DNA of 64,000 nucleotides from Arthrobacter mangrovi (lineage in GTDB: Bacteria; Actinomycetota; Actinomycetes; Actinomycetales; Micrococcaceae), in NCBI RefSeq assembly GCF_026011795.1, contig NZ_BRVS01000004.1, positions 186,001 through 250,000 of the forward strand, written 5' to 3'. The notes beneath the pieces were generated by a model. The model worked only from the letters and a program-made list of their open reading frames with translations, searched no databases and was not told where the DNA came from. Position 1 is the stretch's first letter. Each line of letters begins with the position of its first letter. Position numbers and translations under genes: made by a program. Positions 1-64,000 of this stretch are shown here, in pieces.

Positions 1-821
1 GGGCCGTCGTGTACGCGACCGCCCTCGCCTTCGTGCTCAGCTTCTTCGACCGCGAGTCGTGGATGACGCCGAAGCGGATCTGGGACGCGCTGGCCACCGG
101 CGCGACAGGCGCCCTGTCCGTCATTCCCGTGATGGCGGCGGCGGGCCTGATCGTCGGCGTCATGACGCTGACCGGCCTCGGCCTGAAGCTCGCCAACATC
201 ATCGTGGACTTCGCCGGCGGCAGCCTGTTCCTGACGGCGCTGTTCTCCGCGATCTCGGTGATCCTGCTCGGACTCGCCGTGCCGGTCACCGCGAGCTTCA
301 TCATCTCGTGGGTGATCATCGGTCCGGCCCTCCAGGACGTCGGGGTGCCGGCGTTCGCCGCGGCGATGTTCATCTTCTACTACTCGGTGCTGAGCGAGGT
401 GTCGCCGCCGACCGCGCTCTCGCCGTTCGCGGCGTCGGCCATCACCGGCGGCAAGCCCATCCCCACGATGTGGCTGACCTGGCGCTACACGCTCTCGGCC
501 TTCCTCGTCCCGTTCATCTTCGTGCTGTCGGGGCCGGGCATCGGACTGCTGATGCAGGGCGGCTTCCTCACCGTCCTGCTGGCACTGGCCGTCTCCGCGG
601 TCGCGGTGGCTGCACTGGCAGTGGCGACCGGAGGGTGGATCATCGGACCGGCGAGCTGGCTCGAACGCGCGGTGATCGGCCTCGGCTCGCTGCCCCTGCT
701 GGTCATGGAACCCATGTACCTGGCCATCGGCGCCGCCATGGTCGCCGCCGGGCTCCTGCTCCACGTTGTCCGCACCAAGCGGCACGCAAACAGCGTCGCG
801 GCGCCGGAAGCGGCGCGATGA
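1..821 (+). CDS. TRAP transporter fused permease, C-terminal part (5' cut by window)
   Basis: The reading frame is open from the window edge, so this is the C-terminal ~270 residues of a larger protein; the GTG at 9 is internal. It is a chain of hydrophobic helices with the conserved stretch of TRAP large permeases in which a Phe-Tyr-Tyr segment is followed by a Ser-Pro-Pro-Thr-Ala motif (around bases 370-425). The layout fits the C-terminal, DctM-like half of fused (4TM/12TM, TAXI-type) TRAP permeases, which import organic acids with a periplasmic-type binding protein; that partner would lie upstream. The stop overlaps the next start as ATGA, so it is cotranscribed with the oxidase gene. The substrate is unknown; the operon's enzymes suggest a hydroxy- or oxo-acid. 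Confidence 0.75.
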   Translation, partial: AVVYATALAFVLSFFDRESWMTPKRIWDALATGATGALSVIPVMAAAGLIVGVMTLTGLGLKLANIIVDFAGGSLFLTALFSAISVILLGLAVPVTASFIISWVIIGPALQDVGVPAFAAAMFIFYYSVLSEVSPPTALSPFAASAITGGKPIPTMWLTWRYTLSAFLVPFIFVLSGPGIGLLMQGGFLTVLLALAVSAVAVAALAVATGGWIIGPASWLERAVIGLGSLPLLVMEPMYLAIGAAMVAAGLLLHVVRTKRHANSVAAPEAAR

Positions 822-2044
822 CGGGGCGGCGCTACGCCGTCGTCGGCGGCGGCATCCTCGGTGCGGCGGTCGCGCGCCGGCTCCTGGCCGTGCAGCCGGA
901 TGCCCGGGTCACGGTGCTGGAAAAGGAGCCGGTACTGGCCTCGCACCAGACCGGCCGGAACAGCGGCGTCGTCCACGCCGGGCTCTACTACACCCCGGGC
1001 TCGCTCAAGGCCCGGCTGTGCCGCCGCGGGGTCGGGCTGCTGCAGGAGTACTGCGGCGAGCGCGGCCTCGCCTATGACGAATGCGGCAAGGTCCTGGTGG
1101 CGCGGAACAGCACCGAGGAGGCGCGGCTGGGCGACATCCTGGCCCGTGCGCGGGCCAACGGCGTCCCCGATGTCCGGACCATTGACCGCGATGCACTGCG
1201 CGCTCTCGAGCCGCACGTCGAGGGCACCTCCGGGCTGCATTCGCCGCACACCGCGATTGTCGACTACGGCGCCGTCACCCGGGCGCTGGCCGACGATGTG
1301 GCGGCTGCCGGCGGCACCGTCACCACCTCGTTCGAGGTCACCGGCCTGGCCCGCCGCGGCGGCGAGACCCTGGTGTCCGGCCGCCGCCAGGGCGCGGAAA
1401 CCGCCGAGGCGTTCGACGCCGTCATCGTCTGCGCCGGCCTGCACGCCGACCGCGTGGCCAAGCTCGCCGGAGACGACGACGATCCGAAAATCGTGCCGTT
1501 CCGCGGCGAGTACTATCTGCTCCGCCCGGAAAAGCGGGATCTCGTGAAGGGCCTGGTCTACCCCGTGCCGGATCCGCGGTACCCGTTCCTCGGGGTCCAT
1601 CTGACCCCGCGCGTGGACGGCGAGGTAATGGTGGGCCCCAACGCGGTCCTCGCCCTCGCCCGCGAAGGCTACGGCTGGACCACGGTCTCCCCCCGCGACC
1701 TTGCGGATGCCCTCGGCTGGCCCGGTTTCCGCGCCTTCGCGAAGAAGCACTGGCGCACCGGCGCGACCGAGATGCTCGGCTCGCTGAGCAAGCGGAAGTT
1801 CGTCGCCGAAGCCCGCAAATACGTGCCCGAGCTGACCATCGACGACGTCGTTCCCGGCCCGTCCGGCATCCGCGCCCAGGCGCTTGGCCGGGACGGCTCG
1901 CTGGTGGACGACTTCCGCATCACGCGGCACGGGTCGGTGCTCAGCGTCCGCAACGCCCCCTCCCCTGCAGCCACGTCTTCCCTGGCCATCGCCGAGCATA
2001 TCGTCGCGCTGGCCCTCGACCGAAAGGACACTCCCGCCCCATGA
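818..2044 (+). CDS. lhgO: L-2-hydroxyglutarate oxidase-type FAD oxidoreductase
   Basis: 408 aa, starting at the ATG that overlaps the upstream stop by 4 nt. The N-terminus has the FAD-binding Rossmann motif GGGILG (residues 10-15), an acidic residue ending the second strand (E36), and the HQTGRNSGVVHAGLYY block (44-58-ish) that marks the LhgO/YgaF branch of the DAO flavoprotein family. Known members oxidise L-2-hydroxyglutarate to 2-oxoglutarate and pass electrons to the membrane or oxygen. Length matches the family. Its place between a TRAP permease and a DapA-type enzyme suggests that here it may act on a pathway-specific 2-hydroxyacid. The next gene overlaps by 4 nt. Family assignment is firm; exact substrate is inferred. 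Confidence 0.8.
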   Translation: MTGRRYAVVGGGILGAAVARRLLAVQPDARVTVLEKEPVLASHQTGRNSGVVHAGLYYTPGSLKARLCRRGVGLLQEYCGERGLAYDECGKVLVARNSTEEARLGDILARARANGVPDVRTIDRDALRALEPHVEGTSGLHSPHTAIVDYGAVTRALADDVAAAGGTVTTSFEVTGLARRGGETLVSGRRQGAETAEAFDAVIVCAGLHADRVAKLAGDDDDPKIVPFRGEYYLLRPEKRDLVKGLVYPVPDPRYPFLGVHLTPRVDGEVMVGPNAVLALAREGYGWTTVSPRDLADALGWPGFRAFAKKHWRTGATEMLGSLSKRKFVAEARKYVPELTIDDVVPGPSGIRAQALGRDGSLVDDFRITRHGSVLSVRNAPSPAATSSLAIAEHIVALALDRKDTPAP

Positions 2045-2937
2045 GTACACAACCCTTCGCCCGCGGACTGTGGGGCGTGCTCGCGACCCCGTTCACCGGA
2101 TCCGAGTACGCGGTGGACGCCGAATCCCTGCGCCGCGAGGTCCGGCTCTACCGGAACATTCCGGCCAGCGGCCTGGTAGTGCTCGGCGTCTTCGGCGAAG
2201 GCGCCGCCCTCGACACCGCCGAACAGGCCCTGGCCGTCCGGACGGTGGCGGAGGAAGCCGGGGAGTTGCCGCTCGTCATCGGGCTGTCCGCCCGCACCAC
2301 CAACGTGGCCATCGAGCAGGCTCGCAACGCCGTCGACGCCGCGGGCGCCAGCCTCGCCGCCCTCATGGTGCAGGCCAACACCCCGGATCCGGAAGCCCTC
2401 GCCGCCCACCTTGCTGCCATCCACCGGGCCACCGGCGCCGGCATTGTGCTGCAGGACTACCCGGTGGCCTCGGGCGTGAAGGTCAGCAGCGCGCAGCTCT
2501 TGGCCGCGATCCGGCAGTGCCCGTTCATCGTCGCGGTCAAGTCCGAGGCACCGCCGACCGCCGCCGCCATCGCCCAGCTCACCGCCGCCATCGATATCCC
2601 GGTGTTCGGCGGACTCGGCGGCGTGGGGCTGATCGACGAACTCGCCGCCGGGGCGGCCGGCGCCATGACCGGATTCTCGCACCCGGAGGCGCTGCAGCTG
2701 GCGATCACCGCGTACGAAGAAGGCGGCTTCAGCGCCGCCCGCGAGGTGTTCGCGCCGTGGCTGCCGCTGGCCAACTTCGAGGGCCAGCCCGGCGTCGGTC
2801 TGGCGCTGCGCAAGGAGATCCTCAAACGCCGCGGCGTCATCTCCGAAGCGCTCGTCCGCCCGCCGGCCCCCACCCTGCCCGCAGAGCTGGCCGACATGAT
2901 CGACGCCCACCTCGACGCCGTGAAGGAGCTTGCCTGA
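2041..2937 (+). CDS. Dihydrodipicolinate synthase/N-acetylneuraminate lyase-family protein
   Basis: 298 aa, a (beta/alpha)8 class I aldolase of the DapA superfamily. The Schiff-base lysine is K167 in FIVAVKSE and the catalytic tyrosine is Y140 in LQDYPVASG, so the enzyme should be active. The usual GTTGE carboxylate-binding loop is changed to GVFGEG near residue 49, which argues against true DapA and for a catabolic aldolase/dehydratase acting on a 2-oxo acid. ATGA overlap with lhgO and with the following SDR gene (start and stop share bases) indicate translational coupling. Substrate not predictable from sequence; the TRAP permease and FAH-family hydrolase nearby point to sugar-acid or hydroxy-acid breakdown. 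Confidence 0.75.
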   Translation: MSTQPFARGLWGVLATPFTGSEYAVDAESLRREVRLYRNIPASGLVVLGVFGEGAALDTAEQALAVRTVAEEAGELPLVIGLSARTTNVAIEQARNAVDAAGASLAALMVQANTPDPEALAAHLAAIHRATGAGIVLQDYPVASGVKVSSAQLLAAIRQCPFIVAVKSEAPPTAAAIAQLTAAIDIPVFGGLGGVGLIDELAAGAAGAMTGFSHPEALQLAITAYEEGGFSAAREVFAPWLPLANFEGQPGVGLALRKEILKRRGVISEALVRPPAPTLPAELADMIDAHLDAVKELA

Positions 2938-3710
2938 TGGATACCGGACTGAAGGGAAAGAACGTGCTGGTGCCGGGGTCAAGCTCCGGCATCGGCCTGG
3001 CCATCGCACAGGCGCTGGCCGAGGAAGGCGCCAACGTGGTGCTCGCTGCCCGCCGCGAGGACGTGGTGCAGGCCGAGGCCGCGAAGCTGCCCTCAGCCAT
3101 CGGCATCGCCCTGGACCTCAACGCGGACGGAGCCCCGGCCGCGCTGGTGGAGGCCGCGGAGGAGGCCTTCGGACCCATCGACGTGCTGGTCCTCAACGGC
3201 GGCGGTCCGCCCCCGGGCGGCGCCGCGGACGTCACCGACGAGCAGGCCCTCGCCGCGGCGCACCAGCTGCTGCTCCAGCACATCCGGCTCACCAACCTCG
3301 TGCTCCCCGGCATGCGCGGACGCGGCTGGGGGCGGATCGTGGCCGTCGGTTCCAGCGGCGTGCAGCAGCCGCTGCCCAACCTGGCGCTGTCCAACATCGG
3401 CCGCGCCGGGCTGGCCGGCTACCTTAAGACCCTTGCCGCCGAGGTCGCCGGTGACGGCGTGACCGTCAACATGGTGCTGCCCGGCCGGATCGACACCGAC
3501 CGGGTGGCCTCCCTCGACGCGGCGGCGGCGAAGCGCACCGGCAGCACCCCCGAGGAGGCCCGCCGGTCCTCAGAGGCAGGCATTCCCGCAGGCCGCTACG
3601 GCAAGCCCGGGGAATTCGCCGCCGTCGTCGCGTTCCTCGCCGGCACGCCGGCCGCCTACGTCACCGGAGAGCAGATCCGGGTCGACGGCGGCATGGTCCG
3701 CTCCTACTGA
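2937..3710 (+). CDS. SDR-family protein with degenerate catalytic tetrad
   Basis: 257 aa; start ATG shares one base with the upstream TGA (TGATG). The Rossmann glycine motif is present as GSSSGIG (residues 14-20) but preceded by Pro instead of Thr. At the active site the Ser is kept (GSSG), while the positions of Tyr and Lys in YxxxK are Ser and Arg (segment LALSNIGRAGL). This matches the known BKR-like SDR subgroup that departs from the normal tetrad. The family usually carries out NAD(P)-dependent hydroxyl/keto interconversion; whether this subgroup is catalytic is unclear. C-terminal signature YVTGEQIRVDGG is standard. Part of the lhgO-dapA-like operon. Confidence 0.75.
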   Translation: MDTGLKGKNVLVPGSSSGIGLAIAQALAEEGANVVLAARREDVVQAEAAKLPSAIGIALDLNADGAPAALVEAAEEAFGPIDVLVLNGGGPPPGGAADVTDEQALAAAHQLLLQHIRLTNLVLPGMRGRGWGRIVAVGSSGVQQPLPNLALSNIGRAGLAGYLKTLAAEVAGDGVTVNMVLPGRIDTDRVASLDAAAAKRTGSTPEEARRSSEAGIPAGRYGKPGEFAAVVAFLAGTPAAYVTGEQIRVDGGMVRSY

Positions 3711-3768
3711 TTCCGTCTGATTCCATGCCGTCGATGAACCGCCCTGGACGCCTCCATGAAAGGGAACC

Positions 3769-4629
3769 ATGAACCACACCCTGCACCTGTGCTCGGTCCG
3801 CGCTGACGCGGAGGAGCTTGCCGCCGTCGTCCACCCCCGGCGCGGCCTGGCCCTGGTCCGCGACCTGCTGCCGGACTTCACCGGCGACATCCGGCAGGTC
3901 CTCGCCGACGACCTGCTGGAACGGCTGGAAAAAGCCGCGGAAGCGGCCGGCGACGGCGTGTTCCGCGATCCGGACAGCGCCACCTACGGTGCGCCCTACC
4001 GGCATCCGCGCATGCTGTGGGGCATCGGCCTGAACTACGTGGAGCACGCGTCCGACCTGTCCGAGGGCGTGCCGGAAGAGCCGGCGTCCTTCATCAAGGG
4101 CGACCACACGGTGATCGGCCCGGACGAGGACATCCCCATCCCGGTGCAGAGCGAGCGCACGACCACGGAGGCGGAGGTCGCCGTCGTCATCGGGCGGTAC
4201 TGCCGCAACGTGGAGGTGGAGGACGCGCTCGACTACGTCGCCGGCGTCGTCCCCGTGCTGGACCAGACCGCGGAAGACATCCTGCAGCGCAACCCGCGGT
4301 TCCTCACCCGCTCGAAGAACTTCCCCGGGTTCTTCTCCTTCGGTCCGCGGATCGTGCCGCTGGCCGAGGCGGTCGGCACGGGGACGCTGGCGGACATGGA
4401 GGTGTCCACCGTGGTCAACGGCGAAGTGCGGCGCACCAACACGGTCTCGCACATGCGCTACAGCCCCGAGTACCTCGTCAGCTTCCACAGCAAGGTGATG
4501 CCGCTGTACCCGGGGGACATCATTTCCACCGGCACGCCCGGGGCCATCCACGTGCGGCCGGGCGACACGGCGGAGGCGCGCGTGTCCGGCGTGGGCACGC
4601 TCTGCAATCCGGTCAGCGCGGGCGGCTGA
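3769..4629 (+). CDS. Fumarylacetoacetate hydrolase (FAH)-family protein
   Basis: 286 aa. The C-terminal two thirds carry the FAH fold: a GIGLNYVEHA entry motif after about residue 84, the acidic metal-binding strand TTTEAEVAVVIG, and the Gly-Thr-Pro-Gly-Ala segment near the end (STGTPGAIHV). Members hydrolyse or decarboxylate 2,4-diketo acids (acylpyruvases, 2,4-diketo-3-deoxy-sugar-acid hydrolases). It lies 58 nt after the SDR gene, preceded by GAAAGGGA, so it belongs to the same operon. In known L-fuconate/L-rhamnonate pathways an SDR and an FAH hydrolase act in succession, which gives a hypothesis but no proof. It ends in a convergent position against the FAD/Fe-S dehydrogenase. Confidence 0.75.
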   Translation: MNHTLHLCSVRADAEELAAVVHPRRGLALVRDLLPDFTGDIRQVLADDLLERLEKAAEAAGDGVFRDPDSATYGAPYRHPRMLWGIGLNYVEHASDLSEGVPEEPASFIKGDHTVIGPDEDIPIPVQSERTTTEAEVAVVIGRYCRNVEVEDALDYVAGVVPVLDQTAEDILQRNPRFLTRSKNFPGFFSFGPRIVPLAEAVGTGTLADMEVSTVVNGEVRRTNTVSHMRYSPEYLVSFHSKVMPLYPGDIISTGTPGAIHVRPGDTAEARVSGVGTLCNPVSAGG

Positions 4630-4686
4630 GCGGATCGGCGGCATCGCCCGCCCCGGGCCGGGTCAACCGCTCCGCGGGGTAGCCCT

Positions 4687-4718
4687 GCCGGCTCCCGTCA
4701 CCGGCGGCGGGAGCCGGC
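4687..4718. terminator. Hairpin between convergent genes
   Basis: Perfect 11-bp inverted repeat GCCGGCTCCCG / CGGGAGCCGGC with a 10-nt loop. It covers the stop codon of the leftward FAD/Fe-S dehydrogenase and lies 58 nt past the FAH gene. Its place between convergent genes fits a bidirectional terminator; there is no T-tract, which is common in high-G+C genomes. Confidence 0.45.
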
Positions 4719-7562
4719 GGCCCGGTCCAGCAGCTGCGCGAGGTGGATGCCCCGGCGGTCGGTGAGGTCCTCCAGCTGGGTGCGGCAGGAGTAGCCGTCG
4801 GCCAGGACCACGGCGTCCGGCTCCGCGGCGTGCACGGCAGGCAGGAGCTGCTGCCCGGCGACGGCGACCGAGACCTCGTAGTGGCCGCGCTCCACGCCGA
4901 AGTTTCCGGCGAGGCCGCAGCAGCCGCCCAGCTTCCGCAGGGTGGTGCCGGCCCCTTCCAGCAGGGCTGCATCCGGGCTCCAGCCCATGACCGCGTGGTG
5001 GTGGCAGTGCGGCTGGGCAACCACCGTGGTGCCGGACAACGACGGCGGCGCGTAGCCGGGCGTCTTCGCCAGCAGTTCCGCGAGGGTGTGGGTGGCGGCG
5101 GCCACCGGGGCGGCGCCGGGCCCGACCAGCTCGACGGCGTCGGCCCGCAGCACCCCCGTGCAGGACGGCTCAAGCCCGACGATCGGGATCCCGTCCGCCG
5201 CGTAGCCGGCCAGCGTCTCGACGGAGGACCGGAGGATCTTCCGTGCGGCATCCAGCTGGCCGGTGGAAATCCAGGTCAGCCCGCAGCACACCGGCCGGTC
5301 CGGAACGCGGACGCGGTAGCCGGCCGCCTCCAGTACGCGCACGGCCGCCTGCCCCGTCTCCGGCGAGAAGTAGTTGGTGAAGGTATCGGCCCACAGCAGC
5401 ACCTGCGGCCGGTCCTCCGCGGCGCCGGCTTCCGATGCGGGGCGTGATGCGAACCAGTCTTGGAACGTCTGCGCTGCAAAGGCCGGGATTTTCCGCCGCC
5501 GGTCCACGCCGGCCAGCCGCAGGGCCAGCTGCCGGACCCCGGGCAGGCGCGTCAGGAAATTCACCGGCCGGGGAGCAACGGAGGCCAGCCTCGCCCAGCG
5601 GGGCAGCCAGCCGAGCGAATAGTGGGAGGCCGGACGCAGCCGTCCCTTGTAGCTCTGGTGCAGCACCTCGGTCTTGTAGGCGGCCATGTCGATGCCGGTG
5701 GGGCAGTCCGACGCGCACCCCTTGCAGGAGAGGCACAGGTCGAGCGCCTCGTGGACCTCCGGCGCCCGCCAATTCGGCGGCCCGTCCTTCGCTCCCCCGG
5801 TGACGCTGCCGTTGATCATCTCCTGCAGGGCGCGGGCCCGGCCGCGGGTCGAGTCTTTCTCCTCGCGCGTGGCGGCGTAGGACGGGCACATCACCGTCCG
5901 GTTGTCCGGATTGGCCACGCGGCACTGCCCCACCCCGGTGCAGCGGTGCACCGCCTGGCTGAAGTCGCCGCCGTCGTGCCGGTAGCCGAATGCCAGCCCG
6001 GACCGCAGCGGCCCCGCCTCGGCCACCCGGACGTTGGCGTCCAGCGGCTCGGGGTCGACCAAGACGCCGGGATTCAGGACGTTGTCCGGGTCCATGATGC
6101 CCTTGACCTTCCCGAACAGCGCGAGCGCCGCGGGCGAATAGATGTACGGCAGCAGCTCGCTGCGCGCGCGGCCGTCGCCGTGCTCGCCGGAGAGCGAACC
6201 GCCGTAGGCGGCCACCAGCTTCGCCGCGTCGGTGAGGAAGGACCGGAAAGCCGCCGTTCCGCCGTCGTACTGGAACGGGAAGTCCAGGCGCACGTGCACG
6301 CAGCCGTCGCCGAAGTGCCCGAACGGGAACCCGGTGAGGTTGTGGGCCAGCAGCAGCTCATCGAAGTCGCGGAGGTAGTCGCCCAGCCGCTCCGGCGGCA
6401 CGGCGGCGTCCTCCCAGCCGGCGTGGGCGGGAGCCCCGGCTGGCGAGCGTCCGGCCAGCCCGCCGCCGTCCTCGCGGATCCGCCACAGCGCGGCGGCCTG
6501 CAGCGGGTCGGTGACGATGCGGGACCAGCGGACGGCGCCGATGCGGCTGACGCGGGCCGCACGGTCGGCGACCTCGAGGGCGTCCTCGCCGGAGACCTCG
6601 ACGAACAGCCAGGCCGCGCCGCCGGGCAGTTCGGGCACGGCCTGCGGGCCCTTCCGGGTCCGGACCACCTCGACGATCCGCGAGTCCAGGCCCTCGCAGG
6701 CGGTCGGGGTGAAGGGCAGCACCGCGGGGACCGCATCGCCGGCGTCGCCGATGGTGTCGAATCCGAGCACCACCATGGTCTTGTGCGGCGCATCGGTGAC
6801 CAGCCGGATCCCCGCCTCCAGCACGACGGCCAGCGTCCCTTCGCTGCCGACCAGCGCGCGCCGGAGGTCGAAGCCGCGCTCGGGCAGCAGGTGCTCCAGC
6901 GAGTAGCCGGAGACCTGCCGCCCGAACCGGCCCAGTTCGGTGCGGATGGTGCCGAGCTCTGCGTCGACCAGCGAGCGCAGGGCGTCCGTTTCCGGCGACG
7001 GCGGCGTGCCCTCCGCGCCGAGGCACAGCCGGGTGCCGGCGCCGGTGACGACCTCGAGATGGGTGACGTTGTCCGCCGTCCGGCCGTAGGCGAGGGCCCG
7101 GGAGCCGCAGGCATTGTTGCCGATCATGCCGCCGACGGTGCAGCGGGTATGGGTGGACGGGTCCGGCCCGAACCGCAGGCCCTGGGCGAGGGCGGCCTTC
7201 TGCAGCGTCGCATGGACGGCCCCCGGCTCCACGACGGCGGTGCGGGCTTCCGCGTCGAGTTCCAGCACCCTGTTGAGGTGGCGGCTGAAGTCGATCACGA
7301 CGCCGCGGCCGATGGCGTTCCCGGCCAGCGACGTCCCGGCGCCGCGGGAGGTCAGCGGAATCCCCCGCTCCCGGCAGACCTCGAGTGTCGTGAGCACCTC
7401 GTCGATGTGCCGGGGAAAGACGACGGCGGTCGGCTGGACCCGGTAGAGCGAGGCGTCGCTCGAGTAGACGGCGCGGGTCGTGGCATCCGCCCTCGCATCC
7501 GCGACGCCCCTGGACCGCAGTTCGGCGACGAGGGAGCGGGGAGCGGTCAGCATAGGTGGCAT
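4698..7562 (-). CDS. FAD-binding and 4Fe-4S 2-hydroxyacid dehydrogenase (YdiJ/GlcD-GlpC-like)
   Basis: 954 aa, a fusion of a GlcD-type FAD_binding_4 domain (about 40-280, with TSRGAGTSLAGNAIG at 71-85), an FAD-linked oxidase C-terminal domain (to about 530), a 4Fe-4S region around 605-625 (CLSCKGCASDCP) and two CCG half-domains (CCG near 757 and 882). This architecture is that of D-lactate dehydrogenases and of E. coli YdiJ, a D-2-hydroxyglutarate dehydrogenase, which feed electrons to quinone. Its neighbour lhgO handles the L-isomer class, so the pair may deal with both stereoisomers of a 2-hydroxyacid. ATG 7562 has a TAACAT -10-like box 7 nt upstream and no SD site; an in-frame ATG at 7553 is the alternative. 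A 13-bp palindrome overlaps the start. Confidence 0.8.
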   Translation of the reverse strand: MPPMLTAPRSLVAELRSRGVADARADATTRAVYSSDASLYRVQPTAVVFPRHIDEVLTTLEVCRERGIPLTSRGAGTSLAGNAIGRGVVIDFSRHLNRVLELDAEARTAVVEPGAVHATLQKAALAQGLRFGPDPSTHTRCTVGGMIGNNACGSRALAYGRTADNVTHLEVVTGAGTRLCLGAEGTPPSPETDALRSLVDAELGTIRTELGRFGRQVSGYSLEHLLPERGFDLRRALVGSEGTLAVVLEAGIRLVTDAPHKTMVVLGFDTIGDAGDAVPAVLPFTPTACEGLDSRIVEVVRTRKGPQAVPELPGGAAWLFVEVSGEDALEVADRAARVSRIGAVRWSRIVTDPLQAAALWRIREDGGGLAGRSPAGAPAHAGWEDAAVPPERLGDYLRDFDELLLAHNLTGFPFGHFGDGCVHVRLDFPFQYDGGTAAFRSFLTDAAKLVAAYGGSLSGEHGDGRARSELLPYIYSPAALALFGKVKGIMDPDNVLNPGVLVDPEPLDANVRVAEAGPLRSGLAFGYRHDGGDFSQAVHRCTGVGQCRVANPDNRTVMCPSYAATREEKDSTRGRARALQEMINGSVTGGAKDGPPNWRAPEVHEALDLCLSCKGCASDCPTGIDMAAYKTEVLHQSYKGRLRPASHYSLGWLPRWARLASVAPRPVNFLTRLPGVRQLALRLAGVDRRRKIPAFAAQTFQDWFASRPASEAGAAEDRPQVLLWADTFTNYFSPETGQAAVRVLEAAGYRVRVPDRPVCCGLTWISTGQLDAARKILRSSVETLAGYAADGIPIVGLEPSCTGVLRADAVELVGPGAAPVAAATHTLAELLAKTPGYAPPSLSGTTVVAQPHCHHHAVMGWSPDAALLEGAGTTLRKLGGCCGLAGNFGVERGHYEVSVAVAGQQLLPAVHAAEPDAVVLADGYSCRTQLEDLTDRRGIHLAQLLDRAAGSRRR

Positions 7563-7572
7563 GTGTCACATG
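7560..7572. promoter_or_regulatory. Palindrome CATGTGTCACATG over start/-10 of the FAD/Fe-S dehydrogenase gene
   Basis: 13-bp palindrome with a single central base, overlapping the start codon (7562-7560) and abutting/overlapping the TAACAT -10-like hexamer (7570-7575, minus strand). A regulator bound here would block transcription start. TGTnACA-type half sites are seen for GntR/FadR-like and some other repressors; no such gene is adjacent, so the cognate protein is unknown. Confidence 0.4.
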
Positions 7573-7631
7573 TTACTGATGGGGCGCCGCTACCCGGTCC
7601 GCTCCGGCCCGTTCCACTCCGCGCCGCGCCG

Positions 7632-8912
7632 CTACGGCCGGACGAATCCACCGTCGGCCACGCGGCCGAGCAGCTCGGTGAGCAGGTCCAGGCCGGCGAG
7701 CATGTCCTCGTCGCTGGTGAGTTCCTTCTCGTTGTGGCTGATGCCCTCGACGCTGGGCACGAAGAGCATGATCGTGGGGACCTTGTCCTTCATGTTCGTC
7801 GAGTCGTGGCCGGCGAGGGTGCGGACGGTGCCGTGCGGCAGGCCGAGGGCCTCGGCGCATTCGGCCGCGAGCTTCATGCCGGCCTCGTCGTAGGCTTTGG
7901 AGGCCCAGACGTGTTCAGCGCCGCGCTCGATCCTCACGCTGGCGCGCTTCTCGATGGCCTGGATCCGGCGGTGCAGCTCGGCGTCCGCCGCGGCCAGGAC
8001 GCCGGCATCGGTGCTGCGCAGGTCCACCAGCAGGTTCACCCGGCTGGCCACGACCACGGGCGAGTTCGGGAACACGTTGAGCTCGCCGCAGGAGGTGATG
8101 ACGGCGTGCTCCTCGGTGGAGAATTCGTCGGCAATGTCGCGGGCGGCGACCACCAGCAGCGAGGCGCCGAGCAGGGCGTCATGGCGGTCGGCGATGACGG
8201 TGGCTCCGGTGTGCGCCTGCTCGCCGTGCACCACGAACTCGTACTTGTTGGCGCCCCAGGTGGATTCGACCAGGCCGATGGTCAGCCCGGCGTCCTCGAG
8301 CGAGCGGCCCTGTTCGATGTGGATCTCGAGGTAGGCGGCGACGTCCAGCGAGAAGTCGCCGACGGTCCCGATGGCCTCCAGCGCCTCGCGCACGGTGGTC
8401 CCGTGCGGGTCCGTGGTGGCCAGCACCTGCTCCGCCGGAAGCTTGCCGGTGAAGACCGAGCTGCCCATCATGGACGGCTTGAAGCGGCAGCCCTCCTCGT
8501 TGAACCAATTGACGACGGCGATGTTGAATGTTGCGGTTTCGTCGCCTTGGGTGAAGCGTTCCTTGAGCCGGATGGCGGCGTGGGCTCCCGCGAGCACGCC
8601 GTAGGCCCCGTCGAACCGGCCGCCGAGCGGCTGCGAGTCCAGGTGCGAACCGACGGCGATGTACGGGGCGCCGGGAGTGAGCTCGAGCAGCGCGAACTGG
8701 TTGCCGACCTGGTCGTAGCGGACGTCGAAGCCGTGGCCTTCGACGAGGCCGCGGAACCAGTTGCGGGTCTGCCCGTCGGCGATGGTGCCCGCCTGCCGGT
8801 CCACGCCGCCGCCGGCGGTGGCACCGAAGGTGCTCATCGAGCGGAAGTCGGCGAGGAAGGCCTGGCGGGGGTCGACCTCGGTGCGGGCGGCTGATGCGGC
8901 GATGGTGGTCAT
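7632..8912 (-). CDS. M20-family Zn-dependent N-carbamoyl-amino-acid hydrolase / hydantoinase-carbamoylase family amidase
   Basis: 426 aa, typical length for the AllC/HyuC/AmaB group. Metal ligands are visible in order: H90 (VGSHLDSQ), D101 (GGRFDGAYG), E140 (WFNEEG), H198 (EIHIEQG) and a C-terminal His in EGISHNEKE. The HIEQG motif separates these from ordinary M20 peptidases. Members cleave N-carbamoyl amino acids, beta-ureidopropionate or allantoate to release ammonia and CO2 from a ureido group. The start overlaps the stop of the upstream amidohydrolase gene by 4 nt, so the two are translationally coupled. Together with the PucR-type regulator this suggests a ureido or amide nitrogen compound as the pathway substrate. 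Confidence 0.8.
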   Translation of the reverse strand: MTTIAASAARTEVDPRQAFLADFRSMSTFGATAGGGVDRQAGTIADGQTRNWFRGLVEGHGFDVRYDQVGNQFALLELTPGAPYIAVGSHLDSQPLGGRFDGAYGVLAGAHAAIRLKERFTQGDETATFNIAVVNWFNEEGCRFKPSMMGSSVFTGKLPAEQVLATTDPHGTTVREALEAIGTVGDFSLDVAAYLEIHIEQGRSLEDAGLTIGLVESTWGANKYEFVVHGEQAHTGATVIADRHDALLGASLLVVAARDIADEFSTEEHAVITSCGELNVFPNSPVVVASRVNLLVDLRSTDAGVLAAADAELHRRIQAIEKRASVRIERGAEHVWASKAYDEAGMKLAAECAEALGLPHGTVRTLAGHDSTNMKDKVPTIMLFVPSVEGISHNEKELTSDEDMLAGLDLLTELLGRVADGGFVRP

Positions 8913-10582
8913 GAGTCTGCTCCGATCAGTGCGGATTCAGTGATGAGGTTGTGCGTGAAGTCCCCGCCGACGATGGTGGCCAGCACCTCGAGCGCCCCGA
9001 TGTCCGGCGCATCCAGCGGGGAACCGGACAGCACGGCGAAGTCGGCCAGCTTGCCGGCACGCAGGGTGCCCTTGTCGGCGTCCGTCCCGGTGGCGATCGC
9101 GGCCCATTCCGTGTAGCTGCGCAGCGCCTCCTCCGGGGTGAGGCCCTCAGCGGCGCCGCCGAGCAGGCGGCCTTTCTCGGTGCGCCGGTCCACGCTGGAC
9201 TGCAGGGCGCGGCGGACGTTGTTGTCCGCCACCGGCAGGTCGGAGGAGCCGGCCGGCAGCACTCCGGCGTCCACCAGCGAGCGGCCGCGGTAGAGCCAGC
9301 CTTCCCGCTCCGGTCCCACGAGTGCCGCCATCTGGTCGCCGAGCGGCGAAATGAAGGAGGCCTGCGGGGTCACCGCGATGCCTGCCTTCGCGACGGCGGC
9401 GACCTGCTCCGGGCGGGCGATGCCGAAGTGCTCGATCCGGTTGGGCAGCGCGTTGCGGCCGTAGCGGTCCTGGCATGAGGTGATGATTTCGATGGCCAGG
9501 TCGATTGCGGCGTCCCCGATGGCATGCAGGGCGACCGGCCAGCCGGCCCGGTAGGCCGCGTCGATGCGTTCGCGGTAGGCCTCGGGAGTGTCGAGCAGGT
9601 AGCCCGTATTGTGCTGGTGACCGCAGAAATCCTCGGTGACCGCGGCGGTGGCGCCGAGCAGCGAGCCGTCCATGAAAACCTTGATCGGTCCGAGTGAAAG
9701 GTGTTCGTCGCCGAAGCCGGCAACGGCACCCAGGTCCAGCCCCCGGCCGGAGCCGGTGCCGTGCATGTCGCGGGCGTTGGCTTCCAGCGGCCGGAGCGCG
9801 TCCAGGGCCGGCATCAGCTGGGCCCGCGCATGCAGCTTCCCGGCACGTCGGGCGGCTTGGTAGGCCTGCACTTCCACGGGGCTGTGCCCGATCCAGCCGC
9901 CGCCGATTCCGGCCTCGGTGAAGCTGGTGATGCCCTCCGCGGCGTACCGGGCGGTCGCGGCGTCCAGCGCCTCCACGATCCGCTCCACCGGATACGGCAG
10001 CAGCAGGTTCTGGATCAGGGCCTGGGCGGATTCCTCCACGATGCCCGTGGGGTAGCCGTCCGCACCGCGGAGCACGGCGCCGCCCGTGGGGTTGTCGAAG
10101 CCGGGCTCGAAGACCCCGGCCAGCCGCAGCGTCGCGGTGTTGGTGATGGACAGGTGGCCGGAGGTGTGCCGCAGGTAGAGCGGCCGGTCCCCGGTGATCG
10201 CGTCCAGCCGCCGGATGTCCGGGAAGGCACCGCCGTGGTGCTTCTGGTTGAACCCGGTGCCCTGCACCCAGCGGCCCGGCTCCCCGGCCAGCCGCTCCGC
10301 CTCCGCCTCCAGCAGCGCGTAGAGCTCGTCCAGGCCGCGGGCCTGGCTGAGGTCCACGGCGTCCAGCCCGAGTCCCCACCAGGTGGTGTGGCAGTGCGCG
10401 TCGATGAAGCCGGGCACCACGGCCGCCCCGCCCAGGCTGATGTCGCGGGCGGCGGTGCAGCCGGCGAGCTCCTCGTCGAAGCCGACGATCCGCCCATGCA
10501 GCACACCGACGCTGTGCGCGCGGGGCCGCTCATGCTCGAGCGTGATGATGTCCGCGTCGCGGAGGATCAGGTCCAGCTTCAT
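8909..10582 (-). CDS. YtcJ-like metal-dependent amidohydrolase (Amidohydro_3)
   Basis: 557 aa, in the range of YtcJ-type amidohydrolases. The metal-binding HxH lies at H63/H65 in GFIDAHCHTTWW; later ligands are in HAIGDAAI and NRIEHFG, and a C-terminal composite beta-sandwich (AGKLADFAVLSGSPL) completes the fold. The family hydrolyses amide, formamide or carbamate-like bonds on varied substrates. It overlaps the TPP-enzyme gene upstream and the M20 gene downstream by 4 nt each (ATGA), so the three form one transcription and translation unit. Substrate unknown. Adjacent carbamoylase suggests successive hydrolysis steps. Confidence 0.8.
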   Translation of the reverse strand: MKLDLILRDADIITLEHERPRAHSVGVLHGRIVGFDEELAGCTAARDISLGGAAVVPGFIDAHCHTTWWGLGLDAVDLSQARGLDELYALLEAEAERLAGEPGRWVQGTGFNQKHHGGAFPDIRRLDAITGDRPLYLRHTSGHLSITNTATLRLAGVFEPGFDNPTGGAVLRGADGYPTGIVEESAQALIQNLLLPYPVERIVEALDAATARYAAEGITSFTEAGIGGGWIGHSPVEVQAYQAARRAGKLHARAQLMPALDALRPLEANARDMHGTGSGRGLDLGAVAGFGDEHLSLGPIKVFMDGSLLGATAAVTEDFCGHQHNTGYLLDTPEAYRERIDAAYRAGWPVALHAIGDAAIDLAIEIITSCQDRYGRNALPNRIEHFGIARPEQVAAVAKAGIAVTPQASFISPLGDQMAALVGPEREGWLYRGRSLVDAGVLPAGSSDLPVADNNVRRALQSSVDRRTEKGRLLGGAAEGLTPEEALRSYTEWAAIATGTDADKGTLRAGKLADFAVLSGSPLDAPDIGALEVLATIVGGDFTHNLITESALIGADS

Positions 10583-12294
10583 TTGCCCGCCCCTTCGGCA
10601 GCAGCGGCGGCCAGTTCGGCCGGCTCCCCGCCGTCGTCGTTAATATCCCCGTGCAGCGCCGCGTTGGCTTGGCTGGGCGGCATCGTGGCGGGGTCCATGA
10701 GCAGGTGCAGCAGGGCCGGCTTGCCGCTGGCCAGCGCCCGTTCCAGGGCAGGCGCGAAGTCCGCGGTGGATTCCACCCGCTCCCCGTGCCCGCCGAAGGT
10801 CTGCATCCACGCGGCGAAGTCCGGGTTGGCCATCGAGGTTCCGGACGGGCGGCCCGGATAATGCTTCTGCTGGTGCGCGACGATGGTCCCGTAGATGCCG
10901 TTGTCCACCACGATCACCAGCGGCGCGGCACCGTAGCCGACGGCGGTGGCCAGCTCCTGCGCGTTCATCAGGAAGTCGCCGTCGCCGCACACCGCGACCA
11001 CCTGCCGCTCCGGATGGACCAGCGCGGCGGCCACGGCTGCCGGAACGGCCAGGCCCATGGCGCCGTTGCGCGGGCCGACCAGCGTGCCCGGACCGGCGTG
11101 GCTCAGGTAGCGGTGGCCCCAGATGGTCGCGTTGCCGGCGCCGTAGGTGGCGATCCGGTCGGCGGGCAGCTCCCGTTCGAGCAGGCCGAAGGCCTCGCCC
11201 AGGTCCACGCCGCGCGCGGAGTCGCCGGGGCCGTAGTCCGGGCGGGCGGTGGCGTAGCGCCGCTGGTCGGCCGCGAGCGCGTCCATCCAGTCCCGGCCCC
11301 GGGCGCCGCGGGCCGCGGAGGCGGCCGGCAGGGCGGCGGCAAAGGCCGCAGGCCCCGCCGGGATGTGCTGGTCGATGCGGCCGGCATGGGTCGCGGCGTC
11401 GGGATCGGGAAGAACGACGACGGTAGGCGCCTCGAGCCCGCGGGTGTACCCGTCGCTGAGCACGTCGGAGCGGCCGCAGCCGATGAAGACGAGCAGGTCC
11501 GCCTCGTCGAGCCGGGCCGCGAGGGTGTCCGCGCGGCCGTAGCCCAGCCATCCGGCCCAGGCCGGGCTGGAGTGCGGGACCGCGTCGTAGGCCCGCCAGT
11601 CGGCGGCCACCGGGATGTTGGCATCCTCGGCCCAGCCGGCGAGCCGCTGCGCGGCGTCCGGGGTCCAGCCGTCGCCGCCGGCCACCAGCAACGGGCGCTT
11701 CGCGCCGGCCAGCCGGCCCGCCAGTTCGTCGAGCGAGGCCGGAGCGGGCACCGCCGCGGGAAGCGCCCGAGGCGGCACGGCCCGGGCCTCCGTGCGGCGG
11801 ACAAGGACGTCCTCGGGCAGCCCCACGACCACCGGACCGGGCCGGCCGGACGAGGCCAGCCGCATGGCCTCCGCGACCATCTCCGCGGCACGGTGCTCGT
11901 CGTCGAGCACCATCACCCGCTTGGCCGTGGTAGAAAACCAGCCGGAGAGGCTGAATTCCTGGAACGAGTCCCGCTCCCGATCGGCCACCGGAATGAGCCC
12001 CACGAAGAGGACCAGCGGCGTGGCGTCCTGCCAGGCCGTGTGGACGGCGATCATCGCGTTGGCCGCTCCGGGCCCCCGGGTCACCATGGCGATGCCCGGC
12101 GTGCCGGTGAGCCGCGCCTCCGCCAGGGCCATGAAGCCGGCCCCTCCCTCGTGGCGGCAGACCACCGTTTCGATGGGCGAGTCGTAGAGCCCGTCGAGCA
12201 CGTCGAGGAAGCTCTCCCCGGGGACGGCGTAGGCGCGGCGGACCCCGTGCTGCTCAAGCTGGCTGACAATCAGGTGGCCGGCGGTGCTGGACAT
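10579..12294 (-). CDS. Thiamine-diphosphate-dependent enzyme (acetolactate synthase-like)
   Basis: 571 aa from ATG 12294, chosen because AAAGGA lies 11 nt upstream and the family N-terminus (SSTAGHLIVSQLEQHG) begins there; the longer open frame to 12435 is not conserved in character. The catalytic Glu is present (E49 in CRHEGGAGFMA), the central domain follows, and the C-terminal TPP/Mg site is GDGDFLMN...DNGIYG. Having Glu at that position argues against glyoxylate carboligase, which has Val there, although a purine-type context might have suggested it. The family performs decarboxylation or carboligation of 2-oxo acids. Coupling to two amidohydrolases is unusual and the reaction is unknown. 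Confidence 0.75.
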   Translation of the reverse strand: MSSTAGHLIVSQLEQHGVRRAYAVPGESFLDVLDGLYDSPIETVVCRHEGGAGFMALAEARLTGTPGIAMVTRGPGAANAMIAVHTAWQDATPLVLFVGLIPVADRERDSFQEFSLSGWFSTTAKRVMVLDDEHRAAEMVAEAMRLASSGRPGPVVVGLPEDVLVRRTEARAVPPRALPAAVPAPASLDELAGRLAGAKRPLLVAGGDGWTPDAAQRLAGWAEDANIPVAADWRAYDAVPHSSPAWAGWLGYGRADTLAARLDEADLLVFIGCGRSDVLSDGYTRGLEAPTVVVLPDPDAATHAGRIDQHIPAGPAAFAAALPAASAARGARGRDWMDALAADQRRYATARPDYGPGDSARGVDLGEAFGLLERELPADRIATYGAGNATIWGHRYLSHAGPGTLVGPRNGAMGLAVPAAVAAALVHPERQVVAVCGDGDFLMNAQELATAVGYGAAPLVIVVDNGIYGTIVAHQQKHYPGRPSGTSMANPDFAAWMQTFGGHGERVESTADFAPALERALASGKPALLHLLMDPATMPPSQANAALHGDINDDGGEPAELAAAAAEGAGK

Positions 12295-12378
12295 GAAGCG
12301 TTGGTTCCTTTGTTCGTGCTGATGATGCTGGCCTGGGCTGGCGGGAAGGCCCGCCAATCGCTCAGGGGCTGGTATCTG

Positions 12379-12442
12379 CAAACGATTGGCCCGTAATGGC
12401 TGGAATGGAGGTCCTAACGAGCCACTTCGGGCCAATCGTTTG
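12379..12442. repeat. 15-bp perfect inverted repeat, 34-nt spacer, in the intergenic region
   Basis: Arms CAAACGATTGGCCCG (12379-12393) and CGGGCCAATCGTTTG (12428-12442) are exact reverse complements. The spacer has TGGCTGGAATGGAGGTCCT. The element lies in the 177-bp gap after the MFS gene and before the TPP-enzyme gene. It may be a transcript hairpin that attenuates read-through or a dispersed palindromic element; a second element of like design is at 46080-46136. Confidence 0.55.
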
Positions 12443-12471
12443 AAAGGGCCGCGGCCGGGCCTGGCCGGCGG

Positions 12472-13794
12472 CTAGTGCTTGAACCCGGGCAGGTTCACGC
12501 TCATCCGCGGCGCGATCACGCCGGCCACGGCGGTGAACAGGCTCAGGAAGACCAGCATCGCGGCGGCGGGCCACCAGTGGTTGCCGGCCGAGGCAACGAA
12601 GCCCGTGGCCAGCAGCGGCACGAAACCGCTGAGCATGCCCGCCACGTTCTGCGCGAAGCCGACGCCGCTGTAGCGGGTCCGGGCCGGGAACAGGCCGGTC
12701 AGCACGGTGCCGGAGGCCGCGTACGGGAAGGACAGCGTGGCCACCGCCAGGACCATGCCGGTGATGACGAGCAAGTCGTTGCCGCTCTCGACCAGCAGGA
12801 AGGACGGCACCGCGGCGACGGCGGACAGGATGCCGCCGTATATGATCACCTTGCTGGCGCCGAAGCGCTCGGCCAGCCGGCCGCCCGCGATCAGGACGGG
12901 GATTTCGACGACGGCGGCGATCATGCCGCCCGCGAGCATCAGCGAGGACTCGTAGCCCAGGATCTTCACGCCGTAGTAGACCACGAACGCGGTGACCAGG
13001 TAGAAGCCTCCGACGCCGAGCAGCGCCGCGGCCATGCCCACGATGATGTGCTTCCAGCTCTCGCGCAGCACGGTGCGGATCGGGGCTTTCTCGGTCTCGC
13101 CGGCCTCCATCAGCTCCGCGAAGACCGGGGACTCGTCGAGCCGGGAACGGATGTAGAGGGCCAGCAGCAGCATCGGGAACGCAGCCAGGAACGGAATGCG
13201 CCAGCCGAAGGAGTCGAAGCTCTCCTGCGAGAAGAGGAGCGTCATCACGAAGAAGCCGCCGGAGGAGAGGATGGTACCGATCGGAGAGCCGATCTGCGGC
13301 AGCGCGGCGTAGCGTGCGCGGCGCTCGAGCGGCGCGTTCTCCACCACGATGGTCATGGCGCCTGACCACTCGCCGCCCACGAACAGCCCCTGCGCAATGC
13401 GCAGCAGCACCAGCAGGATGGGAGCGGCGACGCCGATCGCCGCGTAGGTGGGCAGCAGGCCGATCAGGCCGGTGATGATGCCGATGCCGACGATGGTGAC
13501 CATCAGGGTCTTGCGCCGGCCGATCCGGTCGCCCATTGCGCCGAAGATCATGCCGCCGATCGGGCGGGCCACGAGTCCGACGCCGAAGGTCGCAAAGGAG
13601 GCCATCGCGGCCGCCGTCGCGTTCTCGTTCGTGAAGTACTGGACGTTGAAGACCAGGGCGGCGGCCGCACTGAAGAGGAAGAAGTCGTACCACTCCATCG
13701 CGGTGCCGACGAGGGCGCCGATGGCTACCTTGGTCGCCTCCTTGTCCGAGATCTTCCTGGTAGCCCCGGCTTCGAGGTTCAGGGATTGCGTCAT
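12472..13794 (-). CDS. MHS-family MFS transporter (metabolite:H+ symporter)
   Basis: 440 aa from ATG 13794, preceded by GGAGG at good spacing; an in-frame upstream ATG at 13857 lacks an SD site. Twelve predicted membrane helices; the first carries the GTAMEWYDFFLF motif that marks the metabolite:H+ symporter group (ProP, ShiA, KgtP), and the loop 2-3 MFS motif GAMGDRIGRRKTL is intact. These proteins import organic acids or zwitterions with protons. It is upstream of the TPP enzyme/amidohydrolase/carbamoylase genes on the same strand and divergent from the PucR-type regulator, so it is probably the importer for that pathway. Confidence 0.85.
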   Translation of the reverse strand: MTQSLNLEAGATRKISDKEATKVAIGALVGTAMEWYDFFLFSAAAALVFNVQYFTNENATAAAMASFATFGVGLVARPIGGMIFGAMGDRIGRRKTLMVTIVGIGIITGLIGLLPTYAAIGVAAPILLVLLRIAQGLFVGGEWSGAMTIVVENAPLERRARYAALPQIGSPIGTILSSGGFFVMTLLFSQESFDSFGWRIPFLAAFPMLLLALYIRSRLDESPVFAELMEAGETEKAPIRTVLRESWKHIIVGMAAALLGVGGFYLVTAFVVYYGVKILGYESSLMLAGGMIAAVVEIPVLIAGGRLAERFGASKVIIYGGILSAVAAVPSFLLVESGNDLLVITGMVLAVATLSFPYAASGTVLTGLFPARTRYSGVGFAQNVAGMLSGFVPLLATGFVASAGNHWWPAAAMLVFLSLFTAVAGVIAPRMSVNLPGFKH

Positions 13795-13920
13795 GGTGCC
13801 TCCGCACTCTAGTAGGCCGGCGCTACACGGACGCCGAGGCCTCGCCTTCGAATGCACACCAGCATGCCAGAGTGCAGCAGGTCACACGCGCACGAATCGA
13901 GGCGGGTTTGGAGGAGTAGG
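13795..13920. promoter_or_regulatory. Divergent promoter region, MFS gene / PucR-type regulator
   Basis: 126-bp gap between divergent starts. It has a 7-bp inverted repeat GCACTCT (13804-13810) / AGAGTGC (13869-13875), and GGAGGAG at 13910-13916 serves the regulator start. The regulator probably binds here, but no site can be assigned with confidence. Confidence 0.35.
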
Positions 13921-15135
13921 ATGTGCAAAAGCACAAGTTCGGAGGGTCCTGACGCGGTGGAAATGCCTTCGAAACAGGGAATTAACGACGGCGGTGCGGC
14001 CGCCCGCTGGAACGAGCTGCTCGACCTGCTCTCCGTCGATGCCCTCACGGACGCGTTCCTCGAGCGCGTGCTGCAGCTGGAGGACTACCGCGACGGCGCG
14101 CTTCCGGCCAGCGAGATCCGCCGGACCGGTGCCGCCTCCTTCGAAGCGTTGATCGAAAGCCTGCGGCCCGGCGCCGACAGCAGCCGCCTGGTCAGCGAAC
14201 GCCAGAACATCGCGCTGGACGTCGGCGTCTCCCGCGCCCGGGCCGGCGTCCCCGTGGAGTCGCTGATGACCGCGATCCGGCTGGACTTCACCGTCCTGTG
14301 GAGCCATCTCATGGCCCTGGCCGGGCCGGACGACGCGCCGCTGCTCGTGCGCCGGGCCGAGACGGTGTGGCAGGTCGTGGACACCTACGCCGCGCAGACC
14401 CAGGTGACGTACCTGGCGGAGCGGCAGCGCATGGCCCATGAAGAATCGTCGGTCCGGCAGGGCTATGTGGCGGCCCTCTTCGGCCCCGCGGCGCCGGCGC
14501 CTGACCTGCTCGAACGCATCGCGGCGGAGCTTGGCCTGGAGCGGGACGGCCCCTTCGGCGTCGCGGTTGCCACGGTCGAAAACGCCGCCGCCCTGCGGAT
14601 CGTCATCGCGCAGGCCGCCCGCCGGGGCGGCGAAATCTTCACCCACCCGCTGGCCGATGCGCTCGTCGCGTTCTGGGTGCTGGACGAGCGCCACGGGTCT
14701 GCGCTCCACGAGGCAGCAGAGCGCATCGGCCGGCTCCGCTGCGGCCTGATCGACCGGGTGGACGGCCTCGCGGACCTCTGGAACAGCGCGCGGCTCGCAC
14801 GGGACCTCGCCCAGCTCGCGCAGCCCGAAGACGGCGGCGCGCTCACGCTCGGCGGCGCCTGGTCGCGGCTGGCCCGGCTCCGGCTCGCCGCCGCCAACCT
14901 CCCGATAGCCCCGGACGTGGAGGGCGCCCTGGCCGGCTGCGGACCGGTGGAACGCGAGCGGCTCATGGAAGCCGTGCGCGCCTACCTCGCCACCGGCAGC
15001 GTCACCGATTCCGCCGCCCGTCTCTTCTGCCACCGCAACACGCTGATGAACCGGCTGCGCCGTTTCGCAGACCTGACCGGCGTCGACCCCACCGTCCCCG
15101 CGCAGGCCGCCCGGCTGGTCGTCGCCTGGCTCTGA
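13921..15135 (+). CDS. PucR/CdaR-type transcriptional regulator
   Basis: 404 aa from ATG 13921, which has GGAGGAG 4-10 nt upstream; an earlier in-frame ATG at 13852 has none. The C-terminal ~60 residues form the PucR-type helix-turn-helix (ARLFCHRNTLMNRLRRF), preceded by a GGDEF-like middle domain typical of the CdaR/PucR family. Members activate genes for purine, sugar-diacid or other catabolic pathways in response to intracellular metabolites. It is divergent from the MFS-TPP-amidohydrolase-carbamoylase genes and so is the likely regulator of that set. It converges on the GNAT gene downstream. Confidence 0.8.
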   Translation: MCKSTSSEGPDAVEMPSKQGINDGGAAARWNELLDLLSVDALTDAFLERVLQLEDYRDGALPASEIRRTGAASFEALIESLRPGADSSRLVSERQNIALDVGVSRARAGVPVESLMTAIRLDFTVLWSHLMALAGPDDAPLLVRRAETVWQVVDTYAAQTQVTYLAERQRMAHEESSVRQGYVAALFGPAAPAPDLLERIAAELGLERDGPFGVAVATVENAAALRIVIAQAARRGGEIFTHPLADALVAFWVLDERHGSALHEAAERIGRLRCGLIDRVDGLADLWNSARLARDLAQLAQPEDGGALTLGGAWSRLARLRLAAANLPIAPDVEGALAGCGPVERERLMEAVRAYLATGSVTDSAARLFCHRNTLMNRLRRFADLTGVDPTVPAQAARLVVAWL

Positions 15136-15167
15136 TCGCGACCCGCAGGCCGGCGGGGCTCTGCTGG

Positions 15168-15761
15168 CTACCCCGGCGCGCCGAACTCCTTCCGCACCAG
15201 CACCCGGCGCGTACCTCGGCGCTCGATCGGCACGAAGCCTGCGGCCAGGAAGGTGCCGAGCGTGCCGTAGTAGAGGTCTTGCGGCGGTGTCCGCTCCCCC
15301 GCCGTGTCCACCGGATACCCCTCGGCGGCAGCCGCCCCGTTCCGCTGCGCATACTGCACCGCGGCCTCCAGCAGTGACAGCCCCAGACCGCGTCCGCGCC
15401 CGCGGCGGTCCACGTAGAAGCACGCGACGGTCCACAGCCCGGCGGCGTCCTCGCCCGGAGCCAGCCGGGCGACGCTGGAGCGCTGTAGCCGTACATGGCA
15501 GTGGCGTGGCGCCACCGAAACCCAACCCAGCGGCTCACCGTCCACCTTGGCCACCAGGCCGAAAGGTTCGCCCGCCGCCACCAGCCCGCGCACCAGGTCC
15601 TTGCGTGCGGCGCCGCCGGCAGCCGCATAGTCGCGTGAATTCATACGGAACCAGGAACACCAGCAGCCGCCCTGCACCCCGCCGGGACCGAACAGCTGCT
15701 CGAAAACCGGCCACGCCGCCGTCGTTATTTCCACGATCTCCACCGCCGGATCCTGGCTCAT
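15168..15761 (-). CDS. GNAT-family N-acetyltransferase
   Basis: 197 aa from ATG 15761. The GGCWCSWFRM segment near residue 30 and the acetyl-CoA loop region YVDRRGRGRGLGLSLL (about 120-135) identify a GCN5-related acetyltransferase of a subgroup common in actinobacteria. Substrate unknown. A weak CATGCT -10-like box lies 6 nt before the start and there is no SD site, which suggests leaderless translation. It is 43 nt downstream of the LysE-type exporter gene on the same strand, so cotranscription is possible. Confidence 0.75.
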   Translation of the reverse strand: MSQDPAVEIVEITTAAWPVFEQLFGPGGVQGGCWCSWFRMNSRDYAAAGGAARKDLVRGLVAAGEPFGLVAKVDGEPLGWVSVAPRHCHVRLQRSSVARLAPGEDAAGLWTVACFYVDRRGRGRGLGLSLLEAAVQYAQRNGAAAAEGYPVDTAGERTPPQDLYYGTLGTFLAAGFVPIERRGTRRVLVRKEFGAPG

Positions 15762-15804
15762 GCCACCAGCATGCCAGCCCGTACCGCGGCTGCGAAGGGC
15801 CGGG

Positions 15805-16431
15805 CTAGGCGCCAAGCGCCATCCGCAGGCCCAGCCCGAACATCACCAGCGCGATCAGCCCGTCCAGGATCCGCCACGACATCGGCCTCGCGAAGAACGG
15901 GCGCAGCAGCCGGGCGCCGAAGCCCAACGCGCTGAACCAGAGGACGCTGCCCAACATCGCACCGCCGCCGAACCACCAGCGGGCGCCGCCGGCCTGGCTG
16001 TTGGCGACCGAGCCGAGCAGCAGTACGGTGTCGAGGTAGACATGCGGGTTCAGCCAGGTCAGCGCCAGCACCGTGGCCACCGCAGCCTTCCGGCTGAGCG
16101 GCCCCTGCTGCGCCGACGCGGTGAGCGCCCCGGGCCGGATCGCCCGTTTCGCGGCCAGGATTCCGTACGCGAGCAGGAACGCCGCGCCGGCAAAGCGGAT
16201 AATAACGACGACGGCGGGGGCCGCCCCGATCAGCGTGCCGATCCCCACGATGCCCGCCGCGATCAGCACCGCGTCGGACAGGGCGCAGATCAGCACCGTC
16301 GCCGCTACGTGCTCCCCGCGGATGCCCTGCCGCAGCACGAAGGCGTTCTGCGCGCCAATGGCGACAATGAGGGCCAGGCCGGTGCCGAGGCCGAGGAGCG
16401 CCGCCTGGATCAGGTCCGCTGGAATCACCAC
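15805..16431 (-). CDS. LysE/ArgO-family amino acid exporter
   Basis: 208 aa, the usual size for LysE/ArgO. Five to six membrane helices; the first has the family signature GLALIVAIGAQNAFVLRQG (residues ~17-35) and helix 4 the WLNPHVYLDTV motif with the conserved Asn-Pro and Asp. The family exports basic amino acids such as lysine and arginine (or analogues). No LysG-type regulator gene is adjacent, unlike the classic lysE-lysG pair; an exporter without its regulator is common for ArgO-like members. Confidence 0.85.
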   Translation of the reverse strand: MVIPADLIQAALLGLGTGLALIVAIGAQNAFVLRQGIRGEHVAATVLICALSDAVLIAAGIVGIGTLIGAAPAVVVIIRFAGAAFLLAYGILAAKRAIRPGALTASAQQGPLSRKAAVATVLALTWLNPHVYLDTVLLLGSVANSQAGGARWWFGGGAMLGSVLWFSALGFGARLLRPFFARPMSWRILDGLIALVMFGLGLRMALGA

Positions 16432-16585
16432 AAGAGGCTACTACGGCCGCTGGCCGCGGCTGTGCCTGCCCCTCCGGCCACCCGGGGGGCTCCGGCGCGG
16501 AGTTGGCCTAAGGCATTCCCAAGGACCCGAGGGGCCAGTAGGTTGGGTGATTGAACCCCGTTCCGCCCTTCAGGAAGGACCTCCC

Positions 16586-16777
16586 GTGGCCAATCCCAGC
16601 CCGATCGACATCCAGAAGGCCCTCGGCGGCGTCGACTACCCCGCCTCCGCCGCCGACCTGGTCAAGAAAGCCGAAGACTCCGGCGCGGACAGCAGCGTCC
16701 TCAAGGCCCTGCGCGGCCTGCCCGACCGGCAGTACGAGACGCCCGCCGAGGTCAATAAGGCCATCGGCGGCAGCTGA
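16586..16777 (+). CDS. DUF2795 small protein
   Basis: 63 aa from GTG 16586, with AGGAAGGA (16572-16579) as ribosome-binding site. The sequence has the DUF2795 pattern: a helical start (IDIQKALGGVDYPAS), a middle helix with many acidic and Ala residues, and a final ETPAEVNKAIGG. Such proteins are frequent in actinobacteria and of unknown function; they resemble small helical nucleic-acid or stress-associated proteins. Stands alone between the exporter and a DUF3817 gene. Confidence 0.75.
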   Translation: MANPSPIDIQKALGGVDYPASAADLVKKAEDSGADSSVLKALRGLPDRQYETPAEVNKAIGGS

Positions 16778-16900
16778 CCGTCCCGGCGTTCCCCGGAGGC
16801 GCCGGTCCTGCCGCGGGAGCGAGCCGGCGCCGGTGGAAATGCGCCGGCGGTCCGCGGCGGCTACCTTGGTAGGGATCCCTTTCCCCAACCGAGGACTTCC

Positions 16901-17362
16901 ATGCCGCCCCGCACTTTGTTCCGGTCAGTCGCCTTTGCCGAAGCAGCCACCTGGACGCTGCTGCTCATCGCCCTGTTCCTGAAGTACGTCCTGCACACCG
17001 GAGAGGCCGTCATGAGCATCGCCGGAGGACTGCACGGCTTCGTGTTCCTCTGCTACGTGGCCAGCACGTGCTTCACCTGGGTGAACCAGAAATGGACCAC
17101 CGGGACGGGCCTGCTCACCGTGGCCTCCGCCGTCGTTCCCTATGCCACCATTCCCGTGGAAAGGTCATTGGACCGCCGCGGCCTGCTCCACGGCGGCTGG
17201 CGTTTGGCCTCGGGCGGTGCGGAACCGCGCGGACCGCTGGAAAAGCTCCAGGCGTGGGTCCTGCGGCGGCCGGCCACCGCCGTCGTCGTTACGCTGGTGG
17301 CCGTTGCCGCCGTCTTCAGTTTCCTGCTGTTCCTCGGTCCGCCGGATACCTGGTTCGCCTAG
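16901..17362 (+). CDS. DUF3817-domain membrane protein
   Basis: 153 aa with four hydrophobic segments. The first 100 residues are DUF3817-like: a small integral membrane domain beginning with a conserved AEAATWTLLL helix and a Gly-Leu-His-Gly helix (GGLHGFVFLCY). A C-terminal helix follows. Function unknown in the family. GAGGAC precedes the ATG by about 6 nt. It ends 3 bp from the convergent STAS gene, so the two transcripts must overlap. Confidence 0.75.
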   Translation: MPPRTLFRSVAFAEAATWTLLLIALFLKYVLHTGEAVMSIAGGLHGFVFLCYVASTCFTWVNQKWTTGTGLLTVASAVVPYATIPVERSLDRRGLLHGGWRLASGGAEPRGPLEKLQAWVLRRPATAVVVTLVAVAAVFSFLLFLGPPDTWFA

Positions 17363-17365
17363 CCG

Positions 17366-17755
17366 CTAGGCCGCCAGGGCAACGTCGGATCCCGATGCCA
17401 CGGACGCGCCGGCCAGCCTGCCGGCCTCCCCGGCCCTCTGCGCGCACCGGGCGGGCTTGGCCGCCTCGGCCGGAAGGACAGCGCTCAGGTTGCAGGGAAC
17501 CGGATCCTCACCGGCACATGCCGGCAGCGTCTGCGCGTCGGCGCACTCCTGCAGCTCCCGGGCGGCCTCGGCTGTTGCGGAGGCCGCCGCAAGATCCAGG
17601 ACGATTCCGAGACCCGGCATGAGCGCGTTCACCCGCCGGGCGACGGCATGCAGTGCCTGCACGTTCCGGGAATCCACGCTTCCCTTGACTTCGATCCTGG
17701 CGCTGTCGCAGTCCACGTCCATGCTCACCAGGACCTTGAGTTTGTCGCCCTCCAT
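17366..17755 (-). CDS. STAS-like domain protein
   Basis: 129 aa. The first ~80 residues have the alternating strand/helix layout of STAS domains (anti-sigma-factor antagonists): KVLVSMDVD, ARIEVKGSVD, a helix NVQALHAVARRVNALM, then GIVLDLAAAS. The usual phosphoacceptor Ser after the DLS motif is in a DLAAAS context. The tail is Ala/Cys-rich and not recognised. It starts 1 nt after the stop of the acetyltransferase-like gene, so the two are translationally coupled. Probably a divergent STAS protein; partner unknown. Confidence 0.6.
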   Translation of the reverse strand: MEGDKLKVLVSMDVDCDSARIEVKGSVDSRNVQALHAVARRVNALMPGLGIVLDLAAASATAEAARELQECADAQTLPACAGEDPVPCNLSAVLPAEAAKPARCAQRAGEAGRLAGASVASGSDVALAA

Positions 17756-17756
17756 G

Positions 17757-18164
17757 CTAAGCGGCTTCCGCCTTGCCGACGGACACCAGCACGGGTTTGC
17801 GCGCCGCACGGTTCGCTTCCGCCTTCCGCCAGGCGGCCTCGTCCTTGAGGATCTCCTCGAACGACTCGCGGAAACGCTCCCGCTCCCCGGCCGGAACCAG
17901 CTGGAGGTAGACGGGGTGGTTGAAGACCCGCTTGCGGACCTGGTGGCAGAACGGCAACACGGACAGCCGGCGGCTGTGCGCATCCGCCAGGGCGGTGCGG
18001 ATCAGCCGGTCGTCCAGGTCGGTGTCGCGGAATTCCTGGTCCACAGCGGTGTGAAGAAGCCACATCTGGTCGCCCTCAATGCGGTAGTGCAGGGATCCTG
18101 CGACCGCTCCATCAACGTAGGCGTCGTACTGCGAAGCACCGAAGTTGTTTCGAATGACCTGCAT
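17757..18164 (-). CDS. YjdJ-type GNAT-like acetyltransferase
   Basis: 135 aa, start ATG 18164 with AGAGGAGAG just upstream. The pattern matches the COG2388 minimal GNAT fold: AYVDGAVAGSLHYRI, then MWLLHTAVDQEFRDTDLDDRLIRTAL (shown in part) and SVLPFCHQVRKRVFNHPVY, where a Cys and the HP-x-Y end are typical. The usual GxGxA of the CoA loop is here DTDLDD, so CoA binding may be weakened. A TetR-type operator (18275-18293) lies 111 bp upstream, which suggests control by the TetR gene next door. First gene of a two-gene unit with the STAS-like protein. Confidence 0.65.
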   Translation of the reverse strand: MQVIRNNFGASQYDAYVDGAVAGSLHYRIEGDQMWLLHTAVDQEFRDTDLDDRLIRTALADAHSRRLSVLPFCHQVRKRVFNHPVYLQLVPAGERERFRESFEEILKDEAAWRKAEANRAARKPVLVSVGKAEAA

Positions 18165-18274
18165 GCTCTCTCCTCTGTTTCTCCCCTTCAGCCTCGGCCG
18201 TAGCTGGAGGCCGGCATTTCGGGCTGAAGGGTCCAGCGGCGCCTCCCCTGAAGGATCGGCACCGCCATCGGATC

Positions 18275-18293
18275 TTGCTTACAGGGTAAGCAA
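18275..18293. promoter_or_regulatory. Putative TetR operator, copy 1
   Basis: TTGCTTAC-AGG-GTAAGCAA, an 8-bp perfect inverted repeat with a 3-bp centre, between the TetR gene end and the acetyltransferase-like gene start. A further GCTTAC half-site follows at 18299-18304. The core GCTTAC-N3-GTAAGC recurs exactly at 19203-19221, which supports a shared DNA-binding protein. Confidence 0.65.
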
Positions 18294-18348
18294 AGCATGC
18301 TTACTTTATTTGCGCAAAACGTTCCATCGAAACTGGTCGAATTTTGAG

Positions 18349-19062
18349 TCAGCTGCGCAGCGTTTCGAGGCGTTCCAACAGTTGTTCCAGCGCTTCCTCG
18401 AACTCCTGCTCGGCCCGGTCCTCGGAGAGCAGGGACTGGAACTCCCGCAGCAGCGGGTAGCCTGACAGGTCGGCCGGGCGCGGGGGCCGCAACTCGGCCT
18501 CCTCGGCCGGCCCGACGTCCGCGCCCATGGCGGAAACCTCGAGCAGCAAATGCCCGAGCAGGAAACTGCTGAAGGCCCGGTAGGCATCCACGGCGGCCCG
18601 CTCGCTGAAGCCCGAGCCGGTCAGTGCGGCCAGGAAGGACTCCACCCAGCGCAGGCTGCGCAGCGGCGGCCGGACCCAGGGAGCCTCGGTCGGCCTGGTG
18701 GCAACCAGCGGGAACACCTGCGGCCGCGTCTGGGCCAGGCGCCGCGAACCGTGCGCCAGCCGCAGCAGGTAGTCCTGCCAGCCATGGACCGGCTCTACGG
18801 TGACTTCAGGGTCGCTGTAAAGTTCGTCCACTACGGATTCCACAATGCCGTCCAGCAGGTCCTCCCGCGAATGCACGTAGCGGTAGAGCGACATCGCCTC
18901 CACACCCAGTTCTTTGCCGAGCCGGCGCATGGTGAGCTGCCGGACTCCGAAGCGCTCCACATATTCAACGCCGGCCTCAAGGATCATCCCGCGCTCCAAG
19001 CGGGCGCGTTCGGCACCGGGTTCCTGGCTTCCGTCGTGGCCTGCTGGCGCTGGACCGGACAC
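18349..19062 (-). CDS. TetR-family transcriptional regulator
   Basis: 237 aa from GTG 19062, chosen for the GGAAGGGG 6 nt upstream; a TTG at 19086 is the alternative. Residues ~25-75 form the TetR HTH (RFGVRQLTMRRLGKELGVEAMSLYRYV), and the C-terminal part matches the TetR_C domain seen in tetracycline-repressor-like actinobacterial proteins. It would act as a ligand-relieved repressor. Two matching palindromes lie in its own divergent upstream region and upstream of the next gene on the same strand, so autoregulation and control of both neighbours are likely. Ligand unknown. Confidence 0.8.
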   Translation of the reverse strand: MSGPAPAGHDGSQEPGAERARLERGMILEAGVEYVERFGVRQLTMRRLGKELGVEAMSLYRYVHSREDLLDGIVESVVDELYSDPEVTVEPVHGWQDYLLRLAHGSRRLAQTRPQVFPLVATRPTEAPWVRPPLRSLRWVESFLAALTGSGFSERAAVDAYRAFSSFLLGHLLLEVSAMGADVGPAEEAELRPPRPADLSGYPLLREFQSLLSEDRAEQEFEEALEQLLERLETLRS

Positions 19063-19190
19063 TGTCAGCCCCTTCCTGCGGCTCAATCCAGCCTACGCTC
19101 AGGCGGGCGCCCCTGTCCCGGCATCCGGAACATCGGGGGAACGAAGGCGCCGTGTTTTCGTTATGCCGAGGGAGAACCGGCCTCCAATCG

Positions 19191-19226
19191 TTCGACCGGG
19201 CAGAGCTTACGCCGTAAGCTCATGGT
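19191..19226 (+). promoter_or_regulatory. Promoter with putative TetR operator, copy 2
   Basis: Palindrome GAGCTTAC-GCC-GTAAGCTC at 19203-19221 (8-bp arms, 3-bp centre) overlaps a possible -10 box TAAGCT (19215-19220), with TTCGAC (19191-19196) 18 nt upstream as a weak -35. The -10 box is 6 nt before the ATG of the 69-aa gene, so the mRNA is probably leaderless and repression would be by occlusion. Confidence 0.55.
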
Positions 19227-19436
19227 ATGGATGAAGAGTTGAAACAGGTTTGGGTCGCCTCGGCGGCGGTCGAATCCCTGCAGGGAGAAATTGACCAAGC
19301 CGAAAGCCAGCTCGACACCGCCATCGACGAAGCGGTGAAGGCCGGAGCTGATCCGGACGCAATCAGCAACGCGGCAAACCTCACCGCCACCGAGTTGAGC
19401 GACCGCGTCCCCGTGCTCCCGGCAGAACCGGCCTAG
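19227..19436 (+). CDS. Small helical protein, HTH-like
   Basis: 69 aa, acidic, predicted almost fully helical. The N-terminal part could form a short coiled coil (VESLQGEIDQAESQLDTAI) and the middle (EAVKAGADPDAISNAANLT) resembles the two helices of a small helix-turn-helix. No known family was recognised. No SD site; a TAAGCT box within a TetR-type operator lies 6 nt upstream, so it is probably leaderless and directly controlled by the divergent TetR regulator. A strong terminator follows, which supports expression as a single gene. Confidence 0.65.
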   Translation: MDEELKQVWVASAAVESLQGEIDQAESQLDTAIDEAVKAGADPDAISNAANLTATELSDRVPVLPAEPA

Positions 19437-19486
19437 CCAGGCTCCCCGGCGAAGGGAACGGCAGCAACAACTTACGCACAACAGAA

Positions 19487-19528
19487 GCACCGCCGCAGCC
19501 GGACGCTGCAGCGGTGCTGTTCCTTTTT
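19487..19528 (+). terminator. Rho-independent terminator
   Basis: Stem GCACCGC-C-GCAGC / GCTGC-A-GCGGTGC with one mismatch and a 5-nt loop, followed by TGTTCC and five Ts (19524-19528). It ends the 69-aa gene transcript. The minus strand also forms the hairpin, so it may insulate the small leftward gene beyond. Confidence 0.8.
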
Positions 19529-19548
19529 CCCGTAAGGCTCGAGACGGC

Positions 19549-19743
19549 TTAAGCCAAAGAGCCTGGGGCCGCGTCGCCCGGCAGGCTGACCGTGAACACG
19601 TTGGGGCCGCTGCGCGTGACCCTCACCCGATCCCGCGGGGCGTTGGCCTTGGTAGACACGTGCGCGATGGCGGCCTCCAGCGTGTGGTCCATCGTGGAGT
19701 GGTCCCAGATCTTGAGCGTCATCGAGTGCGATTCAAAGTTCAT
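19549..19743 (-). CDS. Small hypothetical protein
   Basis: 64 aa from ATG 19743 (GAAGAAAG about 13 nt upstream, weak). The sequence has a strand-helix-strand character (TLKIWDHSTMDHTLEAAIAH, then DRVRVTRSGPNVFTVSL). It resembles small conserved proteins of Micrococcaceae, but no domain name can be given. A longer open frame extends to 19938 but its extra N-terminus looks non-coding. It ends near the bidirectional hairpin at 19487-19528. Confidence 0.5.
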   Translation of the reverse strand: MNFESHSMTLKIWDHSTMDHTLEAAIAHVSTKANAPRDRVRVTRSGPNVFTVSLPGDAAPGSLA

Positions 19744-20505
19744 GCACCGCTGCTTTCTTCGTCGTTTTCCCGCCACCTCGTCGCTGAGGAAGCGGGTCCA
19801 CTGTATCCGGCCACCCACGGTGGGCCCATTGAATGTGACCGAAAGTGACCGCACGCACAGCCCTCGACCCGCCGCGCTGTGGCTGGCTGGGCGTCCGGAG
19901 CCCCTGACGCACTTGCAGGATCTCAACGCACTTGTCACTTGTCATGCGTCAATGACCGCCGTTCTCCTCTAGATGCACAGACCTGCCTCCGAGGCTGGGT
20001 GTACTGTCATCCGACCTTGGCTCCGCGCTCCATTGCCGATAGGGCACAGGAGATTCACCAAAGGCTGATGGGGCTCTCTACCGCAGGGAATGAAGACAGC
20101 GCCGCTGCACGCTTCACCCGGGAGCTGGTCTTGTCCCGGGCCACCCTGCACCGGGACCATACCGAGGCTGACGCACGTTCCAGGCAGAACGGCCGATGAT
20201 CACAGTCCCGCATCTGCGGCTAGAGCGCCAGGAGGTCTTGTTCGCTTGCCTGTACGCGCGGCGCCGATCGGACATAGTCACGGTTATCGGTGCTTTGGCG
20301 ACTTGGGACAAAACGACTCCTTCGGCTTGCTTGAATGATTCTTCGACGGCTCCCGATTGCGTCCGCAGCCGGCTAAGAGAGAGCCGCCTCTGAACGTCCC
20401 CGCGCAGGTGCTTCCGTTCCCGTTACGCATCGTAGCGCCCTCGAGGGCCATCAGTCCCTGGGACGGGTGCGGTCCGCCGCCGGCGCCCGCAACAGACGGG
20501 GGCAC
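19744..20505. other. Gene-poor stretch at left edge of the mandelate island
   Basis: 762 bp with short open frames on both strands and no convincing gene or RBS. On the plus strand at about 20030-20199 a peptide with RAQEIHQRLMGL is loosely reminiscent of the middle of PucR-type regulators and may be a decayed fragment, but this is weak. No terminal repeats or transposase remnants could be recognised. It looks like insertion or deletion debris. Confidence 0.4.
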
Positions 20506-21393
20506 CTACTTCAGCGCATCGGCGATCGTCTCTCGGAACCATGTCCGGGCGGACGATACGGGTGGTGCCCCGTTCCAGTAGAGAGAAACGTTGAACGTCG
20601 GGATGGCGAAGGGAAGCTCGCGAAAAGTCACGGGCTGCTGGGCGGCGAACAGTTCGGCGACGCGCAAAGGGACGATTGCCGCACAATCGTTGCTGGCCAC
20701 GATCTGTGGGAGCACGGAGAAGTGGTGGAGGCGGAGCACCACCCGCCGCTCGACACCCATGGATTCAAGCATGCGGTCGGCCTGGGAATGGCCGGAGGAC
20801 TGATGGATGGCAACATGACGAAGGGCAGCGAATTCGTCGAGTGCCAGCGGTTCGTCTGATCCCGCGAACGTTTCGGGCAGGACGCACACGTACCGTTCCT
20901 CATAGAGGATCTTGTGGTGTTCAGCCCCTTCGATGGGCACGCTGGCGACCGCGGCATCTATTTCTCCCCGCATCAGCCATTGGGACACCGAGTCGATCTG
21001 CATCGGGACGATTTCCAACGTCGCATGGGGGGCCTCATTCCCGAAGACCCGGAGAAGCGGCGGCAGAAAGGCCAGTTCCCCCAGGTCAGTGAGGCACAAG
21101 CGAAACTCCTGCCGCGTTGAGGCGGGGTCAAAGGCTCGTCCCGCTTCCACTGTCGCGTCGATCGCGGCGACGGCCGGCCTGATCGTTTCGAAAAGTTCCG
21201 TCGCCCGCCGGGTCGGCACCATTCCCTCTGCGGTGCGTGCGAAAAGCGGGTCTGCAAGCTGCTTGCGCAGCCTGCCCAGCGCGTAACTGACCGATGGCTG
21301 GGTAATCGACAGTTCCAGCGCGGCGCGGGTCAGACTTCCGGTCTCATAAATGGCAGTGAAGGCCCGGAGAAGATTCAGATCCATTCCTGTCAT
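20506..21393 (-). CDS. LysR-family transcriptional regulator
   Basis: 295 aa. N-terminal winged HTH (residues ~5-65: LLRAFTAIYETGSLTRAAL, then SQ-like ITQPSVSYALGRLRKQL), then a LysR substrate-binding domain of the NahR/DntR type, whose members sense aromatic acids. It is last in the leftward arm after the MHS permease, a decarboxylase remnant and the dehydrogenase. ATG 21393 has TATTCT 6 nt upstream and no SD, which suggests a leaderless transcript from its own promoter; the ATG at 21384 is a possible alternative. Likely regulator of one of the two arms of the mandelate gene set. Confidence 0.8.
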   Translation of the reverse strand: MTGMDLNLLRAFTAIYETGSLTRAALELSITQPSVSYALGRLRKQLADPLFARTAEGMVPTRRATELFETIRPAVAAIDATVEAGRAFDPASTRQEFRLCLTDLGELAFLPPLLRVFGNEAPHATLEIVPMQIDSVSQWLMRGEIDAAVASVPIEGAEHHKILYEERYVCVLPETFAGSDEPLALDEFAALRHVAIHQSSGHSQADRMLESMGVERRVVLRLHHFSVLPQIVASNDCAAIVPLRVAELFAAQQPVTFRELPFAIPTFNVSLYWNGAPPVSSARTWFRETIADALK

Positions 21394-21463
21394 GATCCAA
21401 GAATAGAGTCTGCCGATCTGACCCGCGCCTGTTATAGACGTCGAGGACTCGGTTATGGCTCTG

Positions 21464-22447
21464 CTATTTGGGCGTAGCCTGCAAGGCTTCCACTGCTTCG
21501 GCGGCGGCGGTACCCACTGACCTCGCCGCCTGGGCGAGGCCCGTAATCTCTTGTTCCGAGAGCGTGGGGAGCACGGGAACCAGCCGCCCGTCCCGAAACA
21601 CGGTGGGCACGGAAACGAAGGTGTCGGGAAGTTCGGGGAGCGCGCCGGTCCAGATCGTCGCCGGATGCACGCCCCCGGAAGCCATGGACTTGATGATCTG
21701 GGCGACTCCGAGGGGCGTGGTCCATCCGCTGCTACGGCCGGGCTTGAGGGCGGACCACCGGGAGAACCACCCTGTTATGTCGGCCGTGATTCGGTCCCGC
21801 TGGTCGGAACTCAGGACCAGGGGGACGCTGTTAACGGCAAGCGTGCTGTACAAGGGCACCTGCCCGTCGCCATGTTCACCGAGCACGAGGCCGGAAACGT
21901 GTTCCGGACGTGCCCCGATTTCCCGGCCGACGGCGGCACGGAAACGGATGGAGTCGTTGAGGCTGTAGCCGACGATGCGGTCGGGAGCGATGCAGGACAT
22001 CCGGTGCAGCGCGTCCGACAGGACGTCCACCGGGTTGGAGAGGAGCATGACCACTCCGTGGTCCCCGGCCAGGCGTTCGATGTCGGGCAGAAGGATCCTA
22101 AGCAGGCGGAGGTTGGCGAGGAGGAAGTCCCGACGGTCACCGTCCGGTGTTTCCGGCGCTGAAGCGGCGACGATGACCAGGTCGACGGGGAGGCCGGGCG
22201 GAGGCGGGCCGACGACCAGTTGGGTATGGGTTGAACCCGCGAGGATCTGTGCTTCGGCGATGTCGATGGCGTGCGCCTGCAGGATGTTGTCCCGTAGGTC
22301 GGTCAGGTACACGGTGTCGGCCAGCCCTTCAACGGCTAGTCGTTCAACGACACCGGAACCGATCAGCCCGGCCGCGCCGATAACGGCCACGGTGGAGGGC
22401 CATGCGCTGCGGCTACCGCCACTGCTGGTTAGGTCGTTCTTGGTCAT
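21464..22447 (-). CDS. Lactate/malate dehydrogenase-family 2-hydroxyacid dehydrogenase, unusual specificity residue
   Basis: 327 aa. Rossmann motif VIGAAGLIG (22-30), Asp after strand 2 (YLTD, D50), substrate Arg in the mobile-loop/helix (R105/R106), catalytic Asp D165 and Arg R168 in LNDSIRFR, and catalytic His H192 in GEHGDG. All catalytic parts of L-lactate/malate dehydrogenases are present. The specificity position (Gln in lactate, Arg in malate enzymes) aligns with E99 in SAPETP, so neither substrate is expected. Given the benzoylformate decarboxylase and benzaldehyde dehydrogenase nearby, an L-(S)-mandelate or related aryl-hydroxyacid dehydrogenase is a reasonable inference. GGACAG serves as RBS. 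It follows the MHS permease and the decarboxylase remnant on the same strand. Confidence 0.7.
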   Translation of the reverse strand: MTKNDLTSSGGSRSAWPSTVAVIGAAGLIGSGVVERLAVEGLADTVYLTDLRDNILQAHAIDIAEAQILAGSTHTQLVVGPPPPGLPVDLVIVAASAPETPDGDRRDFLLANLRLLRILLPDIERLAGDHGVVMLLSNPVDVLSDALHRMSCIAPDRIVGYSLNDSIRFRAAVGREIGARPEHVSGLVLGEHGDGQVPLYSTLAVNSVPLVLSSDQRDRITADITGWFSRWSALKPGRSSGWTTPLGVAQIIKSMASGGVHPATIWTGALPELPDTFVSVPTVFRDGRLVPVLPTLSEQEITGLAQAARSVGTAAAEAVEALQATPK

Positions 22448-22535
22448 GGTGGTGCTGTCCTGTCACTCTGGGTAGTCGTTCTTGAACATGCCTCTGTCCG
22501 GGCCGACACTGCAGATCCGGACAGAGGCGGCAGCC

Positions 22536-22700
22536 CTAAGACCAGACGGCGTACCGGCGCGGCCCAGGCTGAAGACTGATGTAACGAAAGGCCGCCGAAA
22601 TCGGGCCAAGGAACGGCAACTCGCTCGAGCCGAGGTTTCCGAAAATGGTCGGCAGACCATTCTTCATCGTCAGCTCGTAGCCAACTTCTTTGGCAGGCAT
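22536..22700 (-). pseudogene. N-terminal remnant of a benzoylformate decarboxylase gene
   Basis: A 54-codon frame with an intact start (ATG 22700, AAAGGAA upstream). Its middle, LPTIFGNLGSSELPFL...FRYI, is clearly the thiamine-enzyme entry motif of benzoylformate decarboxylases (NPGSNELPF followed by FRYILGLQ). After FRYI the frame shifts into an unrelated tail, and some 480 residues of the enzyme are missing. Pro is replaced by Leu in the motif. FRYI is not found at the same place in the intact gene at 27346 (which has FDFV), so this came from a different paralogue and not from a recent copy. It lies between the permease and dehydrogenase genes. Confidence 0.7.
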
Positions 22701-22804
22701 GATCGTTTCGTTCCTTTCACTTGCAGTCGACGATACGGACGCAAGCGATATTGATCCACAGGCTTTCTGTGCAATTTGTATAATCTGCCTCTTTGTGCGG
22801 TGCA

Positions 22805-24127
22805 TTAGCTTCGCAGGTCCCGCCCCTGCGGCTCCTTGACGGTGGAGACGGCCACCAGGGAGACCACGGATAGAGCTGAGATGTAGATACCGATGGCCAT
22901 CCCGCCCCCGGTCTCGGCCAAAATAAGCTCGGCGATCATGGGCGCAAAGGCACCGCCGAGGATCGCCCCGATGGCGTAACCGATCGACACGCCGGAGTAG
23001 CGGATGTTGGCCGGGAACATCTCCGCATACAGGGCCGCCTGGGGGCCGTAGGAGAGACCGAGCCCGATGGTGAGGACCAGGACCGAGACGGTGAACCAGA
23101 GGATGTCCCCGGTATCTATCAGCATGAACATAGGCACTGCCCACAGCAGAAGCGCGACGTAACCAATCTGGAAGGTCCGTATCCGGCCCAGCTTGTCCGA
23201 GATGATGCCCCCGAACATCGTGAAGACCAGCCAGGAGAACGCCGCCAGCGTGCTCGCGAGCAGAACGGGGCCGCGCTCCATACCGAGGTGCTTCGTTGCA
23301 TATGCCGAGAAGAAGGCGATGAGCAGGTAGCCGGCAGCGTTGTTGGCGAGGAAGATAAGGGCAGTCTGCAGTACCTGCTTCGAGTTGGAGCGGAAGAGTT
23401 GGCGCAGAGGCGCGCTTGACTCAGCTTTGCGCTGCTGCATTTCCTTAAAGACCGGGCTCTCGTCCACCGAGCGCCGGATGAGGAAACCCACCAGAATGAG
23501 GACGACGGAGAAGAGGAACGGCAGCCGCCAGCCCCAGGCCAGAAAGTCCTCATTGCTCAACAGCGTCGTCGTGAGAAACATGACGAACGTCGCCAGGATC
23601 ATCCCGCAGGGCACACCGATCTGCGGGTAAGCACCAAAGAACCCGCGCTTGCTTAGGGGTGCATGTTCCACGGACATCAAAGCCGCGCCACCCCACTCGC
23701 CACCTGCCGAGAAACCCTGGACGATGCGCAACACAACGAGCAGGATCGGCGCCCAGACACCCCAAGCCGCATAGGTCGGCAAGAGGCCGATCAGCGCGGT
23801 GGCGGCACCCATAAGGACAAGTGTGAATACGAGCATCATCTTGCGCCCCACTCTGTCGCCCAAGTGACCGGCCACGACCGCACCCAAGGGGCGGAACAGA
23901 AAGCTGATACCCAGCGACGCCCACGAGACAATCTGTGCCAGCGCCGGATTCTCGGTGGTCATCGGCGCAAAATACAAGCTAGCGAGAACGAGCCCGGCAG
24001 CTTGGGCATAAATGAAGAAGTCGTACCACTCAATCGTCGTGCCCACGAGTGTCCCCGCCAGGACTTTGCGCTGTTCCTTTTGGCTGGAGACCGCAACCCG
24101 TTGCGACGCCATTTCTCTGTTCGACAT
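22805..24127 (-). CDS. MHS-family MFS transporter, probable aromatic acid permease
   Basis: 440 aa from ATG 24127, with AGGAG 5-6 nt upstream; the frame extends to 24187 without a better start. The first helix has GTTIEWYDFFIYAQ, the MHS mark, and the loop 2-3 motif GHLGDRVGRKMML is intact. Twelve membrane helices. It heads the leftward arm of the island (permease, decarboxylase remnant, dehydrogenase, LysR), which suggests uptake of mandelate or another aryl-hydroxyacid. The related MFS at 12472-13794 has the same length and layout but is not near-identical. Confidence 0.8.
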   Translation of the reverse strand: MSNREMASQRVAVSSQKEQRKVLAGTLVGTTIEWYDFFIYAQAAGLVLASLYFAPMTTENPALAQIVSWASLGISFLFRPLGAVVAGHLGDRVGRKMMLVFTLVLMGAATALIGLLPTYAAWGVWAPILLVVLRIVQGFSAGGEWGGAALMSVEHAPLSKRGFFGAYPQIGVPCGMILATFVMFLTTTLLSNEDFLAWGWRLPFLFSVVLILVGFLIRRSVDESPVFKEMQQRKAESSAPLRQLFRSNSKQVLQTALIFLANNAAGYLLIAFFSAYATKHLGMERGPVLLASTLAAFSWLVFTMFGGIISDKLGRIRTFQIGYVALLLWAVPMFMLIDTGDILWFTVSVLVLTIGLGLSYGPQAALYAEMFPANIRYSGVSIGYAIGAILGGAFAPMIAELILAETGGGMAIGIYISALSVVSLVAVSTVKEPQGRDLRS

Positions 24128-24615
24128 GGGAACTCCTAGGTACTTCGAAGGGAAGGTATCGATCAGGTGCTTTTCGTCTCGCACCATAACCAGAGGCTGC
24201 AGACCATCATTCGACGCACAGGGTGCAGAAGTAGGCTTCGAGCAACCCCGGGACGGTCCCCGGGCGTGTAATGGAAGCAGCTTGCCTCCGGCACCTGCAC
24301 CGTGCCGCTCGTCACAAAGCGGCCCTACTCACTGTAGGGAAAAGCAAGTCATTGAGCCAATCGATAAATTGCATTGATTTCATTGGATCTATCTATTGCC
24401 CGCCCTGTCTTCGTTTCTCCATGCCATTCCGGACGGAGCCCTCCAGCGTGCGGGCGAAAGCTCCCGGGGAAGGACCCGTGGCATGATCGATCTCATGAGG
24501 GCCACGAGCGCGCCGATTCGCCGCATCGGCGCAATAGGCTCCGCGCGTGACCCAATGGCCCCTTGTTTCGGTGATCCCTCGGCACCCCTTAGAGACCAGA
24601 TGTAGGAGGCCATCC
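24128..24615. promoter_or_regulatory. Divergent control region of the two mandelate arms
   Basis: 488 bp between the leftward permease and rightward LysR gene. The part 24340-24410 is clearly more AT-rich than its surroundings and holds CAAT-cgataa-ATTG (24358-24371) and repeated CATTGAT/CATTGGAT words, a plausible place for promoters and LysR sites. A further dyad around GGCATGATCGATCTCATGAGGGCC lies at about 24479-24502. No gene was recognised here. Confidence 0.4.
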
Positions 24616-25488
24616 GTGGTGGATTTGAACCTGATCCGGGTATTTTCTGCTGTCATCGAGGAAGGCTCGGTGACAGCGGCCGCGGAGCGATTGAAGATGT
24701 CCCAGCCGTCCGTCACCCAAGGTTTGAACAGATTGCGCCGGGCAACGGGAAGTGATCTATTCCGGCGCCAAGGGCGTGGAATTGCCCCCACCCGCGCGGC
24801 CTTGCAGCTGTATGAAGAGGTCGGCAGGCTTCCCATGATTGCCGATGCGGCTATTGATCGGCTCTCGCGGTTTGACCCGCCGACCGCCCGGACTACCTTT
24901 CGCGTCGCGCTAACTGATCTCGGGCAGACTGTATTCCTCCCGGCGCTGGTGTCGGGCCTCGCGGCGGCTGCTCCGCACTGCAGTCTGGATGTCGTTAATC
25001 TCGACACCGAGACGGCAGGCGACGGCCTTGTTGCGGGGGACCTGGACCTCGCCGTCTCGTCTACGCTCCTCGAGGGAGCGCTGCGCACTTCGATCATTCG
25101 CTGGGATCGGTACTGCTGTGTGTCGAAGCGCGATCGGTTCGGAGGCGGAACTCCCACCTTGGAAGAAATGACGTTGCTGCCTCGGGTGGTGGTCCGGGGA
25201 ACGACAGGACATGCGCTCATGCACTCCCTCCTGCCGCCCCCTGTGGAAGGTTCGGTTCACGTGTCAGGGTTCGGGGCAATTCCGGGGATCCTGGCTGCAT
25301 CAGAGCTGATCGCCTTCGTCCCGGAGGTGGTGACCGCGGATTGGGTCGCTCGATGGGGCTTCGCGGTCAGTCCCTTGCCGCGTGAGGAGTTCGCGGCCCC
25401 CGTTCGCGCCCACGCGGCTCTCGACACCTCATCCTCGGCAACGGCTTGGTTCGTTGAGTGGGCGATCGAGACAATGCGGTCCCTATAG
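24616..25488 (+). CDS. LysR-family transcriptional regulator
   Basis: 290 aa from GTG 24616, chosen because AGGAGG (24604-24609) lies 6 nt upstream; the adjacent GTG 24619 is equally in frame. Residues 1-60 are a LysR winged HTH (DLNLIRVFSAVIEEGSVTAA, SQPSVTQGLNRLR). The effector domain resembles NahR/aromatic-acid sensors and the protein at 20506-21393, though the two are clearly divergent. It precedes the benzaldehyde dehydrogenase and benzoylformate decarboxylase genes on the same strand and probably activates them, binding in the upstream or the 25489-25701 gap. Confidence 0.8.
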   Translation: MVDLNLIRVFSAVIEEGSVTAAAERLKMSQPSVTQGLNRLRRATGSDLFRRQGRGIAPTRAALQLYEEVGRLPMIADAAIDRLSRFDPPTARTTFRVALTDLGQTVFLPALVSGLAAAAPHCSLDVVNLDTETAGDGLVAGDLDLAVSSTLLEGALRTSIIRWDRYCCVSKRDRFGGGTPTLEEMTLLPRVVVRGTTGHALMHSLLPPPVEGSVHVSGFGAIPGILAASELIAFVPEVVTADWVARWGFAVSPLPREEFAAPVRAHAALDTSSSATAWFVEWAIETMRSL

Positions 25489-25701
25489 CGACGCCTAGCT
25501 CAGCGTCCGCCCGCCTCTCCATCTTTGGAGGGTTTAGGGCATCAGTCTTTCGGAGGGTAGTCATGGGACCAACTCATAAGCTGGACCTATGGAACCTGCC
25601 TTCATTCTTTATTAGACCCCGGTGATCAGTCTCACCTAACCTCTATATGTCTTCTCAGAACTGCGGTTCGGAGACCACTTCGATTACCGAAAGAGGCTTT
25701 C
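25489..25701 (+). promoter_or_regulatory. Upstream region of the benzaldehyde dehydrogenase gene
   Basis: 213 bp without a gene. It has a TATATG box (about 25645-25650) in CTCTATATGTC and GAAAGAGG just before the ATG at 25702. A promoter here would drive the dehydrogenase-decarboxylase genes. Confidence 0.35.
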
Positions 25702-27210
25702 ATGACTGCTACGGCCACCACCTCCCCCGACGTCCGCACTGCCGCCGTCTCCGTTATTGACGGACTTCAGGCCGGAAGCTTCATTGGCGGCGTCTGGAGG
25801 GACGGCTCCTCGAAGCGTCCTATCACTGTCACCGCTGCGTTGGACGGGACCGTGCTGCGCCGCTTCTCTGGAGCGTCTGCCCAAGATGTGGACCAGGCGT
25901 ACGAAACCGCCGCAGCTGCCCAAAAGGAATGGGCCAACGTTCCCCCTACCGAGCGCGCCGCCATCATCAGCCGGGCCGCTGACATCCTGGAGCGCCGTCG
26001 ACCCAAGCTCACCGCGCTGCTGCGCATCGAATCTGGATCCTCGGCTCTTAAGGCCAATATCGAGGTCAGCGCCGCCGTGGGTATCACGCGTGAGTCCGCA
26101 ACGTTCCCGAACCGGTCCCACGGGACCCTGCATCCGTCCGCTTTCCCGGGCAAGGAAAACCGCGTTTACCGCGAGGCCCTCGGCGTCATCGGCGTGATCT
26201 CCCCCTGGAACTTTCCCTTGCACCTGTCCATTCGTTCCGTTGCTCCGGCCCTTGCCCTGGGCAATGCGGTCGTCCTGAAGCCGGCCTCGGACACCCCGGT
26301 CTCCGGCGGACTGGTCATCGCCGAGATCTTCGAGGAAGCCGGCCTCCCCCAGGGCCTGCTGTCCGTCGTGGCCGGCGCCGGGTCGGAGATCGGAGATCAC
26401 TTCGTCCAGCATCCGATCCCTTCGATGATTTCCTTCACCGGATCGACCCCGGTGGGACAACGCGTGGCATCCCTGGCCGCCCAGGGCCACCTGAAGAAGG
26501 TCGCTCTGGAACTGGGCGGGAACGCTCCACTGGTGGTCCTGGACGACGCCGACCTTGAGGGGGCCGTCAACGGCGCCCTGATGGCCAAGTTCCTCCACCA
26601 GGGCCAGATCTGCATGGCCGCGAACCGCATCATCGTGGACGCGTCCGTCTACGACGAGTTCGTTGACCGCTTCGCCGCCCGGGCACGAGAGCTCGTGGCC
26701 GGGGACACCACCGACGACAGCGTCATTATCGGACCGGTCGTCAACGACGAACAGGTTGCCACGGTGGCCGGGCTGATTGAGGCCGCCCGCCAGCAGGGCG
26801 CCCGTGAGGTCGTCGGGGGCCAGCTCGACGGGCGTCTGGTGGGCCCGCATGTCTTCGCCGACGTGACCGAGGACATGGACATCGCTAGGGACGAAATTTT
26901 CGGTCCCGCCGTCGGGATCATCAAGGCCCATGGCGAAGAAGAAGCTCTGCGGATCGCCAACAACACCGAATTCGGGTTGTCCTCCGCCGTCTTTACCCGG
27001 GACGTTGAGCGCGGTGTCCGGTTTGCCCGCGGCGTGAAGGCAGGCATGACCCACGTCAACGACTCCACGGTTAACGACGAACCGCATGTCATGTTCGGCG
27101 GCGAGAAGAACTCCGGCCTGGGCCGGTTCAACGGCGAGCAGGCGATCGAGGATTTCACGACCCTGCACTGGGTGGGCGTGCGCTCTGCCATGGGGCCCGT
27201 CCCGTTCTGA
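25702..27210 (+). CDS. Aldehyde dehydrogenase, probable NAD(P)-benzaldehyde dehydrogenase
   Basis: 502 aa, complete ALDH fold. The NAD-binding region holds VISPWNFPL and FTGSTPVGQRV, the general-base Glu is in ELGGNAPLV, and the catalytic Cys in HQGQICMAANRI; C-terminal GEKNSGLGRF is typical. The sequence belongs to the benzaldehyde/vanillin-type dehydrogenase branch. It sits 135 nt before the benzoylformate decarboxylase gene, whose product benzaldehyde it would oxidise to benzoate. No benzoate-degrading genes are in the window, so benzoate must be processed elsewhere. Confidence 0.8.
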   Translation: MTATATTSPDVRTAAVSVIDGLQAGSFIGGVWRDGSSKRPITVTAALDGTVLRRFSGASAQDVDQAYETAAAAQKEWANVPPTERAAIISRAADILERRRPKLTALLRIESGSSALKANIEVSAAVGITRESATFPNRSHGTLHPSAFPGKENRVYREALGVIGVISPWNFPLHLSIRSVAPALALGNAVVLKPASDTPVSGGLVIAEIFEEAGLPQGLLSVVAGAGSEIGDHFVQHPIPSMISFTGSTPVGQRVASLAAQGHLKKVALELGGNAPLVVLDDADLEGAVNGALMAKFLHQGQICMAANRIIVDASVYDEFVDRFAARARELVAGDTTDDSVIIGPVVNDEQVATVAGLIEAARQQGAREVVGGQLDGRLVGPHVFADVTEDMDIARDEIFGPAVGIIKAHGEEEALRIANNTEFGLSSAVFTRDVERGVRFARGVKAGMTHVNDSTVNDEPHVMFGGEKNSGLGRFNGEQAIEDFTTLHWVGVRSAMGPVPF

Positions 27211-27345
27211 TCCCCCGACGGATTCGGATCGGCGATCGCTGCCCCTGTCGGCAACGTGTGCGGCATGGTCCGGATCGGCAGCAAGCCGCCGCCAGCACCA
27301 CGCCCGCGGCTACCTACGCAGCGAATATTTGAAAGAGGAACGCGC

Positions 27346-28953
27346 ATGACCACCAAGAAGACCGTTCTGGAATCGAGCCTGGATGTGTTTCGTGCCCACG
27401 GCGTGACCACCGTCTTCGGGAACCCCGGGTCCAATGAACTCCCGTTCCTCGCTGGCCTCGACGAAGACTTCGATTTCGTCCTTGGCCTGCACGAGCAGGT
27501 GGTCGTGGGCATGGCCGAGGGCTATGCCCGCGCCACAGGGCGACCGGCCCTAGTGAATCTTCATGCGGCGTCAGGTTCCGGCAATGCCATGGGGGCGCTG
27601 ACCAACGCCCACTACGGGCACATCCCCATGGTCATTCTGGCCGGGCAGCAGGTTCGGCGCACCGTGGGCCAGGAGACAATGCTCGCCAGCGCGGATGCCG
27701 CAACACTGCCGGCGCCGCTCGTGAAGTACTCGCACGAACCCCTCGCTGCCGCCGACGTGCCGCGGACCCTGGCCCAGGCCGTTTTTGAGACCTCTATCCA
27801 GCCGTGCGGTCCGGTGTACGTGTCGGTCCCCCTCGACGACTGGGCCGAAACGGCCCTTGAAGACGACTCGCTGCTGACTGAGCGCTCAGTCGCCACCTCC
27901 GGCGACCTGGCTCCCGCGTTGGCGCAGGAACTTATCTCCATCGTTGACGGCGCGAAGAGCCTTGCCCTTATCGTCGGCCCCCAGGTGGACGCCGCTGCCG
28001 TGCAGGACCCTGCCATCTTCGAGGCAGTGGCTTCTCTGGCGGAGAAGGCCAATGCCTCGGTCTACATTGCGCCCTCTCCATCGCGGTGTCCCTTCCCGAC
28101 CACGCACCCGAATTTCGAGGGTGTCCTCGTCCCGGGCATTACGTCGGTACGAGAGCGCCTCGCCGGCCACGACGTGGTCTTCGTCCTGGGCGCCCCCGTC
28201 TTCCGCTACCACCGCTGGGAGCCGGGCAACTACCTTGCCGCAGGCACACAGGTCGTACACCTCACTCAGGACCCCCGCGAAGCAACACGGGCACCCTACG
28301 GGCGGGCGGTCGTCGCCGAGGTCGCCAGCGCAGCAAAGACCCTGTCTGAGGGCGTGACGGACCGCGGCCAGCGGCGCGGGGCACGCGGCACCCGCGCCCT
28401 GCCCGCGGCCAAGACCTCCCCGGAAGGCATGACGGGCACCGAAATCCTCGAAGTCCTCAACGCCCACGCCAACGATACCGTGGCCTACGTGAACGAGACG
28501 ACCACCCTGGATCTGGAATACCTCGAGCGCATCGCCATCGAGCGCCCAAGCATGTACCACTTCCCGGCATCGGGCGGCCTCGGTTTCGGCCTCCCGGCGG
28601 CGGTCGGAATGTCGCTGGGCGATCCCGAGAAGACCATCGTCGCGACGGTGGGCGATGGCTCCGCCAACTACGGGATCACTGCCCTGTACACCGCGGCCCA
28701 GCGCCAGACGCGAACAGTGTTCGTCATCGTCAACAACTCCAGCTACGGGGCTCTGGCGGCGTTCGCCCAGCGCATGGGTGTGCCGGACGTTCCCGGTCTC
28801 CAGCTCGGCAGGATCGATTTCGTCGCCATTGCCGAAGGCTACGGGGTTCCGGCCCAGAGGACGGAGACCCGCGAGGAATTCGAGCTGGTCTATAGGAAGG
28901 CCTTGGAGGGAAGCGGCCCCTTTCTCATCGATGCACAGGTCGTCGCCGACTAA
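27346..28953 (+). CDS. mdlC: Benzoylformate decarboxylase
   Basis: 535 aa from ATG 27346 (GAGGAA 6-7 nt upstream); typical length ~530. Landmarks of the Pseudomonas enzyme are all kept: the active-site Ser in NPGSNELPF (S29), cofactor-activating E50 in LGLHEQ, H73 in NLHAASGSGNAMG, the second active-site His in FRYHRWEPG, and the ThDP/Mg motif GDGSANY...NNSSYG. It decarboxylates phenylglyoxylate to benzaldehyde. The flanking benzaldehyde dehydrogenase and 2-hydroxyacid dehydrogenase fit the mandelate pathway. A stretch of Arg/Gly/Ala (about residues 340-360) between domains two and three looks like a variable linker. Confidence 0.88.
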   Translation: MTTKKTVLESSLDVFRAHGVTTVFGNPGSNELPFLAGLDEDFDFVLGLHEQVVVGMAEGYARATGRPALVNLHAASGSGNAMGALTNAHYGHIPMVILAGQQVRRTVGQETMLASADAATLPAPLVKYSHEPLAAADVPRTLAQAVFETSIQPCGPVYVSVPLDDWAETALEDDSLLTERSVATSGDLAPALAQELISIVDGAKSLALIVGPQVDAAAVQDPAIFEAVASLAEKANASVYIAPSPSRCPFPTTHPNFEGVLVPGITSVRERLAGHDVVFVLGAPVFRYHRWEPGNYLAAGTQVVHLTQDPREATRAPYGRAVVAEVASAAKTLSEGVTDRGQRRGARGTRALPAAKTSPEGMTGTEILEVLNAHANDTVAYVNETTTLDLEYLERIAIERPSMYHFPASGGLGFGLPAAVGMSLGDPEKTIVATVGDGSANYGITALYTAAQRQTRTVFVIVNNSSYGALAAFAQRMGVPDVPGLQLGRIDFVAIAEGYGVPAQRTETREEFELVYRKALEGSGPFLIDAQVVAD

Positions 28954-29038
28954 ACCGCCGCAAGGCGTCAGCACAGGGACAGGCTCATGCCGGCAAGCGA
29001 GCAGAGTTTGAGTCCTCGGAAAGAAAAGGGGCCATGAA

Positions 29039-29956
29039 GTGAAAACGGCAATTGTGGGGGCGGGTGCCATGGGCCAACTCTTCGGCGCCCGGTTGCAGCT
29101 GGCAGGCACGGACGTAGTCTTCCTCGACACGAACCAGGCCACCATCGATGTGCTCAACGCGCGGGGAGTGACTCTCCAGACCGAGTCTCGCACCGAGCAC
29201 ACTCCAGCCCGAGCCGCCCGAGCCTCCGAGCTGGACGAAACGTTCGATCTGTTCATCATCTTCACCAAGGGATTCCATACGCAGGCGGCCGTAGCCTCCA
29301 TCGCGCACCTCATCGGCGCTGAGAGCTGCGGCTTGACGCTGCAGAACGGCCTCGGGAATGCCGAACGCCTCCAGGAGTACTTCGGACCATCGAAAACCCT
29401 GCTGGGAGTGACCGACTTCCCCGCCGATCTGTCAGCACCCGGCATGGTGTCCAGCAACAGTCGTGGGAAAGTAAGACTCGGGGCCCTCGGCAACGTACCC
29501 AGGTTGCCCAACATCGCCCAACTCTTGGACTCCGCTGACCTGCATGCGGCAGTGGAGCAGGACATCCGAATCCCCGTGTGGGAAAAGGTCGCTTTCAACG
29601 CCGCTTTGAACACACTCAGCGCAGTCACTGGCCTAACCGTAGGAGGGATAGGCGCCGATCCCCACGCCCGCGGACTCGTTGCCTCGGTGCTTGAGGAAAC
29701 CCTGGCTGTGGCCGGACGCCTGCAAATCGACGTCTCCCGGCAGCGCATCGAGGCAGCGCTCGATAACGCATTCGCTCACCACACACATCACAAGACCTCC
29801 ATGTTGATGGACCGGGAGGCAGGCCGCCCCACAGAGATTGACACAATTGGAGGAGCGGTCGTTCGACTCGGACAGGACAACGGCGTCAGCACTCCCGTAC
29901 TGGCTACCTTGTGCGAACTGGTCCGCACCGCTGCACGCCCAGGGGATAACCGATGA
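29039..29956 (+). CDS. Ketopantoate reductase-family dehydrogenase, candidate D-mandelate dehydrogenase
   Basis: 305 aa from GTG 29039. NAD(P) motif GAGAMG (7-12), KPR-type Lys K77, LQNGLGN (101-107), the catalytic Lys K183 and Asn N187/N191 in PVWEKVAFNAALNTL, and the C-terminal ApbA_C helical domain with a conserved E-I-D near TEIDTIGG. PanE makes pantoate, but the KPR superfamily also includes NAD-dependent D-2-hydroxyacid/D-mandelate dehydrogenases of lactic acid bacteria. Being 85 nt after mdlC, this is the natural candidate for D-(R)-mandelate oxidation to phenylglyoxylate. PanE function cannot be excluded by sequence alone. Confidence 0.75.
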   Translation: MKTAIVGAGAMGQLFGARLQLAGTDVVFLDTNQATIDVLNARGVTLQTESRTEHTPARAARASELDETFDLFIIFTKGFHTQAAVASIAHLIGAESCGLTLQNGLGNAERLQEYFGPSKTLLGVTDFPADLSAPGMVSSNSRGKVRLGALGNVPRLPNIAQLLDSADLHAAVEQDIRIPVWEKVAFNAALNTLSAVTGLTVGGIGADPHARGLVASVLEETLAVAGRLQIDVSRQRIEAALDNAFAHHTHHKTSMLMDREAGRPTEIDTIGGAVVRLGQDNGVSTPVLATLCELVRTAARPGDNR

Positions 29957-30777
29957 TGGACGGCCCCCGCTTAACTGGTCCATGAACACCACGAGCGCAA
30001 CCGGCTGGCATAAAACGTTCAGTCTGCGCAGCACTGTCACCAGTTCAATGCTTCTCCTGTCACGCCGCTTCGGAAGGACGGGCGTCTACGGTCACCCGAT
30101 GCCGCCCGCCGTTCCTAAGCCGTACGGCAGTGGGCAGAACTCAAGCCGCGTCCATCCTCGAGGCACGCGAGAACTACGACGACGCCGTAACCGGGCAGGG
30201 CTGAGGTCCGCTCGCCCGTTCTGTGCGTGCTTTTGAGATCTGGACGGTCACCCCGGCAGACCAAGATCGGAGGAATGCAATGGACTCCCAAGACGAGGAT
30301 CTTTAGAAGCGGTTCGAGCGCTAGCGGAGTCTAGAACGGGGCTCACTGAGAGCAGCGTGCAGGCAGAGCCACGGCATGCTGCCGTGTTTGTGAAGTTGTT
30401 GTCCGGTCCGCTGGACACCGCTTGGCTGCTCTTAATGCCAGCCCGCGACCCCTGTCGCATAAGCCGGTCCTCCACCGCACCGCTCACTTGCCGTAAACCA
30501 CGCACAGAAAACGCTGTGTTTCCGGGGTTCTCGGATTGGCGTATGCCCCGCCCACAAAAAAGCCCGCTGATGGCACCTCAAGCGCTCCAAGCCAGCGAAC
30601 TCCACTGGTTCCTAATTGTCTGTCGTCAGTCACTGCCCGACGTCGATCTTGAGCTGAAATCCCCGCGATGGCCTCGTCAACTGCTGGCTTCCAGAATGCA
30701 AGCCAGCATACTGCCGGCGCTACGAACAGGGGACAAGCACTATGAGAAAGCGACAAGTGGATGGAGGCCCTACAGCG
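29957..30777. other. Gene-poor stretch between the mandelate island and dnaB
   Basis: 821 bp with only short, uncharacteristic open frames. One aborted start is seen: GGAGGAATGCAATGG (about 30270) gives an 8-codon frame that ends at TAG, and in-frame stops recur. No tRNA, transposase or terminal repeat was recognised. The abrupt change from coherent genes to broken frames on both sides of the island suggests past insertion or deletion near dnaB. Confidence 0.4.
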
Positions 30778-32148
30778 CTACCCGCTCTCGACCGCCATGT
30801 TGGCGAAGCGCGAGTAGTGGCCCTGGAAGCCCACGACGATGGTTTTCGTGGGGCCGTTACGGTGCTTCGCCACGATCACGTCCGCCTCGCCGGCGCGCGG
30901 CGATTCCTTGTCGTAGATGTCCTCGCGGTGCAGCAGGATGACCATGTCCGCATCCTGCTCGATGCTGCCGGATTCGCGGAGGTCGGAAACCATCGGCTTC
31001 TTGTCCGTCCGCTGCTCGGAACCACGGTTCAGCTGCGACAGGGCGATGACGGGCACCTCGAGCTCTTTGGCCAGCAGCTTCAGCGCACGGGAAAACTCGG
31101 ACACTTCCTGCTGGCGGGATTCGACGCGCTTGCCGGACGACATTAGCTGCAGGTAGTCCAGCACGACCAGCTTCAGGTCGTGCCGCTGCTTGAGCCGGCG
31201 GCACTTCGCCCGGATCTCCATCAAGGACATGTTCGGGCTGTCGTCAATGAAGAGCGGCGCGTCATTCATCCGGCCCATCGTGGTGGCGATCTTGCCCCAC
31301 TGCTCGTCCTTGATCGTGCCTTTGCGGAGGTCCTGCAGGCCGATCGTGGCCTCCGCCGACAGCAGGCGCATGGCAATCTCGTTGCGTCCCATTTCCAGCG
31401 AGAAGAACACGGTGGTCATGTTGTTCTTGATCGCGGCCGATCGAGCGAAATCCAGTGCGAAGGTCGACTTGCCGACCGCGGGCCGGGCCGCGATGACGAT
31501 CATCTGGCCGCCGTGCAGGCCCTGGGTGAGCTCGTCGAGCTCGTAGAAGCCGGTGGGGACGCCGGTAAGCCCCTCGCCGCGATGCCCGGCGGACTCGATC
31601 TCGTCCACCGTGGACTCGATGATGTCCTTGAGCGGCACGTAGTCTTCGGCGCTGCGCCGCTCGGCCACAGTGTAGATCTCCGCCTGCGCCTGGTTGACGA
31701 TGTCGTCGACTTCGCCGTCCTGGGAGTAGCCGAGCTGGACGATCTTGGTGCCGGCGTTGACGAGGCGGCGGAGCACGGCACGCTCACGGACGATCTCCGC
31801 GTAGAAGCCGGCGTTGGCCGCCGTCGGAACCGACTGGATCAGGGTGTGCAGGTACGCCGGACCGCCGATGCGGGTGATTTCGCCGCGCTTGGTCAGCAGG
31901 TCGGACACGGTGACGGCGTCGGCCGGTTCGCCGCGGCCGTAGAGGTCAATGACGGCCTCATAGATGCTCTCGTGGGCCGGCCGGTAGAAGTCATTGCCGC
32001 GCAGGATCTCCACGACGTCGGCGATGGCGTCCTTGGACAACATCATGCCGCCCAGCACCGATTGTTCGGCGACGAGGTCCTGCGGCGGCGTCCTGGCGAA
32101 ATCCGGTTCCCGACTTGTTTGGGCGGAGTCCGATTGAACTGCTGTCAC
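30778..32148 (-). CDS. dnaB: Replicative DNA helicase DnaB
   Basis: 456 aa from GTG 32148; the frame runs to a GTG at 32193 (471 aa) that has AAGGAG too close to be useful, so the start is not settled. N-terminal DnaB domain (TPPQDLVAEQSVLGGMMLS), then the RecA-like C-terminal domain with Walker A in AARPAVGKST, the SLEMGRNEIAMRLL region and Walker B in VVLDYLQLM. It forms the hexameric helicase that unwinds the replication fork. No intein interrupts it. It usually lies next to rplI in actinobacteria; here about 6 kb of other genes separate the two. Nine DnaA-box-like sites lie upstream. Confidence 0.93.
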   Translation of the reverse strand: MTAVQSDSAQTSREPDFARTPPQDLVAEQSVLGGMMLSKDAIADVVEILRGNDFYRPAHESIYEAVIDLYGRGEPADAVTVSDLLTKRGEITRIGGPAYLHTLIQSVPTAANAGFYAEIVRERAVLRRLVNAGTKIVQLGYSQDGEVDDIVNQAQAEIYTVAERRSAEDYVPLKDIIESTVDEIESAGHRGEGLTGVPTGFYELDELTQGLHGGQMIVIAARPAVGKSTFALDFARSAAIKNNMTTVFFSLEMGRNEIAMRLLSAEATIGLQDLRKGTIKDEQWGKIATTMGRMNDAPLFIDDSPNMSLMEIRAKCRRLKQRHDLKLVVLDYLQLMSSGKRVESRQQEVSEFSRALKLLAKELEVPVIALSQLNRGSEQRTDKKPMVSDLRESGSIEQDADMVILLHREDIYDKESPRAGEADVIVAKHRNGPTKTIVVGFQGHYSRFANMAVESG

Positions 32149-32346
32149 CGCTGCCTGCTTTCTGTCCTCGACGCTGCTTCTGCCAGCCGGCACACTCCTT
32201 GGCGGAGGGGGCCGGCCGATTCCTATGTATCAACCGCTTCCGACACTTCCGCCCGGCGCCGGGCAGGGCAATATAGCCCCGGACGGCGCCGAAACAAGGA
32301 GGAATACCCGGTACGTTAGTCCTCTTTGTGCGGCCCGCAAAGCCAG

Positions 32347-32606
32347 TTATCCACCGGTCCTGTGGATACATTGTGGATTGGCTGGCGTGTCTTGTGCACA
32401 GACTGTGTGGATAACTGTGGATAACCTTGTTAACTCGGCAGTAACATGCCTCTGACCTGCATAAATGCCCTGCACAGCCTGTGGATCAAAGAAAATCAGC
32501 GTGATCTTTTCCCCAACACTGTGGGTTTGACAAGTGTGGGAAAGGGCCGTAGGGGACGAATGTCCACACCGTTATCCACAGGATGCGCGGCTTCTCCCGT
32601 GGATAA
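32347..32606. other. DnaA-box cluster upstream of dnaB
   Basis: Nine 9-mers match TTATCCACA with at most two changes. Three are perfect: 32406-32414 and 32416-32424 (minus orientation, exactly 10 bp apart) and 32572-32580 (plus). Others: TTATCCACC 32347-32355; TGTGGATAC 32361-32369; TGTGGATTG 32372-32380; TGTGGATCA 32480-32488; ATGTCCACA 32560-32568; CGTGGATAA 32598-32606. The density is like that of a replication origin. The lack of dnaA and dnaN here makes a DnaA-titrating or regulatory locus, or a former origin copy, more likely than the main oriC. Confidence 0.7.
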
Positions 32607-32744
32607 CGCCGTGGTTCTTCGCGGCTGGGCCTGCATCGATGCCCGATGGGACCTGTTCGGCGGACGGCATAGCCCCAAAATCGGGTGGCTGCCATTCGCG
32701 ACCCCGCCCCAAGGTCCCGCGAACGTGCCCGTAGGATTAATCAC

Positions 32745-33704
32745 ATGGAGTCCTTCCTGATCCCCCTGCTGATTGTCGTCGTCGTTGTGGTGCTGGGCCT
32801 GCTGGCCGTGAAGTATCTGGGCGGCCGTTCCAGGACCGGGAACGACGGCGGATCCCGCGGGCGCTCGTCCCGGGGACCGGCGGCGGTGGCGTCCCGCGAG
32901 GAGTCGATCAGAGCCAGCGCGCGGTTGAACCAGCAGCAGCACTCGGCCATCTACGCGCTGCTGGCGCGCGGTGACGCGCTGAACGCAATCATGGAATACC
33001 GGAAGGCGACCGGCGCCAAGCTCCGCGAGGCGGCGACCGCCGTCGCCAGCATGTCCGCTTACCCACAGGCTTACGGGGCCGCGCCGGCTACGGATGGCGC
33101 CGAGGGCGCACGAGGATCGGGCCGACCCGATGGTGTCGCCGCTTCGGACCGGTCCGAAGAAGCCGGCCGCCCGGGCACTGCCGGGGGAACAGGTTCCGGC
33201 CTGTCCCCGGACGCTGCCTCAGGGTTGGCCGGGCAAGCCGGTCCGGGTCAGGCAAAGGATGCCGCTTCCGGATCGGCAGGAGAAGCCAATGGTTCCGGCT
33301 TGTCCGGGGATGCTGCCGGTCGCGGCGGGGCCGGGTCCCAGGACTCCGGTCCGCTCGGACCGCCGGCCCGTCCGGTTGTCCCCGACACGCCCGAATCACT
33401 TGCCGGGCCGGCTCCCACGCCGCGCCCGGAAGCCGCCGATGCCCCCGCATTCGCCCGGCGGCCGAAGGAGGCGGCACGCGGGTACCGCTACCGCGCGATT
33501 GTCTCGCAGGGCGACGAGATCCGCGAGATCGCCAGCACCCGCCTCAACGATGACGTCTTCGGCCGGATCAAGGACCAGGCCCTGGGCGGCGATCGGGAGG
33601 CCGCCGTCCGGCTCCTGATGGAGCACTCTGACGCGGACGAGCAGCAGGCGAGGGAGTTCGTCCGCCTGATCCAGCCCGAGCCGCCGGCCAAGTCCGAGGG
33701 CTAG
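32745..33704 (+). CDS. Single-pass membrane protein with L7/L12-CTD-like segments
   Basis: 319 aa. One N-terminal membrane helix (residues 4-24, rich in Val/Leu), then a segment (about 65-110) with DALNAIMEYRKATGAKLREA, like the C-terminal domain of ribosomal protein L7/L12. A long low-complexity Gly/Ser/Ala/Pro linker follows (about 115-240), and a C-terminal basic-acidic domain of two or three helices (RAIVSQGDEIREIAS...). Function unknown. The cell side of the soluble part is probably cytoplasmic. TAGGAT lies 7 nt before the ATG with no SD, which suggests leaderless translation. The DnaA-box region separates it from divergent dnaB. Confidence 0.7.
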   Translation: MESFLIPLLIVVVVVVLGLLAVKYLGGRSRTGNDGGSRGRSSRGPAAVASREESIRASARLNQQQHSAIYALLARGDALNAIMEYRKATGAKLREAATAVASMSAYPQAYGAAPATDGAEGARGSGRPDGVAASDRSEEAGRPGTAGGTGSGLSPDAASGLAGQAGPGQAKDAASGSAGEANGSGLSGDAAGRGGAGSQDSGPLGPPARPVVPDTPESLAGPAPTPRPEAADAPAFARRPKEAARGYRYRAIVSQGDEIREIASTRLNDDVFGRIKDQALGGDREAAVRLLMEHSDADEQQAREFVRLIQPEPPAKSEG

Positions 33705-33814
33705 CCGGCACTGCGACAGGAACGCAGCGCCGGAGGCTAGCCCGGCGGCATGGTGGCCGAGCACGGGGAAACGAGCGGGCTGGCCTGCGCCGAAGACTCT
33801 GGCAGACTGTGGCC

Positions 33815-34252
33815 ATGGCTGAGAACAAGACCGCCCCGACCGACGTGCCGGTAGACGAGTTCCTCGCGGGCATCGAGCACCCCGTGCGCCGCGCGGACGG
33901 CGAGGCGCTGCTGGAGCTGATGCGCCAGGTCACGGGCGAAGACCCGTTGATGTGGGGCCCGTCCATGGTGGGCTTCGGAAGCTACCACTACCGCTATGCG
34001 AGCGGCCGCGAAGGCGACGCGCTGGCCGTCGGGTTCTCTCCGCGGAAGGCCAGCCTTGCGCTCTACGGCCTCACCTATGCGCCGGAGTCCGCCCAATTGC
34101 TCGCGCGGCTGGGCAAGCACAAGACCGGAGCCGCGTGCCTGTACATCAACAAGCTCGCGGATGTGGATCCGGAGGTGCTGCGCGAACTGGTCACCGCAGG
34201 CCACCGCTTCATGACCACCCACGACCACGGATCGCACCCCGGCCAAGCCTGA
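33815..34252 (+). CDS. DUF1801-domain protein
   Basis: 145 aa from ATG 33815; a GTG two codons earlier is possible. The sequence matches DUF1801: an N-terminal helix with VDEFLAGIEHPVRRADGEALLELM, the short GPSMVGFGSYHYRYASGREGD block (in part) and a SPRKASLALYG strand. The fold is related to frataxin/CyaY-like alpha-beta proteins; function is unknown. CAGACT lies 6 nt before the start without an SD site, consistent with leaderless mRNA. Confidence 0.78.
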   Translation: MAENKTAPTDVPVDEFLAGIEHPVRRADGEALLELMRQVTGEDPLMWGPSMVGFGSYHYRYASGREGDALAVGFSPRKASLALYGLTYAPESAQLLARLGKHKTGAACLYINKLADVDPEVLRELVTAGHRFMTTHDHGSHPGQA

Positions 34253-34326
34253 GCAAGAAGGCCGGCAGCGAGCCGCTCCCGGGCAAGGATGATGGGCCTG
34301 TCGTTGTCGTCCACGAAGCCAGCGCC

Positions 34327-34332
34327 CATAAT
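34327..34332 (+). promoter_or_regulatory. -10 box for leaderless ZIP-transporter transcript
   Basis: CATAAT ends 6 nt before the GTG at 34339; no SD site is present. A transcript starting at or next to the GTG would be leaderless. This decides the GTG over the ATG at 34345 as the start. Confidence 0.5.
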
Positions 34333-34338
34333 GACCCT

Positions 34339-35130
34339 GTGGCAATGTCGCTGCTGTTCGGCATCGTAACTTCCAGCGCCCTTGTGATCGGCGGGCTCAT
34401 CGGCGTGTGGTTCGAACTGCCCAAGCGCGTGCTGGCCATCATCCTCTCCTTTGCGGCCGGGGCCCTGGTTACCGCCCTGACCTTCGAACTGTTCGAGGAT
34501 GCCTACGAGCGCGGAGGCATCTGGCGCGCGGCCGGCGGCCTCTTCGTCGGCGCCGTGGTGTTCACGACCTTGAGCGCGCTGCTCGACCGCTGGGCGCAGG
34601 CCGGATCGAAATCGATCCCCGCGGACGAGTACCGGGGCAGCGCCAAACTGGACACGGATGCCGCCGCCAAGGGCCATGCCCCGACCGCGGAGTCCACGCG
34701 AGGCGCGGCGGGTCTGGCCCTGCTGGCCGCAGCCACGCTCGACGGCGTGCCGGAGAACCTGGCGCTGGGCGTGGCGCTCGGCGAGGGCAGCGGCGGCCTG
34801 GCCCTGCTGGCGGCGATCTTCGTCTCCAACCTGCCGGAGGCCTTGGTCGGCGCGGCCTCCATGCGCAGCCAGGGCATGTCGAGGCCCTCCGTCATCTGGC
34901 TGTGGGTGGCGTGCTCCGTGCTGCTGGTTGCCGCCGTGGTCGTTGGCGCCGGGCCTCTGTCGACCAGCGATCCTGAGACGATCTCGCTGCCGTTGGCCTT
35001 CGCCGCGGGGGCGGTGATCGCCGCCCTGGCGGACACCCTGATGCCTGAGGCGTTCGAACACGGCGGTCCGGCGGTCGCCCTGAGCACCGCAGCCGGCTTC
35101 GTGCTGTCCTACGTGCTGTCCCTGGCCTGA
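34339..35130 (+). CDS. ZIP-family metal transporter
   Basis: 263 aa with seven to eight membrane helices. The ZIP metal-binding helices are recognisable as LDGVPENLALGVAL and FVSNLPEALVGA, where His found in many ZIPs is replaced by Asp/Asn-Pro-Glu-type residues as in bacterial ZupT-like or GufA-like members. Such proteins move divalent cations (Zn, Fe, Mn) into the cytoplasm. The loop in the middle (residues ~90-125) is hydrophilic and lacks a His-rich stretch. No metal regulator or binding protein is adjacent. Confidence 0.75.
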   Translation: MAMSLLFGIVTSSALVIGGLIGVWFELPKRVLAIILSFAAGALVTALTFELFEDAYERGGIWRAAGGLFVGAVVFTTLSALLDRWAQAGSKSIPADEYRGSAKLDTDAAAKGHAPTAESTRGAAGLALLAAATLDGVPENLALGVALGEGSGGLALLAAIFVSNLPEALVGAASMRSQGMSRPSVIWLWVACSVLLVAAVVVGAGPLSTSDPETISLPLAFAAGAVIAALADTLMPEAFEHGGPAVALSTAAGFVLSYVLSLA

Positions 35131-35144
35131 CTGCCTCGCTTGCG

Positions 35145-35468
35145 TCAGCCGGCGAGCAGCCACACCCAGAGCCAGACGGGCGGGACCGCGGCCGCGATTC
35201 CGATGACGAGGGCAGCCAGGGCGGTCCTCCGGCGGGGCGTCCTCCGGGCCAGGGCGACCGCGGCCAGCACCACCCCGATCAGCGCGAACATGAGGACCGG
35301 CAGGGCGACGAACGGTGCGAGCACAAGTCCGGCCCCCTCGGTGCCGAGCCCGTAGGCCAGCATCAGCGCGAGCAGCAGCACCCCGAGGAGTGACGAGGCG
35401 AGGGCCCAGGCTGCGGAGCGCGTGGAAGTTCCGGAGGCTGCGGTGACGCCGGTTCGTGCCGCGGCCAC
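35145..35468 (-). CDS. Small multi-pass membrane protein
   Basis: 107 aa from GTG 35468, which comes 1 nt after the phzF-like stop, with GGAG at about -10. Three hydrophobic helices (residues ~15-40, 45-70, 80-105) separated by Arg-rich turns (ARRTPRRR). It resembles DUF4190-like membrane proteins, but this is not certain. Translational coupling with the PhzF-family gene is evident; a functional link is unknown. Confidence 0.6.
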   Translation of the reverse strand: MAAARTGVTAASGTSTRSAAWALASSLLGVLLLALMLAYGLGTEGAGLVLAPFVALPVLMFALIGVVLAAVALARRTPRRRTALAALVIGIAAAVPPVWLWVWLLAG

Positions 35469-35469
35469 C

Positions 35470-36309
35470 TTAGAGCTCCACCGTTCCGCGGATGACCGTT
35501 TGCACGTCGCCACCGACCCAGATTTCCCCGCCGGACGCCGAGACGTAGACCCGCCCGTCGCGGCCCAGCCGGGTGCCCTGCCGGGCCACGTAGCTCTCGG
35601 GGGCGAGGCCGGCTCCGATCAGCCACTGTCCCAGCGCCGCGTTCAGGCTCCCGGTGACGGGGTCCTCGGCCGGCATGGCCTCGAAGCCCATGAGCCCGCG
35701 CACCTCGAAGTCGATGTCCCCGCCGGGCGGGTAGGCGCCGATGAGCCCGACGCCGAAGGGCGCCAAAGCGGCATAATCCGGTTCCACGTCGAGCACGGCC
35801 TGGGCGTCGGCCAGCTGGAGTGCCTGCCACCGCGGCCCGTTGTGCGCCCACTGGTGGCGCAGGACCTCCGACCGCTCCAGCCCGAGGGCGGCACAGATCT
35901 TCTGCACGTTCTCCTCCGGCAGCTCCCCCGTCCGCTGCAGGACGGGCGCGGCGAAAGCCAGCCGTCCGCCGTCGTTCTTGATCTCCACCAGGCCCGCCGC
36001 GCACTCCTGCACGATGCGGCCCTCGGTGCGCGGCACGCCGCCGCCCCGCAGCCAGACATCCGCGGTGCCGAGCGTCGGGTGGCCGGCGAACGGGAGCTCG
36101 CCGCTGGGCGTGAAGATCCGTACCCGGTAGTCGGCCTCGGGATCGGCCGGCGGCAGGAGGAACGTCGTCTCGGAAAGGTTGGTCCAGTTGGCGAAGGACT
36201 GCATCTGCGCGTCGGTCAGGGTTTCGGCACCGCCGACGACGGCGAGCGGGTTGCCTTTGCCGGGCCCGGTAGTGAAGACATCGACCTGGGAAAATTCGTG
36301 GGTGCTCAC
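35470..36309 (-). CDS. PhzF-family isomerase/epimerase-like protein
   Basis: 279 aa from GTG 36309. Both halves of the diaminopimelate-epimerase-like fold are visible: VDVFTTGPGKGNPLAVV (9-25), the catalytic Glu E47 in NLSETTFL, and PFAGHPTLG (about 73-81); the second half has EDPVTGSLNAALGQWL. PhzF itself acts in phenazine synthesis, but most homologues have unknown substrates and no phenazine genes are here. TAGGCT lies 6 nt before the GTG with no SD site, so it is probably leaderless. The next gene starts 1 nt after its stop. Confidence 0.83.
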   Translation of the reverse strand: MSTHEFSQVDVFTTGPGKGNPLAVVGGAETLTDAQMQSFANWTNLSETTFLLPPADPEADYRVRIFTPSGELPFAGHPTLGTADVWLRGGGVPRTEGRIVQECAAGLVEIKNDGGRLAFAAPVLQRTGELPEENVQKICAALGLERSEVLRHQWAHNGPRWQALQLADAQAVLDVEPDYAALAPFGVGLIGAYPPGGDIDFEVRGLMGFEAMPAEDPVTGSLNAALGQWLIGAGLAPESYVARQGTRLGRDGRVYVSASGGEIWVGGDVQTVIRGTVEL

Positions 36310-36385
36310 CGGTTCAGCCTACCGCCGGTGCCTGGCCGGGTCCGCAGGAGGTTATGCGGCATTCCCGCGCGGCGGCGCGGGCGGT

Positions 36386-36415
36386 GTCCGGCCGCCGCTT
36401 GCGGCCCGGCCGGAC
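36386..36415 (-). terminator. Hairpin after phoD
   Basis: GTCCGGCC-GCCGC-TT-GCGGC-CC-GGCCGGAC, a long stem with a 2-nt bulge, 5 bp beyond the phoD stop. No T-tract. A likely transcription end for phoD. Confidence 0.5.
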
Positions 36416-36419
36416 CGGG

Positions 36420-38051
36420 TCAGCGCTCGGGGCTGAGGGACTTGCGCCAGAGGACGTTCTCCGCGGCGTCGCGCAGGCTGACCGTGAAGGTGTCGTCGTC
36501 GGCCAGCTCGACGTGGCCGAAAAACTGACCCTCGCCGGTCCGCGGGGACTGGTTGGTGTAGCCGGCCTTGCTGAAGACCACCTCGGGACCGAAGGTCAGG
36601 TCCATGTCGTTGGGGCCGAAGCTGCCGGCGTTGATCGGCCCGGCGACGAACTCCCAGAACGGGTCGAAGTCCTTGAAGGCGGCGCGCTCCGGCGAATAGT
36701 GGTGGGCGGCGCAGTAGTGCACGTCCGCGGTCAGCCACACGACGTTCCTGACCTTGTTATCCTTGAAGGCCTTCAGCAGCCGGGCGAGCTCCAGCTCGCG
36801 GCCGAGCGGCGCGCCGTTGTCCCGGTTGGCGATCGACTCCTGGGCCTTGCCGTCCGGCACGATGATGCCCAGCGGCAGGTCCGAGGAGATGACCTTCCAG
36901 GTGGCTTTGGACCGGGTGACCTCGCGGATCAGCCACTGCAGCTGCTCCTCTCCGAGGATGCTGGTGGCGTGCGGCTCCAGGCCGGGCGTGTTCTCGCCCT
37001 TGAAGGTGCGCATGTCCAGGGCGAAGACGTCGAGCTGCGGGCCGCGCTCGATCTTGCGGTAGATGCGCGCGGGCTCGAAGCCCGTGCCCTTGCGGAGGGC
37101 CCGGGAGTCGGCGATCGGCATGTATTCCTGCCAGGCCTGCCGCCCGCGGGCGGCGAGGGTGTCGACGTCGCGCACCGTGTAGCGCGGGTCGTCGAGGGTT
37201 TCGCCGTGCCACCAGTTGTTGGTGGTCTCGTGGTCGTCCCACTGCGCGATGACCGGGACCTCCGCGTACATGGCGCGCAGGTTGGCGTCCATCATGTTGT
37301 AGCGGTGCCGCCCGCGGAATTCGTTGAGCGTCTCGGCCACCTTGGAGACCTCTTCGGTCACCACGTTCTTCCAGATCCGGCCGTCCGGCTCCACCACTTC
37401 GGCGGTGATCGGGCCGTCCGCGTAGACCGTGTCGCCGGAGTGGATGAAGAAGTCCGGCCGGGTTCGGTGCATCGCGCGGTAGCCGAGCATGCCGCCGATC
37501 TCCTCATTGATGCCCCAGCCCTGCCCGGCGGTATCGCCGGTCCAGACGAAGCTCTGCCCGCGCGGAACCTGGTTCCCGCGCACCCTGCTGCGGCCCGCGG
37601 CGGACGCTCCCGCCGCCGTCGTCAGGGAGCCGATGCCCGCCTCGCTGAGCGTCCCGGCCTCGTCCTCGAACTGCAGGGTGAGCTGGAAGCGGCTGCCGGC
37701 AGGAAGGTGCGCGGCGTTGACCTTGGCGGTGAAGTCGGTGTCCGCATTAGCCCAGCCGCCGCGCAGCACGCGCTCGTACGCCCCCTTCCCGCGGAGCACG
37801 CGGCCGTCGGTGCCGACGGTGCGGAGCGTGGCGATGAGCCGGCCGGGTCCGGAGGAGCGGGACCAGAGGACGGCGGAGTTGCTGGTGACATCGCCGGTGG
37901 CGATGCCGCTGGGCAGGGTCAGGCGCTTGCGGACCAGGGGCACGGCGGCGGGGCGGGAGGCGGCCGACGCCGGCGCGGCACCGGCAGCGGCGACAGTTCC
38001 GGCGGCGGCGAGGGTGCCAAGGACGAGGGAGCGGCGGGAAATCTCAGTCAT
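36420..38051 (-). CDS. phoD: PhoD-type alkaline phosphatase/phosphodiesterase, Tat-exported
   Basis: 543 aa from ATG 38051 (AAGGTGGG 5 nt upstream; GTG 38060 is an alternative). N-terminal Tat signal with EISRRSLVLG, a hydrophobic stretch and an Ala-rich cleavage region (about residue 30). PhoD_N then the metallophosphatase domain: HSGDTVYADGP, QWDDHETTNNWW and TADVHYCAAHHYS provide the metal ligands. It releases phosphate from organic phosphates outside the cell. A tandem GTTC-type repeat (38092-38112) resembling a PHO box lies 41 bp upstream, which would fit induction by phosphate starvation. Confidence 0.87.
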   Translation of the reverse strand: MTEISRRSLVLGTLAAAGTVAAAGAAPASAASRPAAVPLVRKRLTLPSGIATGDVTSNSAVLWSRSSGPGRLIATLRTVGTDGRVLRGKGAYERVLRGGWANADTDFTAKVNAAHLPAGSRFQLTLQFEDEAGTLSEAGIGSLTTAAGASAAGRSRVRGNQVPRGQSFVWTGDTAGQGWGINEEIGGMLGYRAMHRTRPDFFIHSGDTVYADGPITAEVVEPDGRIWKNVVTEEVSKVAETLNEFRGRHRYNMMDANLRAMYAEVPVIAQWDDHETTNNWWHGETLDDPRYTVRDVDTLAARGRQAWQEYMPIADSRALRKGTGFEPARIYRKIERGPQLDVFALDMRTFKGENTPGLEPHATSILGEEQLQWLIREVTRSKATWKVISSDLPLGIIVPDGKAQESIANRDNGAPLGRELELARLLKAFKDNKVRNVVWLTADVHYCAAHHYSPERAAFKDFDPFWEFVAGPINAGSFGPNDMDLTFGPEVVFSKAGYTNQSPRTGEGQFFGHVELADDDTFTVSLRDAAENVLWRKSLSPER

Positions 38052-38091
38052 GGAGCCCACCTTGTCCGGCTGAACTGACGCGGTTCTGTCG

Positions 38092-38112
38092 GACAGGTGA
38101 ACGTTTCAGAAC
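38092..38112 (-). promoter_or_regulatory. Putative PHO box upstream of phoD
   Basis: On the minus strand two adjacent units read GTTCTGAAAC and GTTCACCTGTC. Actinobacterial PhoP sites are tandem 11-bp repeats of GTTCACC-like words; here the first unit is 10 bp and weaker. Position fits control of phoD. Confidence 0.4.
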
Positions 38113-38158
38113 GGTTCGGCGAGCAGCCGGTCTCCGGCGTCCGGACCGGTTAAACTTC

Positions 38159-38188
38159 GTTGGGCCCCTGCCGAAGCAGAGGCCCAAC
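38159..38188 (-). terminator. Terminator hairpin after rplI
   Basis: Plus-strand GTTGGGCC-CCTGC-CGAA-GCAGA-GGCCCAAC; in the rplI transcript the loop is TTCG closed by C-G, an especially stable tetraloop. It lies 24 bp beyond the rplI stop. The T-run is weak (GAAGTTT). Confidence 0.65.
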
Positions 38189-38211
38189 AAAACAGTCCAG
38201 CGAGGGACGAA

Positions 38212-38661
38212 CTAGCCGGCGACGACCTGAAGGTCGATCACGGCGGAGACGTCCTCGTGCAGGCGCACGTTGGCCTGGTAGTTGCCGACCGACTTGATGT
38301 GCTCAGGCAGTTCAACCTTGCGCTTGTCGATCGAACCCAGTCCTGCGGCCTCGACGGCAGCGGCAATGTCGGCCTGCTTGACGGTGCCGAACAGGCGTCC
38401 GGACTCGCCGGCCTTGACGGTCAGCTTGACCGGCTTGGCGGACAGGGTAGCAGCCAGCTGCTGCGCCTCTTCGAGCGAGGCGATTTCGCGGGCAGCACGT
38501 GCAGCCTTGATGGACTCCACCTGCTTCTCGCCGCCCTTGGACCAGGTCAGGGCGAAGCCGCGGGGCAGAAGGTAGTTACGGGCGTAACCGTTCTTCACCT
38601 CAACGACGTCACCTGCGGTACCGAGACCGGTCACTTCGTGGGTCAAAATGAGCTTTGCCAT
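38212..38661 (-). CDS. rplI: 50S ribosomal protein L9
   Basis: 149 aa, full length. The N-terminal rRNA-binding domain has the L9 signature [22 protein letters not shown] (in part, residues ~12-34), then the long connecting helix rich in Ala/Glu/Lys, and the C-terminal domain with [19 protein letters not shown] (in part). Last gene of the rpsF-ssb-rpsR-rplI operon, followed by a hairpin terminator. GAGAGAG precedes the ATG. Confidence 0.97.
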
Positions 38662-38688
38662 GTTGGTACTCTCTCCTCTTCGCTTCGC

Positions 38689-38928
38689 TTAGCCGCGGCC
38701 AGCGCCGGAGTAGGGCAGCAGTGCAACTTCGCGGGCATTCTTGATTGCCAGGGCGATCTTGCGCTGCTCCTGCACGGTTACACCGGTAACGCGGCGGGCA
38801 CGGATCTTTCCGCGGTCGGAGATGAACTTGCGCAGCAAGGCTACGTCCTTGTAGTCGATGACGGTGACGTCAGCGGCCTTCAAGGGGTTGGACTTTGGTT
38901 TGGGCTTACGGAGTTCAGCCTTAGCCAT
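38689..38928 (-). CDS. rpsR: 30S ribosomal protein S18
   Basis: 79 aa. The conserved core [18 protein letters not shown] and the [28 protein letters not shown] end (shown in part) identify S18, which binds S6 in the platform of the 30S subunit. The N-terminus (KPKPKSNPL) has no CxxC zinc ribbon, so this is the Zn-independent (C-) form. No second S18 gene is in the window. GGAGCTCC precedes the start. Confidence 0.96.
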
Positions 38929-39033
38929 CGTGGAGCTCCTTTATCTTGTGGAGCCCGCAGAACGTTTCTGCGGGATGGGGTCGACGGCGGTTGCCGCCTT
39001 GGGGTGAGGGACACCCGGAGGCGTCCTTCGGGT

Positions 39034-39597
39034 CTAGAAGGGAGGTTCGTTGGAATCCGGGCCGTTGCCCCAGGTGTTGGAGCTTCCGCCACCGGTCGAG
39101 GCACCCCAGGGATCTTCCTGCGGGGAGGACTGCTGTCCGCCGCCCCAGCCCTGGTTGGAGTTTCCGCCGAACCCGCCGCCGCCACCGAAGCCGCCCTGGC
39201 CTCCGCCGAAGCCGCCCTGCCCGCCGCCGGAGCGCTGGGTGCGGGTGACCTTGGCCGAGGCGTAGCGCAGCGAGGGGCCGATTTCGTCGACCTCAAGCTC
39301 GATGACGGTGCGCTTCTCGCCTTCCTTGGTTTCATACGAACGCGACTTCAGCCGGCCCTGGACGATCACGCGGGTTCCCTTGGTCAGGGTCTCGGCGACG
39401 TTCTCGGCGGCCTCGCGCCATACCGACGCCCGGAGGAAAAGGGTCTCCCCGTCCTTCCATTCGTTGGACTGGCGGTCAAAGGTGCGCGGCGTGGAGGCAA
39501 CAGTGAAATTCGCCACTGCCGACCCGGACGGAGTGAACCTCAGTTCGGGGTCGCTGGTCAGATTGCCAACTACGGTGATGACGGTTTCGCCTGCCAT
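39034..39597 (-). CDS. ssb: Single-stranded DNA-binding protein
   Basis: 187 aa. The N-terminal OB fold (residues 1-115) starts [20 protein letters not shown] and has the [21 protein letters not shown] segment (in part). A Gly-rich disordered linker with GGFGGG repeats follows (about 120-165), and the C-terminal acidic tip ends in EPPF, which recruits partners of replication and repair. Lies between rpsF and rpsR as is usual. GGAGGC precedes the ATG. Confidence 0.96.
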
Positions 39598-39703
39598 GGT
39601 GCCTCCTGATGTCTCGCCCCGTCCGAGGAACCGGCGGAGCTGCGTTCGTAAAGAGTGGGCCCGTTCTTACCGGGCCCGAAGATCTATGCCGGAGCTACCG
39701 AAG

Positions 39704-40009
39704 TTACTCGGCAGAGATCTTCTGCTCCTCCGGGCGGATGATCTTGGTGCGCAGGATGGTCTCGTTGAGTCCAAGCTGGCGGTCCAGTTCAGCAGCGGTG
39801 GCCGGAGTAGCGGTGAAGTTGACGACCGCGTAGATGCCTTCGGACTTCTTCTTGATGTCGTAGGCCAGGCGGCGGCGACCCCAGATATCGACCTTGTCGA
39901 TGGTTCCACCGTCGTTGCGGACGACGTTCAGGAACTTATCGAGCTGCGATTCCACGGTACGCTCTTCGACCTCGGGGTCGATGATTACCATCAGTTCATA
40001 AGCACGCAT
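39704..40009 (-). CDS. rpsF: 30S ribosomal protein S6
   Basis: 101 aa, normal length. Begins [17 protein letters not shown] and has the [18 protein letters not shown] core (residues ~44-61) of S6, which pairs with S18. It is the first gene of the operon. AAAGGAGG lies 8-9 nt before the ATG. The leader has a hairpin (40042-40064 region) that may take part in S6:S18 feedback, as known for rpsF operons in many bacteria. Confidence 0.96.
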
Positions 40010-40228
40010 GTGAACCCACCTCCTTTGGGCTAAGCGGTCACGGTCTTTCCGTAACAGGAGGTTCTATTGCGTTGTCCGCGTGCAGAACCGCCGGGCCGAT
40101 CAGGTGCTTTGGTCGTTCTCACCCAAGATTAGCTGCCGGCGGAGGCGGCACAGACCTATCAAGCTTAGCGGATACCCCGCCTGCCGCGTAAATCCGGGCG
40201 CCCAAGTACTCCTCCACAGGGGCGGCAG
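40010..40228 (-). promoter_or_regulatory. rpsF operon leader and promoter region
   Basis: 219 bp. On the minus strand GTTACGG-AAAGA-CCGTGAC, 30-55 nt before the rpsF ATG, can pair (one G-U); rpsF leaders in other bacteria carry an S6:S18-binding structure, so this is a candidate. A TAATCT box lies further upstream (about 40130) as a possible -10. AAAGGAGG is the rpsF RBS. Confidence 0.4.
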
Positions 40229-40642
40229 CTAGCGGGCCAGCCCCTGCACATCGAGGACCTCGCAGCGCTGCACCCACCATTTCTCGCAGCCGACGGTGAG
40301 CACCGCGGTGCCGGGGTCGCCGAATCCAGTGTCGACGGCGGCGCTGACCTCGACGACGGACAGCTGCTCAATGCGCTCGGTGCGGACGGAGCCGGTGATC
40401 TCGAAGGTGCCCGGAACCTGGTCCTCCAGGTAGGCCGAAGCGCTGAGGGCGGCCTGGTCCGTGGCGGAGTTCAGGTGCGCCAGCTGGGTCATGACGAAGA
40501 CGGCCACCACGGCGAAGGCGCCGGCGGCCACCAGCGTGAAGCCCAGGGCGGCCGCCAGGTTCCTGCCCACTGCCTGCCTCTTGCCGGCCGGCGATTCGGC
40601 CTCTTCCTCATGGACCCGCTGGTCCAGCTCCTCTAAGTTCAC
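40229..40642 (-). CDS. Hypothetical single-pass membrane protein
   Basis: 137 aa from GTG 40642 (AGGCAGGGG upstream); the frame is open to 40693. An acidic N-terminus, one membrane helix (residues ~30-55, LAAALGFTLVAAGAFAVVAV in part), and a C-terminal extracytoplasmic domain with TDQAALSASAYLE and a Cys pair (CEKWWVQRC). The helix followed by an ATDQAA-like motif is reminiscent of TadE/TadG-like pilus or pseudopilin-type membrane proteins, but no firm assignment can be made. It is alone between rpsF and the response regulator gene. Confidence 0.55.
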   Translation of the reverse strand: MNLEELDQRVHEEEAESPAGKRQAVGRNLAAALGFTLVAAGAFAVVAVFVMTQLAHLNSATDQAALSASAYLEDQVPGTFEITGSVRTERIEQLSVVEVSAAVDTGFGDPGTAVLTVGCEKWWVQRCEVLDVQGLAR

Positions 40643-40717
40643 GGTGCCCCTGCCTCCCACTGCTTTAGAGAAGCCAACTCTAGCCGGAAGCACCTTGGGA
40701 AAGGACTGGGCCGAAGG

Positions 40718-41431
40718 TCAATAGTCCAGGCCCTGGGTCGGAACCACCAGCCCGGTTTCGTAGGCGTAGACCACGGCCTGCACGCGGTCGCGCAGGTGCA
40801 GCTTGGCCAGGATGCGCCGCACGTGGGTCTTCACCGTCGCCTCGGACAGGAAGAAGCGGTGGGCGATTTCGGCATTGGACAGTCCCTCCGCGATAGCGCC
40901 CAGCACCTCGAGTTCGCGGGGCGTGAGGTCGTCGAGCAGCGGGTCGCGTTGCGGCGGGGCGGCAGGTCCGCCGGCGGGGAGCCCGCGGACATAGGTTTCC
41001 AGCAGCCGCTGCGTCACGCGCGGCGCCACGACGGCATCCCCGCTGGCGACCAGGCGCACTGCCTGCACGAGTTCCTCCGGCGCCACGTCCTTGAGCAGGA
41101 AGGCACTGGCCCCGGCCTGCAGCCCGGCGAAGGCGTATTCGTCCAGGTCGAAGGTGGTCAGGATGATAATCCTCGCAGCCAGCCCGGCCTCCGTAATCCG
41201 GCGCGTGGCCTCAATACCGTCCAGCACCGGCATCCGCACGTCCATCAGCACCACCTCCGGCTCGAGCCGGCGCACCAGTTCCAGCGCCTCGGCCCCGTGC
41301 GAGGCCTCGCCGGCGATTTCCACGTCGTCCTCGCCCTCGAGAATCAGCCGGAACCCCATGCGCAGCAGCGGCTGGTCGTCCACCAGCAGGACCCTGATCG
41401 GGTCCCGCACACCCGTGTTCTCCTCAGCCAT
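40718..41431 (-). CDS. LuxR/NarL-type response regulator
   Basis: 237 aa from ATG 41431 (GGAG 8 nt upstream). Receiver domain with acidic pocket D18/D19, phosphoacceptor D64 and Lys in LLKDV; C-terminal LuxR HTH (LTPRELEVLGAIAEGLSNAEIA in part). The start lies inside the histidine kinase gene by 8 nt, so the two are coupled. With the kinase and the ABC-2 exporter just upstream, it probably controls that exporter in response to an envelope or antimicrobial signal. Confidence 0.88.
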   Translation of the reverse strand: MAEENTGVRDPIRVLLVDDQPLLRMGFRLILEGEDDVEIAGEASHGAEALELVRRLEPEVVLMDVRMPVLDGIEATRRITEAGLAARIIILTTFDLDEYAFAGLQAGASAFLLKDVAPEELVQAVRLVASGDAVVAPRVTQRLLETYVRGLPAGGPAAPPQRDPLLDDLTPRELEVLGAIAEGLSNAEIAHRFFLSEATVKTHVRRILAKLHLRDRVQAVVYAYETGLVVPTQGLDY

Positions 41432-42686
41432 GCGCAAGCTCCTCCCCCGGCCAATGCAACGTTGCTTCGACTATCCAACCACCCCCGGGCCGGGGCCCGC
41501 ACGCGACCTGTCCGCTGTAGATGGCGGCGCGTTCCCGCATGCCCGCGATCCCCTGCCCGGCGCCCAGGGACTTCACGTTCGCCGGGGCTCGGCCGTCGTC
41601 GGACACGCAGATGTACACCTGGCCGTCCGAACGGGCCACCGTCAGTTCGACTTCGCTCATCCCGCGGGCGTAGCGCAGCACGTTGGTCAACGACTCCTGG
41701 ATGATCCGGTAGGCGTTGAGCCGGAAGTTGGGATCCTCGGGCAGCGGCGGTCCGCTGGTGACCACCTTCAGCGGCAGCCCGGCGGCGCGGAAACCCTCGA
41801 CCAGGTCCGCCAGCTCGCTGCCGGCCGGTTCCAGCGGCGCCGCGGGCTGCTGGCCGCCCTCGCGCAGCACTCCCAGCACGCGGCGCATGTCCGCCAGCGC
41901 GGTCCGCCCGGTGGTGGAGAGCTGCCCCAGCACCTCGCCGGCGCGCTGCGGATCCTTCTTGACCACGACGGCGGCCCCGTCCGAGAGCGCGACCATCACC
42001 GAGAGCGAGTGGGCAACGACGTCGTGCATTTCCCGGGCGATCCGGTTCCGCTCCGTCGCCGAGGCGAGCATCGCGTTGTCGGCCGCCCAGCGGTGCAGCT
42101 CCATGTCGTGCAGCCGGTCCCGCCGGACGGTGACGCCGATGCCGGCCGCGATCACGTTGAACAAGATCATAATCACGCCGGAGACCAGGCCGACGTACGG
42201 CGGCAGTTCCCCGGACGCGATGCTTTCGGAGATTTCGGGCGGCAGGTTGATTCCCATGGCGGCCACCATCAGGACCCCGACGACGATCGCGGCGGCCACA
42301 GCAACGGCGGCACGCACCGTCGTGGCGAGGGTGTAGAGGGCGATCCAGATGCCGATGGAGCTGCTGCCCGTGCTGGTGTACAGGATGGTCAGGACATCGC
42401 TCACCGTGGCCAGGGCCAGCACGAGCCACGGGAAGCGCCGCCGGAAGGCGAGCGCCGCGCAGACGGCCAGCAGCAGGACCAGGGGCAGCCACTCCCCCTT
42501 GCCCAGCGTGACCACCACGTTCGGCAGGCCGAAGAGCGCGGTCGCGGCAATCAGGACCCAGTCCATCGCGACCGGGTGGGCATGGAAGTAGCGGCGGATC
42601 GGGCCGCGGCGCTTGGAAGAGATTTCGGCGAAGGAGACAGCGGCCGTTCGCTCCGCTGCCTCCTTCGCCGAAGACTGTGCACTCAT
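41424..42686 (-). CDS. NarL-type sensor histidine kinase
   Basis: 420 aa. Five to six N-terminal membrane helices (residues ~42-190), then a HisKA_3 dimerisation domain with the phosphoacceptor H221 in EMHDVVAHSLS, and a HATPase_c domain with the NVLRYARG N-box-like segment. TAGGCT lies 7 nt before the ATG and there is no SD, so the mRNA may be leaderless, made from a promoter separate from the ABC genes. Partner of the downstream response regulator. Confidence 0.88.
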   Translation of the reverse strand: MSAQSSAKEAAERTAAVSFAEISSKRRGPIRRYFHAHPVAMDWVLIAATALFGLPNVVVTLGKGEWLPLVLLLAVCAALAFRRRFPWLVLALATVSDVLTILYTSTGSSSIGIWIALYTLATTVRAAVAVAAAIVVGVLMVAAMGINLPPEISESIASGELPPYVGLVSGVIMILFNVIAAGIGVTVRRDRLHDMELHRWAADNAMLASATERNRIAREMHDVVAHSLSVMVALSDGAAVVVKKDPQRAGEVLGQLSTTGRTALADMRRVLGVLREGGQQPAAPLEPAGSELADLVEGFRAAGLPLKVVTSGPPLPEDPNFRLNAYRIIQESLTNVLRYARGMSEVELTVARSDGQVYICVSDDGRAPANVKSLGAGQGIAGMRERAAIYSGQVACGPRPGGGWIVEATLHWPGEELAHG

Positions 42687-42722
42687 TCAGATGAGCCTAC
42701 GGGTTCGGATCGGGTGGGGGGA

Positions 42723-43571
42723 TCAGACGTCCCGGGTCTTCGTCGTCACGGCCGCTGCCGCCAGCAGCACCGCCGCCCAGGCGGCCATGACCAGGCCGCC
42801 CTGGAGCTGGGTCAGCGCGTCCTCGGGAATCTGCAGCGCCACGAGCTGGCGCCCGGCGTTGGAGGGCAGGAAGGGCTCGACGCCGTCCTTCACCCAGTCG
42901 AACTGCAGCATGCTGGCGACTATCGGCAGCACCAGCAGCAGGGCGACCAGCGTGACGATGCCGCCTGCGCTGTTGCGCAGCAGCGAGCCGAGCGCCAGGC
43001 CCATCAGCGCCACCAGGGCGAGGTAGACCCCGGAGAGCAGGATGGACTGCACCAGGTTCTCCACGTCCAGCCCGTACTCCAGGCCGTACTGGGAGAGCAC
43101 CGGCTGGCTGGCGAAGTAGGTGGCGAAGCTGGAGACGACGCCGACGATGGCCGCGACGACGGCTACGACCACGGCCTTGGCGGCGAGGGCGGGAATCCGC
43201 CGCGGCACCGCCGTCATGGTGGAGCGGATCATGCCCGTGGAGTATTCCGAGGCGATCAGCAGGACGCCGAGGGCGCCGATGATGAGCTGGCCGAAGTCGA
43301 GGCCCCCGGTGGCCATCATGTGGATCATCGACGGATCCAGGCCGACCGAGGCCGGATCCTGGCCGTCCGCACGGAGCTGCTCGATCCCCGAACCCATGCC
43401 CCAGGCACCGAGCACGCCGATGCCGATGCTGACGGCGATGGTAGTGGCCAGCAGGATCCAGGTGGAGCGCAGGGTGGTGAACTTGATCCATTCCGAATGC
43501 AGGGCGCGGGCGAAGCTGACGCCCTTGCCGGAGACCCGCGCGGCGGGGCGGTTCATGGTTGCGGTGCTCAT
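42723..43571 (-). CDS. ABC-2-type transporter permease
   Basis: 282 aa with six membrane helices. It has an N-terminal cytoplasmic stretch typical of these permeases (FARALHSEWIKFTTLRSTW), a large loop after helix 1 and a GxxxxSSxEYSTGMIRSTM-like coupling segment (EYSTGMIRSTMTAVPRR). Together with the ATPase gene that precedes it by 4 nt it forms an exporter of unknown substrate, commonly lantibiotic/drug resistance type. Confidence 0.85.
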   Translation of the reverse strand: MSTATMNRPAARVSGKGVSFARALHSEWIKFTTLRSTWILLATTIAVSIGIGVLGAWGMGSGIEQLRADGQDPASVGLDPSMIHMMATGGLDFGQLIIGALGVLLIASEYSTGMIRSTMTAVPRRIPALAAKAVVVAVVAAIVGVVSSFATYFASQPVLSQYGLEYGLDVENLVQSILLSGVYLALVALMGLALGSLLRNSAGGIVTLVALLLVLPIVASMLQFDWVKDGVEPFLPSNAGRQLVALQIPEDALTQLQGGLVMAAWAAVLLAAAAVTTKTRDV

Positions 43572-43575
43572 GGCC

Positions 43576-44574
43576 TTACTTCCCTTCCCGGGAGGCTGCC
43601 CCGGCGCCGGCCAGGACCTCCTGCGGCCCGGCCGGAGTGTCCGTGTTGTCTCTGCTGTCGGTGTTGCCGAAGTTCTGCGAGTGATACTCGACCTCGTCCT
43701 TGGTCAGCGCCATGTAGACCTCCTCGAGCGAGGCCTGCAGCGGCGTGAGTTCGTAGACCAGGACCTGGTGGTCCAGCGCCGTCCGGGCGATGGTCCGGGC
43801 ATCGACGCCGGCGATTTCCAGCAGGGCGGCGTCCCGGGTTTCGATCGTGACCCCCTCGGCGGCAAGCGCGCGGCCGAGCACCTCCGGCTGGTCCGTACGG
43901 ACACGTGTGCGGAGCTGGCCGCTGCGCGCCAGGAAGTCCTGCATCGAGGCGTCCGCGATGATCCGGCCGCGGCCGATCACCAGCAGGTGGTCGGCCGTCT
44001 GGGCCATCTCGCTCATCAGGTGGGAGGACAGGAAGACGGTGCGGCCCTCGGCGGCGAGCGCACGGACCAGATTGCGGACCCAGAGCACGCCTTCGGGGTC
44101 GAGCCCGTTGACCGGCTCGTCCAGGATCACCGTCTGCGGATCCCCGAGCAGGGCGGCGGCGATACCCAGCCGCTGCCCCATGCCGAGCGAAAAACCGCCG
44201 ACCCGCTTCTTGGCCACGGCGCCCAGGCCAGTCAGCTCGATGACGTCGTGGACGCGCGTCTTGCTGATGCCGTGCGTGGCTGCCATGGCGCGCAGGTGGT
44301 TGTAGGCGCTCCGCGAGGAGTGCACCGCCTTGGCGTCGAGCAGGGCGCCGACTTCGCGCAGCGGCGCCCGGTGCCCGGCGTAGTGCCGGCCGTTGACCGT
44401 GACGTCGCCGCCCGTCGGGCGGTCCAGCCCCATGATCATGCGCATCGTGGTGGACTTGCCCGCACCGTTCGGACCGAGGAAGCCGGTCACCTTGCCGGGC
44501 TGCACCGTGAAGGAAATCCCCTGCACCGCAGGTTTCTTGCCGTACATCTTGACCAGGCCGCGTGCCTCGATCAT
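43576..44574 (-). CDS. ABC transporter ATP-binding protein
   Basis: 332 aa. Walker A GPNGAGKSTT, Q-loop region after VNGRHYAGH, signature FSLGMGQRLGIAAALL (a variant of LSGGQ), Walker B TVILDEPVNGLDPEG and the switch His in SSHLMSE. The ~100-residue C-terminal part is an accessory domain of the CcmA/BcrA type. Start ATG 44574 has AAGGACGG upstream. Drives export by the downstream permease; the kinase and regulator genes follow. Confidence 0.9.
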   Translation of the reverse strand: MIEARGLVKMYGKKPAVQGISFTVQPGKVTGFLGPNGAGKSTTMRMIMGLDRPTGGDVTVNGRHYAGHRAPLREVGALLDAKAVHSSRSAYNHLRAMAATHGISKTRVHDVIELTGLGAVAKKRVGGFSLGMGQRLGIAAALLGDPQTVILDEPVNGLDPEGVLWVRNLVRALAAEGRTVFLSSHLMSEMAQTADHLLVIGRGRIIADASMQDFLARSGQLRTRVRTDQPEVLGRALAAEGVTIETRDAALLEIAGVDARTIARTALDHQVLVYELTPLQASLEEVYMALTKDEVEYHSQNFGNTDSRDNTDTPAGPQEVLAGAGAASREGK

Positions 44575-44791
44575 GTTTGCCGTCCTTAGTGTCGGGTTGC
44601 GGGCTACGGAGATTTCCCCGCACTGACTACGCTACGGATCAGACGGCGCGCGGTAACCGCACCACGGGATGATCTTGCCAACCGCCGTCGTACTCCTCAG
44701 GGACTACGCTATGGCGCGGGACGCACGCGCCGCTGCCGGGTGATCCCCTGAACCGCCCCTGAAAAACCCTGAGAAACCCGGGCAGACCCTG
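44575..44791. other. Intergenic region between ABC ATPase and MFS genes
   Basis: 217 bp without a gene. It holds two direct copies of GACTACGCTA (44625-44634 and 44702-44711), which on either strand include TACGCT/TAGCGT -10-like words. The promoter of the ABC-kinase genes should be here. Confidence 0.35.
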
Positions 44792-46000
44792 TCAGCCCCG
44801 CTCGGGCCGCTGTTCCCGGGCCGCCGGTGCCGTCAGCAGGGATGCGACCATCAGCACCGCGACGGCCAGCAGCGCGTTGCGGACGCCGATGTGTTCGCCG
44901 AGGAAGCCCAGGAACGGCGGACCGGCCAGGAAGGCCACGTAGCCCAGCGTGGAGACCACGGACACGCGCTCGGCCGCGTAGGCTCGGTCGTCCGCGGCGG
45001 CGGACATGCCCATCGGGAAGCCCAGCGCCGCGCCGGCACCCCAGAGCACGGCGCCGGCTACGGCCAGCGGCACGGAGGGGGCGAACACGAAGACCAGCAG
45101 CCCGGCGAGGGCCACGGTCATACTGGTGCGCAGCACGGCGACGCGGCCCCAGCGGTCGATGAACCGGCCGCCGACCAGCCGCAGCAAGGTCATCGCGGCG
45201 ACGAAGATGCCGAACATCACCGCGCCGGTCGCCTCGGTGGCGCCGAGGCCGACCACGGTGGCTTGGGCGATCCAGTCGTTCGCGGCGCCTTCGGTGAGGG
45301 CGGCGCCAAGAACGACGACGCCGATCAGTACCGTGCGCGGCTCGCGCCAGGGGGCGAACCGGCTGCGGCGGGGCTCGCCGTCGCCGGCCCGCTCCGGCGC
45401 GTGCGGCAGGAAGTACTTCGGGACCGCGAGCAGCACCGCCGTGACGAGCACCGCCAGGCAGAGCAGGTGGACGGCGAGCTGGACGTCCAGCACGGAGAGC
45501 CAGGCGCCGATCATCGCGCCGGCGAACGCGCCGAGGCTGAAGGCGGCATGGAACTGGGGCATGATGGTCCGCAGCATCCGCCGCTCGACATCCGCACCTT
45601 CGATGTTCTGCGCCACGTCCCACCAGGCCACGCCGATCCCGTAGCAGAACAACGCGGCCGCGGCGCCGGGAGCGGACCCGGCGAAGAGAGCCAGCGCCAG
45701 GCCGGAAGCGGCGATGGCCGCGATGACGCCGCCCGCCCGGACCGTGTTGGCGGTGCCGATCCTGGCGGCGATGGGGCCGGCCAGCGGCAGCGACAGGACG
45801 GAGCCGAGTCCGAGGGCCAGCAGGAGCAGCCCGATCTCCCCCGCGGTGATGTCCAGCGCCGCCGCGGCGGCCGGGATGCGCGCGGCCCAGCTGGCGAAAA
45901 CCAGCCCGTTCAGGCCGAACACTGCGAAGGTGGCGGCGGCCGCGTTCCGGGCGGCGCGATCGGCGCTCACGGGCGGCGCTTCGGGGGTGTCTTGATGCAC
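44792..46000 (-). CDS. MFS transporter
   Basis: 402 aa from GTG 46000. Twelve hydrophobic helices; helix 1 has the FGLNGLVFASWAARIP motif seen in FucP/YbjJ-like inner-membrane MFS proteins, and loop 2-3 and GGRFIDRWGRVAVLR in the second half fit the MFS signature. Substrate unknown; the YbjJ-like group is associated with sugar or drug export. CAGACT lies 6 nt before the GTG and there is no SD. No neighbouring gene suggests a pathway. Confidence 0.8.
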   Translation of the reverse strand: MHQDTPEAPPVSADRAARNAAAATFAVFGLNGLVFASWAARIPAAAAALDITAGEIGLLLLALGLGSVLSLPLAGPIAARIGTANTVRAGGVIAAIAASGLALALFAGSAPGAAAALFCYGIGVAWWDVAQNIEGADVERRMLRTIMPQFHAAFSLGAFAGAMIGAWLSVLDVQLAVHLLCLAVLVTAVLLAVPKYFLPHAPERAGDGEPRRSRFAPWREPRTVLIGVVVLGAALTEGAANDWIAQATVVGLGATEATGAVMFGIFVAAMTLLRLVGGRFIDRWGRVAVLRTSMTVALAGLLVFVFAPSVPLAVAGAVLWGAGAALGFPMGMSAAADDRAYAAERVSVVSTLGYVAFLAGPPFLGFLGEHIGVRNALLAVAVLMVASLLTAPAAREQRPERG

Positions 46001-46358
46001 CGTTCCAGTCTGCCATCGGCGTCCGCTGTGTCCAGCCGCAATACGAACCCCGCACCGCGGCCGGTTTTGCCCCGGACGCGCGAAATGACCTGAAGTCAGG
46101 CCTCCCCAGTAGCCAACTCACTTCAAGCCATTTCGCAAAAGCAGCCGCGAATCTCAGATGTTGCCACCTCAGCCGGTCACCCGGCCGCCCCCAAGCGGAT
46201 TATGCTGCTGCCGGTTGCGGGCCGGTTTCCCTTTCCGCTTCCAACACAATTAGTGTGGCCGATCCATGGAGCGTTTGACCATAGCCTGCCACCCTAGTTC
46301 GCAAACGCTGGGGTAGCCTTGGGATCCGCCGTCACGGGGATGGGAGGCGATCCCGCAT
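46001..46358. repeat. Intergenic region with 17-bp imperfect inverted repeat (46080-46136)
   Basis: 358 bp without a gene. Arms GCGAAATGACCTGAAGT (46080-46096) and ACTTCAAGCCATTTCGC (46120-46136) pair at 15 of 17 positions around a 23-nt spacer that, read on the minus strand, has TTGGCTACTGGGGAGGCCT. That spacer resembles the one in the 12379-12442 element, so both may belong to one repeat family. The remaining sequence up to 46358 shows nothing recognisable. Confidence 0.5.
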
Positions 46359-47375
46359 CTAGGGGGCGCACCAGTCCAGCAGCTTCGGCAGCGGCCAGGT
46401 GTTGATGATCCGCTCCGCCGGAACGCCGTTGCGGGCGGCGCGTTCGGCCCCGTACTGCAGGAAATCCAGCTGGCCCGGGGCGTGGGCGTCGCTGTCGATG
46501 CTGAAGAGGCAGCCCGCATCGAGGGCCAGCTGGATCAGGTCGTCCGGCGGGTCCTGGCGTTCGGGGCGGGAATTGATTTCGACGGCGACGCCATACTCGG
46601 CGCAGGCGGCGAATACCCGCTCGGCATCGAACTCGGACTGGGGACGGGTGCCGCGGGAGCCTTTGACGAGCCGGCCGGTGCAATGGCCGAGCACGTTGGT
46701 GTGCGGATCCGCGATGCCCTTGAGCATCCGGCGCGTCATCGGCCCCTTCTCGGCGCGCAGCTTGGAGTGCACGCTGGCCACCACCACGTCCAGCCGGTCC
46801 AGGAGTTCCGGCTCCTGGTCCAGTTCGCCGGACTCCAGGATGTCCACCTCGATCCCGGCCAGCAGGCGGAAGCCGTCTCCGCCGCCGTCGTTAATCCCCG
46901 CAACGACGTCCAGTTGCTGCTCCAGCCGCTCCGGGCTGAGCCCATTGGCGATCTTGAGGTTGGGCGAATGGTCCGTCAGGGCCAGATACTCCCGGCCCAG
47001 CCAGCGGGCGGCCGCCACCATCTCCTCGATCGGGGAGCCGCCGTCCGACCAGCTGCTGTGGCTGTGCAGGTCCCCGCGCAGCGCCGCGCGCAGCTCGGCG
47101 CCGCCCTCGGCCAGCGGTGCGGCGGAACGTTCGCGCAGCTTCGCAAGGTAGTCCGGCACCTCGCCGTCGACGGCCTGGCGGATCACCTCGAAGGTCCGCG
47201 CTCCAATCCCCTTCATGTTCTTGAGCCGGCCGTCCCTGGCCCGCGCGGCCAGGTCCTCGGGCTCCAGCGGGCCGATGGTTCCCGCGGCGCGGCGGAAGGC
47301 CTGCACCTTGAAGCTCGGGGCCAGCTCGCGCTCCAGCCAGAACGCGATCTCGTTGAGGGCGTCGACAGCATCCAT
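46359..47375 (-). CDS. PHP-domain protein (PolX C-terminal-like), with helix-hairpin-helix N-terminus
   Basis: 338 aa from ATG 47375; in-frame ATGs at 47390 and 47399 are possible. The first ~90 residues are a helix-hairpin-helix region (GRLKNMKGIGARTFEVI) as in DNA polymerase X. The rest is a PHP phosphoesterase with metal motifs GDLHSHSSWSDGG, ALTDHSPN, GIEVDIL, VASVHSKL, GHCTGRL, and DSDAHAPGQ. Resembles a PolX without its polymerase palm. It may be a 3'-phosphatase/exonuclease or another phosphatase. Stand-alone gene. Confidence 0.78.
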   Translation of the reverse strand: MDAVDALNEIAFWLERELAPSFKVQAFRRAAGTIGPLEPEDLAARARDGRLKNMKGIGARTFEVIRQAVDGEVPDYLAKLRERSAAPLAEGGAELRAALRGDLHSHSSWSDGGSPIEEMVAAARWLGREYLALTDHSPNLKIANGLSPERLEQQLDVVAGINDGGGDGFRLLAGIEVDILESGELDQEPELLDRLDVVVASVHSKLRAEKGPMTRRMLKGIADPHTNVLGHCTGRLVKGSRGTRPQSEFDAERVFAACAEYGVAVEINSRPERQDPPDDLIQLALDAGCLFSIDSDAHAPGQLDFLQYGAERAARNGVPAERIINTWPLPKLLDWCAP

Positions 47376-47473
47376 GGCACCATCTTCCATCACCGGCACC
47401 GGGGCCGGGACGGGAGCCCCGAAGTCGGGCGGCGGCCGGTGGACCCCGGGCGGCGGCGGGGACAGGATGGGGT

Positions 47474-48289
47474 ATGGCTACGGACAGAGAAGTTGAGCAG
47501 CAACTCGGCGACCAGGTCACGCACGTGGTCCGGATCGGTAACACGGTGCGCCGGCCGGTGCGCCCGTTCACGGCAACCATCCAGGCCTACCTGGGACATC
47601 TGCGGGACCGCGGTTTCTGCGACGCCCCGGTCCCGTTGGGCTACGACGACGCCGGGCGGGAGGTTTTGTCCTTCGTCCGCGGCGAGGTGCCGGTGGAACC
47701 CCTGCCCGCGCCCGCCACCGGGATGGACGTGCTGCGGTCGCTGGCCCGGCTGATCCGGCGGCTGCACGACGCCGCCGAGGGCTGGGTTCCGCCGCCGGAC
47801 GCGGTCTTCGGCGGCATTCCGGGCGGCCGACCCGACGGCCTCGAGCCCCTCTTCGCAGCGCCGGAGCTGGTGTCCCACCAGGACTATTGCCCCGGGAACG
47901 TGGTGTTCCGTGCCGGCCTTCCCGCGGCGCTGATCGACTTCGACCTCGCCAGGCCCACCACGCGCGTCGCCGACTTGGCCAACGCCCTCTACTGGTGGGC
48001 GCCGTTAATGCATCCGGCGGACCGTGCCCCGTCGCTGGCGGACGCGGACATCCCGGCGCGGGTGCGCACCTTCGCGGACGCCTACGGCCTGGACCGGGAG
48101 CGGCGGCGGGTGCTCACGGACGTGGCCCTGGCCCGCAGCCGGAACGCCCTGTTGACCATGGCGGCTGCGGCCGAGGCGGACCCGGTGTTTGCGCGCTGGT
48201 GGGAAGAAGGGCTCAAGGCCAAGCTGCCGCGCGCCGAGGCCTGGTTGCGCTCAGCTGCGCGGCCGATCACTGATGCCTTGCTGGACTAA
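47474..48289 (+). CDS. Aminoglycoside phosphotransferase-family kinase
   Basis: 271 aa. The kinase-like fold is marked by VSHQDYCPGNVVF (Brenner motif, HxDxxxxN) around residue 135 and IDFDLARP (Mg-binding) 20 residues later. It belongs to APH/ChoK-like small-molecule kinases, most of which act on unknown alcohols or are housekeeping; true aminoglycoside resistance should not be assumed. It is divergent from the PHP gene. CAGGAT lies 5 nt before the ATG. Confidence 0.75.
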   Translation: MATDREVEQQLGDQVTHVVRIGNTVRRPVRPFTATIQAYLGHLRDRGFCDAPVPLGYDDAGREVLSFVRGEVPVEPLPAPATGMDVLRSLARLIRRLHDAAEGWVPPPDAVFGGIPGGRPDGLEPLFAAPELVSHQDYCPGNVVFRAGLPAALIDFDLARPTTRVADLANALYWWAPLMHPADRAPSLADADIPARVRTFADAYGLDRERRRVLTDVALARSRNALLTMAAAAEADPVFARWWEEGLKAKLPRAEAWLRSAARPITDALLD

Positions 48290-48345
48290 CGACAGGTTGT
48301 TCCCGGGCAGGACGTCCGGCGGGGATGGTGTGCGAGGCTAGAGGC

Positions 48346-48768
48346 ATGGATCTTGAGGTGTCGCCCGCTCTCACGATTCCCGCGGCGGAGCTCAGCTGGC
48401 GGTTCTCACGGTCCTCGGGCCCGGGCGGCCAGCACGTCAACACATCGGACAGCCGCGTCGAACTCTCATGGAATATCGACGATTCGACGGCGCTATCGGA
48501 GGGCCAGCGGCTGATCCTGGCGACGCGCCTCGGGCAACGCCTCATCACGGGAACGATCACCGTAACCGCCTCGGAGCGGCGCTCCCAGCTGCGCAATCGC
48601 GAGATCGCCTTGGCCAAGCTCCGCAGCCTTGTCGCCGAGGGCCTCGCTCCTGAAGGTCCGCGCCGCCGCGCGACCAGACCCACCCGGGGCTCGAAGCGCC
48701 GGCGCCTCGAGGCCAAGTCGCAGCGGGCGGCGACGAAACAGCTGCGCCGGCGCCCCTCTGCCGAGTAG
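48346..48768 (+). CDS. arfB: Peptidyl-tRNA hydrolase ArfB (ribosome rescue)
   Basis: 140 aa from ATG 48346. The catalytic GGQ is in SSGPGGQHVNTSDSRVELSW (residues ~26-45), as in class I release factors but without codon-recognition domains. The C-terminal tail is very basic (residues ~105-138), the part that enters the mRNA channel of stalled ribosomes. ArfB/YaeJ frees ribosomes on non-stop mRNA. GAGGCT lies 6 nt before the start and no SD is visible. Convergent with the LuxR-type gene downstream. Confidence 0.88.
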   Translation: MDLEVSPALTIPAAELSWRFSRSSGPGGQHVNTSDSRVELSWNIDDSTALSEGQRLILATRLGQRLITGTITVTASERRSQLRNREIALAKLRSLVAEGLAPEGPRRRATRPTRGSKRRRLEAKSQRAATKQLRRRPSAE

Positions 48769-48804
48769 CCCCCCCGTCCGCGGTTCCCCCGGCCGGGCCG
48801 GCTG

Positions 48805-51639
48805 CTAGTCCCGCGCGTCCATCGCCGGCCCGAGCTGTTTGCGCGAGGAAATTTCCAGCTTCGGATAGGACCGGGAGAGGTGCCACTCCACCGCCTTGAT
48901 GGTGATGAAGAGTTCGGCGGCGATCTGCCGGTTGGTCATGCCCTTGGCGGCCAGGGAACAGACCCGGAACTCCGCCGCGGTGAGCCTGTCCGCCTTGTTC
49001 TCGGCGAGCAGCGGCAGCTGCGCCTCCTGGCCCGACAGGAGGGTACCCATCCGGCGTGCCACCGCAACGGCACCGATCCGGTTGCCGAGCACCAGCGCCT
49101 TGCGGGCCGCGCCGATTCCTTCCTGACGGTGGGCGGACAGGAAGGCGCGGTCCTCGCCCAGCAGGCAGGTCTCCGCCAGGTCCGCGAGCGCGAGGGCCTG
49201 CGCGTACCGCCCCTCGTGTGCCTCGAGCAGGCGGATGGCCTCGTGCAGCATGGGCAGTGCCGCGTCGGCCGGCTGGGCGAGGGCCGCCACGCGCAGCGTC
49301 TCGCCGGTGAGTCGGGGAGCGCCGAACGCCCGCACCCGTTCGAGCTCCTCCTCGGCCACCGCGGCGGCATATTCGATCTGGCCGCTCCGCGCGGCGGACT
49401 CGATGGCGCTGCGGTTCCAGGCATTCAACGTCGGACCCAGTCCCGGCGCAAGGTCCATCGCCGTCGTGAAGTGCTCCAGCGCTGCCGCGTGGTCCCCGTG
49501 CGCTGCCCTGACCGTCCCGTGCAGCTGCAGCGCCATGGCCTGCACCAGCGGAACCCGGTCCTGCTCCAGCGGAATCCGCGGCAGGAGCGCATCCGCGGCC
49601 TCGAGGTCGTCCCGGGCGGCGTACACGCTGGCCAGCAGGAAGGCGGCGACCTCGAGGTAGGTGCGCCAGCCGCTCTCCGCCGCCCGCAGGCTGGCTTCCA
49701 GGTCCACCTGGGCAAGCCGCAGCCGGCCGCGGTTCAGGTGGACCGAACCGCGGCAGTAGGCGAGCGTGGCATGCGCCATGACCGAGGAATTGGCCCGGGC
49801 CTCGGCGATCGCCGCATCCAGCAGTTCAAGCGCCTCCGCGTCCCGCTCGCCGGCGTTGAGCGATCCGGTGACGTAGTTGATGATGTTGGATTCGGCCCCG
49901 TTTTCCGCGAGCACCCGGCCCTTGCCGTAGGCCCGCACACCCAGCTCCCCGCTGAGCTCCGCATTTTCTCCCGTGATGGCCAGCCGCAGTGCCTCCTGGG
50001 CGAGCAGCAGGCGGTCCCCCGGGCCGTCCTCGGAAGGATCCTGGGCGAGGATCCCGGTGAGTTCGGCGGAGTACCGCTCGGCCACCTGCATCTGCTGGAA
50101 GCCCGCACCGCTGGCCAGGGCGACCACCCGCCGCCGTAATTCCGGATCCGGCTCCGGATCCTGTTCCACTTCCTGCAGGGCCTGGGCGAAGTACTTGGAG
50201 GCGCGTTCCACCTGGTTGACGTCGTAGAGGGTAACGGCGCCTTCCAGCAGCAGTTCCACGCGCTCGGCAATGCTGCCGGACAGTTCGAGCGCCGCGAGGC
50301 CGCACTTCTCCGCCTCCTCCAGCCGCCCGCTGCCGGCGTAGGAATGTGCCGCCTCGATGAGCAGTTCACGCTGCAGCTCCCGGGGCAGGCGGGACTCCGC
50401 CATCGCCCTTTCGCAGTACTGCGCGGCCAGAGCGTGGGCCCCCTGCCGGCGGGCCCGTCCGGCAGCGGCCAGCAGCGCCCGGACGCCGTCCAGGTTCCCG
50501 TCCGGCTCCGCTTTGAGCAGGTAGCCGGCGACCAGCGCGGGATCTGCTCCCTCCGCCATCAGGAGCCCCGCGGCATCGCGGTACAGCCTCGGAACCTCGT
50601 TCCCCAGGTCGGCGAGCAGCGCCTCGCCCACCAGCGCGTGCTGGATGGCCGGCCTCGGCTTGGCCGCCGCGAGGAAACGTTCACTGCGGAGGCGGTCGAG
50701 GACCGCGCCGAGGCTCTCCCCTTGGGGCTTGGCCATCGCCTTCAGCCGCGGCATTGTGGCGTCTTTGCCCAGTACGACGACGGCGCTCAGCACCGCGCGC
50801 TCCTCCTCCGCCAGCCGGCGGAGGCGCTCCCGGAGGACGCTCTCCTCGCTTCCGGTATCCTCCGGCGGGGCCGCGGCGACGTCACGCTCCAGCAGCTCCT
50901 CGACGAAGAACGGCACGCCGCCGCTGGCTGCCTGCACCCGTTCTGCGTTGACCCGGGCCGCGGTGGCCTGGCGTTCCATGATCCAGGACTCGATCGCGCC
51001 GGAGGTCAGCGGCTTCAGCTGCCAGTGCAGCGGCACGCCGGACACGCTTTCCTTGCCGGTCTGCGAGCCGTTCACCCGAAGCAGGTCCGCGGTGTCCAGC
51101 CCCTCCGGGTGCTCCGCGCCCGGCCCCGTCCGCACGCCGCGCAGGAGCAGCACCGGTACGTCGATCAGGAGGCTGCCGATGTCCAGCAGCACTGCGAGCG
51201 AGAGCTCGTCCAGCCACTGGGCGTCATCCACGGCCGCCACGATGGGCCGCGTCTGGCTGCGGGACCGCAGCACCCACGCGGCGGAATAGCTGAGGGCATC
51301 ACGTTCCGCGGGCACGCCGGTCGAGGCGACGAACTTGTGCAGCATGGCGCCCTGCCCGTCGAAGGGCGCGGAGCCGGCGGGAATCCGCTGGACCAGCGGC
51401 GCGAACCATTGCCACAACATGGCCCCGGGCAGCTGCCGCCGCGCATCGCCGGTGGCGCGCAGGACCTTCCAGCCCCGCGAGGCGGCATCGGTGCAGATGG
51501 CGTCCAGCACGGAAGTCTTGCCGATCCCGGAGGGCCCGCTGATGATCAGCTCCGCATCCCGGCCGGCGGCCACCGAGGCGGCCAGCGCATGCCAGTGCGC
51601 GAGCTCCTCATCCCGCCCGAAAAGCCGTGGCTGTCCCAT
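48805..51639 (-). CDS. Large ATP-binding LuxR-family regulator (LAL type)
   Basis: 944 aa from ATG 51639. Walker A GPSGIGKT (35-42) starts an AAA/NB-ARC-like ATPase domain (to about 350, with VAAVDDAQWLDEL as Walker B). A long helical, TPR-like region follows (about 370-860). The C-terminal LuxR HTH (LTAAEFRVCSLAAKGMTNRQIA in part) covers the last ~65 residues. Such LAL/MalT-like proteins activate catabolic or secondary-metabolite genes when bound to an inducer. TACTAT lies 7 nt before the ATG, no SD, so leaderless start; an in-frame start ten codons upstream lacks support. Target genes unknown. Confidence 0.82.
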   Translation of the reverse strand: MGQPRLFGRDEELAHWHALAASVAAGRDAELIISGPSGIGKTSVLDAICTDAASRGWKVLRATGDARRQLPGAMLWQWFAPLVQRIPAGSAPFDGQGAMLHKFVASTGVPAERDALSYSAAWVLRSRSQTRPIVAAVDDAQWLDELSLAVLLDIGSLLIDVPVLLLRGVRTGPGAEHPEGLDTADLLRVNGSQTGKESVSGVPLHWQLKPLTSGAIESWIMERQATAARVNAERVQAASGGVPFFVEELLERDVAAAPPEDTGSEESVLRERLRRLAEEERAVLSAVVVLGKDATMPRLKAMAKPQGESLGAVLDRLRSERFLAAAKPRPAIQHALVGEALLADLGNEVPRLYRDAAGLLMAEGADPALVAGYLLKAEPDGNLDGVRALLAAAGRARRQGAHALAAQYCERAMAESRLPRELQRELLIEAAHSYAGSGRLEEAEKCGLAALELSGSIAERVELLLEGAVTLYDVNQVERASKYFAQALQEVEQDPEPDPELRRRVVALASGAGFQQMQVAERYSAELTGILAQDPSEDGPGDRLLLAQEALRLAITGENAELSGELGVRAYGKGRVLAENGAESNIINYVTGSLNAGERDAEALELLDAAIAEARANSSVMAHATLAYCRGSVHLNRGRLRLAQVDLEASLRAAESGWRTYLEVAAFLLASVYAARDDLEAADALLPRIPLEQDRVPLVQAMALQLHGTVRAAHGDHAAALEHFTTAMDLAPGLGPTLNAWNRSAIESAARSGQIEYAAAVAEEELERVRAFGAPRLTGETLRVAALAQPADAALPMLHEAIRLLEAHEGRYAQALALADLAETCLLGEDRAFLSAHRQEGIGAARKALVLGNRIGAVAVARRMGTLLSGQEAQLPLLAENKADRLTAAEFRVCSLAAKGMTNRQIAAELFITIKAVEWHLSRSYPKLEISSRKQLGPAMDARD

Positions 51640-51732
51640 AGACCCGATAGTATGGCCCGGCTCCGACAAATTGTTATTGATGCGTCACTTTAACGCGCCG
51701 CGAGTCTCCTCCTGATTCACGTTTCGTTCGGA

Positions 51733-52551
51733 TTATTCCTCCGGCACGCAGCGGTTCCGCAGCTCGCCGATCCCTTCGATGCGCGTGACCAGTTCCGCCC
51801 CGGCCGGAATCCATTCGCGAGGCCTGCGCGCAAGCCCGACCCCGGCCGGCGTGCCGGTTGCGATAAGGTCGCCCGGCTCCAAAGTCATGAACTGGCTGAT
51901 ATAGGAGACCAGCGTGGCGCAGGAAAAGATCAGGTCCGCCGTGGTGCCCGACTGCTTCTGCACGCCGTCGAGCTCGCATTCGACCGCCAGGCCCTTCTCC
52001 GGGTCCAGTTCGTCTGCGGTAACGACGACGGGACCGACCGGGGTCATGCGGTCCCAGTTCTTGCCTTGGAACCACTCGGACGTGCGGCCCTGCCAGTCAC
52101 GGACGGAAACGTCGTTCATCACGGTGTAGCCGGCGATGGCGTCCTTCGCCTCCGCCTCGTCCGCCTTACGCACGGCCCGGCCGATGACGACGGCCAGCTC
52201 GGCCTCCCAGTCGATCTTGCTGCTGGCCTGCGGCATGACGACGTCGTCCGCCGGGCCCACCAGGGAGTTGTGGAACTTGGTGAAGATGGTCGGGTACTTC
52301 GGGACCTCCTGCCCGACCTCTTCGGCGTGCGCGTAGTAGTTGAGTCCGGCGCAGAGGATCTTGCCGGGCCGCAGGATGGGCATGGCCAGCTCATTGGCGT
52401 CCGGCGCCGGTCCCGGCTCTCCCGCCACGTTCCTCCAGTCACTGCGGGCCAGCAGCTCGCCGACATCCTTGGCGGGAAGGTAGGCCGTGCCGGCTTCGTC
52501 CTGCCGGAAGGCCTGCGTGGTCCCGTCCCGCCGCACCGTACCCAGGCGCAT
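51733..52551 (-). CDS. FAH-family hydrolase/isomerase
   Basis: 272 aa from ATG 52551, with AGGAGG 5 nt upstream. Typical FAH domain after residue ~60: GKILCAGLNYYAHAEEV, then KIDWEAELAVVIGR (metal-binding acids), GYTVMNDVSVRDWQ and the end TGTPAGVGLARRP. Closest in kind to 2-hydroxyhepta-2,4-diene-1,7-dioate isomerase/acylpyruvase-like proteins, and clearly different from the FAH protein at 3769-4629. Alone, 93 bp before the LuxR-type gene on the same strand. Substrate unknown. Confidence 0.8.
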   Translation of the reverse strand: MRLGTVRRDGTTQAFRQDEAGTAYLPAKDVGELLARSDWRNVAGEPGPAPDANELAMPILRPGKILCAGLNYYAHAEEVGQEVPKYPTIFTKFHNSLVGPADDVVMPQASSKIDWEAELAVVIGRAVRKADEAEAKDAIAGYTVMNDVSVRDWQGRTSEWFQGKNWDRMTPVGPVVVTADELDPEKGLAVECELDGVQKQSGTTADLIFSCATLVSYISQFMTLEPGDLIATGTPAGVGLARRPREWIPAGAELVTRIEGIGELRNRCVPEE

Positions 52552-52765
52552 CCGGTCCTCCTGTCCGCGGCCCAAGCGCCGCCGTCGTATTGTCCGTTGG
52601 TAACCGTCATGGCTGGTGGCGGGGATAACCCGCCCCTGTGGCAGACTACCCGCTCGGACGCGCGCCTCCAGAGCCGAAAGTCGCCTCGAGGTGTTGACCT
52701 GCGGACATTCCGGCGCGCTTCATTGATACAACCGGAAACGGTCTGGACCATCCTGGGAGCGCGTT

Positions 52766-53500
52766 ATGCATCCTGCTGTGATAGACCCCAACTCGACCGA
52801 GATCCTGCCGGTGGCCTTCCACCCCGTGCTGTGGGTGGCGGCGGCCGGTGTCTTCGCCGTCATCATCCTGCAGTCGGTGATCTACCTCCGGGCCATCCGC
52901 AAGGCCGGCGCGGAGGCCCGCCTGACCGATCGGCAGGTGGGCCGCGCCGTCCGTGCAGGCGCCGTGGCGGCCATCGGTCCCTCGCTGGCCGTCGCGCTGG
53001 TGGCGGTCTCCCTGCTGCCGCTGTTCGGCACCCCGGCGGTGCTGACCCGCATCGGCCTGGTGGGTTCGGCTGCCTTCGATGTCGCGGCCGCGGGCCTCGC
53101 GGCCGGAACCCAGGGCGCCCAGCTCGGCGGTCCGACCTACACGCAGAAGGTCTTCGCAATCGGCTTCGCCGCAATGACGCTCGGGGGACTCGTGTGGATG
53201 GTCACGGCGCTCATCCTCACCCCGATCCTGTCCAGGGGCGACAAGGCCCTGCGCAGGGTGAATCCGGCGGTCATGACCGTCGTGCCCGCGGCGGCCCTGC
53301 TCGCGGCGTTCTTCACCCTCGCCTTCGCCGAGACGGTGAAGTCGCCGGTCCATCTAGTGACCCTGCTCGTCTCGGCCGCCGTGATGGGCCTGTGCCTGCT
53401 CGGGGCCAAGTACCTCAAGAAGTCATGGCTGCACGAGTGGGGGCTCGGGATCGCGATCGTCGTGGCCCTGGCCGTCGCCTATTTCATGACCGCCACGTGA
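52766..53500 (+). CDS. DUF5058-family membrane protein
   Basis: 244 aa with six predicted membrane helices. It fits DUF5058 by its N-terminal FHPVLWVAAAGVFAVI helix, the AAIGPSLAVALVAVSLLPLFG segment and a GPTYTQKVFAIGFAAMTLGG region (in part). No signal peptide. It starts 17 nt before the gene for a second membrane protein, and an M20 amidohydrolase gene follows 30 nt later. The pair looks like a two-subunit transporter for the hydrolase substrate; biochemical function is unknown. Confidence 0.7.
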   Translation: MHPAVIDPNSTEILPVAFHPVLWVAAAGVFAVIILQSVIYLRAIRKAGAEARLTDRQVGRAVRAGAVAAIGPSLAVALVAVSLLPLFGTPAVLTRIGLVGSAAFDVAAAGLAAGTQGAQLGGPTYTQKVFAIGFAAMTLGGLVWMVTALILTPILSRGDKALRRVNPAVMTVVPAAALLAAFFTLAFAETVKSPVHLVTLLVSAAVMGLCLLGAKYLKKSWLHEWGLGIAIVVALAVAYFMTAT

Positions 53501-53516
53501 GAGGCCAGGAAACCAC

Positions 53517-54248
53517 ATGTCATCGCGAACCAGCAACGCGCCGCTGACAGGGCTCGCCCAGTTCGACCGCACCACGTCCATCTGGGGCCCCATCACCCTG
53601 GCGCTCGGCTTCCTCGTCTCCCTCGGCGCCGCACTCTTCGTCGCCTTCGGCACCGGACTGGGTATCACCGCCGCAGAGTTGTGGAAGGCCGTCGGCCTCG
53701 TCATCGTGACCTTCGGCGTCATCGCGGTCGTCGAGCCGATTGCCTACTATCCGATCCTCGGGCGCTCCGCGATGTACCAGGCGTTCATGATCGGCAACAT
53801 CGCGAACAAGCTGCTGCCGGCGGCCCTCATCGCCCAGACCGACCTGGGCGAGAAACCCGGGACGCGCCGTGCCGAACTCATCGCGGGCGCCGCGATCATC
53901 GGCGCGGCGTTCATCCACCTCATCACGCTCGTGGTCCTCGTGGGCATCCTCGGCACGTTGCTTCTTGCAGCCATGCCGCCGGACCTCGTCGCCATCGCGC
54001 GGCTCTACATCCTTCCGGCGGTGTTCGGTGCCGTGACGGTCCAGGCCGTCGTCACGATGAAGAACGTGCGCATCACCGTCATTGCCGCTGTCATTGCGGC
54101 GCTCCTCGTGTTCGTCGTCGTTCCGCTGGTCCCGGCGCTGGCGAACCTGGCCACCGCCTCGGCCGTCGTCATCGCGATCGTCGCCGCCTGGTTCCTCCGG
54201 AAGCGCACGGAGGGTCCGCCAGCCGCGCCGCAGTCCATCGGCCACTGA
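53517..54248 (+). CDS. Uncharacterised membrane protein, partner of DUF5058
   Basis: 243 aa with six membrane helices and a highly conserved-looking loop AYYPILGRSAMYQAFMIGNIANKLLPAA (in part, residues ~77-103) that includes polar residues within a helix. AGGAA precedes the ATG. It was not recognised as a named transporter family; the pattern of a Gly-Asn-Ile-Ala-Asn-Lys helix could form a substrate site like that in some nucleoside-recognition (YjiG/YjiH-like) membrane proteins, but this is a guess. It follows the DUF5058 gene by 16 bp and precedes the amidohydrolase. Confidence 0.6.
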   Translation: MSSRTSNAPLTGLAQFDRTTSIWGPITLALGFLVSLGAALFVAFGTGLGITAAELWKAVGLVIVTFGVIAVVEPIAYYPILGRSAMYQAFMIGNIANKLLPAALIAQTDLGEKPGTRRAELIAGAAIIGAAFIHLITLVVLVGILGTLLLAAMPPDLVAIARLYILPAVFGAVTVQAVVTMKNVRITVIAAVIAALLVFVVVPLVPALANLATASAVVIAIVAAWFLRKRTEGPPAAPQSIGH

Positions 54249-54278
54249 CGTCCCAGCCACCATTCCGAGAGGCCTCCT

Positions 54279-55523
54279 ATGGCACAGGCTGACACCGTCC
54301 CCCTCGCCCCCCGCATCACGGTCTCCCCCGGCTTCCTCGCCGAGCACCTCGAGCTGTACAAGGCCTTCCACCGCGCGCCGGAGCTGTCGTCCCAGGAGTA
54401 CCGGACCGCCGCGGCCATCGAGCGGCGCCTCGACGAGCTCGGCATCGAGCACTTCCGCAGCGGCGGGACCGGCGTCGTCGGACTCTTAGGCAACGGCGAG
54501 GGGCCGGTCATCGGTTTCCGCGCCGACACCGACGGCCTGCCGATTGCCGAGGAGACCGGGCTGGGCTACGCGAGCACCGCGACGGGGACCCTTCCGGACG
54601 GCAGCACCGCCCCGGTCATGCACGGCTGCGGCCACGACACCCACATCACGGACGCCCTCGCCGCCGCCGCGTACCTCGCGGCCAACCGCGACACCTGGGC
54701 CGGTACCGTCGTCCTCCTCTTCCAACCCGCCGAGGAAACCGCGGCGGGAGCCAAAGCCATGGTCGACGACGGACTCTGGGACCGTGCACCCCGTCCGGAA
54801 GTTGTCCTGGCCCAGCACGTCATGCCCCAGCGGTCCGGCACCGTGACGCTTCGCCCCGGGCACATGGCCAGCCTTGCCGACTCGTGGCGCATCACGGTCC
54901 GCGGCCGCCAGGCGCACGGCTCGCAGCCGGAGAAATCGATCGATCCGATCGTCGCGGCGGCAGCCATGGTCCTGCGCCTGCAGACCATCGTCTCGCGCGA
55001 GCTTTCGCCCACTAAGCCGGCCGTGGTGACGGTCGGGACGTTCCATGCGGGGCTGAAGGAGAACATCATTCCGGAGACCGCCGAGTTCAGCCTCAACGTC
55101 CGCACGCCGGACGAGGAGACCCGCCTCCAGGTCCTCGCCGCCATCCGGCGGATCATCAGCGCAGAGGCCGCCGCGTCCGGGATCGGCGAGCCTGACATCG
55201 TGGAGATCAACCGCTTCCCGCGGCTCTTCAACGACGCCGGGCACACCGAGCGGGTGACGTCCGCCTTCCGCGAGGCCTTCGGCGAAGAGTCGATCGTCAG
55301 CGCCCCGCTCGGCAGGGGCTCGGAGGACGCCGGCTGGCTCGGCGACGCAATCGGTGTACCCGTGGTCTTCTGGGCCTTCGGCGCGTTCCCGCCTGAACAG
55401 TTCGAGGACGGGAAAATGCCCCCAGGCAACCACCACCCCGGCTTCGCTCCGGACGCCGAGGCAGCCATCGCACACGGGACGGCCGCCGCGCTCACCGCGC
55501 TGCTCGCCTACGTGGGGCGGTGA
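54279..55523 (+). CDS. M20-family amidohydrolase (N-acyl-amino-acid/IAA-amino-acid hydrolase type)
   Basis: 414 aa. Metal-binding motif MHGCGHD (114-120: Cys117, His119), acidic pair E152/E153 in PAEETAAGAK, HVMPQRSG-like His, and a dimerisation domain from about residue 200 (VRGRQAHGSQPEKSIDPI, part). The C-terminal RGSEDAGWLG holds a further ligand region. These enzymes free amino acids from N-acyl derivatives such as hippurate or indoleacetyl-amino acids. With the two preceding membrane protein genes it appears to be an uptake-hydrolysis unit. GAGAGG serves as RBS. Confidence 0.85.
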   Translation: MAQADTVPLAPRITVSPGFLAEHLELYKAFHRAPELSSQEYRTAAAIERRLDELGIEHFRSGGTGVVGLLGNGEGPVIGFRADTDGLPIAEETGLGYASTATGTLPDGSTAPVMHGCGHDTHITDALAAAAYLAANRDTWAGTVVLLFQPAEETAAGAKAMVDDGLWDRAPRPEVVLAQHVMPQRSGTVTLRPGHMASLADSWRITVRGRQAHGSQPEKSIDPIVAAAAMVLRLQTIVSRELSPTKPAVVTVGTFHAGLKENIIPETAEFSLNVRTPDEETRLQVLAAIRRIISAEAAASGIGEPDIVEINRFPRLFNDAGHTERVTSAFREAFGEESIVSAPLGRGSEDAGWLGDAIGVPVVFWAFGAFPPEQFEDGKMPPGNHHPGFAPDAEAAIAHGTAAALTALLAYVGR

Positions 55524-55581
55524 GCGGCGCTACCCGACAGCGGTTCCCAGGACGGGTGGCCCTGTGAGGTGCTGCGCTGCC

Positions 55582-56238
55582 TCAGCGGCTCCGGATGATT
55601 CGGCGCCGGGAGGCTTCCGCGATCGCCGCGGTGCGGTTGTCCACGCCGAGCTTGGCGTAGATGTGGACCAGGTGGGTCTTGACGGTCGCTTCGGAGATGA
55701 ACAGCGCCCGGGCCATCTCCCTGTTGGCCATGCCGGTGGCGAGCAGCTCGACCAGCTGGACCTCGCGTGCGCTCAGGGCCGGCCGCGGATTCCGGATCCG
55801 GCCCAGCAGCCGGGCGGCCACCTCCGGCGCCAAGGCGGTTGCGCCCGAAGCGGCGGCCAGCACGGCCTCCCGGATCTTCTCCGGCTCGGCGTCCTTGAGC
55901 ATGTAGCCGGCGGCCCCGGCTTCGACCGCGGCGAGGATATCGGCGTCCGTGTCATAGGTGGTCAGCACCAGCACGGGCGGGCCGGGCCGGCCGGCTGCGG
56001 CGTGGTCGCGGATCCGGGCGGTCGCGGTCACGCCGTCCATGCCGTCGCCCATCTGCAGGTCCATCAGCACCACGTCGGCGGCTTCGCCGACTGCCGCGAG
56101 CCGGTCGATCTCGCGCAGCGCGCCGGCACCGTCCGCAGCCTCGGCCACCACCGCCATGCCCTCGAATCCGGAGAGCATGGCGCGCAGCCCGGCCCGCACT
56201 ACCGGATGGTCGTCGACCAGCAGGATCCGCACGCTCAT
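55582..56238 (-). CDS. LuxR/NarL-type response regulator
   Basis: 218 aa. Receiver domain with D10/D9 acidic pair, phosphoacceptor D60 in VVLMDLQM, Lys in MLKDA; C-terminal LuxR HTH with LSAREVQLVELLATGMANREMA (in part). Its start overlaps the kinase gene end by 4 nt (ATGA), so the two are coupled. The kinase-regulator pair is divergent from a MacB/FtsX-type ABC transporter, which it likely controls. Confidence 0.9.
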   Translation of the reverse strand: MSVRILLVDDHPVVRAGLRAMLSGFEGMAVVAEAADGAGALREIDRLAAVGEAADVVLMDLQMGDGMDGVTATARIRDHAAAGRPGPPVLVLTTYDTDADILAAVEAGAAGYMLKDAEPEKIREAVLAAASGATALAPEVAARLLGRIRNPRPALSAREVQLVELLATGMANREMARALFISEATVKTHLVHIYAKLGVDNRTAAIAEASRRRIIRSR

Positions 56239-57587
56239 CCGGCAGCCTCGGGCCCGTTCCGGAGCGGGAGCCGCACGGCAACCACGGTCCCCTCCCCGGG
56301 GGCCGACTCGACCTGCAGGCTCCCGTGCAGTGCGGCAACCCGCTCCCGCAGCGAGGGCAGCCCGTACCCGCAGCCGTCAACCCGCGCGGATACGGCCTGC
56401 GGATCAAAGCCCCTGCCGTCGTCGTAAATGTCCAAGGTGACGTCCTCCTCGAGGTAGCTAAGGGTAACGACGGCGGTGCTCGCGCGGGCGTGGGCCAGCA
56501 CGTTGGCGAGGCTCGCCTGGGCGGCACGCAGCAGGGCGACCTCGTAGGGCGGAGGCAGCGGTTCGCCGTCCCCTTCCTGGCTGAACCGGCAGGCCAGCCG
56601 GACACCAAGAGCGGCGGCCCGGCGCTCCGTAGCCGCGCAAAGCCTGGCCAGGCTCTGCTCCAGCGCGCTGCCGCCGTCCGGCCGCGGCAGCAGCTGCGGG
56701 GAGGACAGGCCACGGAGGAAGCGCCGGGCCTCGGCCAGGTTCTCTGCGGCCGTAGCGCCGATCAGGTCCAGCTGGCCGGCCGCGGCCTCCGCCCGCCCGG
56801 CGGCGAGTTCCGCCGCCGCACTGCGGGAGACGAGGACAATGCTCGAGAGCCCTTGGGCCAGCGTGTCGTGGATCTCCGCTGCCAGCCGTCCGCGTTCGGC
56901 GAGCACCCCGGCCTCGTGCTGGGACCGGGCGAGCTCCGCGCGGGTGCTGTGCAGTTCCGCGAGCGCCCGCCGCTGGTTCCGGCCGTCCAGATACAGCGCC
57001 CGGTACGCCATGCCCATGAACACGGCGAATACAGCGCCGACCATGGGCCCGATCACCATGGCGGGCTCCAACCCGCCGTGGTGCCACCACTGGGAAGCCA
57101 TTACGACGCCGGTCAGCACGCCGACCGCGAACACCGCGTGGGCGGTCCTGAGCACATGCAGGTGCAGGAAGAACAGCGGGAAGGCCAGCCAGGCGAAGTC
57201 CCCGCTAATGGCCACCAGCGCGGCCCACAGCAGCGTGACCGCCGCCAGCCACCAGGGTGCATAGCGGGCAGGATCGGGGCCCGTTCCCCCCGCGCTGTGC
57301 CGCTTCTCCGCCAGCGTCCCCGCGAGGTACACGACCGCCAGCAGGGCGGCGAGCGCCAGGGCAAGCCAGCTCTGCGGTGCATGCGGCGCGGAGGCCACGG
57401 TAAGGACAGCACCGAAGGCCAGCAGCCCGGCAAAGCCGACGTGGAGCCCGACCCGCAGCACCCGCAGGACGAGGGCGCCGGCGGACGCCGGTTCGGCGGA
57501 TCCGAATCCGGCCGACGGTTCCGCCGGTCCCGGCACCGGGCGCGCAGGATCCGCCCGCCGCTCCGCGTGCACGATCGGGTCAGCCAT
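56235..57587 (-). CDS. NarL-type sensor histidine kinase
   Basis: 450 aa from ATG 57587. About six membrane helices (residues ~40-205), then a HisKA_3 domain with EIHDTLAQGLSS and a HATPase_c domain with DDGRGFDP and GYGLPSLRERV. The start has TACGCT 6 nt upstream, and GGGAGG directly touches the ATG, which is too close to be a normal SD, so a leaderless start is likely. The frame continues upstream to 57908, but that part overlaps the divergent gene and looks non-coding. Signal unknown; the linked ABC transporter suggests an envelope or antimicrobial cue. Confidence 0.83.
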   Translation of the reverse strand: MADPIVHAERRADPARPVPGPAEPSAGFGSAEPASAGALVLRVLRVGLHVGFAGLLAFGAVLTVASAPHAPQSWLALALAALLAVVYLAGTLAEKRHSAGGTGPDPARYAPWWLAAVTLLWAALVAISGDFAWLAFPLFFLHLHVLRTAHAVFAVGVLTGVVMASQWWHHGGLEPAMVIGPMVGAVFAVFMGMAYRALYLDGRNQRRALAELHSTRAELARSQHEAGVLAERGRLAAEIHDTLAQGLSSIVLVSRSAAAELAAGRAEAAAGQLDLIGATAAENLAEARRFLRGLSSPQLLPRPDGGSALEQSLARLCAATERRAAALGVRLACRFSQEGDGEPLPPPYEVALLRAAQASLANVLAHARASTAVVTLSYLEEDVTLDIYDDGRGFDPQAVSARVDGCGYGLPSLRERVAALHGSLQVESAPGEGTVVAVRLPLRNGPEAAG

Positions 57588-57762
57588 CCTCCCAGCGTAT
57601 CCAGCGCTGCCGGACCGGGCATCCACCATTCGGTTGATTACCGGATCAACCACCCGGCGCCGCGGGACCAGCCGCCTGCCCGATGTGCCCGCCCGGCGCG
57701 CACGGCAGGCTGGTAACGGCTGCGGAGATCCCGCCAGTCGCTCACCGAAAGAAGGTACTGCC

Positions 57763-58863
57763 GTGTTCCTGGCACAGCGGGACATCCGGTTCGCCAAGGG
57801 CCGTTTCGCCCTGATGGGCGCCGTCGTCGCCCTCATAACTTTGCTGCTCGTCATGCTCTCGGGCCTCACCGCCGGTCTCGGCAACCAGTCCGTCTCTGCC
57901 ATCGCCAACCTGGCCCCCGCCGCTAACGCCGTCGTCTTCGGAGCCCCGGAAGGCAGCGCCCCCGAGGCCTCCTACACAGAGTCCGAGGTGACGGCGGCGC
58001 AGCTGCAGGCGTGGCAGGGCAGCCGCGGGGTGATGCACGCGGAACCGTTCGGCATCGCACAGACCCGCCTGTCCGCCCGAGGCTCCGCCAGCGTCGCGGT
58101 TTTCGGCGCCGTTCCGGGCGGCCGGCTCGCTCCCGCAGAGGTGGCGGACGGCGCACTGGTCCTTAGCCGGACGGCCGCGGAGGAACTGGACGCAGCCGCC
58201 GGGCACTCCGTGGAGCTCGGCGGCCGGACCTTCGAGATCGCAGCCATCGCCGAAGACCAGTGGTACTCGCACACTCCGGTGGCCTGGACCTCCCTCTCGG
58301 ACTGGCAGCGCATTGCGCACATTGACGACGGCGGTGCCTCCTCGGGACCGATCGCCACCGCGCTGGCGGTGGAGCTCGCCGACGGCAAGCCGGAAGGGAC
58401 CGCCGCGCAGGCGGCGAACAGGGCGGCCAACACCGTGACGGCCTCCGTCACCGGTTCCTTCCAGGCGCTGGGATCGTTCAAGAGCGAAAACGGCTCCCTG
58501 CTGCTGATGCAAGGCTTCCTCTACGGCATCTCGGCGCTGGTCATCGTCGCCTTCCTGACGGTCTGGACCATCCAGCGCACCCGCGACATCGCGGTCCTCA
58601 AGGCGATGGGCGCGACCAACGGCTACCTGCTGCGGGATGCCCTGGCCCAGGCCGGGCTGGTTCTCGGTGCCGGGGCCGCAGCCGGCGGGCTGGCCGGGGT
58701 GCTGGGCGGCCTTCTCGCCGGGCAGTCCGCGCCCTTCCTGCTCACCGCCGCCAGCACGCTGGTGCCGATCACCGTCATCATCCTGCTCGGAATGGCCGGC
58801 GCGGCCCTCGCCGTCCGCCGCGTCACCGCCGTCGACCCCCTCACCGCCCTCGGCGGCAACTGA
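57763..58863 (+). CDS. FtsX/MacB-type ABC transporter permease
   Basis: 366 aa from GTG 57763 (AAGAAGG 6 nt upstream). One N-terminal membrane helix (residues ~19-40), a ~200-residue extracytoplasmic MacB_PCD-like domain, then three helices forming the FtsX domain with a coupling segment RDIAVLKAMGATNGYLLRD. This is half of a mechanotransmission-type ABC transporter, not a channel-forming importer. The ATPase gene follows after 27 bp. Divergent from the kinase gene. Confidence 0.85.
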   Translation: MFLAQRDIRFAKGRFALMGAVVALITLLLVMLSGLTAGLGNQSVSAIANLAPAANAVVFGAPEGSAPEASYTESEVTAAQLQAWQGSRGVMHAEPFGIAQTRLSARGSASVAVFGAVPGGRLAPAEVADGALVLSRTAAEELDAAAGHSVELGGRTFEIAAIAEDQWYSHTPVAWTSLSDWQRIAHIDDGGASSGPIATALAVELADGKPEGTAAQAANRAANTVTASVTGSFQALGSFKSENGSLLLMQGFLYGISALVIVAFLTVWTIQRTRDIAVLKAMGATNGYLLRDALAQAGLVLGAGAAAGGLAGVLGGLLAGQSAPFLLTAASTLVPITVIILLGMAGAALAVRRVTAVDPLTALGGN

Positions 58864-58890
58864 CCAACGTGCTATGCCAAGGAGGCACCT

Positions 58891-59583
58891 ATGATTCCCG
58901 CCCTCACCCTCATCGACACCACGCTGGAATACCCGGACGGCTCCGGCAGCATCAAGGCCTTGGATTGCGTTAGCCTGTCCCTCCGGGCCGGCCGGATCAT
59001 GTCCCTGACCGGCCCCTCGGGCTCCGGAAAGTCCTCGCTCCTGGCCGTCGCCGCCACCTTGGTCCGGCCCACCGCCGGCCGGGTCCTGTTCCAGGGGATC
59101 GACACCGGGGCGCTCCCGGCCAGCGAGACCGCCGCGCTCAGAAGGGAGGGCATCGGCATCGTCTTCCAGCAGCCGAACCTGCTCCCTTCGCTCACGGCGC
59201 TGGAGCAGCTGCAGCTTGCCGGCCATATCCGCGGCGAAGCCCCGCCGAAGTCGGCGGCCCGGGCCCGGGATCTGCTGGACCGGGTGGGTCTTGTCGGCTC
59301 CACGGGCCGACGCCCGCACGAGCTCTCCGGCGGGCAGCGCCAGCGGGTGAACATTGCCCGCGCGCTGATGGGCCGCCCGCGGGTCCTGCTGGTGGACGAA
59401 CCCACCGCCGCGCTGGACCATGAGCGCTCCGAGGCTATCGTCCGGCTACTGGTCCAGGTGACCCGCGAGTACAATTTGGCGACCCTCTTGGTCACCCACG
59501 ACACCGAATACGTGCAGTTCACGGACGCCGAGGCGAGCATGCGCGACGGCCGGCTCGCGGCGCCGCAATCGATAGCCCGCTGA
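58891..59583 (+). CDS. LolD/MacB-type ABC transporter ATP-binding protein
   Basis: 230 aa, usual size of LolD/FtsE-like ATPases. Walker A GPSGSGKSSLLA, Q-loop FQQPNLLPSLTA, signature ELSGGQRQRVNIARAL, Walker B VLLVDEPTAALD and H-loop VTHDTEYV are all intact. GGAGGC precedes the ATG. Pairs with the FtsX-type permease; many such systems resist cationic peptides or move lipids. Confidence 0.92.
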   Translation: MIPALTLIDTTLEYPDGSGSIKALDCVSLSLRAGRIMSLTGPSGSGKSSLLAVAATLVRPTAGRVLFQGIDTGALPASETAALRREGIGIVFQQPNLLPSLTALEQLQLAGHIRGEAPPKSAARARDLLDRVGLVGSTGRRPHELSGGQRQRVNIARALMGRPRVLLVDEPTAALDHERSEAIVRLLVQVTREYNLATLLVTHDTEYVQFTDAEASMRDGRLAAPQSIAR

Positions 59584-59596
59584 CCGATGCCGAAAG

Positions 59597-61042
59597 CTAC
59601 GGTTTCAGCGAAGGCATGGGCAGGCCGAAGACGTCCTCCAGCGCCTGACGGGCCGCGTGGTAGCCGGCCATGCCATGCACCCCCGGGCCCGGCGGAGTGG
59701 CGGCGGAGCAGAGGTAGACGCCGCCGAGCGGGGTCTTCCAGGGCTTGGTCCCGGCAACGGGACGCGCCAGCAGCTGGCGGATATTCACGGCGCCGGTGCC
59801 GAAGTCCCCGCCCACGTAGTTGGGGTTGTAGGCCTGGTAGTCCATGGCGCTCATGCCGCGGGAGGCGACAACGACGTCGGAGAAGCCCGGCGCCGCTTCC
59901 TCCAGTTGTGCAGTGATCACGCCGGTCATGTCCAGCGTGGAACCCTGCGGTACATGGCAGTAGGCCCAGAGGATGTGCCGTCCGGCCGGGGCGCGGGTGG
60001 AATCGAAGACGCTGGGCTGGGAGACCAGCACGAAGGGCTTGGCGGCGTGCCGGCCGCGGGCGATCTCGCGCTCCGAGGCCGCCACCTCGTAGCGCGTGCC
60101 GCCGAGGTGCACCGTGCCGGCTCGGGCGAGGTCGGGCTCGGCCCACGGCACCGGTTCGGACAGGATGAAGTCCACCTTCGCCGCACCAGGCCCGTAGCTG
60201 TAGCCATCCAGGGCAGCGGTGTAGCTGCGGGGCAGGCGGCCGCCAGCCAGCCGGAGCAGTTCCTGCGGCGCGGTATCCAGCAGGATGGCGTCCGCGTCGG
60301 TCAGGTCGGCCAGCGAATCCACCCGGTGCCCGGTGACGATGCGGCCGCCGTGCGCGGCCACGTCCTGCACCATCGCGTCGATGATCGCCTGCGAACCGCC
60401 GACCGGGAGCGGATAGCCGACGGCGTGGGCCAGGGAGCCGAGCATCAGCCCCGCGCCCGCCGAGACCAGCCGCCGGATCCCGCCCGGAGTGTGGGCGGCC
60501 ACCCCGGAGAGCAGGGCCGGAGCGAAGTATTCCTTGAACCGCATATCCCACCAGGGGCTGCCCTGCTCCAGGGTGCCCAGTCCATAGCGGAGGGCCGCGA
60601 CGGGATGGCGCGGCACGCGCAGCAGCTGGTTCATAGTCAGGTCCAGCAGTTCGGCGGAGTGGCTGGCCAGCGGTTCCATCAGCGCCCGGTACGCGGTGCC
60701 GTCGACCCCGAGCCGCTCGGCCGTCCGGTCGACATCCTGGTAGGCGAACGCGACGTGGTCCGGCCGGACGACGTGGGCAAAGGCGATTTCGGGGCGGATC
60801 ATCTCGACCCGATCGGCCAGGCCGAACTCGCGGAAGAACGGTGCAGCCACCGCCATTGGATGCACGGCGGAGCATACGTCATGCCGGTGCCCGGGCTCGA
60901 TGAGTTCCATCGTCCGGGCTCCACCGCCGGGGGTGGAGGCGGCCTCGAAGACGCTGACCTCCAGCCCGGCCCGGGCCATGATTACGGCAGCCGCCAGTCC
61001 GTTGGGCCCGGCCCCTACCACTGCCACCTGTCCGCGTGCCAT
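59597..61042 (-). CDS. Phytoene desaturase-like FAD/NAD(P) oxidoreductase
   Basis: 481 aa. FAD-binding VVGAGPNGLAAAVIMARAG (8-26 region) followed by E34 and GGGARTMELI; the C-terminal end has GGVYLCSAATPPGPGVHGM (in part), the second FAD contact of COG1233 proteins. It resembles phytoene dehydrogenase-related or amine-oxidase-like proteins rather than CrtI itself, as no other carotenoid gene is nearby. The gene overlaps the glycosyltransferase stop by 1 base (TGATG), so the two are coupled, and may act on one lipid-linked substrate. Confidence 0.78.
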   Translation of the reverse strand: MARGQVAVVGAGPNGLAAAVIMARAGLEVSVFEAASTPGGGARTMELIEPGHRHDVCSAVHPMAVAAPFFREFGLADRVEMIRPEIAFAHVVRPDHVAFAYQDVDRTAERLGVDGTAYRALMEPLASHSAELLDLTMNQLLRVPRHPVAALRYGLGTLEQGSPWWDMRFKEYFAPALLSGVAAHTPGGIRRLVSAGAGLMLGSLAHAVGYPLPVGGSQAIIDAMVQDVAAHGGRIVTGHRVDSLADLTDADAILLDTAPQELLRLAGGRLPRSYTAALDGYSYGPGAAKVDFILSEPVPWAEPDLARAGTVHLGGTRYEVAASEREIARGRHAAKPFVLVSQPSVFDSTRAPAGRHILWAYCHVPQGSTLDMTGVITAQLEEAAPGFSDVVVASRGMSAMDYQAYNPNYVGGDFGTGAVNIRQLLARPVAGTKPWKTPLGGVYLCSAATPPGPGVHGMAGYHAARQALEDVFGLPMPSLKP

Positions 61043-62505
61043 CAGTCCTGCCTTCCCTCCGCCGCGCTGCGTATGGGTTGTGCGCGATAGCGCCAGTCCA
61101 GCACAAATCTGTCCGGCGCGATATCGAATGGCCCGCCTTGCGGGTCATCGACGTCCAGCCGCCGCACTACGTCATGCTCCGGCTGGTGCATGGAGCGGGC
61201 CACCCTGAACATGAGATATGCCGTGGCGGCAATATGTCCCAGCACGGCAAAAACATAGTAGGGAGTGTCGATGTTGTGCTGCGGCTCCCCGCCGCTGGTG
61301 ATCCGGCCGAGGTACATCCAGATGGCCCACCAGTGGAGCACCTCGAAGAACTGCCAGAGCAGGAAGTCGCGCCAGCGCGGATGCGCCAGCGCGGCGAGGG
61401 GAACCAGCCAGACCACGAACTGCGGCGAGTAGACCTTATTGGTCAGTACGAACGCGGAAACGACCAGGAAGACAATGCCGGCCAGCCGCGGACGGCGCGG
61501 AGCCGAGAGGACCAGCACCCCGATGGCCAGGCAGGCCGCCAGGAACAACAGGAGCGAGAGCGTATTCGCCGGGCCCGGCCCCAGTTGCGGCAGCCCGCCG
61601 CGCTCGGCCGTGACGTTGTAGGCGTACCAGAGGGATGAATAGCCGGCCTCGCGGTCCCGGGTATAGCCAAGGAAGTGCGACCAGGACTCAAAACCGGAGA
61701 CCATGAAGGGGACGTTGACCAGCAGCCAGGCTGCCGCGGCCGAACCTCCCGTGACCAGCAGCGGCCGGTACCTGCCCGTGCGCATCGCGAGGAGGAGGAC
61801 GGCGCCGAGCATCAGTACGGGGTAGACCTTGAGGGCGGCCCCGAGCCCGATCAGCACGCCCGCCGCCACCAGCCGCCCCCGTGCGAAACAAAGCATGGCC
61901 AGGGCCAGCACCATCGCCGGCCAGAGGTCCCAGTTGACGGTGCCGGCCAGCACGATGCCCGGGGCCACCGCGATCATCGCCGCGTCCCAAGGCCGCCGAT
62001 GGCTCATCCGGGCCGTGGCTATGACGGTGATGATCCAGACCACCGCGGCCAACGTGGCATTGACGTCGAAGTAGGCCAGGGTGCGCTCCGGCGACGCCCC
62101 GGAGCCCGGCACCAGCAAGGCCGTCGCCCCGGCCAGCAGGCCCATCAGGACGGGATATTCGAAGGAACTGCCCGGCGTTATGAACGGCAGCACGCCGTCG
62201 GCCAGGCCGCGGGAATCGAACAGCACCGGCCAATCCGAATAGCAGCCCATGTAGAAATAGTCGGGCAGCGCCCAGCCAGCCACCCGGCACGGCGTCTTGG
62301 CCAGCACCGACAGCAGCGCGGCCAGCGTCGTCAGCAGGATCAGCACGCGTTCCACGGTGAAGAAGCCGGGCCGGACGATCCCGGGTGCGGTGCGGCGCCC
62401 CAGCGGGCCACCGGCCGATTCGGTCAACCGCCTCAGCAGCGGGTCATTGCGGCTGGGCACCACGATGCGCAGCGGCAGGCGACGGCGGGAGGAGTGCCCG
62501 GGCAT
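61042..62505 (-). CDS. GT87-type membrane glycosyltransferase (DUF2029)
   Basis: 487 aa with about ten to twelve membrane helices. The first extracellular loop has DYFYMGCYSDWPVLF and, later, FITPGSSFEYPVLMGL, where Asp and Tyr/Pro residues fit the polyprenyl-linked glycosyltransferase (GT-C, GT87) fold of actinobacterial mannosyltransferases. ALKVYPVLML matches the conserved DUF2029 motif (LK.YP). Such enzymes add sugars to cell-wall lipoglycans from polyprenyl-phosphate sugars. The stop overlaps the next gene start by 1 nt. Confidence 0.8.
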   Translation of the reverse strand: MPGHSSRRRLPLRIVVPSRNDPLLRRLTESAGGPLGRRTAPGIVRPGFFTVERVLILLTTLAALLSVLAKTPCRVAGWALPDYFYMGCYSDWPVLFDSRGLADGVLPFITPGSSFEYPVLMGLLAGATALLVPGSGASPERTLAYFDVNATLAAVVWIITVIATARMSHRRPWDAAMIAVAPGIVLAGTVNWDLWPAMVLALAMLCFARGRLVAAGVLIGLGAALKVYPVLMLGAVLLLAMRTGRYRPLLVTGGSAAAAWLLVNVPFMVSGFESWSHFLGYTRDREAGYSSLWYAYNVTAERGGLPQLGPGPANTLSLLLFLAACLAIGVLVLSAPRRPRLAGIVFLVVSAFVLTNKVYSPQFVVWLVPLAALAHPRWRDFLLWQFFEVLHWWAIWMYLGRITSGGEPQHNIDTPYYVFAVLGHIAATAYLMFRVARSMHQPEHDVVRRLDVDDPQGGPFDIAPDRFVLDWRYRAQPIRSAAEGRQD

Positions 62506-62627
62506 GGCATCAACACTACTTGCGCCGGCTGGTTATCACCGCAGGTTAACAAAACGTTGACTGGCGGCCACCTCCCCGTAACCGTTAGCTCACCGTCCGG
62601 CCATTGAGCCTCCCTACGGTTGAGCCA

Positions 62628-63821
62628 ATGAGCAATGCCCACCCCCACGAAGTACTGGTGGTGATCCCCGCCCGCGGCGGTTCGAAGGGGATCCCCTTCA
62701 AGAACCTCAAACCCGTTGCAGGACGCTCCCTGGTGGCCCGTGCCGTCGAGGCCGCACGGAACGCCGCCCGGGTGACGGACGTCGTCGTCAGCACCGATTC
62801 GCCGGACATCCGGTTCGAGGCCGAGCGCTTTGGCGCCCGCGTCATTGAGCGGCCCGCGGAGCTCTCGGGCGACACCGCCACCAGCGAGTCGGCCGTGCTG
62901 CACGCCCTCCAGAGCAGCGGCACCCTGCCCGAGGTCACGGTGCTGATGCAGTGCACCTCCCCGTTCATCGATTCCGCGGACCTGGACGCGGCCATCGCCT
63001 CCGTGCTCGACGGCGGTGCGGACGTGGCCTTCTCCGTCGCAGAGAACCATAACTTCCTCTGGGCCAGGGACGCGGACGGCGCCGTCACCGCGGTCGGCCA
63101 CAGCGCCGACTTCCGTCCGCGCCGGCAGGACCGCGAGCCGCAGTACCGCGAGACCGGGGCCTTTTACGCGATGCGCACTTCAGGGTTCGTGGCCCGCGGG
63201 CACCGCTTCTTCGGCCGTCTCGAGTTCCAGGTCGTCCCGGCGGAGCACGCCATCGAGATCGACTCGATCGAGGACCTGGAGATCGTCCGGGCGATGGATT
63301 CGCGCCAGGAATCCACCGGGATCGACGTGGACGCGCTCGTCATGGACTTCGACGGGGTGCACACCGATGACCATGCCTTGGTCAACTTCCAAGGCGAAGA
63401 ATTCGTCCGGGTCAGCCGCTCGGACGGAATGGGGGTGGCCCGGCTGCGCCGCGCCGGAGTCCCCCAGCTGATCCTCTCCACCGAAACCAACCCGGTGGTG
63501 ACCGCCCGGGCGACCAAGCTCGGGGTCGACGTCGTCCAGGACGTCTCGGACAAGGCGGCCGCGGTGACCGAATGGATCACCGCGTACGGACTTGATCCGG
63601 AACGCGTTGCCTTCGTGGGCAATGACGTGAATGACCTGCCTGCCATGGGCCGGGTCGGTTGGCCGGTGGCCGTGGCGGATGCCCGGCCCGAGGTCAAGGC
63701 CGCAGCGCGCGTCGTGCTGCAGCACAACGGCGGCGAGGGCGCGGTCCGCGAAATCTGCGAACGCGTCCTGGCCGCACAACCGGCAGCCCAACCGGCAGCC
63801 ACAGCAATTCAATCCCGATGA
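62628..63821 (+). CDS. Acylneuraminate cytidylyltransferase fused to HAD phosphatase
   Basis: 397 aa from ATG 62628 (TACGGT 7 nt upstream, leaderless-like). Residues 1-225: NeuA-type nucleotidyltransferase, with IPARGGSKGIPFKNL (13-27), STDSPDI and the YRETGAFYAM region. Residues ~232-385: HAD domain with nucleophile motif ALVMDFDGVHTDD, then STETNPV (motif II) and FVGNDVNDLPAMG (motif IV), as in KdsC or nonulosonate-9-phosphatases. The fusion would dephosphorylate a nonulosonic acid-9-P and activate it as CMP-sugar. The NeuB gene follows 17 bp later, which supports a sialic-, legionaminic- or pseudaminic-type acid. Confidence 0.83.
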   Translation: MSNAHPHEVLVVIPARGGSKGIPFKNLKPVAGRSLVARAVEAARNAARVTDVVVSTDSPDIRFEAERFGARVIERPAELSGDTATSESAVLHALQSSGTLPEVTVLMQCTSPFIDSADLDAAIASVLDGGADVAFSVAENHNFLWARDADGAVTAVGHSADFRPRRQDREPQYRETGAFYAMRTSGFVARGHRFFGRLEFQVVPAEHAIEIDSIEDLEIVRAMDSRQESTGIDVDALVMDFDGVHTDDHALVNFQGEEFVRVSRSDGMGVARLRRAGVPQLILSTETNPVVTARATKLGVDVVQDVSDKAAAVTEWITAYGLDPERVAFVGNDVNDLPAMGRVGWPVAVADARPEVKAAARVVLQHNGGEGAVREICERVLAAQPAAQPAATAIQSR

Positions 63822-63838
63822 CAGAAAGAGCTTCGCTG

Positions 63839-64000
63839 ATGACCACCGAAACCACCGCCCCCGCCGGAGCCCCGGCACCCGTAGCCATCGGCGACGTCCA
63901 GGTCGGCGCCGGCCAGCCCGTCTACGTGATCGGCGAGATCGGCATTAACCACAACGGCGACATCGAGATCGCCAAGCAGCTGATCGACGTTGCTGCCGCC
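63839..64000 (+). CDS. neuB: NeuB-type N-acetylneuraminate (nonulosonate) synthase, 5' part
   Basis: The first 54 codons are in the window; the gene runs off the right end. After a short Thr/Ala/Pro-rich N-terminus the conserved VIGEIGINHNGDIEIAKQLID stretch (about 33-53, in part) identifies the NeuB TIM-barrel start. It condenses phosphoenolpyruvate with a hexosamine (N-acetylmannosamine or the 6-phosphate) to a nine-carbon acid. GAAAGAG precedes the ATG. Same unit as the cytidylyltransferase-phosphatase gene. Confidence 0.85.
   Translation, partial: MTTETTAPAGAPAPVAIGDVQVGAGQPVYVIGEIGINHNGDIEIAKQLIDVAAA

Follow-up and report, generated by a model that had tools for sequence, protein, structure and literature searches.

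A racemase-free gene island in Arthrobacter mangrovi probably acting on both enantiomers of mandelate or its relatives through two unrelated NAD-linked dehydrogenases

The soil bacterium Arthrobacter mangrovi has an inserted island of catabolic genes whose probable role is to break down mandelic acid or similar compounds, using a separate NAD-linked dehydrogenase for each enantiomer, the two enzymes being unrelated. The island lies in a stretch of 64,000 nucleotides, which as a whole is referred to as the window, and we are moderately confident that it serves the uptake of both enantiomers of mandelate, or of a ring-hydroxylated mandelate, and their conversion to benzoate with no racemase taking part. 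In the proposed pathway, the permease would bring in the acid, the S form would be converted to benzoylformate with NAD by a dehydrogenase of the lactate/malate superfamily (LDH-like) and the R form, also with NAD, by a dehydrogenase of the ketopantoate reductase family (KPR); benzoylformate decarboxylase (BFD) would then yield benzaldehyde, and an aldehyde dehydrogenase (ALDH) would yield benzoate, at which point the benzoate dioxygenase of the host would take over. Two LysR proteins would each keep one arm of the island under control. We infer activity, substrate, cofactor, stereochemistry and regulation in this scheme from the genes and their relatives.

The seven genes that the initial annotation had placed in two divergent arms at 20506-29956 are all intact open reading frames at these coordinates and match the families named (ORF check, Pfam, NCBIfam); families, cut-offs and conserved neighbours rule out chance reading frames. 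The left arm, on the reverse strand, comprises a LysR regulator (LysR1, 20506..21393, Pfam HTH_1 and LysR_substrate), its partner the LDH-like gene (21464..22447, Ldh_1_N/Ldh_1_C), a proposed NAD-dependent (S)-mandelate (aryl-glycolate) dehydrogenase, and a permease of the MHS/MFS metabolite/H+ symporter type (22805..24187, MFS_1/Sugar_tr, TIGR00883), proposed to take up the hydroxyacid. The right arm, on the forward strand, is headed by a second LysR regulator (LysR2, 24547..25488, HTH_1 and LysR_substrate) divergent from the permease, followed by the benzaldehyde-type ALDH (25702..27210, Aldedh), the ThDP-dependent BFD (27346..28953, NF005485 equivalog) and the KPR gene (29039..29956, ApbA/ApbA_C), a proposed NAD-dependent (R)-mandelate (aryl-glycolate) dehydrogenase.

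Both steps from benzoylformate to benzoate in the classic mdl pathway are present, BFD by a score over the cut-off and benzaldehyde dehydrogenase by similarity to a solved enzyme. BFD reaches 615.6 bits against the equivalog model NF005485, whose curated cut-off is 493, and its active-site residues (NPGS, LHE, NLHA, FRYH and YGAL..F, for which we assume the customary numbering and roles) are kept in the alignment to the solved BFDs 6qsi and 7orx, in agreement with the first reading of the sequence. The nearest solved relative of the ALDH is 3r64, named 'NAD dependent benzaldehyde dehydrogenase' (599.6 bits).

Regarding the KPR enzyme, its best solved relative is 8wl1 (158 bits), for which no relevant paper was found in the open-access literature, and the fifth is 3wfi (105 bits), which we take to be the D-mandelate dehydrogenase of Enterococcus. 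Conserved residues are D30, which closes strand 2, together with N103, K183, N187 and E266, the Lys, Asn and Glu presumably having the catalytic roles described for PanE; the strand-2 Asp is common to all eight KPR relatives and to 3wfi and 8wl1. An acid at this place would indicate NAD rather than NADP. The enzyme carries the domains (ApbA/ApbA_C), the catalytic Lys/Asn/Glu and the strand-2 acid expected of a KPR-family D-mandelate dehydrogenase; that it is a biosynthetic pantoate gene is countered by this acid and by the neighbourhood of BFD in 7 of 9 genomes.

In the LDH-like enzyme, D50 and the residues R105, D165, R168 and H192, presumably the catalytic set R109/D168/R171/H195 in LDH numbering, are conserved, and the predicted structure (pLDDT 84.5) has the LDH/MDH fold. 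Its residue at the substrate-specificity position 102 is Glu (Glu99) and not Gln102 or Arg102, which sets it apart from lactate and malate dehydrogenases proper. Glu occupies this position in all 14 distinct members of the clade (16 rows, two contigs being present twice) and in 1 of 29 other LDH/MDH sequences, 26 of which have Arg. An unsubstituted phenyl ring has no obvious fit to such a Glu in the substrate pocket. The substrate may also be wider than mandelate, since in one genome (G203) an enolase-superfamily gene stands directly before the LDH-like gene and no close BFD is found. As the L-LDH/MDH superfamily has S and the KPR/D-mandelate dehydrogenase family R stereochemistry, the two enzymes of the island would be of opposite stereochemistry, although both could in principle act on one shared enantiomer.

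The occurrence of these genes in relatives was surveyed in 395 genomes of the family, with 35 BFD regions in 34 genomes, some of them shortened by contig ends. The KPR gene occurs in 9 of the 395 genomes, at most 4.1 kb from BFD in seven of the nine, and the LDH-like gene in 8, near BFD in four, the window being included in each case. Counted by BFD region, the LDH-like gene is found in 4, the KPR gene in 7 and both in the window alone; neither is found in 25 of the 35, so BFD need not serve mandelate. An ALDH of at least 60% identity is present in nine BFD regions, all of which carry the LDH-like or the KPR gene. The other four genomes with the LDH-like gene (G338, G038, G203 and G177) lack a close BFD in the stretch examined, that of G338 being interrupted by contig ends and those of G038 and G177 holding only distant ThDP enzymes of about 25% identity to BFD; in G007, the LDH-like gene adjoins BFD with no close ALDH in the region. 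In Microbacteriaceae (six loci, five genomes), LysR, LDH-like, ALDH and BFD genes stand in one order at five loci, and at the sixth the contig stops inside ALDH. An order-level sample of 386 genomes gave the LDH-like gene in two (E 1e-40), both among the carriers already found. Each dehydrogenase is separately linked to BFD in other genomes, mostly together with a similar ALDH, and the linkage data support a pathway role for both. Taken with the equivalog score of BFD and the similarity of the ALDH, this linkage also sustains the earlier assignment of the island to a mandelate/phenylglyoxylate-type cluster.

The accessory genes recur in relatives as well. LysR1 homologues stand beside the LDH-like gene at loci L060 (80% identity) and L062 (79%), and a copy 80% identical to LysR2 adjoins BFD in A. 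silvisoli (L016). The permease scores 398 bits against TIGR00883, under the cut-off of 443, and has homologues of 44-53% identity at L015, L016, L018, L019, L022 and L062. One clade of nitrilases is represented at L061, L062 (84%), L139 (72%) and L019 (60%, 1.2 kb past the permease); their presence in some relatives' clusters hints at mandelonitrile-like precursors.

As for the origin of the island, the near relative G085 has 51 bp where the window has 10,918 bp (19860..30777), between collinear flanks of 86-95% identity. Third-position GC is 0.70-0.81 in the seven island genes versus 0.85-0.94 in 19 of 21 outside genes longer than 300 aa and 0.78 and 0.80 in the other two, the outside genes coming from a simple purpose-made caller which is itself biased to high third-position GC. 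Between the LDH-like and permease genes lies a 54-codon N-terminal remnant of a second BFD (22536..22700, reverse strand; NF005485 positions 4-41, E 2.1e-5). The remnant, the insertion borders and the low third-position GC had all escaped the initial annotation. Insertion at a tRNA or through an integrase was considered and rejected, since the 64-kb window has no tRNA, a search for a direct repeat flanking the island found none, and no integrase is among the seven genes; the outer ends of the island, 19860-20505 and 29957-30777, are non-coding. A known plasmid as carrier was likewise rejected: the LDH-like gene is in no plasmid record at E 1e-20, and the 25 plasmid records with BFD are all less than 60% identical, though records very near this genome are possibly absent. 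A hairpin after the remnant is unremarkable (z-score -1.3). We infer that the left arm (LDH-like, LysR1, permease and BFD stump) may be the leftover of a second pathway copy, to which a right arm of another type (LysR2-ALDH-BFD-KPR) was joined; such joining would let the island handle both enantiomers with no racemase. The top-scoring relative of the remnant is the BFD of L062/L109 (60.5% over 38 residues), but this account of the left arm stays uncertain because the remnant also resembles, with a lower score, the BFD of L137 (64.7% over 34 residues), a locus with the KPR gene and without the LDH-like one.

Other explanations of the island differ in substrate or in the enzymes at work. It is somewhat unlikely, yet worth serious weight, that the same chemistry has a ring-hydroxylated mandelate such as 4-hydroxymandelate as its natural substrate, with dhurrin-type cyanohydrins or aryl-C2 fragments of lignin as the source and 4-hydroxybenzoate instead of benzoate as the product. 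The conserved Glu of the LDH-like enzyme could hold the ring hydroxyl, sister clusters carry nitrilases, and the BFD of P. fluorescens also takes 4-hydroxybenzoylformate according to work cited in PMC7760541. The solved ALDH relatives speak on both sides, for the first is a benzaldehyde dehydrogenase while the next-best, barely below it (595 vs 600 bits), are 4-hydroxybenzaldehyde dehydrogenases; the place of BFD inside the benzoylformate equivalog and a benA-like sequence in the host genome argue for the unsubstituted compound. We regard it as improbable that a single dehydrogenase serves the pathway, the other being a ketopantoate or side-product reductase (KPR) or a left-arm leftover (LDH-like). 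Such a division would suit the co-occurrence of both enzymes in just one of the 35 BFD regions and the reduction of the left arm's BFD to a stump; however, their linkage to BFD elsewhere is independent, the two reading frames are unbroken and retain their catalytic residues, KPR shares its acid with D-mandelate dehydrogenase, and the LDH-like gene retains its own LysR and permease.

Pfam finds no racemase or FMN dehydrogenase among the island genes, as first noted, and the absence extends to the genome in so far as no mandelate racemase is recognised among its seven MR_MLE_C matches (for four, the assignment lies below the cut-off), and no mandelate-type enzyme among its FMN_dh genes, the two full-length ones looking lactate-like at the second specificity residue. 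That one of these chromosomal FMN enzymes oxidises mandelate, with or without an enolase-superfamily racemase, is very improbable. Three MR_MLE matches exceed the cut-offs for other enzymes (talarate/galactarate dehydratase, o-succinylbenzoate synthase and enolase), and the four which fall below the nearest NCBIfam cut-off are still closest to non-racemase models (two glucarate dehydratase, one talarate/galactarate dehydratase and one muconate cycloisomerase). The genome's talarate/galactarate dehydratase is 33% identical to a mandelate racemase domain, which could favour a hidden racemase; enolase-superfamily genes near the LDH-like gene (L065) and the KPR gene (L137), considered as candidate racemases of sister clusters, fall below this value at 29-30%. 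The mere existence of two full-length FMN_dh genes is also in favour, but their homologues are found in 10 of 10 genus genomes (E 1e-100), and G085, which has no BFD at the threshold used, keeps both at 94% identity. Moreover, the second specificity residue is Met and Leu in this pair versus Ala in the BFD-linked FMN enzyme of G262, and Ala at this residue conferred mandelate activity on a lactate enzyme (PMC3526519).

Under the preferred reading with two NAD-linked dehydrogenases, the LDH-like clade deserves attention. It shares fold, NAD site and catalytic Arg/Asp/Arg/His with the lactate/malate superfamily, and differs in having Glu where lactate enzymes have Gln and malate enzymes Arg, and in a conserved segment like GWF.RWS.L.PGRSSGWTTP. 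No mandelate dehydrogenase of the LDH/MDH family was found in the open-access literature, subscription journals lying mostly outside the scope, and the clade looks undescribed. We tentatively propose, with a confidence a little short of even, that it consists of dedicated NAD-dependent (S)-aryl-glycolate dehydrogenases marked by the Glu, here joined with a KPR-type (R)-dehydrogenase in a fully NAD-linked pathway, and that sister clusters act behind a nitrilase on plant cyanohydrins like mandelonitrile or 4-hydroxymandelonitrile. If true, this would give a function to a small LDH/MDH clade otherwise taken for malate or lactate dehydrogenase, provide NAD enzymes for both mandelate enantiomers, useful in chiral hydroxyacid production, and reveal a pathway assembled from two modules which in relatives mostly work singly.

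Among known systems, the mdl pathway of Pseudomonas putida likewise reaches benzoate through BFD and a benzaldehyde dehydrogenase, whereas the island has no mandelate racemase or FMN-linked S-mandelate dehydrogenase and instead has two NAD-type dehydrogenases, a LysR pair and an MHS-type permease. Acinetobacter uses mandelate with no racemase through separate D- and L-mandelate dehydrogenases, which are membrane-bound flavoproteins. It has in common with the island two dehydrogenases of opposite stereospecificity in place of a racemase (known for Acinetobacter, predicted for the island), but the island's enzymes are NAD-type and of two other families. The initial annotation's 'distinct design' is not supported in this form for the two-dehydrogenase, racemase-free plan, which has a precedent in Acinetobacter. 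Enterococcus has NAD-dependent D-mandelate dehydrogenases of the KPR family (PMC12350541, PMC4230899), with which the window's enzyme shares family, strand-2 acid and catalytic residues; the similarity is only moderate (105 bits to 3wfi), and the window KPR sits in a catabolic BFD cluster. The bzf cluster of Pseudomonas sp. LLC-1 (PMC7760541) has a LysR regulator, BFD, MFS transporter and ALDH with no racemase or FMN enzyme, as the island does, but hydroxyacid dehydrogenases are absent from it and mandelate does not support growth of its host. With these four components and two hydroxyacid dehydrogenases extra, the island falls outside the bzf type. Compared with all of these, the clade of the LDH-like enzyme may be new, and so may the pairing of exclusively NAD-type dehydrogenases in a single island.

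All seven genes of the initial annotation are intact by family profile matches (20506-29956), and their two divergent arms part at 24188-24546. The left arm, on the minus strand, holds a permease, a lactate/malate-superfamily dehydrogenase (LDH-like, 21464-22447) and the regulator LysR1, and the right arm, on the plus strand, holds LysR2, an aldehyde dehydrogenase (ALDH), a benzoylformate decarboxylase (BFD) and a ketopantoate-reductase-family dehydrogenase (KPR, 29039-29956). These identities are assigned with high confidence; BFD scores 615.6 bits against an NCBIfam equivalog cut-off of 493, and the best solved relative of the ALDH is 3r64 ("NAD dependent benzaldehyde dehydrogenase", 600 bits), followed by 4-hydroxybenzaldehyde dehydrogenases at 595 bits and less.

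Positions 11198-19859 and 30778-39697 of the window align collinearly with the near relative G085 (pieces 86-95% identical, G085 having about 2.5 kb of additional sequence of its own opposite window 34233-34302), and only 51 bp of G085 correspond to window 19860-30777, which is clearly an insertion relative to G085. Third-position GC is 0.70-0.81 for the seven island genes and 0.85-0.94 in 19 of the 21 called genes above 300 aa outside the island, counts in which the gene caller itself favours high values; this composition, with one relative compared, favours gain of the island by the window's strain rather than loss by G085. A tRNA and a flanking direct repeat were searched for in the window and at the island borders, and neither was found. 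To the left of the island lie, both on the minus strand, a large FAD-linked oxidase that carries a cysteine-rich domain (4698-7562) and another ThDP enzyme (10579-12435), the latter outside the insertion since most of the gene is in sequence common to G085.

The linkage of the two dehydrogenases to BFD was surveyed in 395 genomes of the family (thresholds E 1e-40 for KPR, 1e-30 for LDH-like and 1e-100 for BFD). KPR was found in nine, within the BFD/ALDH cluster in the window's genome G000, G185, G225, G282, G001, G374 and G112, adjoining ALDH on a short contig in G148 with BFD on a different contig, and together with the LDH-like gene on a 14-kb contig without BFD in G338. The LDH-like gene was found in eight, with BFD in G000, G308 (A. 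silvisoli), G020 and G007, and without a close BFD within the stretch read in G338, G038, G203 and G177; distant ThDP enzymes are within its reach in G038 and G177. BFD is present in 34 genomes, and the 35 BFD regions (several cut by contig ends) carry LDH-like in 4, KPR in 7, both in 1 (the window) and neither in 25, thus the two dehydrogenases serve as alternatives among relatives, with the window combining them. An ALDH of at least 60% identity is found in 9 BFD regions, each of which also carries LDH-like or KPR; the LDH-like region of G007 lacks an ALDH this similar. Among named organisms, Arthrobacter (71-72% identity) and Microbacteriaceae (47-50%) have the nearest relatives of the LDH-like gene, and in the latter the order LysR/LDH-like/ALDH/BFD is kept in five of six loci (five genomes), with a permease of 49-53% identity after the cluster in three of those five; the contig of the sixth ends inside ALDH. 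The check for conserved synteny proposed with the initial annotation found each dehydrogenase clustered with BFD in other genomes.

At a locus of G203 (L065, 3966-10076), the LDH-like gene (52-53% identical) is directly behind an enolase-superfamily (MR_MLE) gene, with apparent ABC transporter genes, judged by eye, and no BFD nearby, which may represent a racemase with a single dehydrogenase or an arrangement for another substrate. Five genomes of the same genus (L113-L117) have a BFD 82-83% identical to that of the window and neither dehydrogenase; near it, L113 has a fused gene of molybdopterin (xanthine-dehydrogenase-like) type, L114, L115 and L117 have similar genes, and L115 additionally has a flavoprotein of fumarate-reductase type.

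As to the enzymes themselves, KPR scores highest among solved structures against one protein with three entries, 8wl1 among them (158 bits), and next against 2ew2 (106 bits) and 3wfi (105 bits), the last of which we take to be the Enterococcus D-mandelate dehydrogenase. Strand 2 ends with an Asp in KPR, in 8/8 related sequences and in both solved sequences aligned, which fits NAD as cofactor. The LDH-like protein retains the catalytic residues R105, D165, R168 and H192 along with the NAD-site Asp; its predicted structure has the LDH/MDH fold (pLDDT 84.5), and its top Foldseek matches are to Thermus LDH, archaeal MDH also ranking high. Lactate dehydrogenases have Gln at the specificity position and malate dehydrogenases Arg; all members of the LDH-like clade have Glu there (16 rows, 14 distinct, L015/L053 and L016/L054 each being the same contig), and 29 other LDH/MDH sequences of the same scan, picked up by similarity and not by random draw, have Arg in 26 and Glu (L023), Leu and Met in one each. 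Judged on that residue, the LDH-like protein is not a malate or lactate dehydrogenase.

A second BFD survives as a stump of 54 codons (22536-22700, minus strand) between the permease and the LDH-like gene, and after it comes a 12-bp inverted repeat that folds no better than shuffles. Apart from the window's own BFD, the best-scoring relative of the stump among the fetched loci is that of L062/L109 in G020 (60.5% over 38 residues); the BFD of L137, which has KPR beside it and not LDH-like, is 64.7% identical over 34 residues with a lower score. The L062 cluster runs BFD-ALDH-amidase-LDH-like-LysR1-nitrilase-permease, and on a simple though not firm reading the left arm would formerly have been a pathway of this type, since deprived of BFD, ALDH and amidase, and the right arm would be the source of the BFD and ALDH now serving the joined island. 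One nitrilase clade, with nitrilases as best solved relatives, is present in L061, L062 (84% identical to L061), L139 (72%; 12722-13924, plus strand) and the Microbacterium locus L019 (60%; 1.2 kb past the permease), and an amidase in L061 and L062 (66%); the terminal part of another amidase (70%) lies at the contig edge in L015/L060. The association of the nitrilase clade with BFD/hydroxyacid dehydrogenase clusters across several genera suggests cyanohydrin (mandelonitrile-type) catabolism. Since the nearest CN_hydrolase match in G000 is 25% identical to the nitrilase, the route probably starts from a hydroxynitrile or amide in these relatives and from the acid in G000.

The classic Pseudomonas putida pathway (mdl) uses a mandelate racemase and an FMN-linked S-mandelate dehydrogenase. 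No mandelate racemase was recognised among the seven MR_MLE_C matches of the G000 genome (4.43 Mb, 52 contigs) as classed by NCBIfam models, namely talarate/galactarate dehydratase (L001), o-succinylbenzoate synthase (L006) and enolase (L007) over cut-off, glucarate dehydratase (L004) just under it, and glucarate dehydratase (L002), talarate/galactarate dehydratase (L003) and muconate cycloisomerase (L005) well under it. Two full-length FMN_dh genes are present; homologues (E 1e-100) occur in 10/10 genus genomes, BFD is missing at the same threshold from three of these (G038, G085 and G136), and both genes have counterparts of 94% identity in G085. For the Pseudomonas stutzeri l-iLDH, PMC3526519 gives mandelate activity below detection until Val-108 was changed to Ala, and a primer there places Val-108 after FTLST. 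Matched by eye, this second specificity residue is Met (FSLSTM) and Leu (FTLSTL) in the two G000 enzymes, and Ala (SSASS) in a BFD-linked FMN enzyme of G262; the first specificity residue is Gly in all three and does not separate them. In G262 (L143, 9234-11932, minus strand), the FMN dehydrogenase with the mandelate-type Ala adjoins a BFD match interrupted by two in-frame stops, and together they look like a decayed mdl pair. For the downstream part of the route, two contigs of G000 (C25 and C33) terminate in benA-like sequence, which takes up the first 881 bases of each; the copies, 98.3% identical over 881 bp, score 579 bits each over 299/433 positions, truncated and below the full-length cut-off, and such a pair cut by contig ends may have arisen by recent duplication or through a split in the assembly.

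We consider it likely that both dehydrogenases act on aryl-2-hydroxyacids that enter BFD, and somewhat less so that they are of opposite stereospecificity; uptake and conversion of both enantiomers of mandelate or ring-hydroxylated mandelate is, with slightly less assurance again, our overall explanation of the island. The initial annotation regarded this as a distinct design. In Acinetobacter, however, both mandelate enantiomers are likewise used without a racemase via two dehydrogenases, which there are membrane flavoproteins, so that novelty would rather reside in the pairing of two NAD-type enzymes in one island and in the LDH-like clade. The island would work like the mdl pathway, but it is not a member of that set, as it lacks two of the defining parts. 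KPR-family D-mandelate dehydrogenases, including that of Enterococcus, are already known and described in PMC12350541 and PMC4230899, and a limited search of the open-access literature found no description of a mandelate dehydrogenase of the LDH/MDH family. According to PMC7760541, the bzf cluster (LysR-BFD-MFS-ALDH) belongs to a host that does not grow on mandelate and contains no hydroxyacid dehydrogenases, whereas the island has two.
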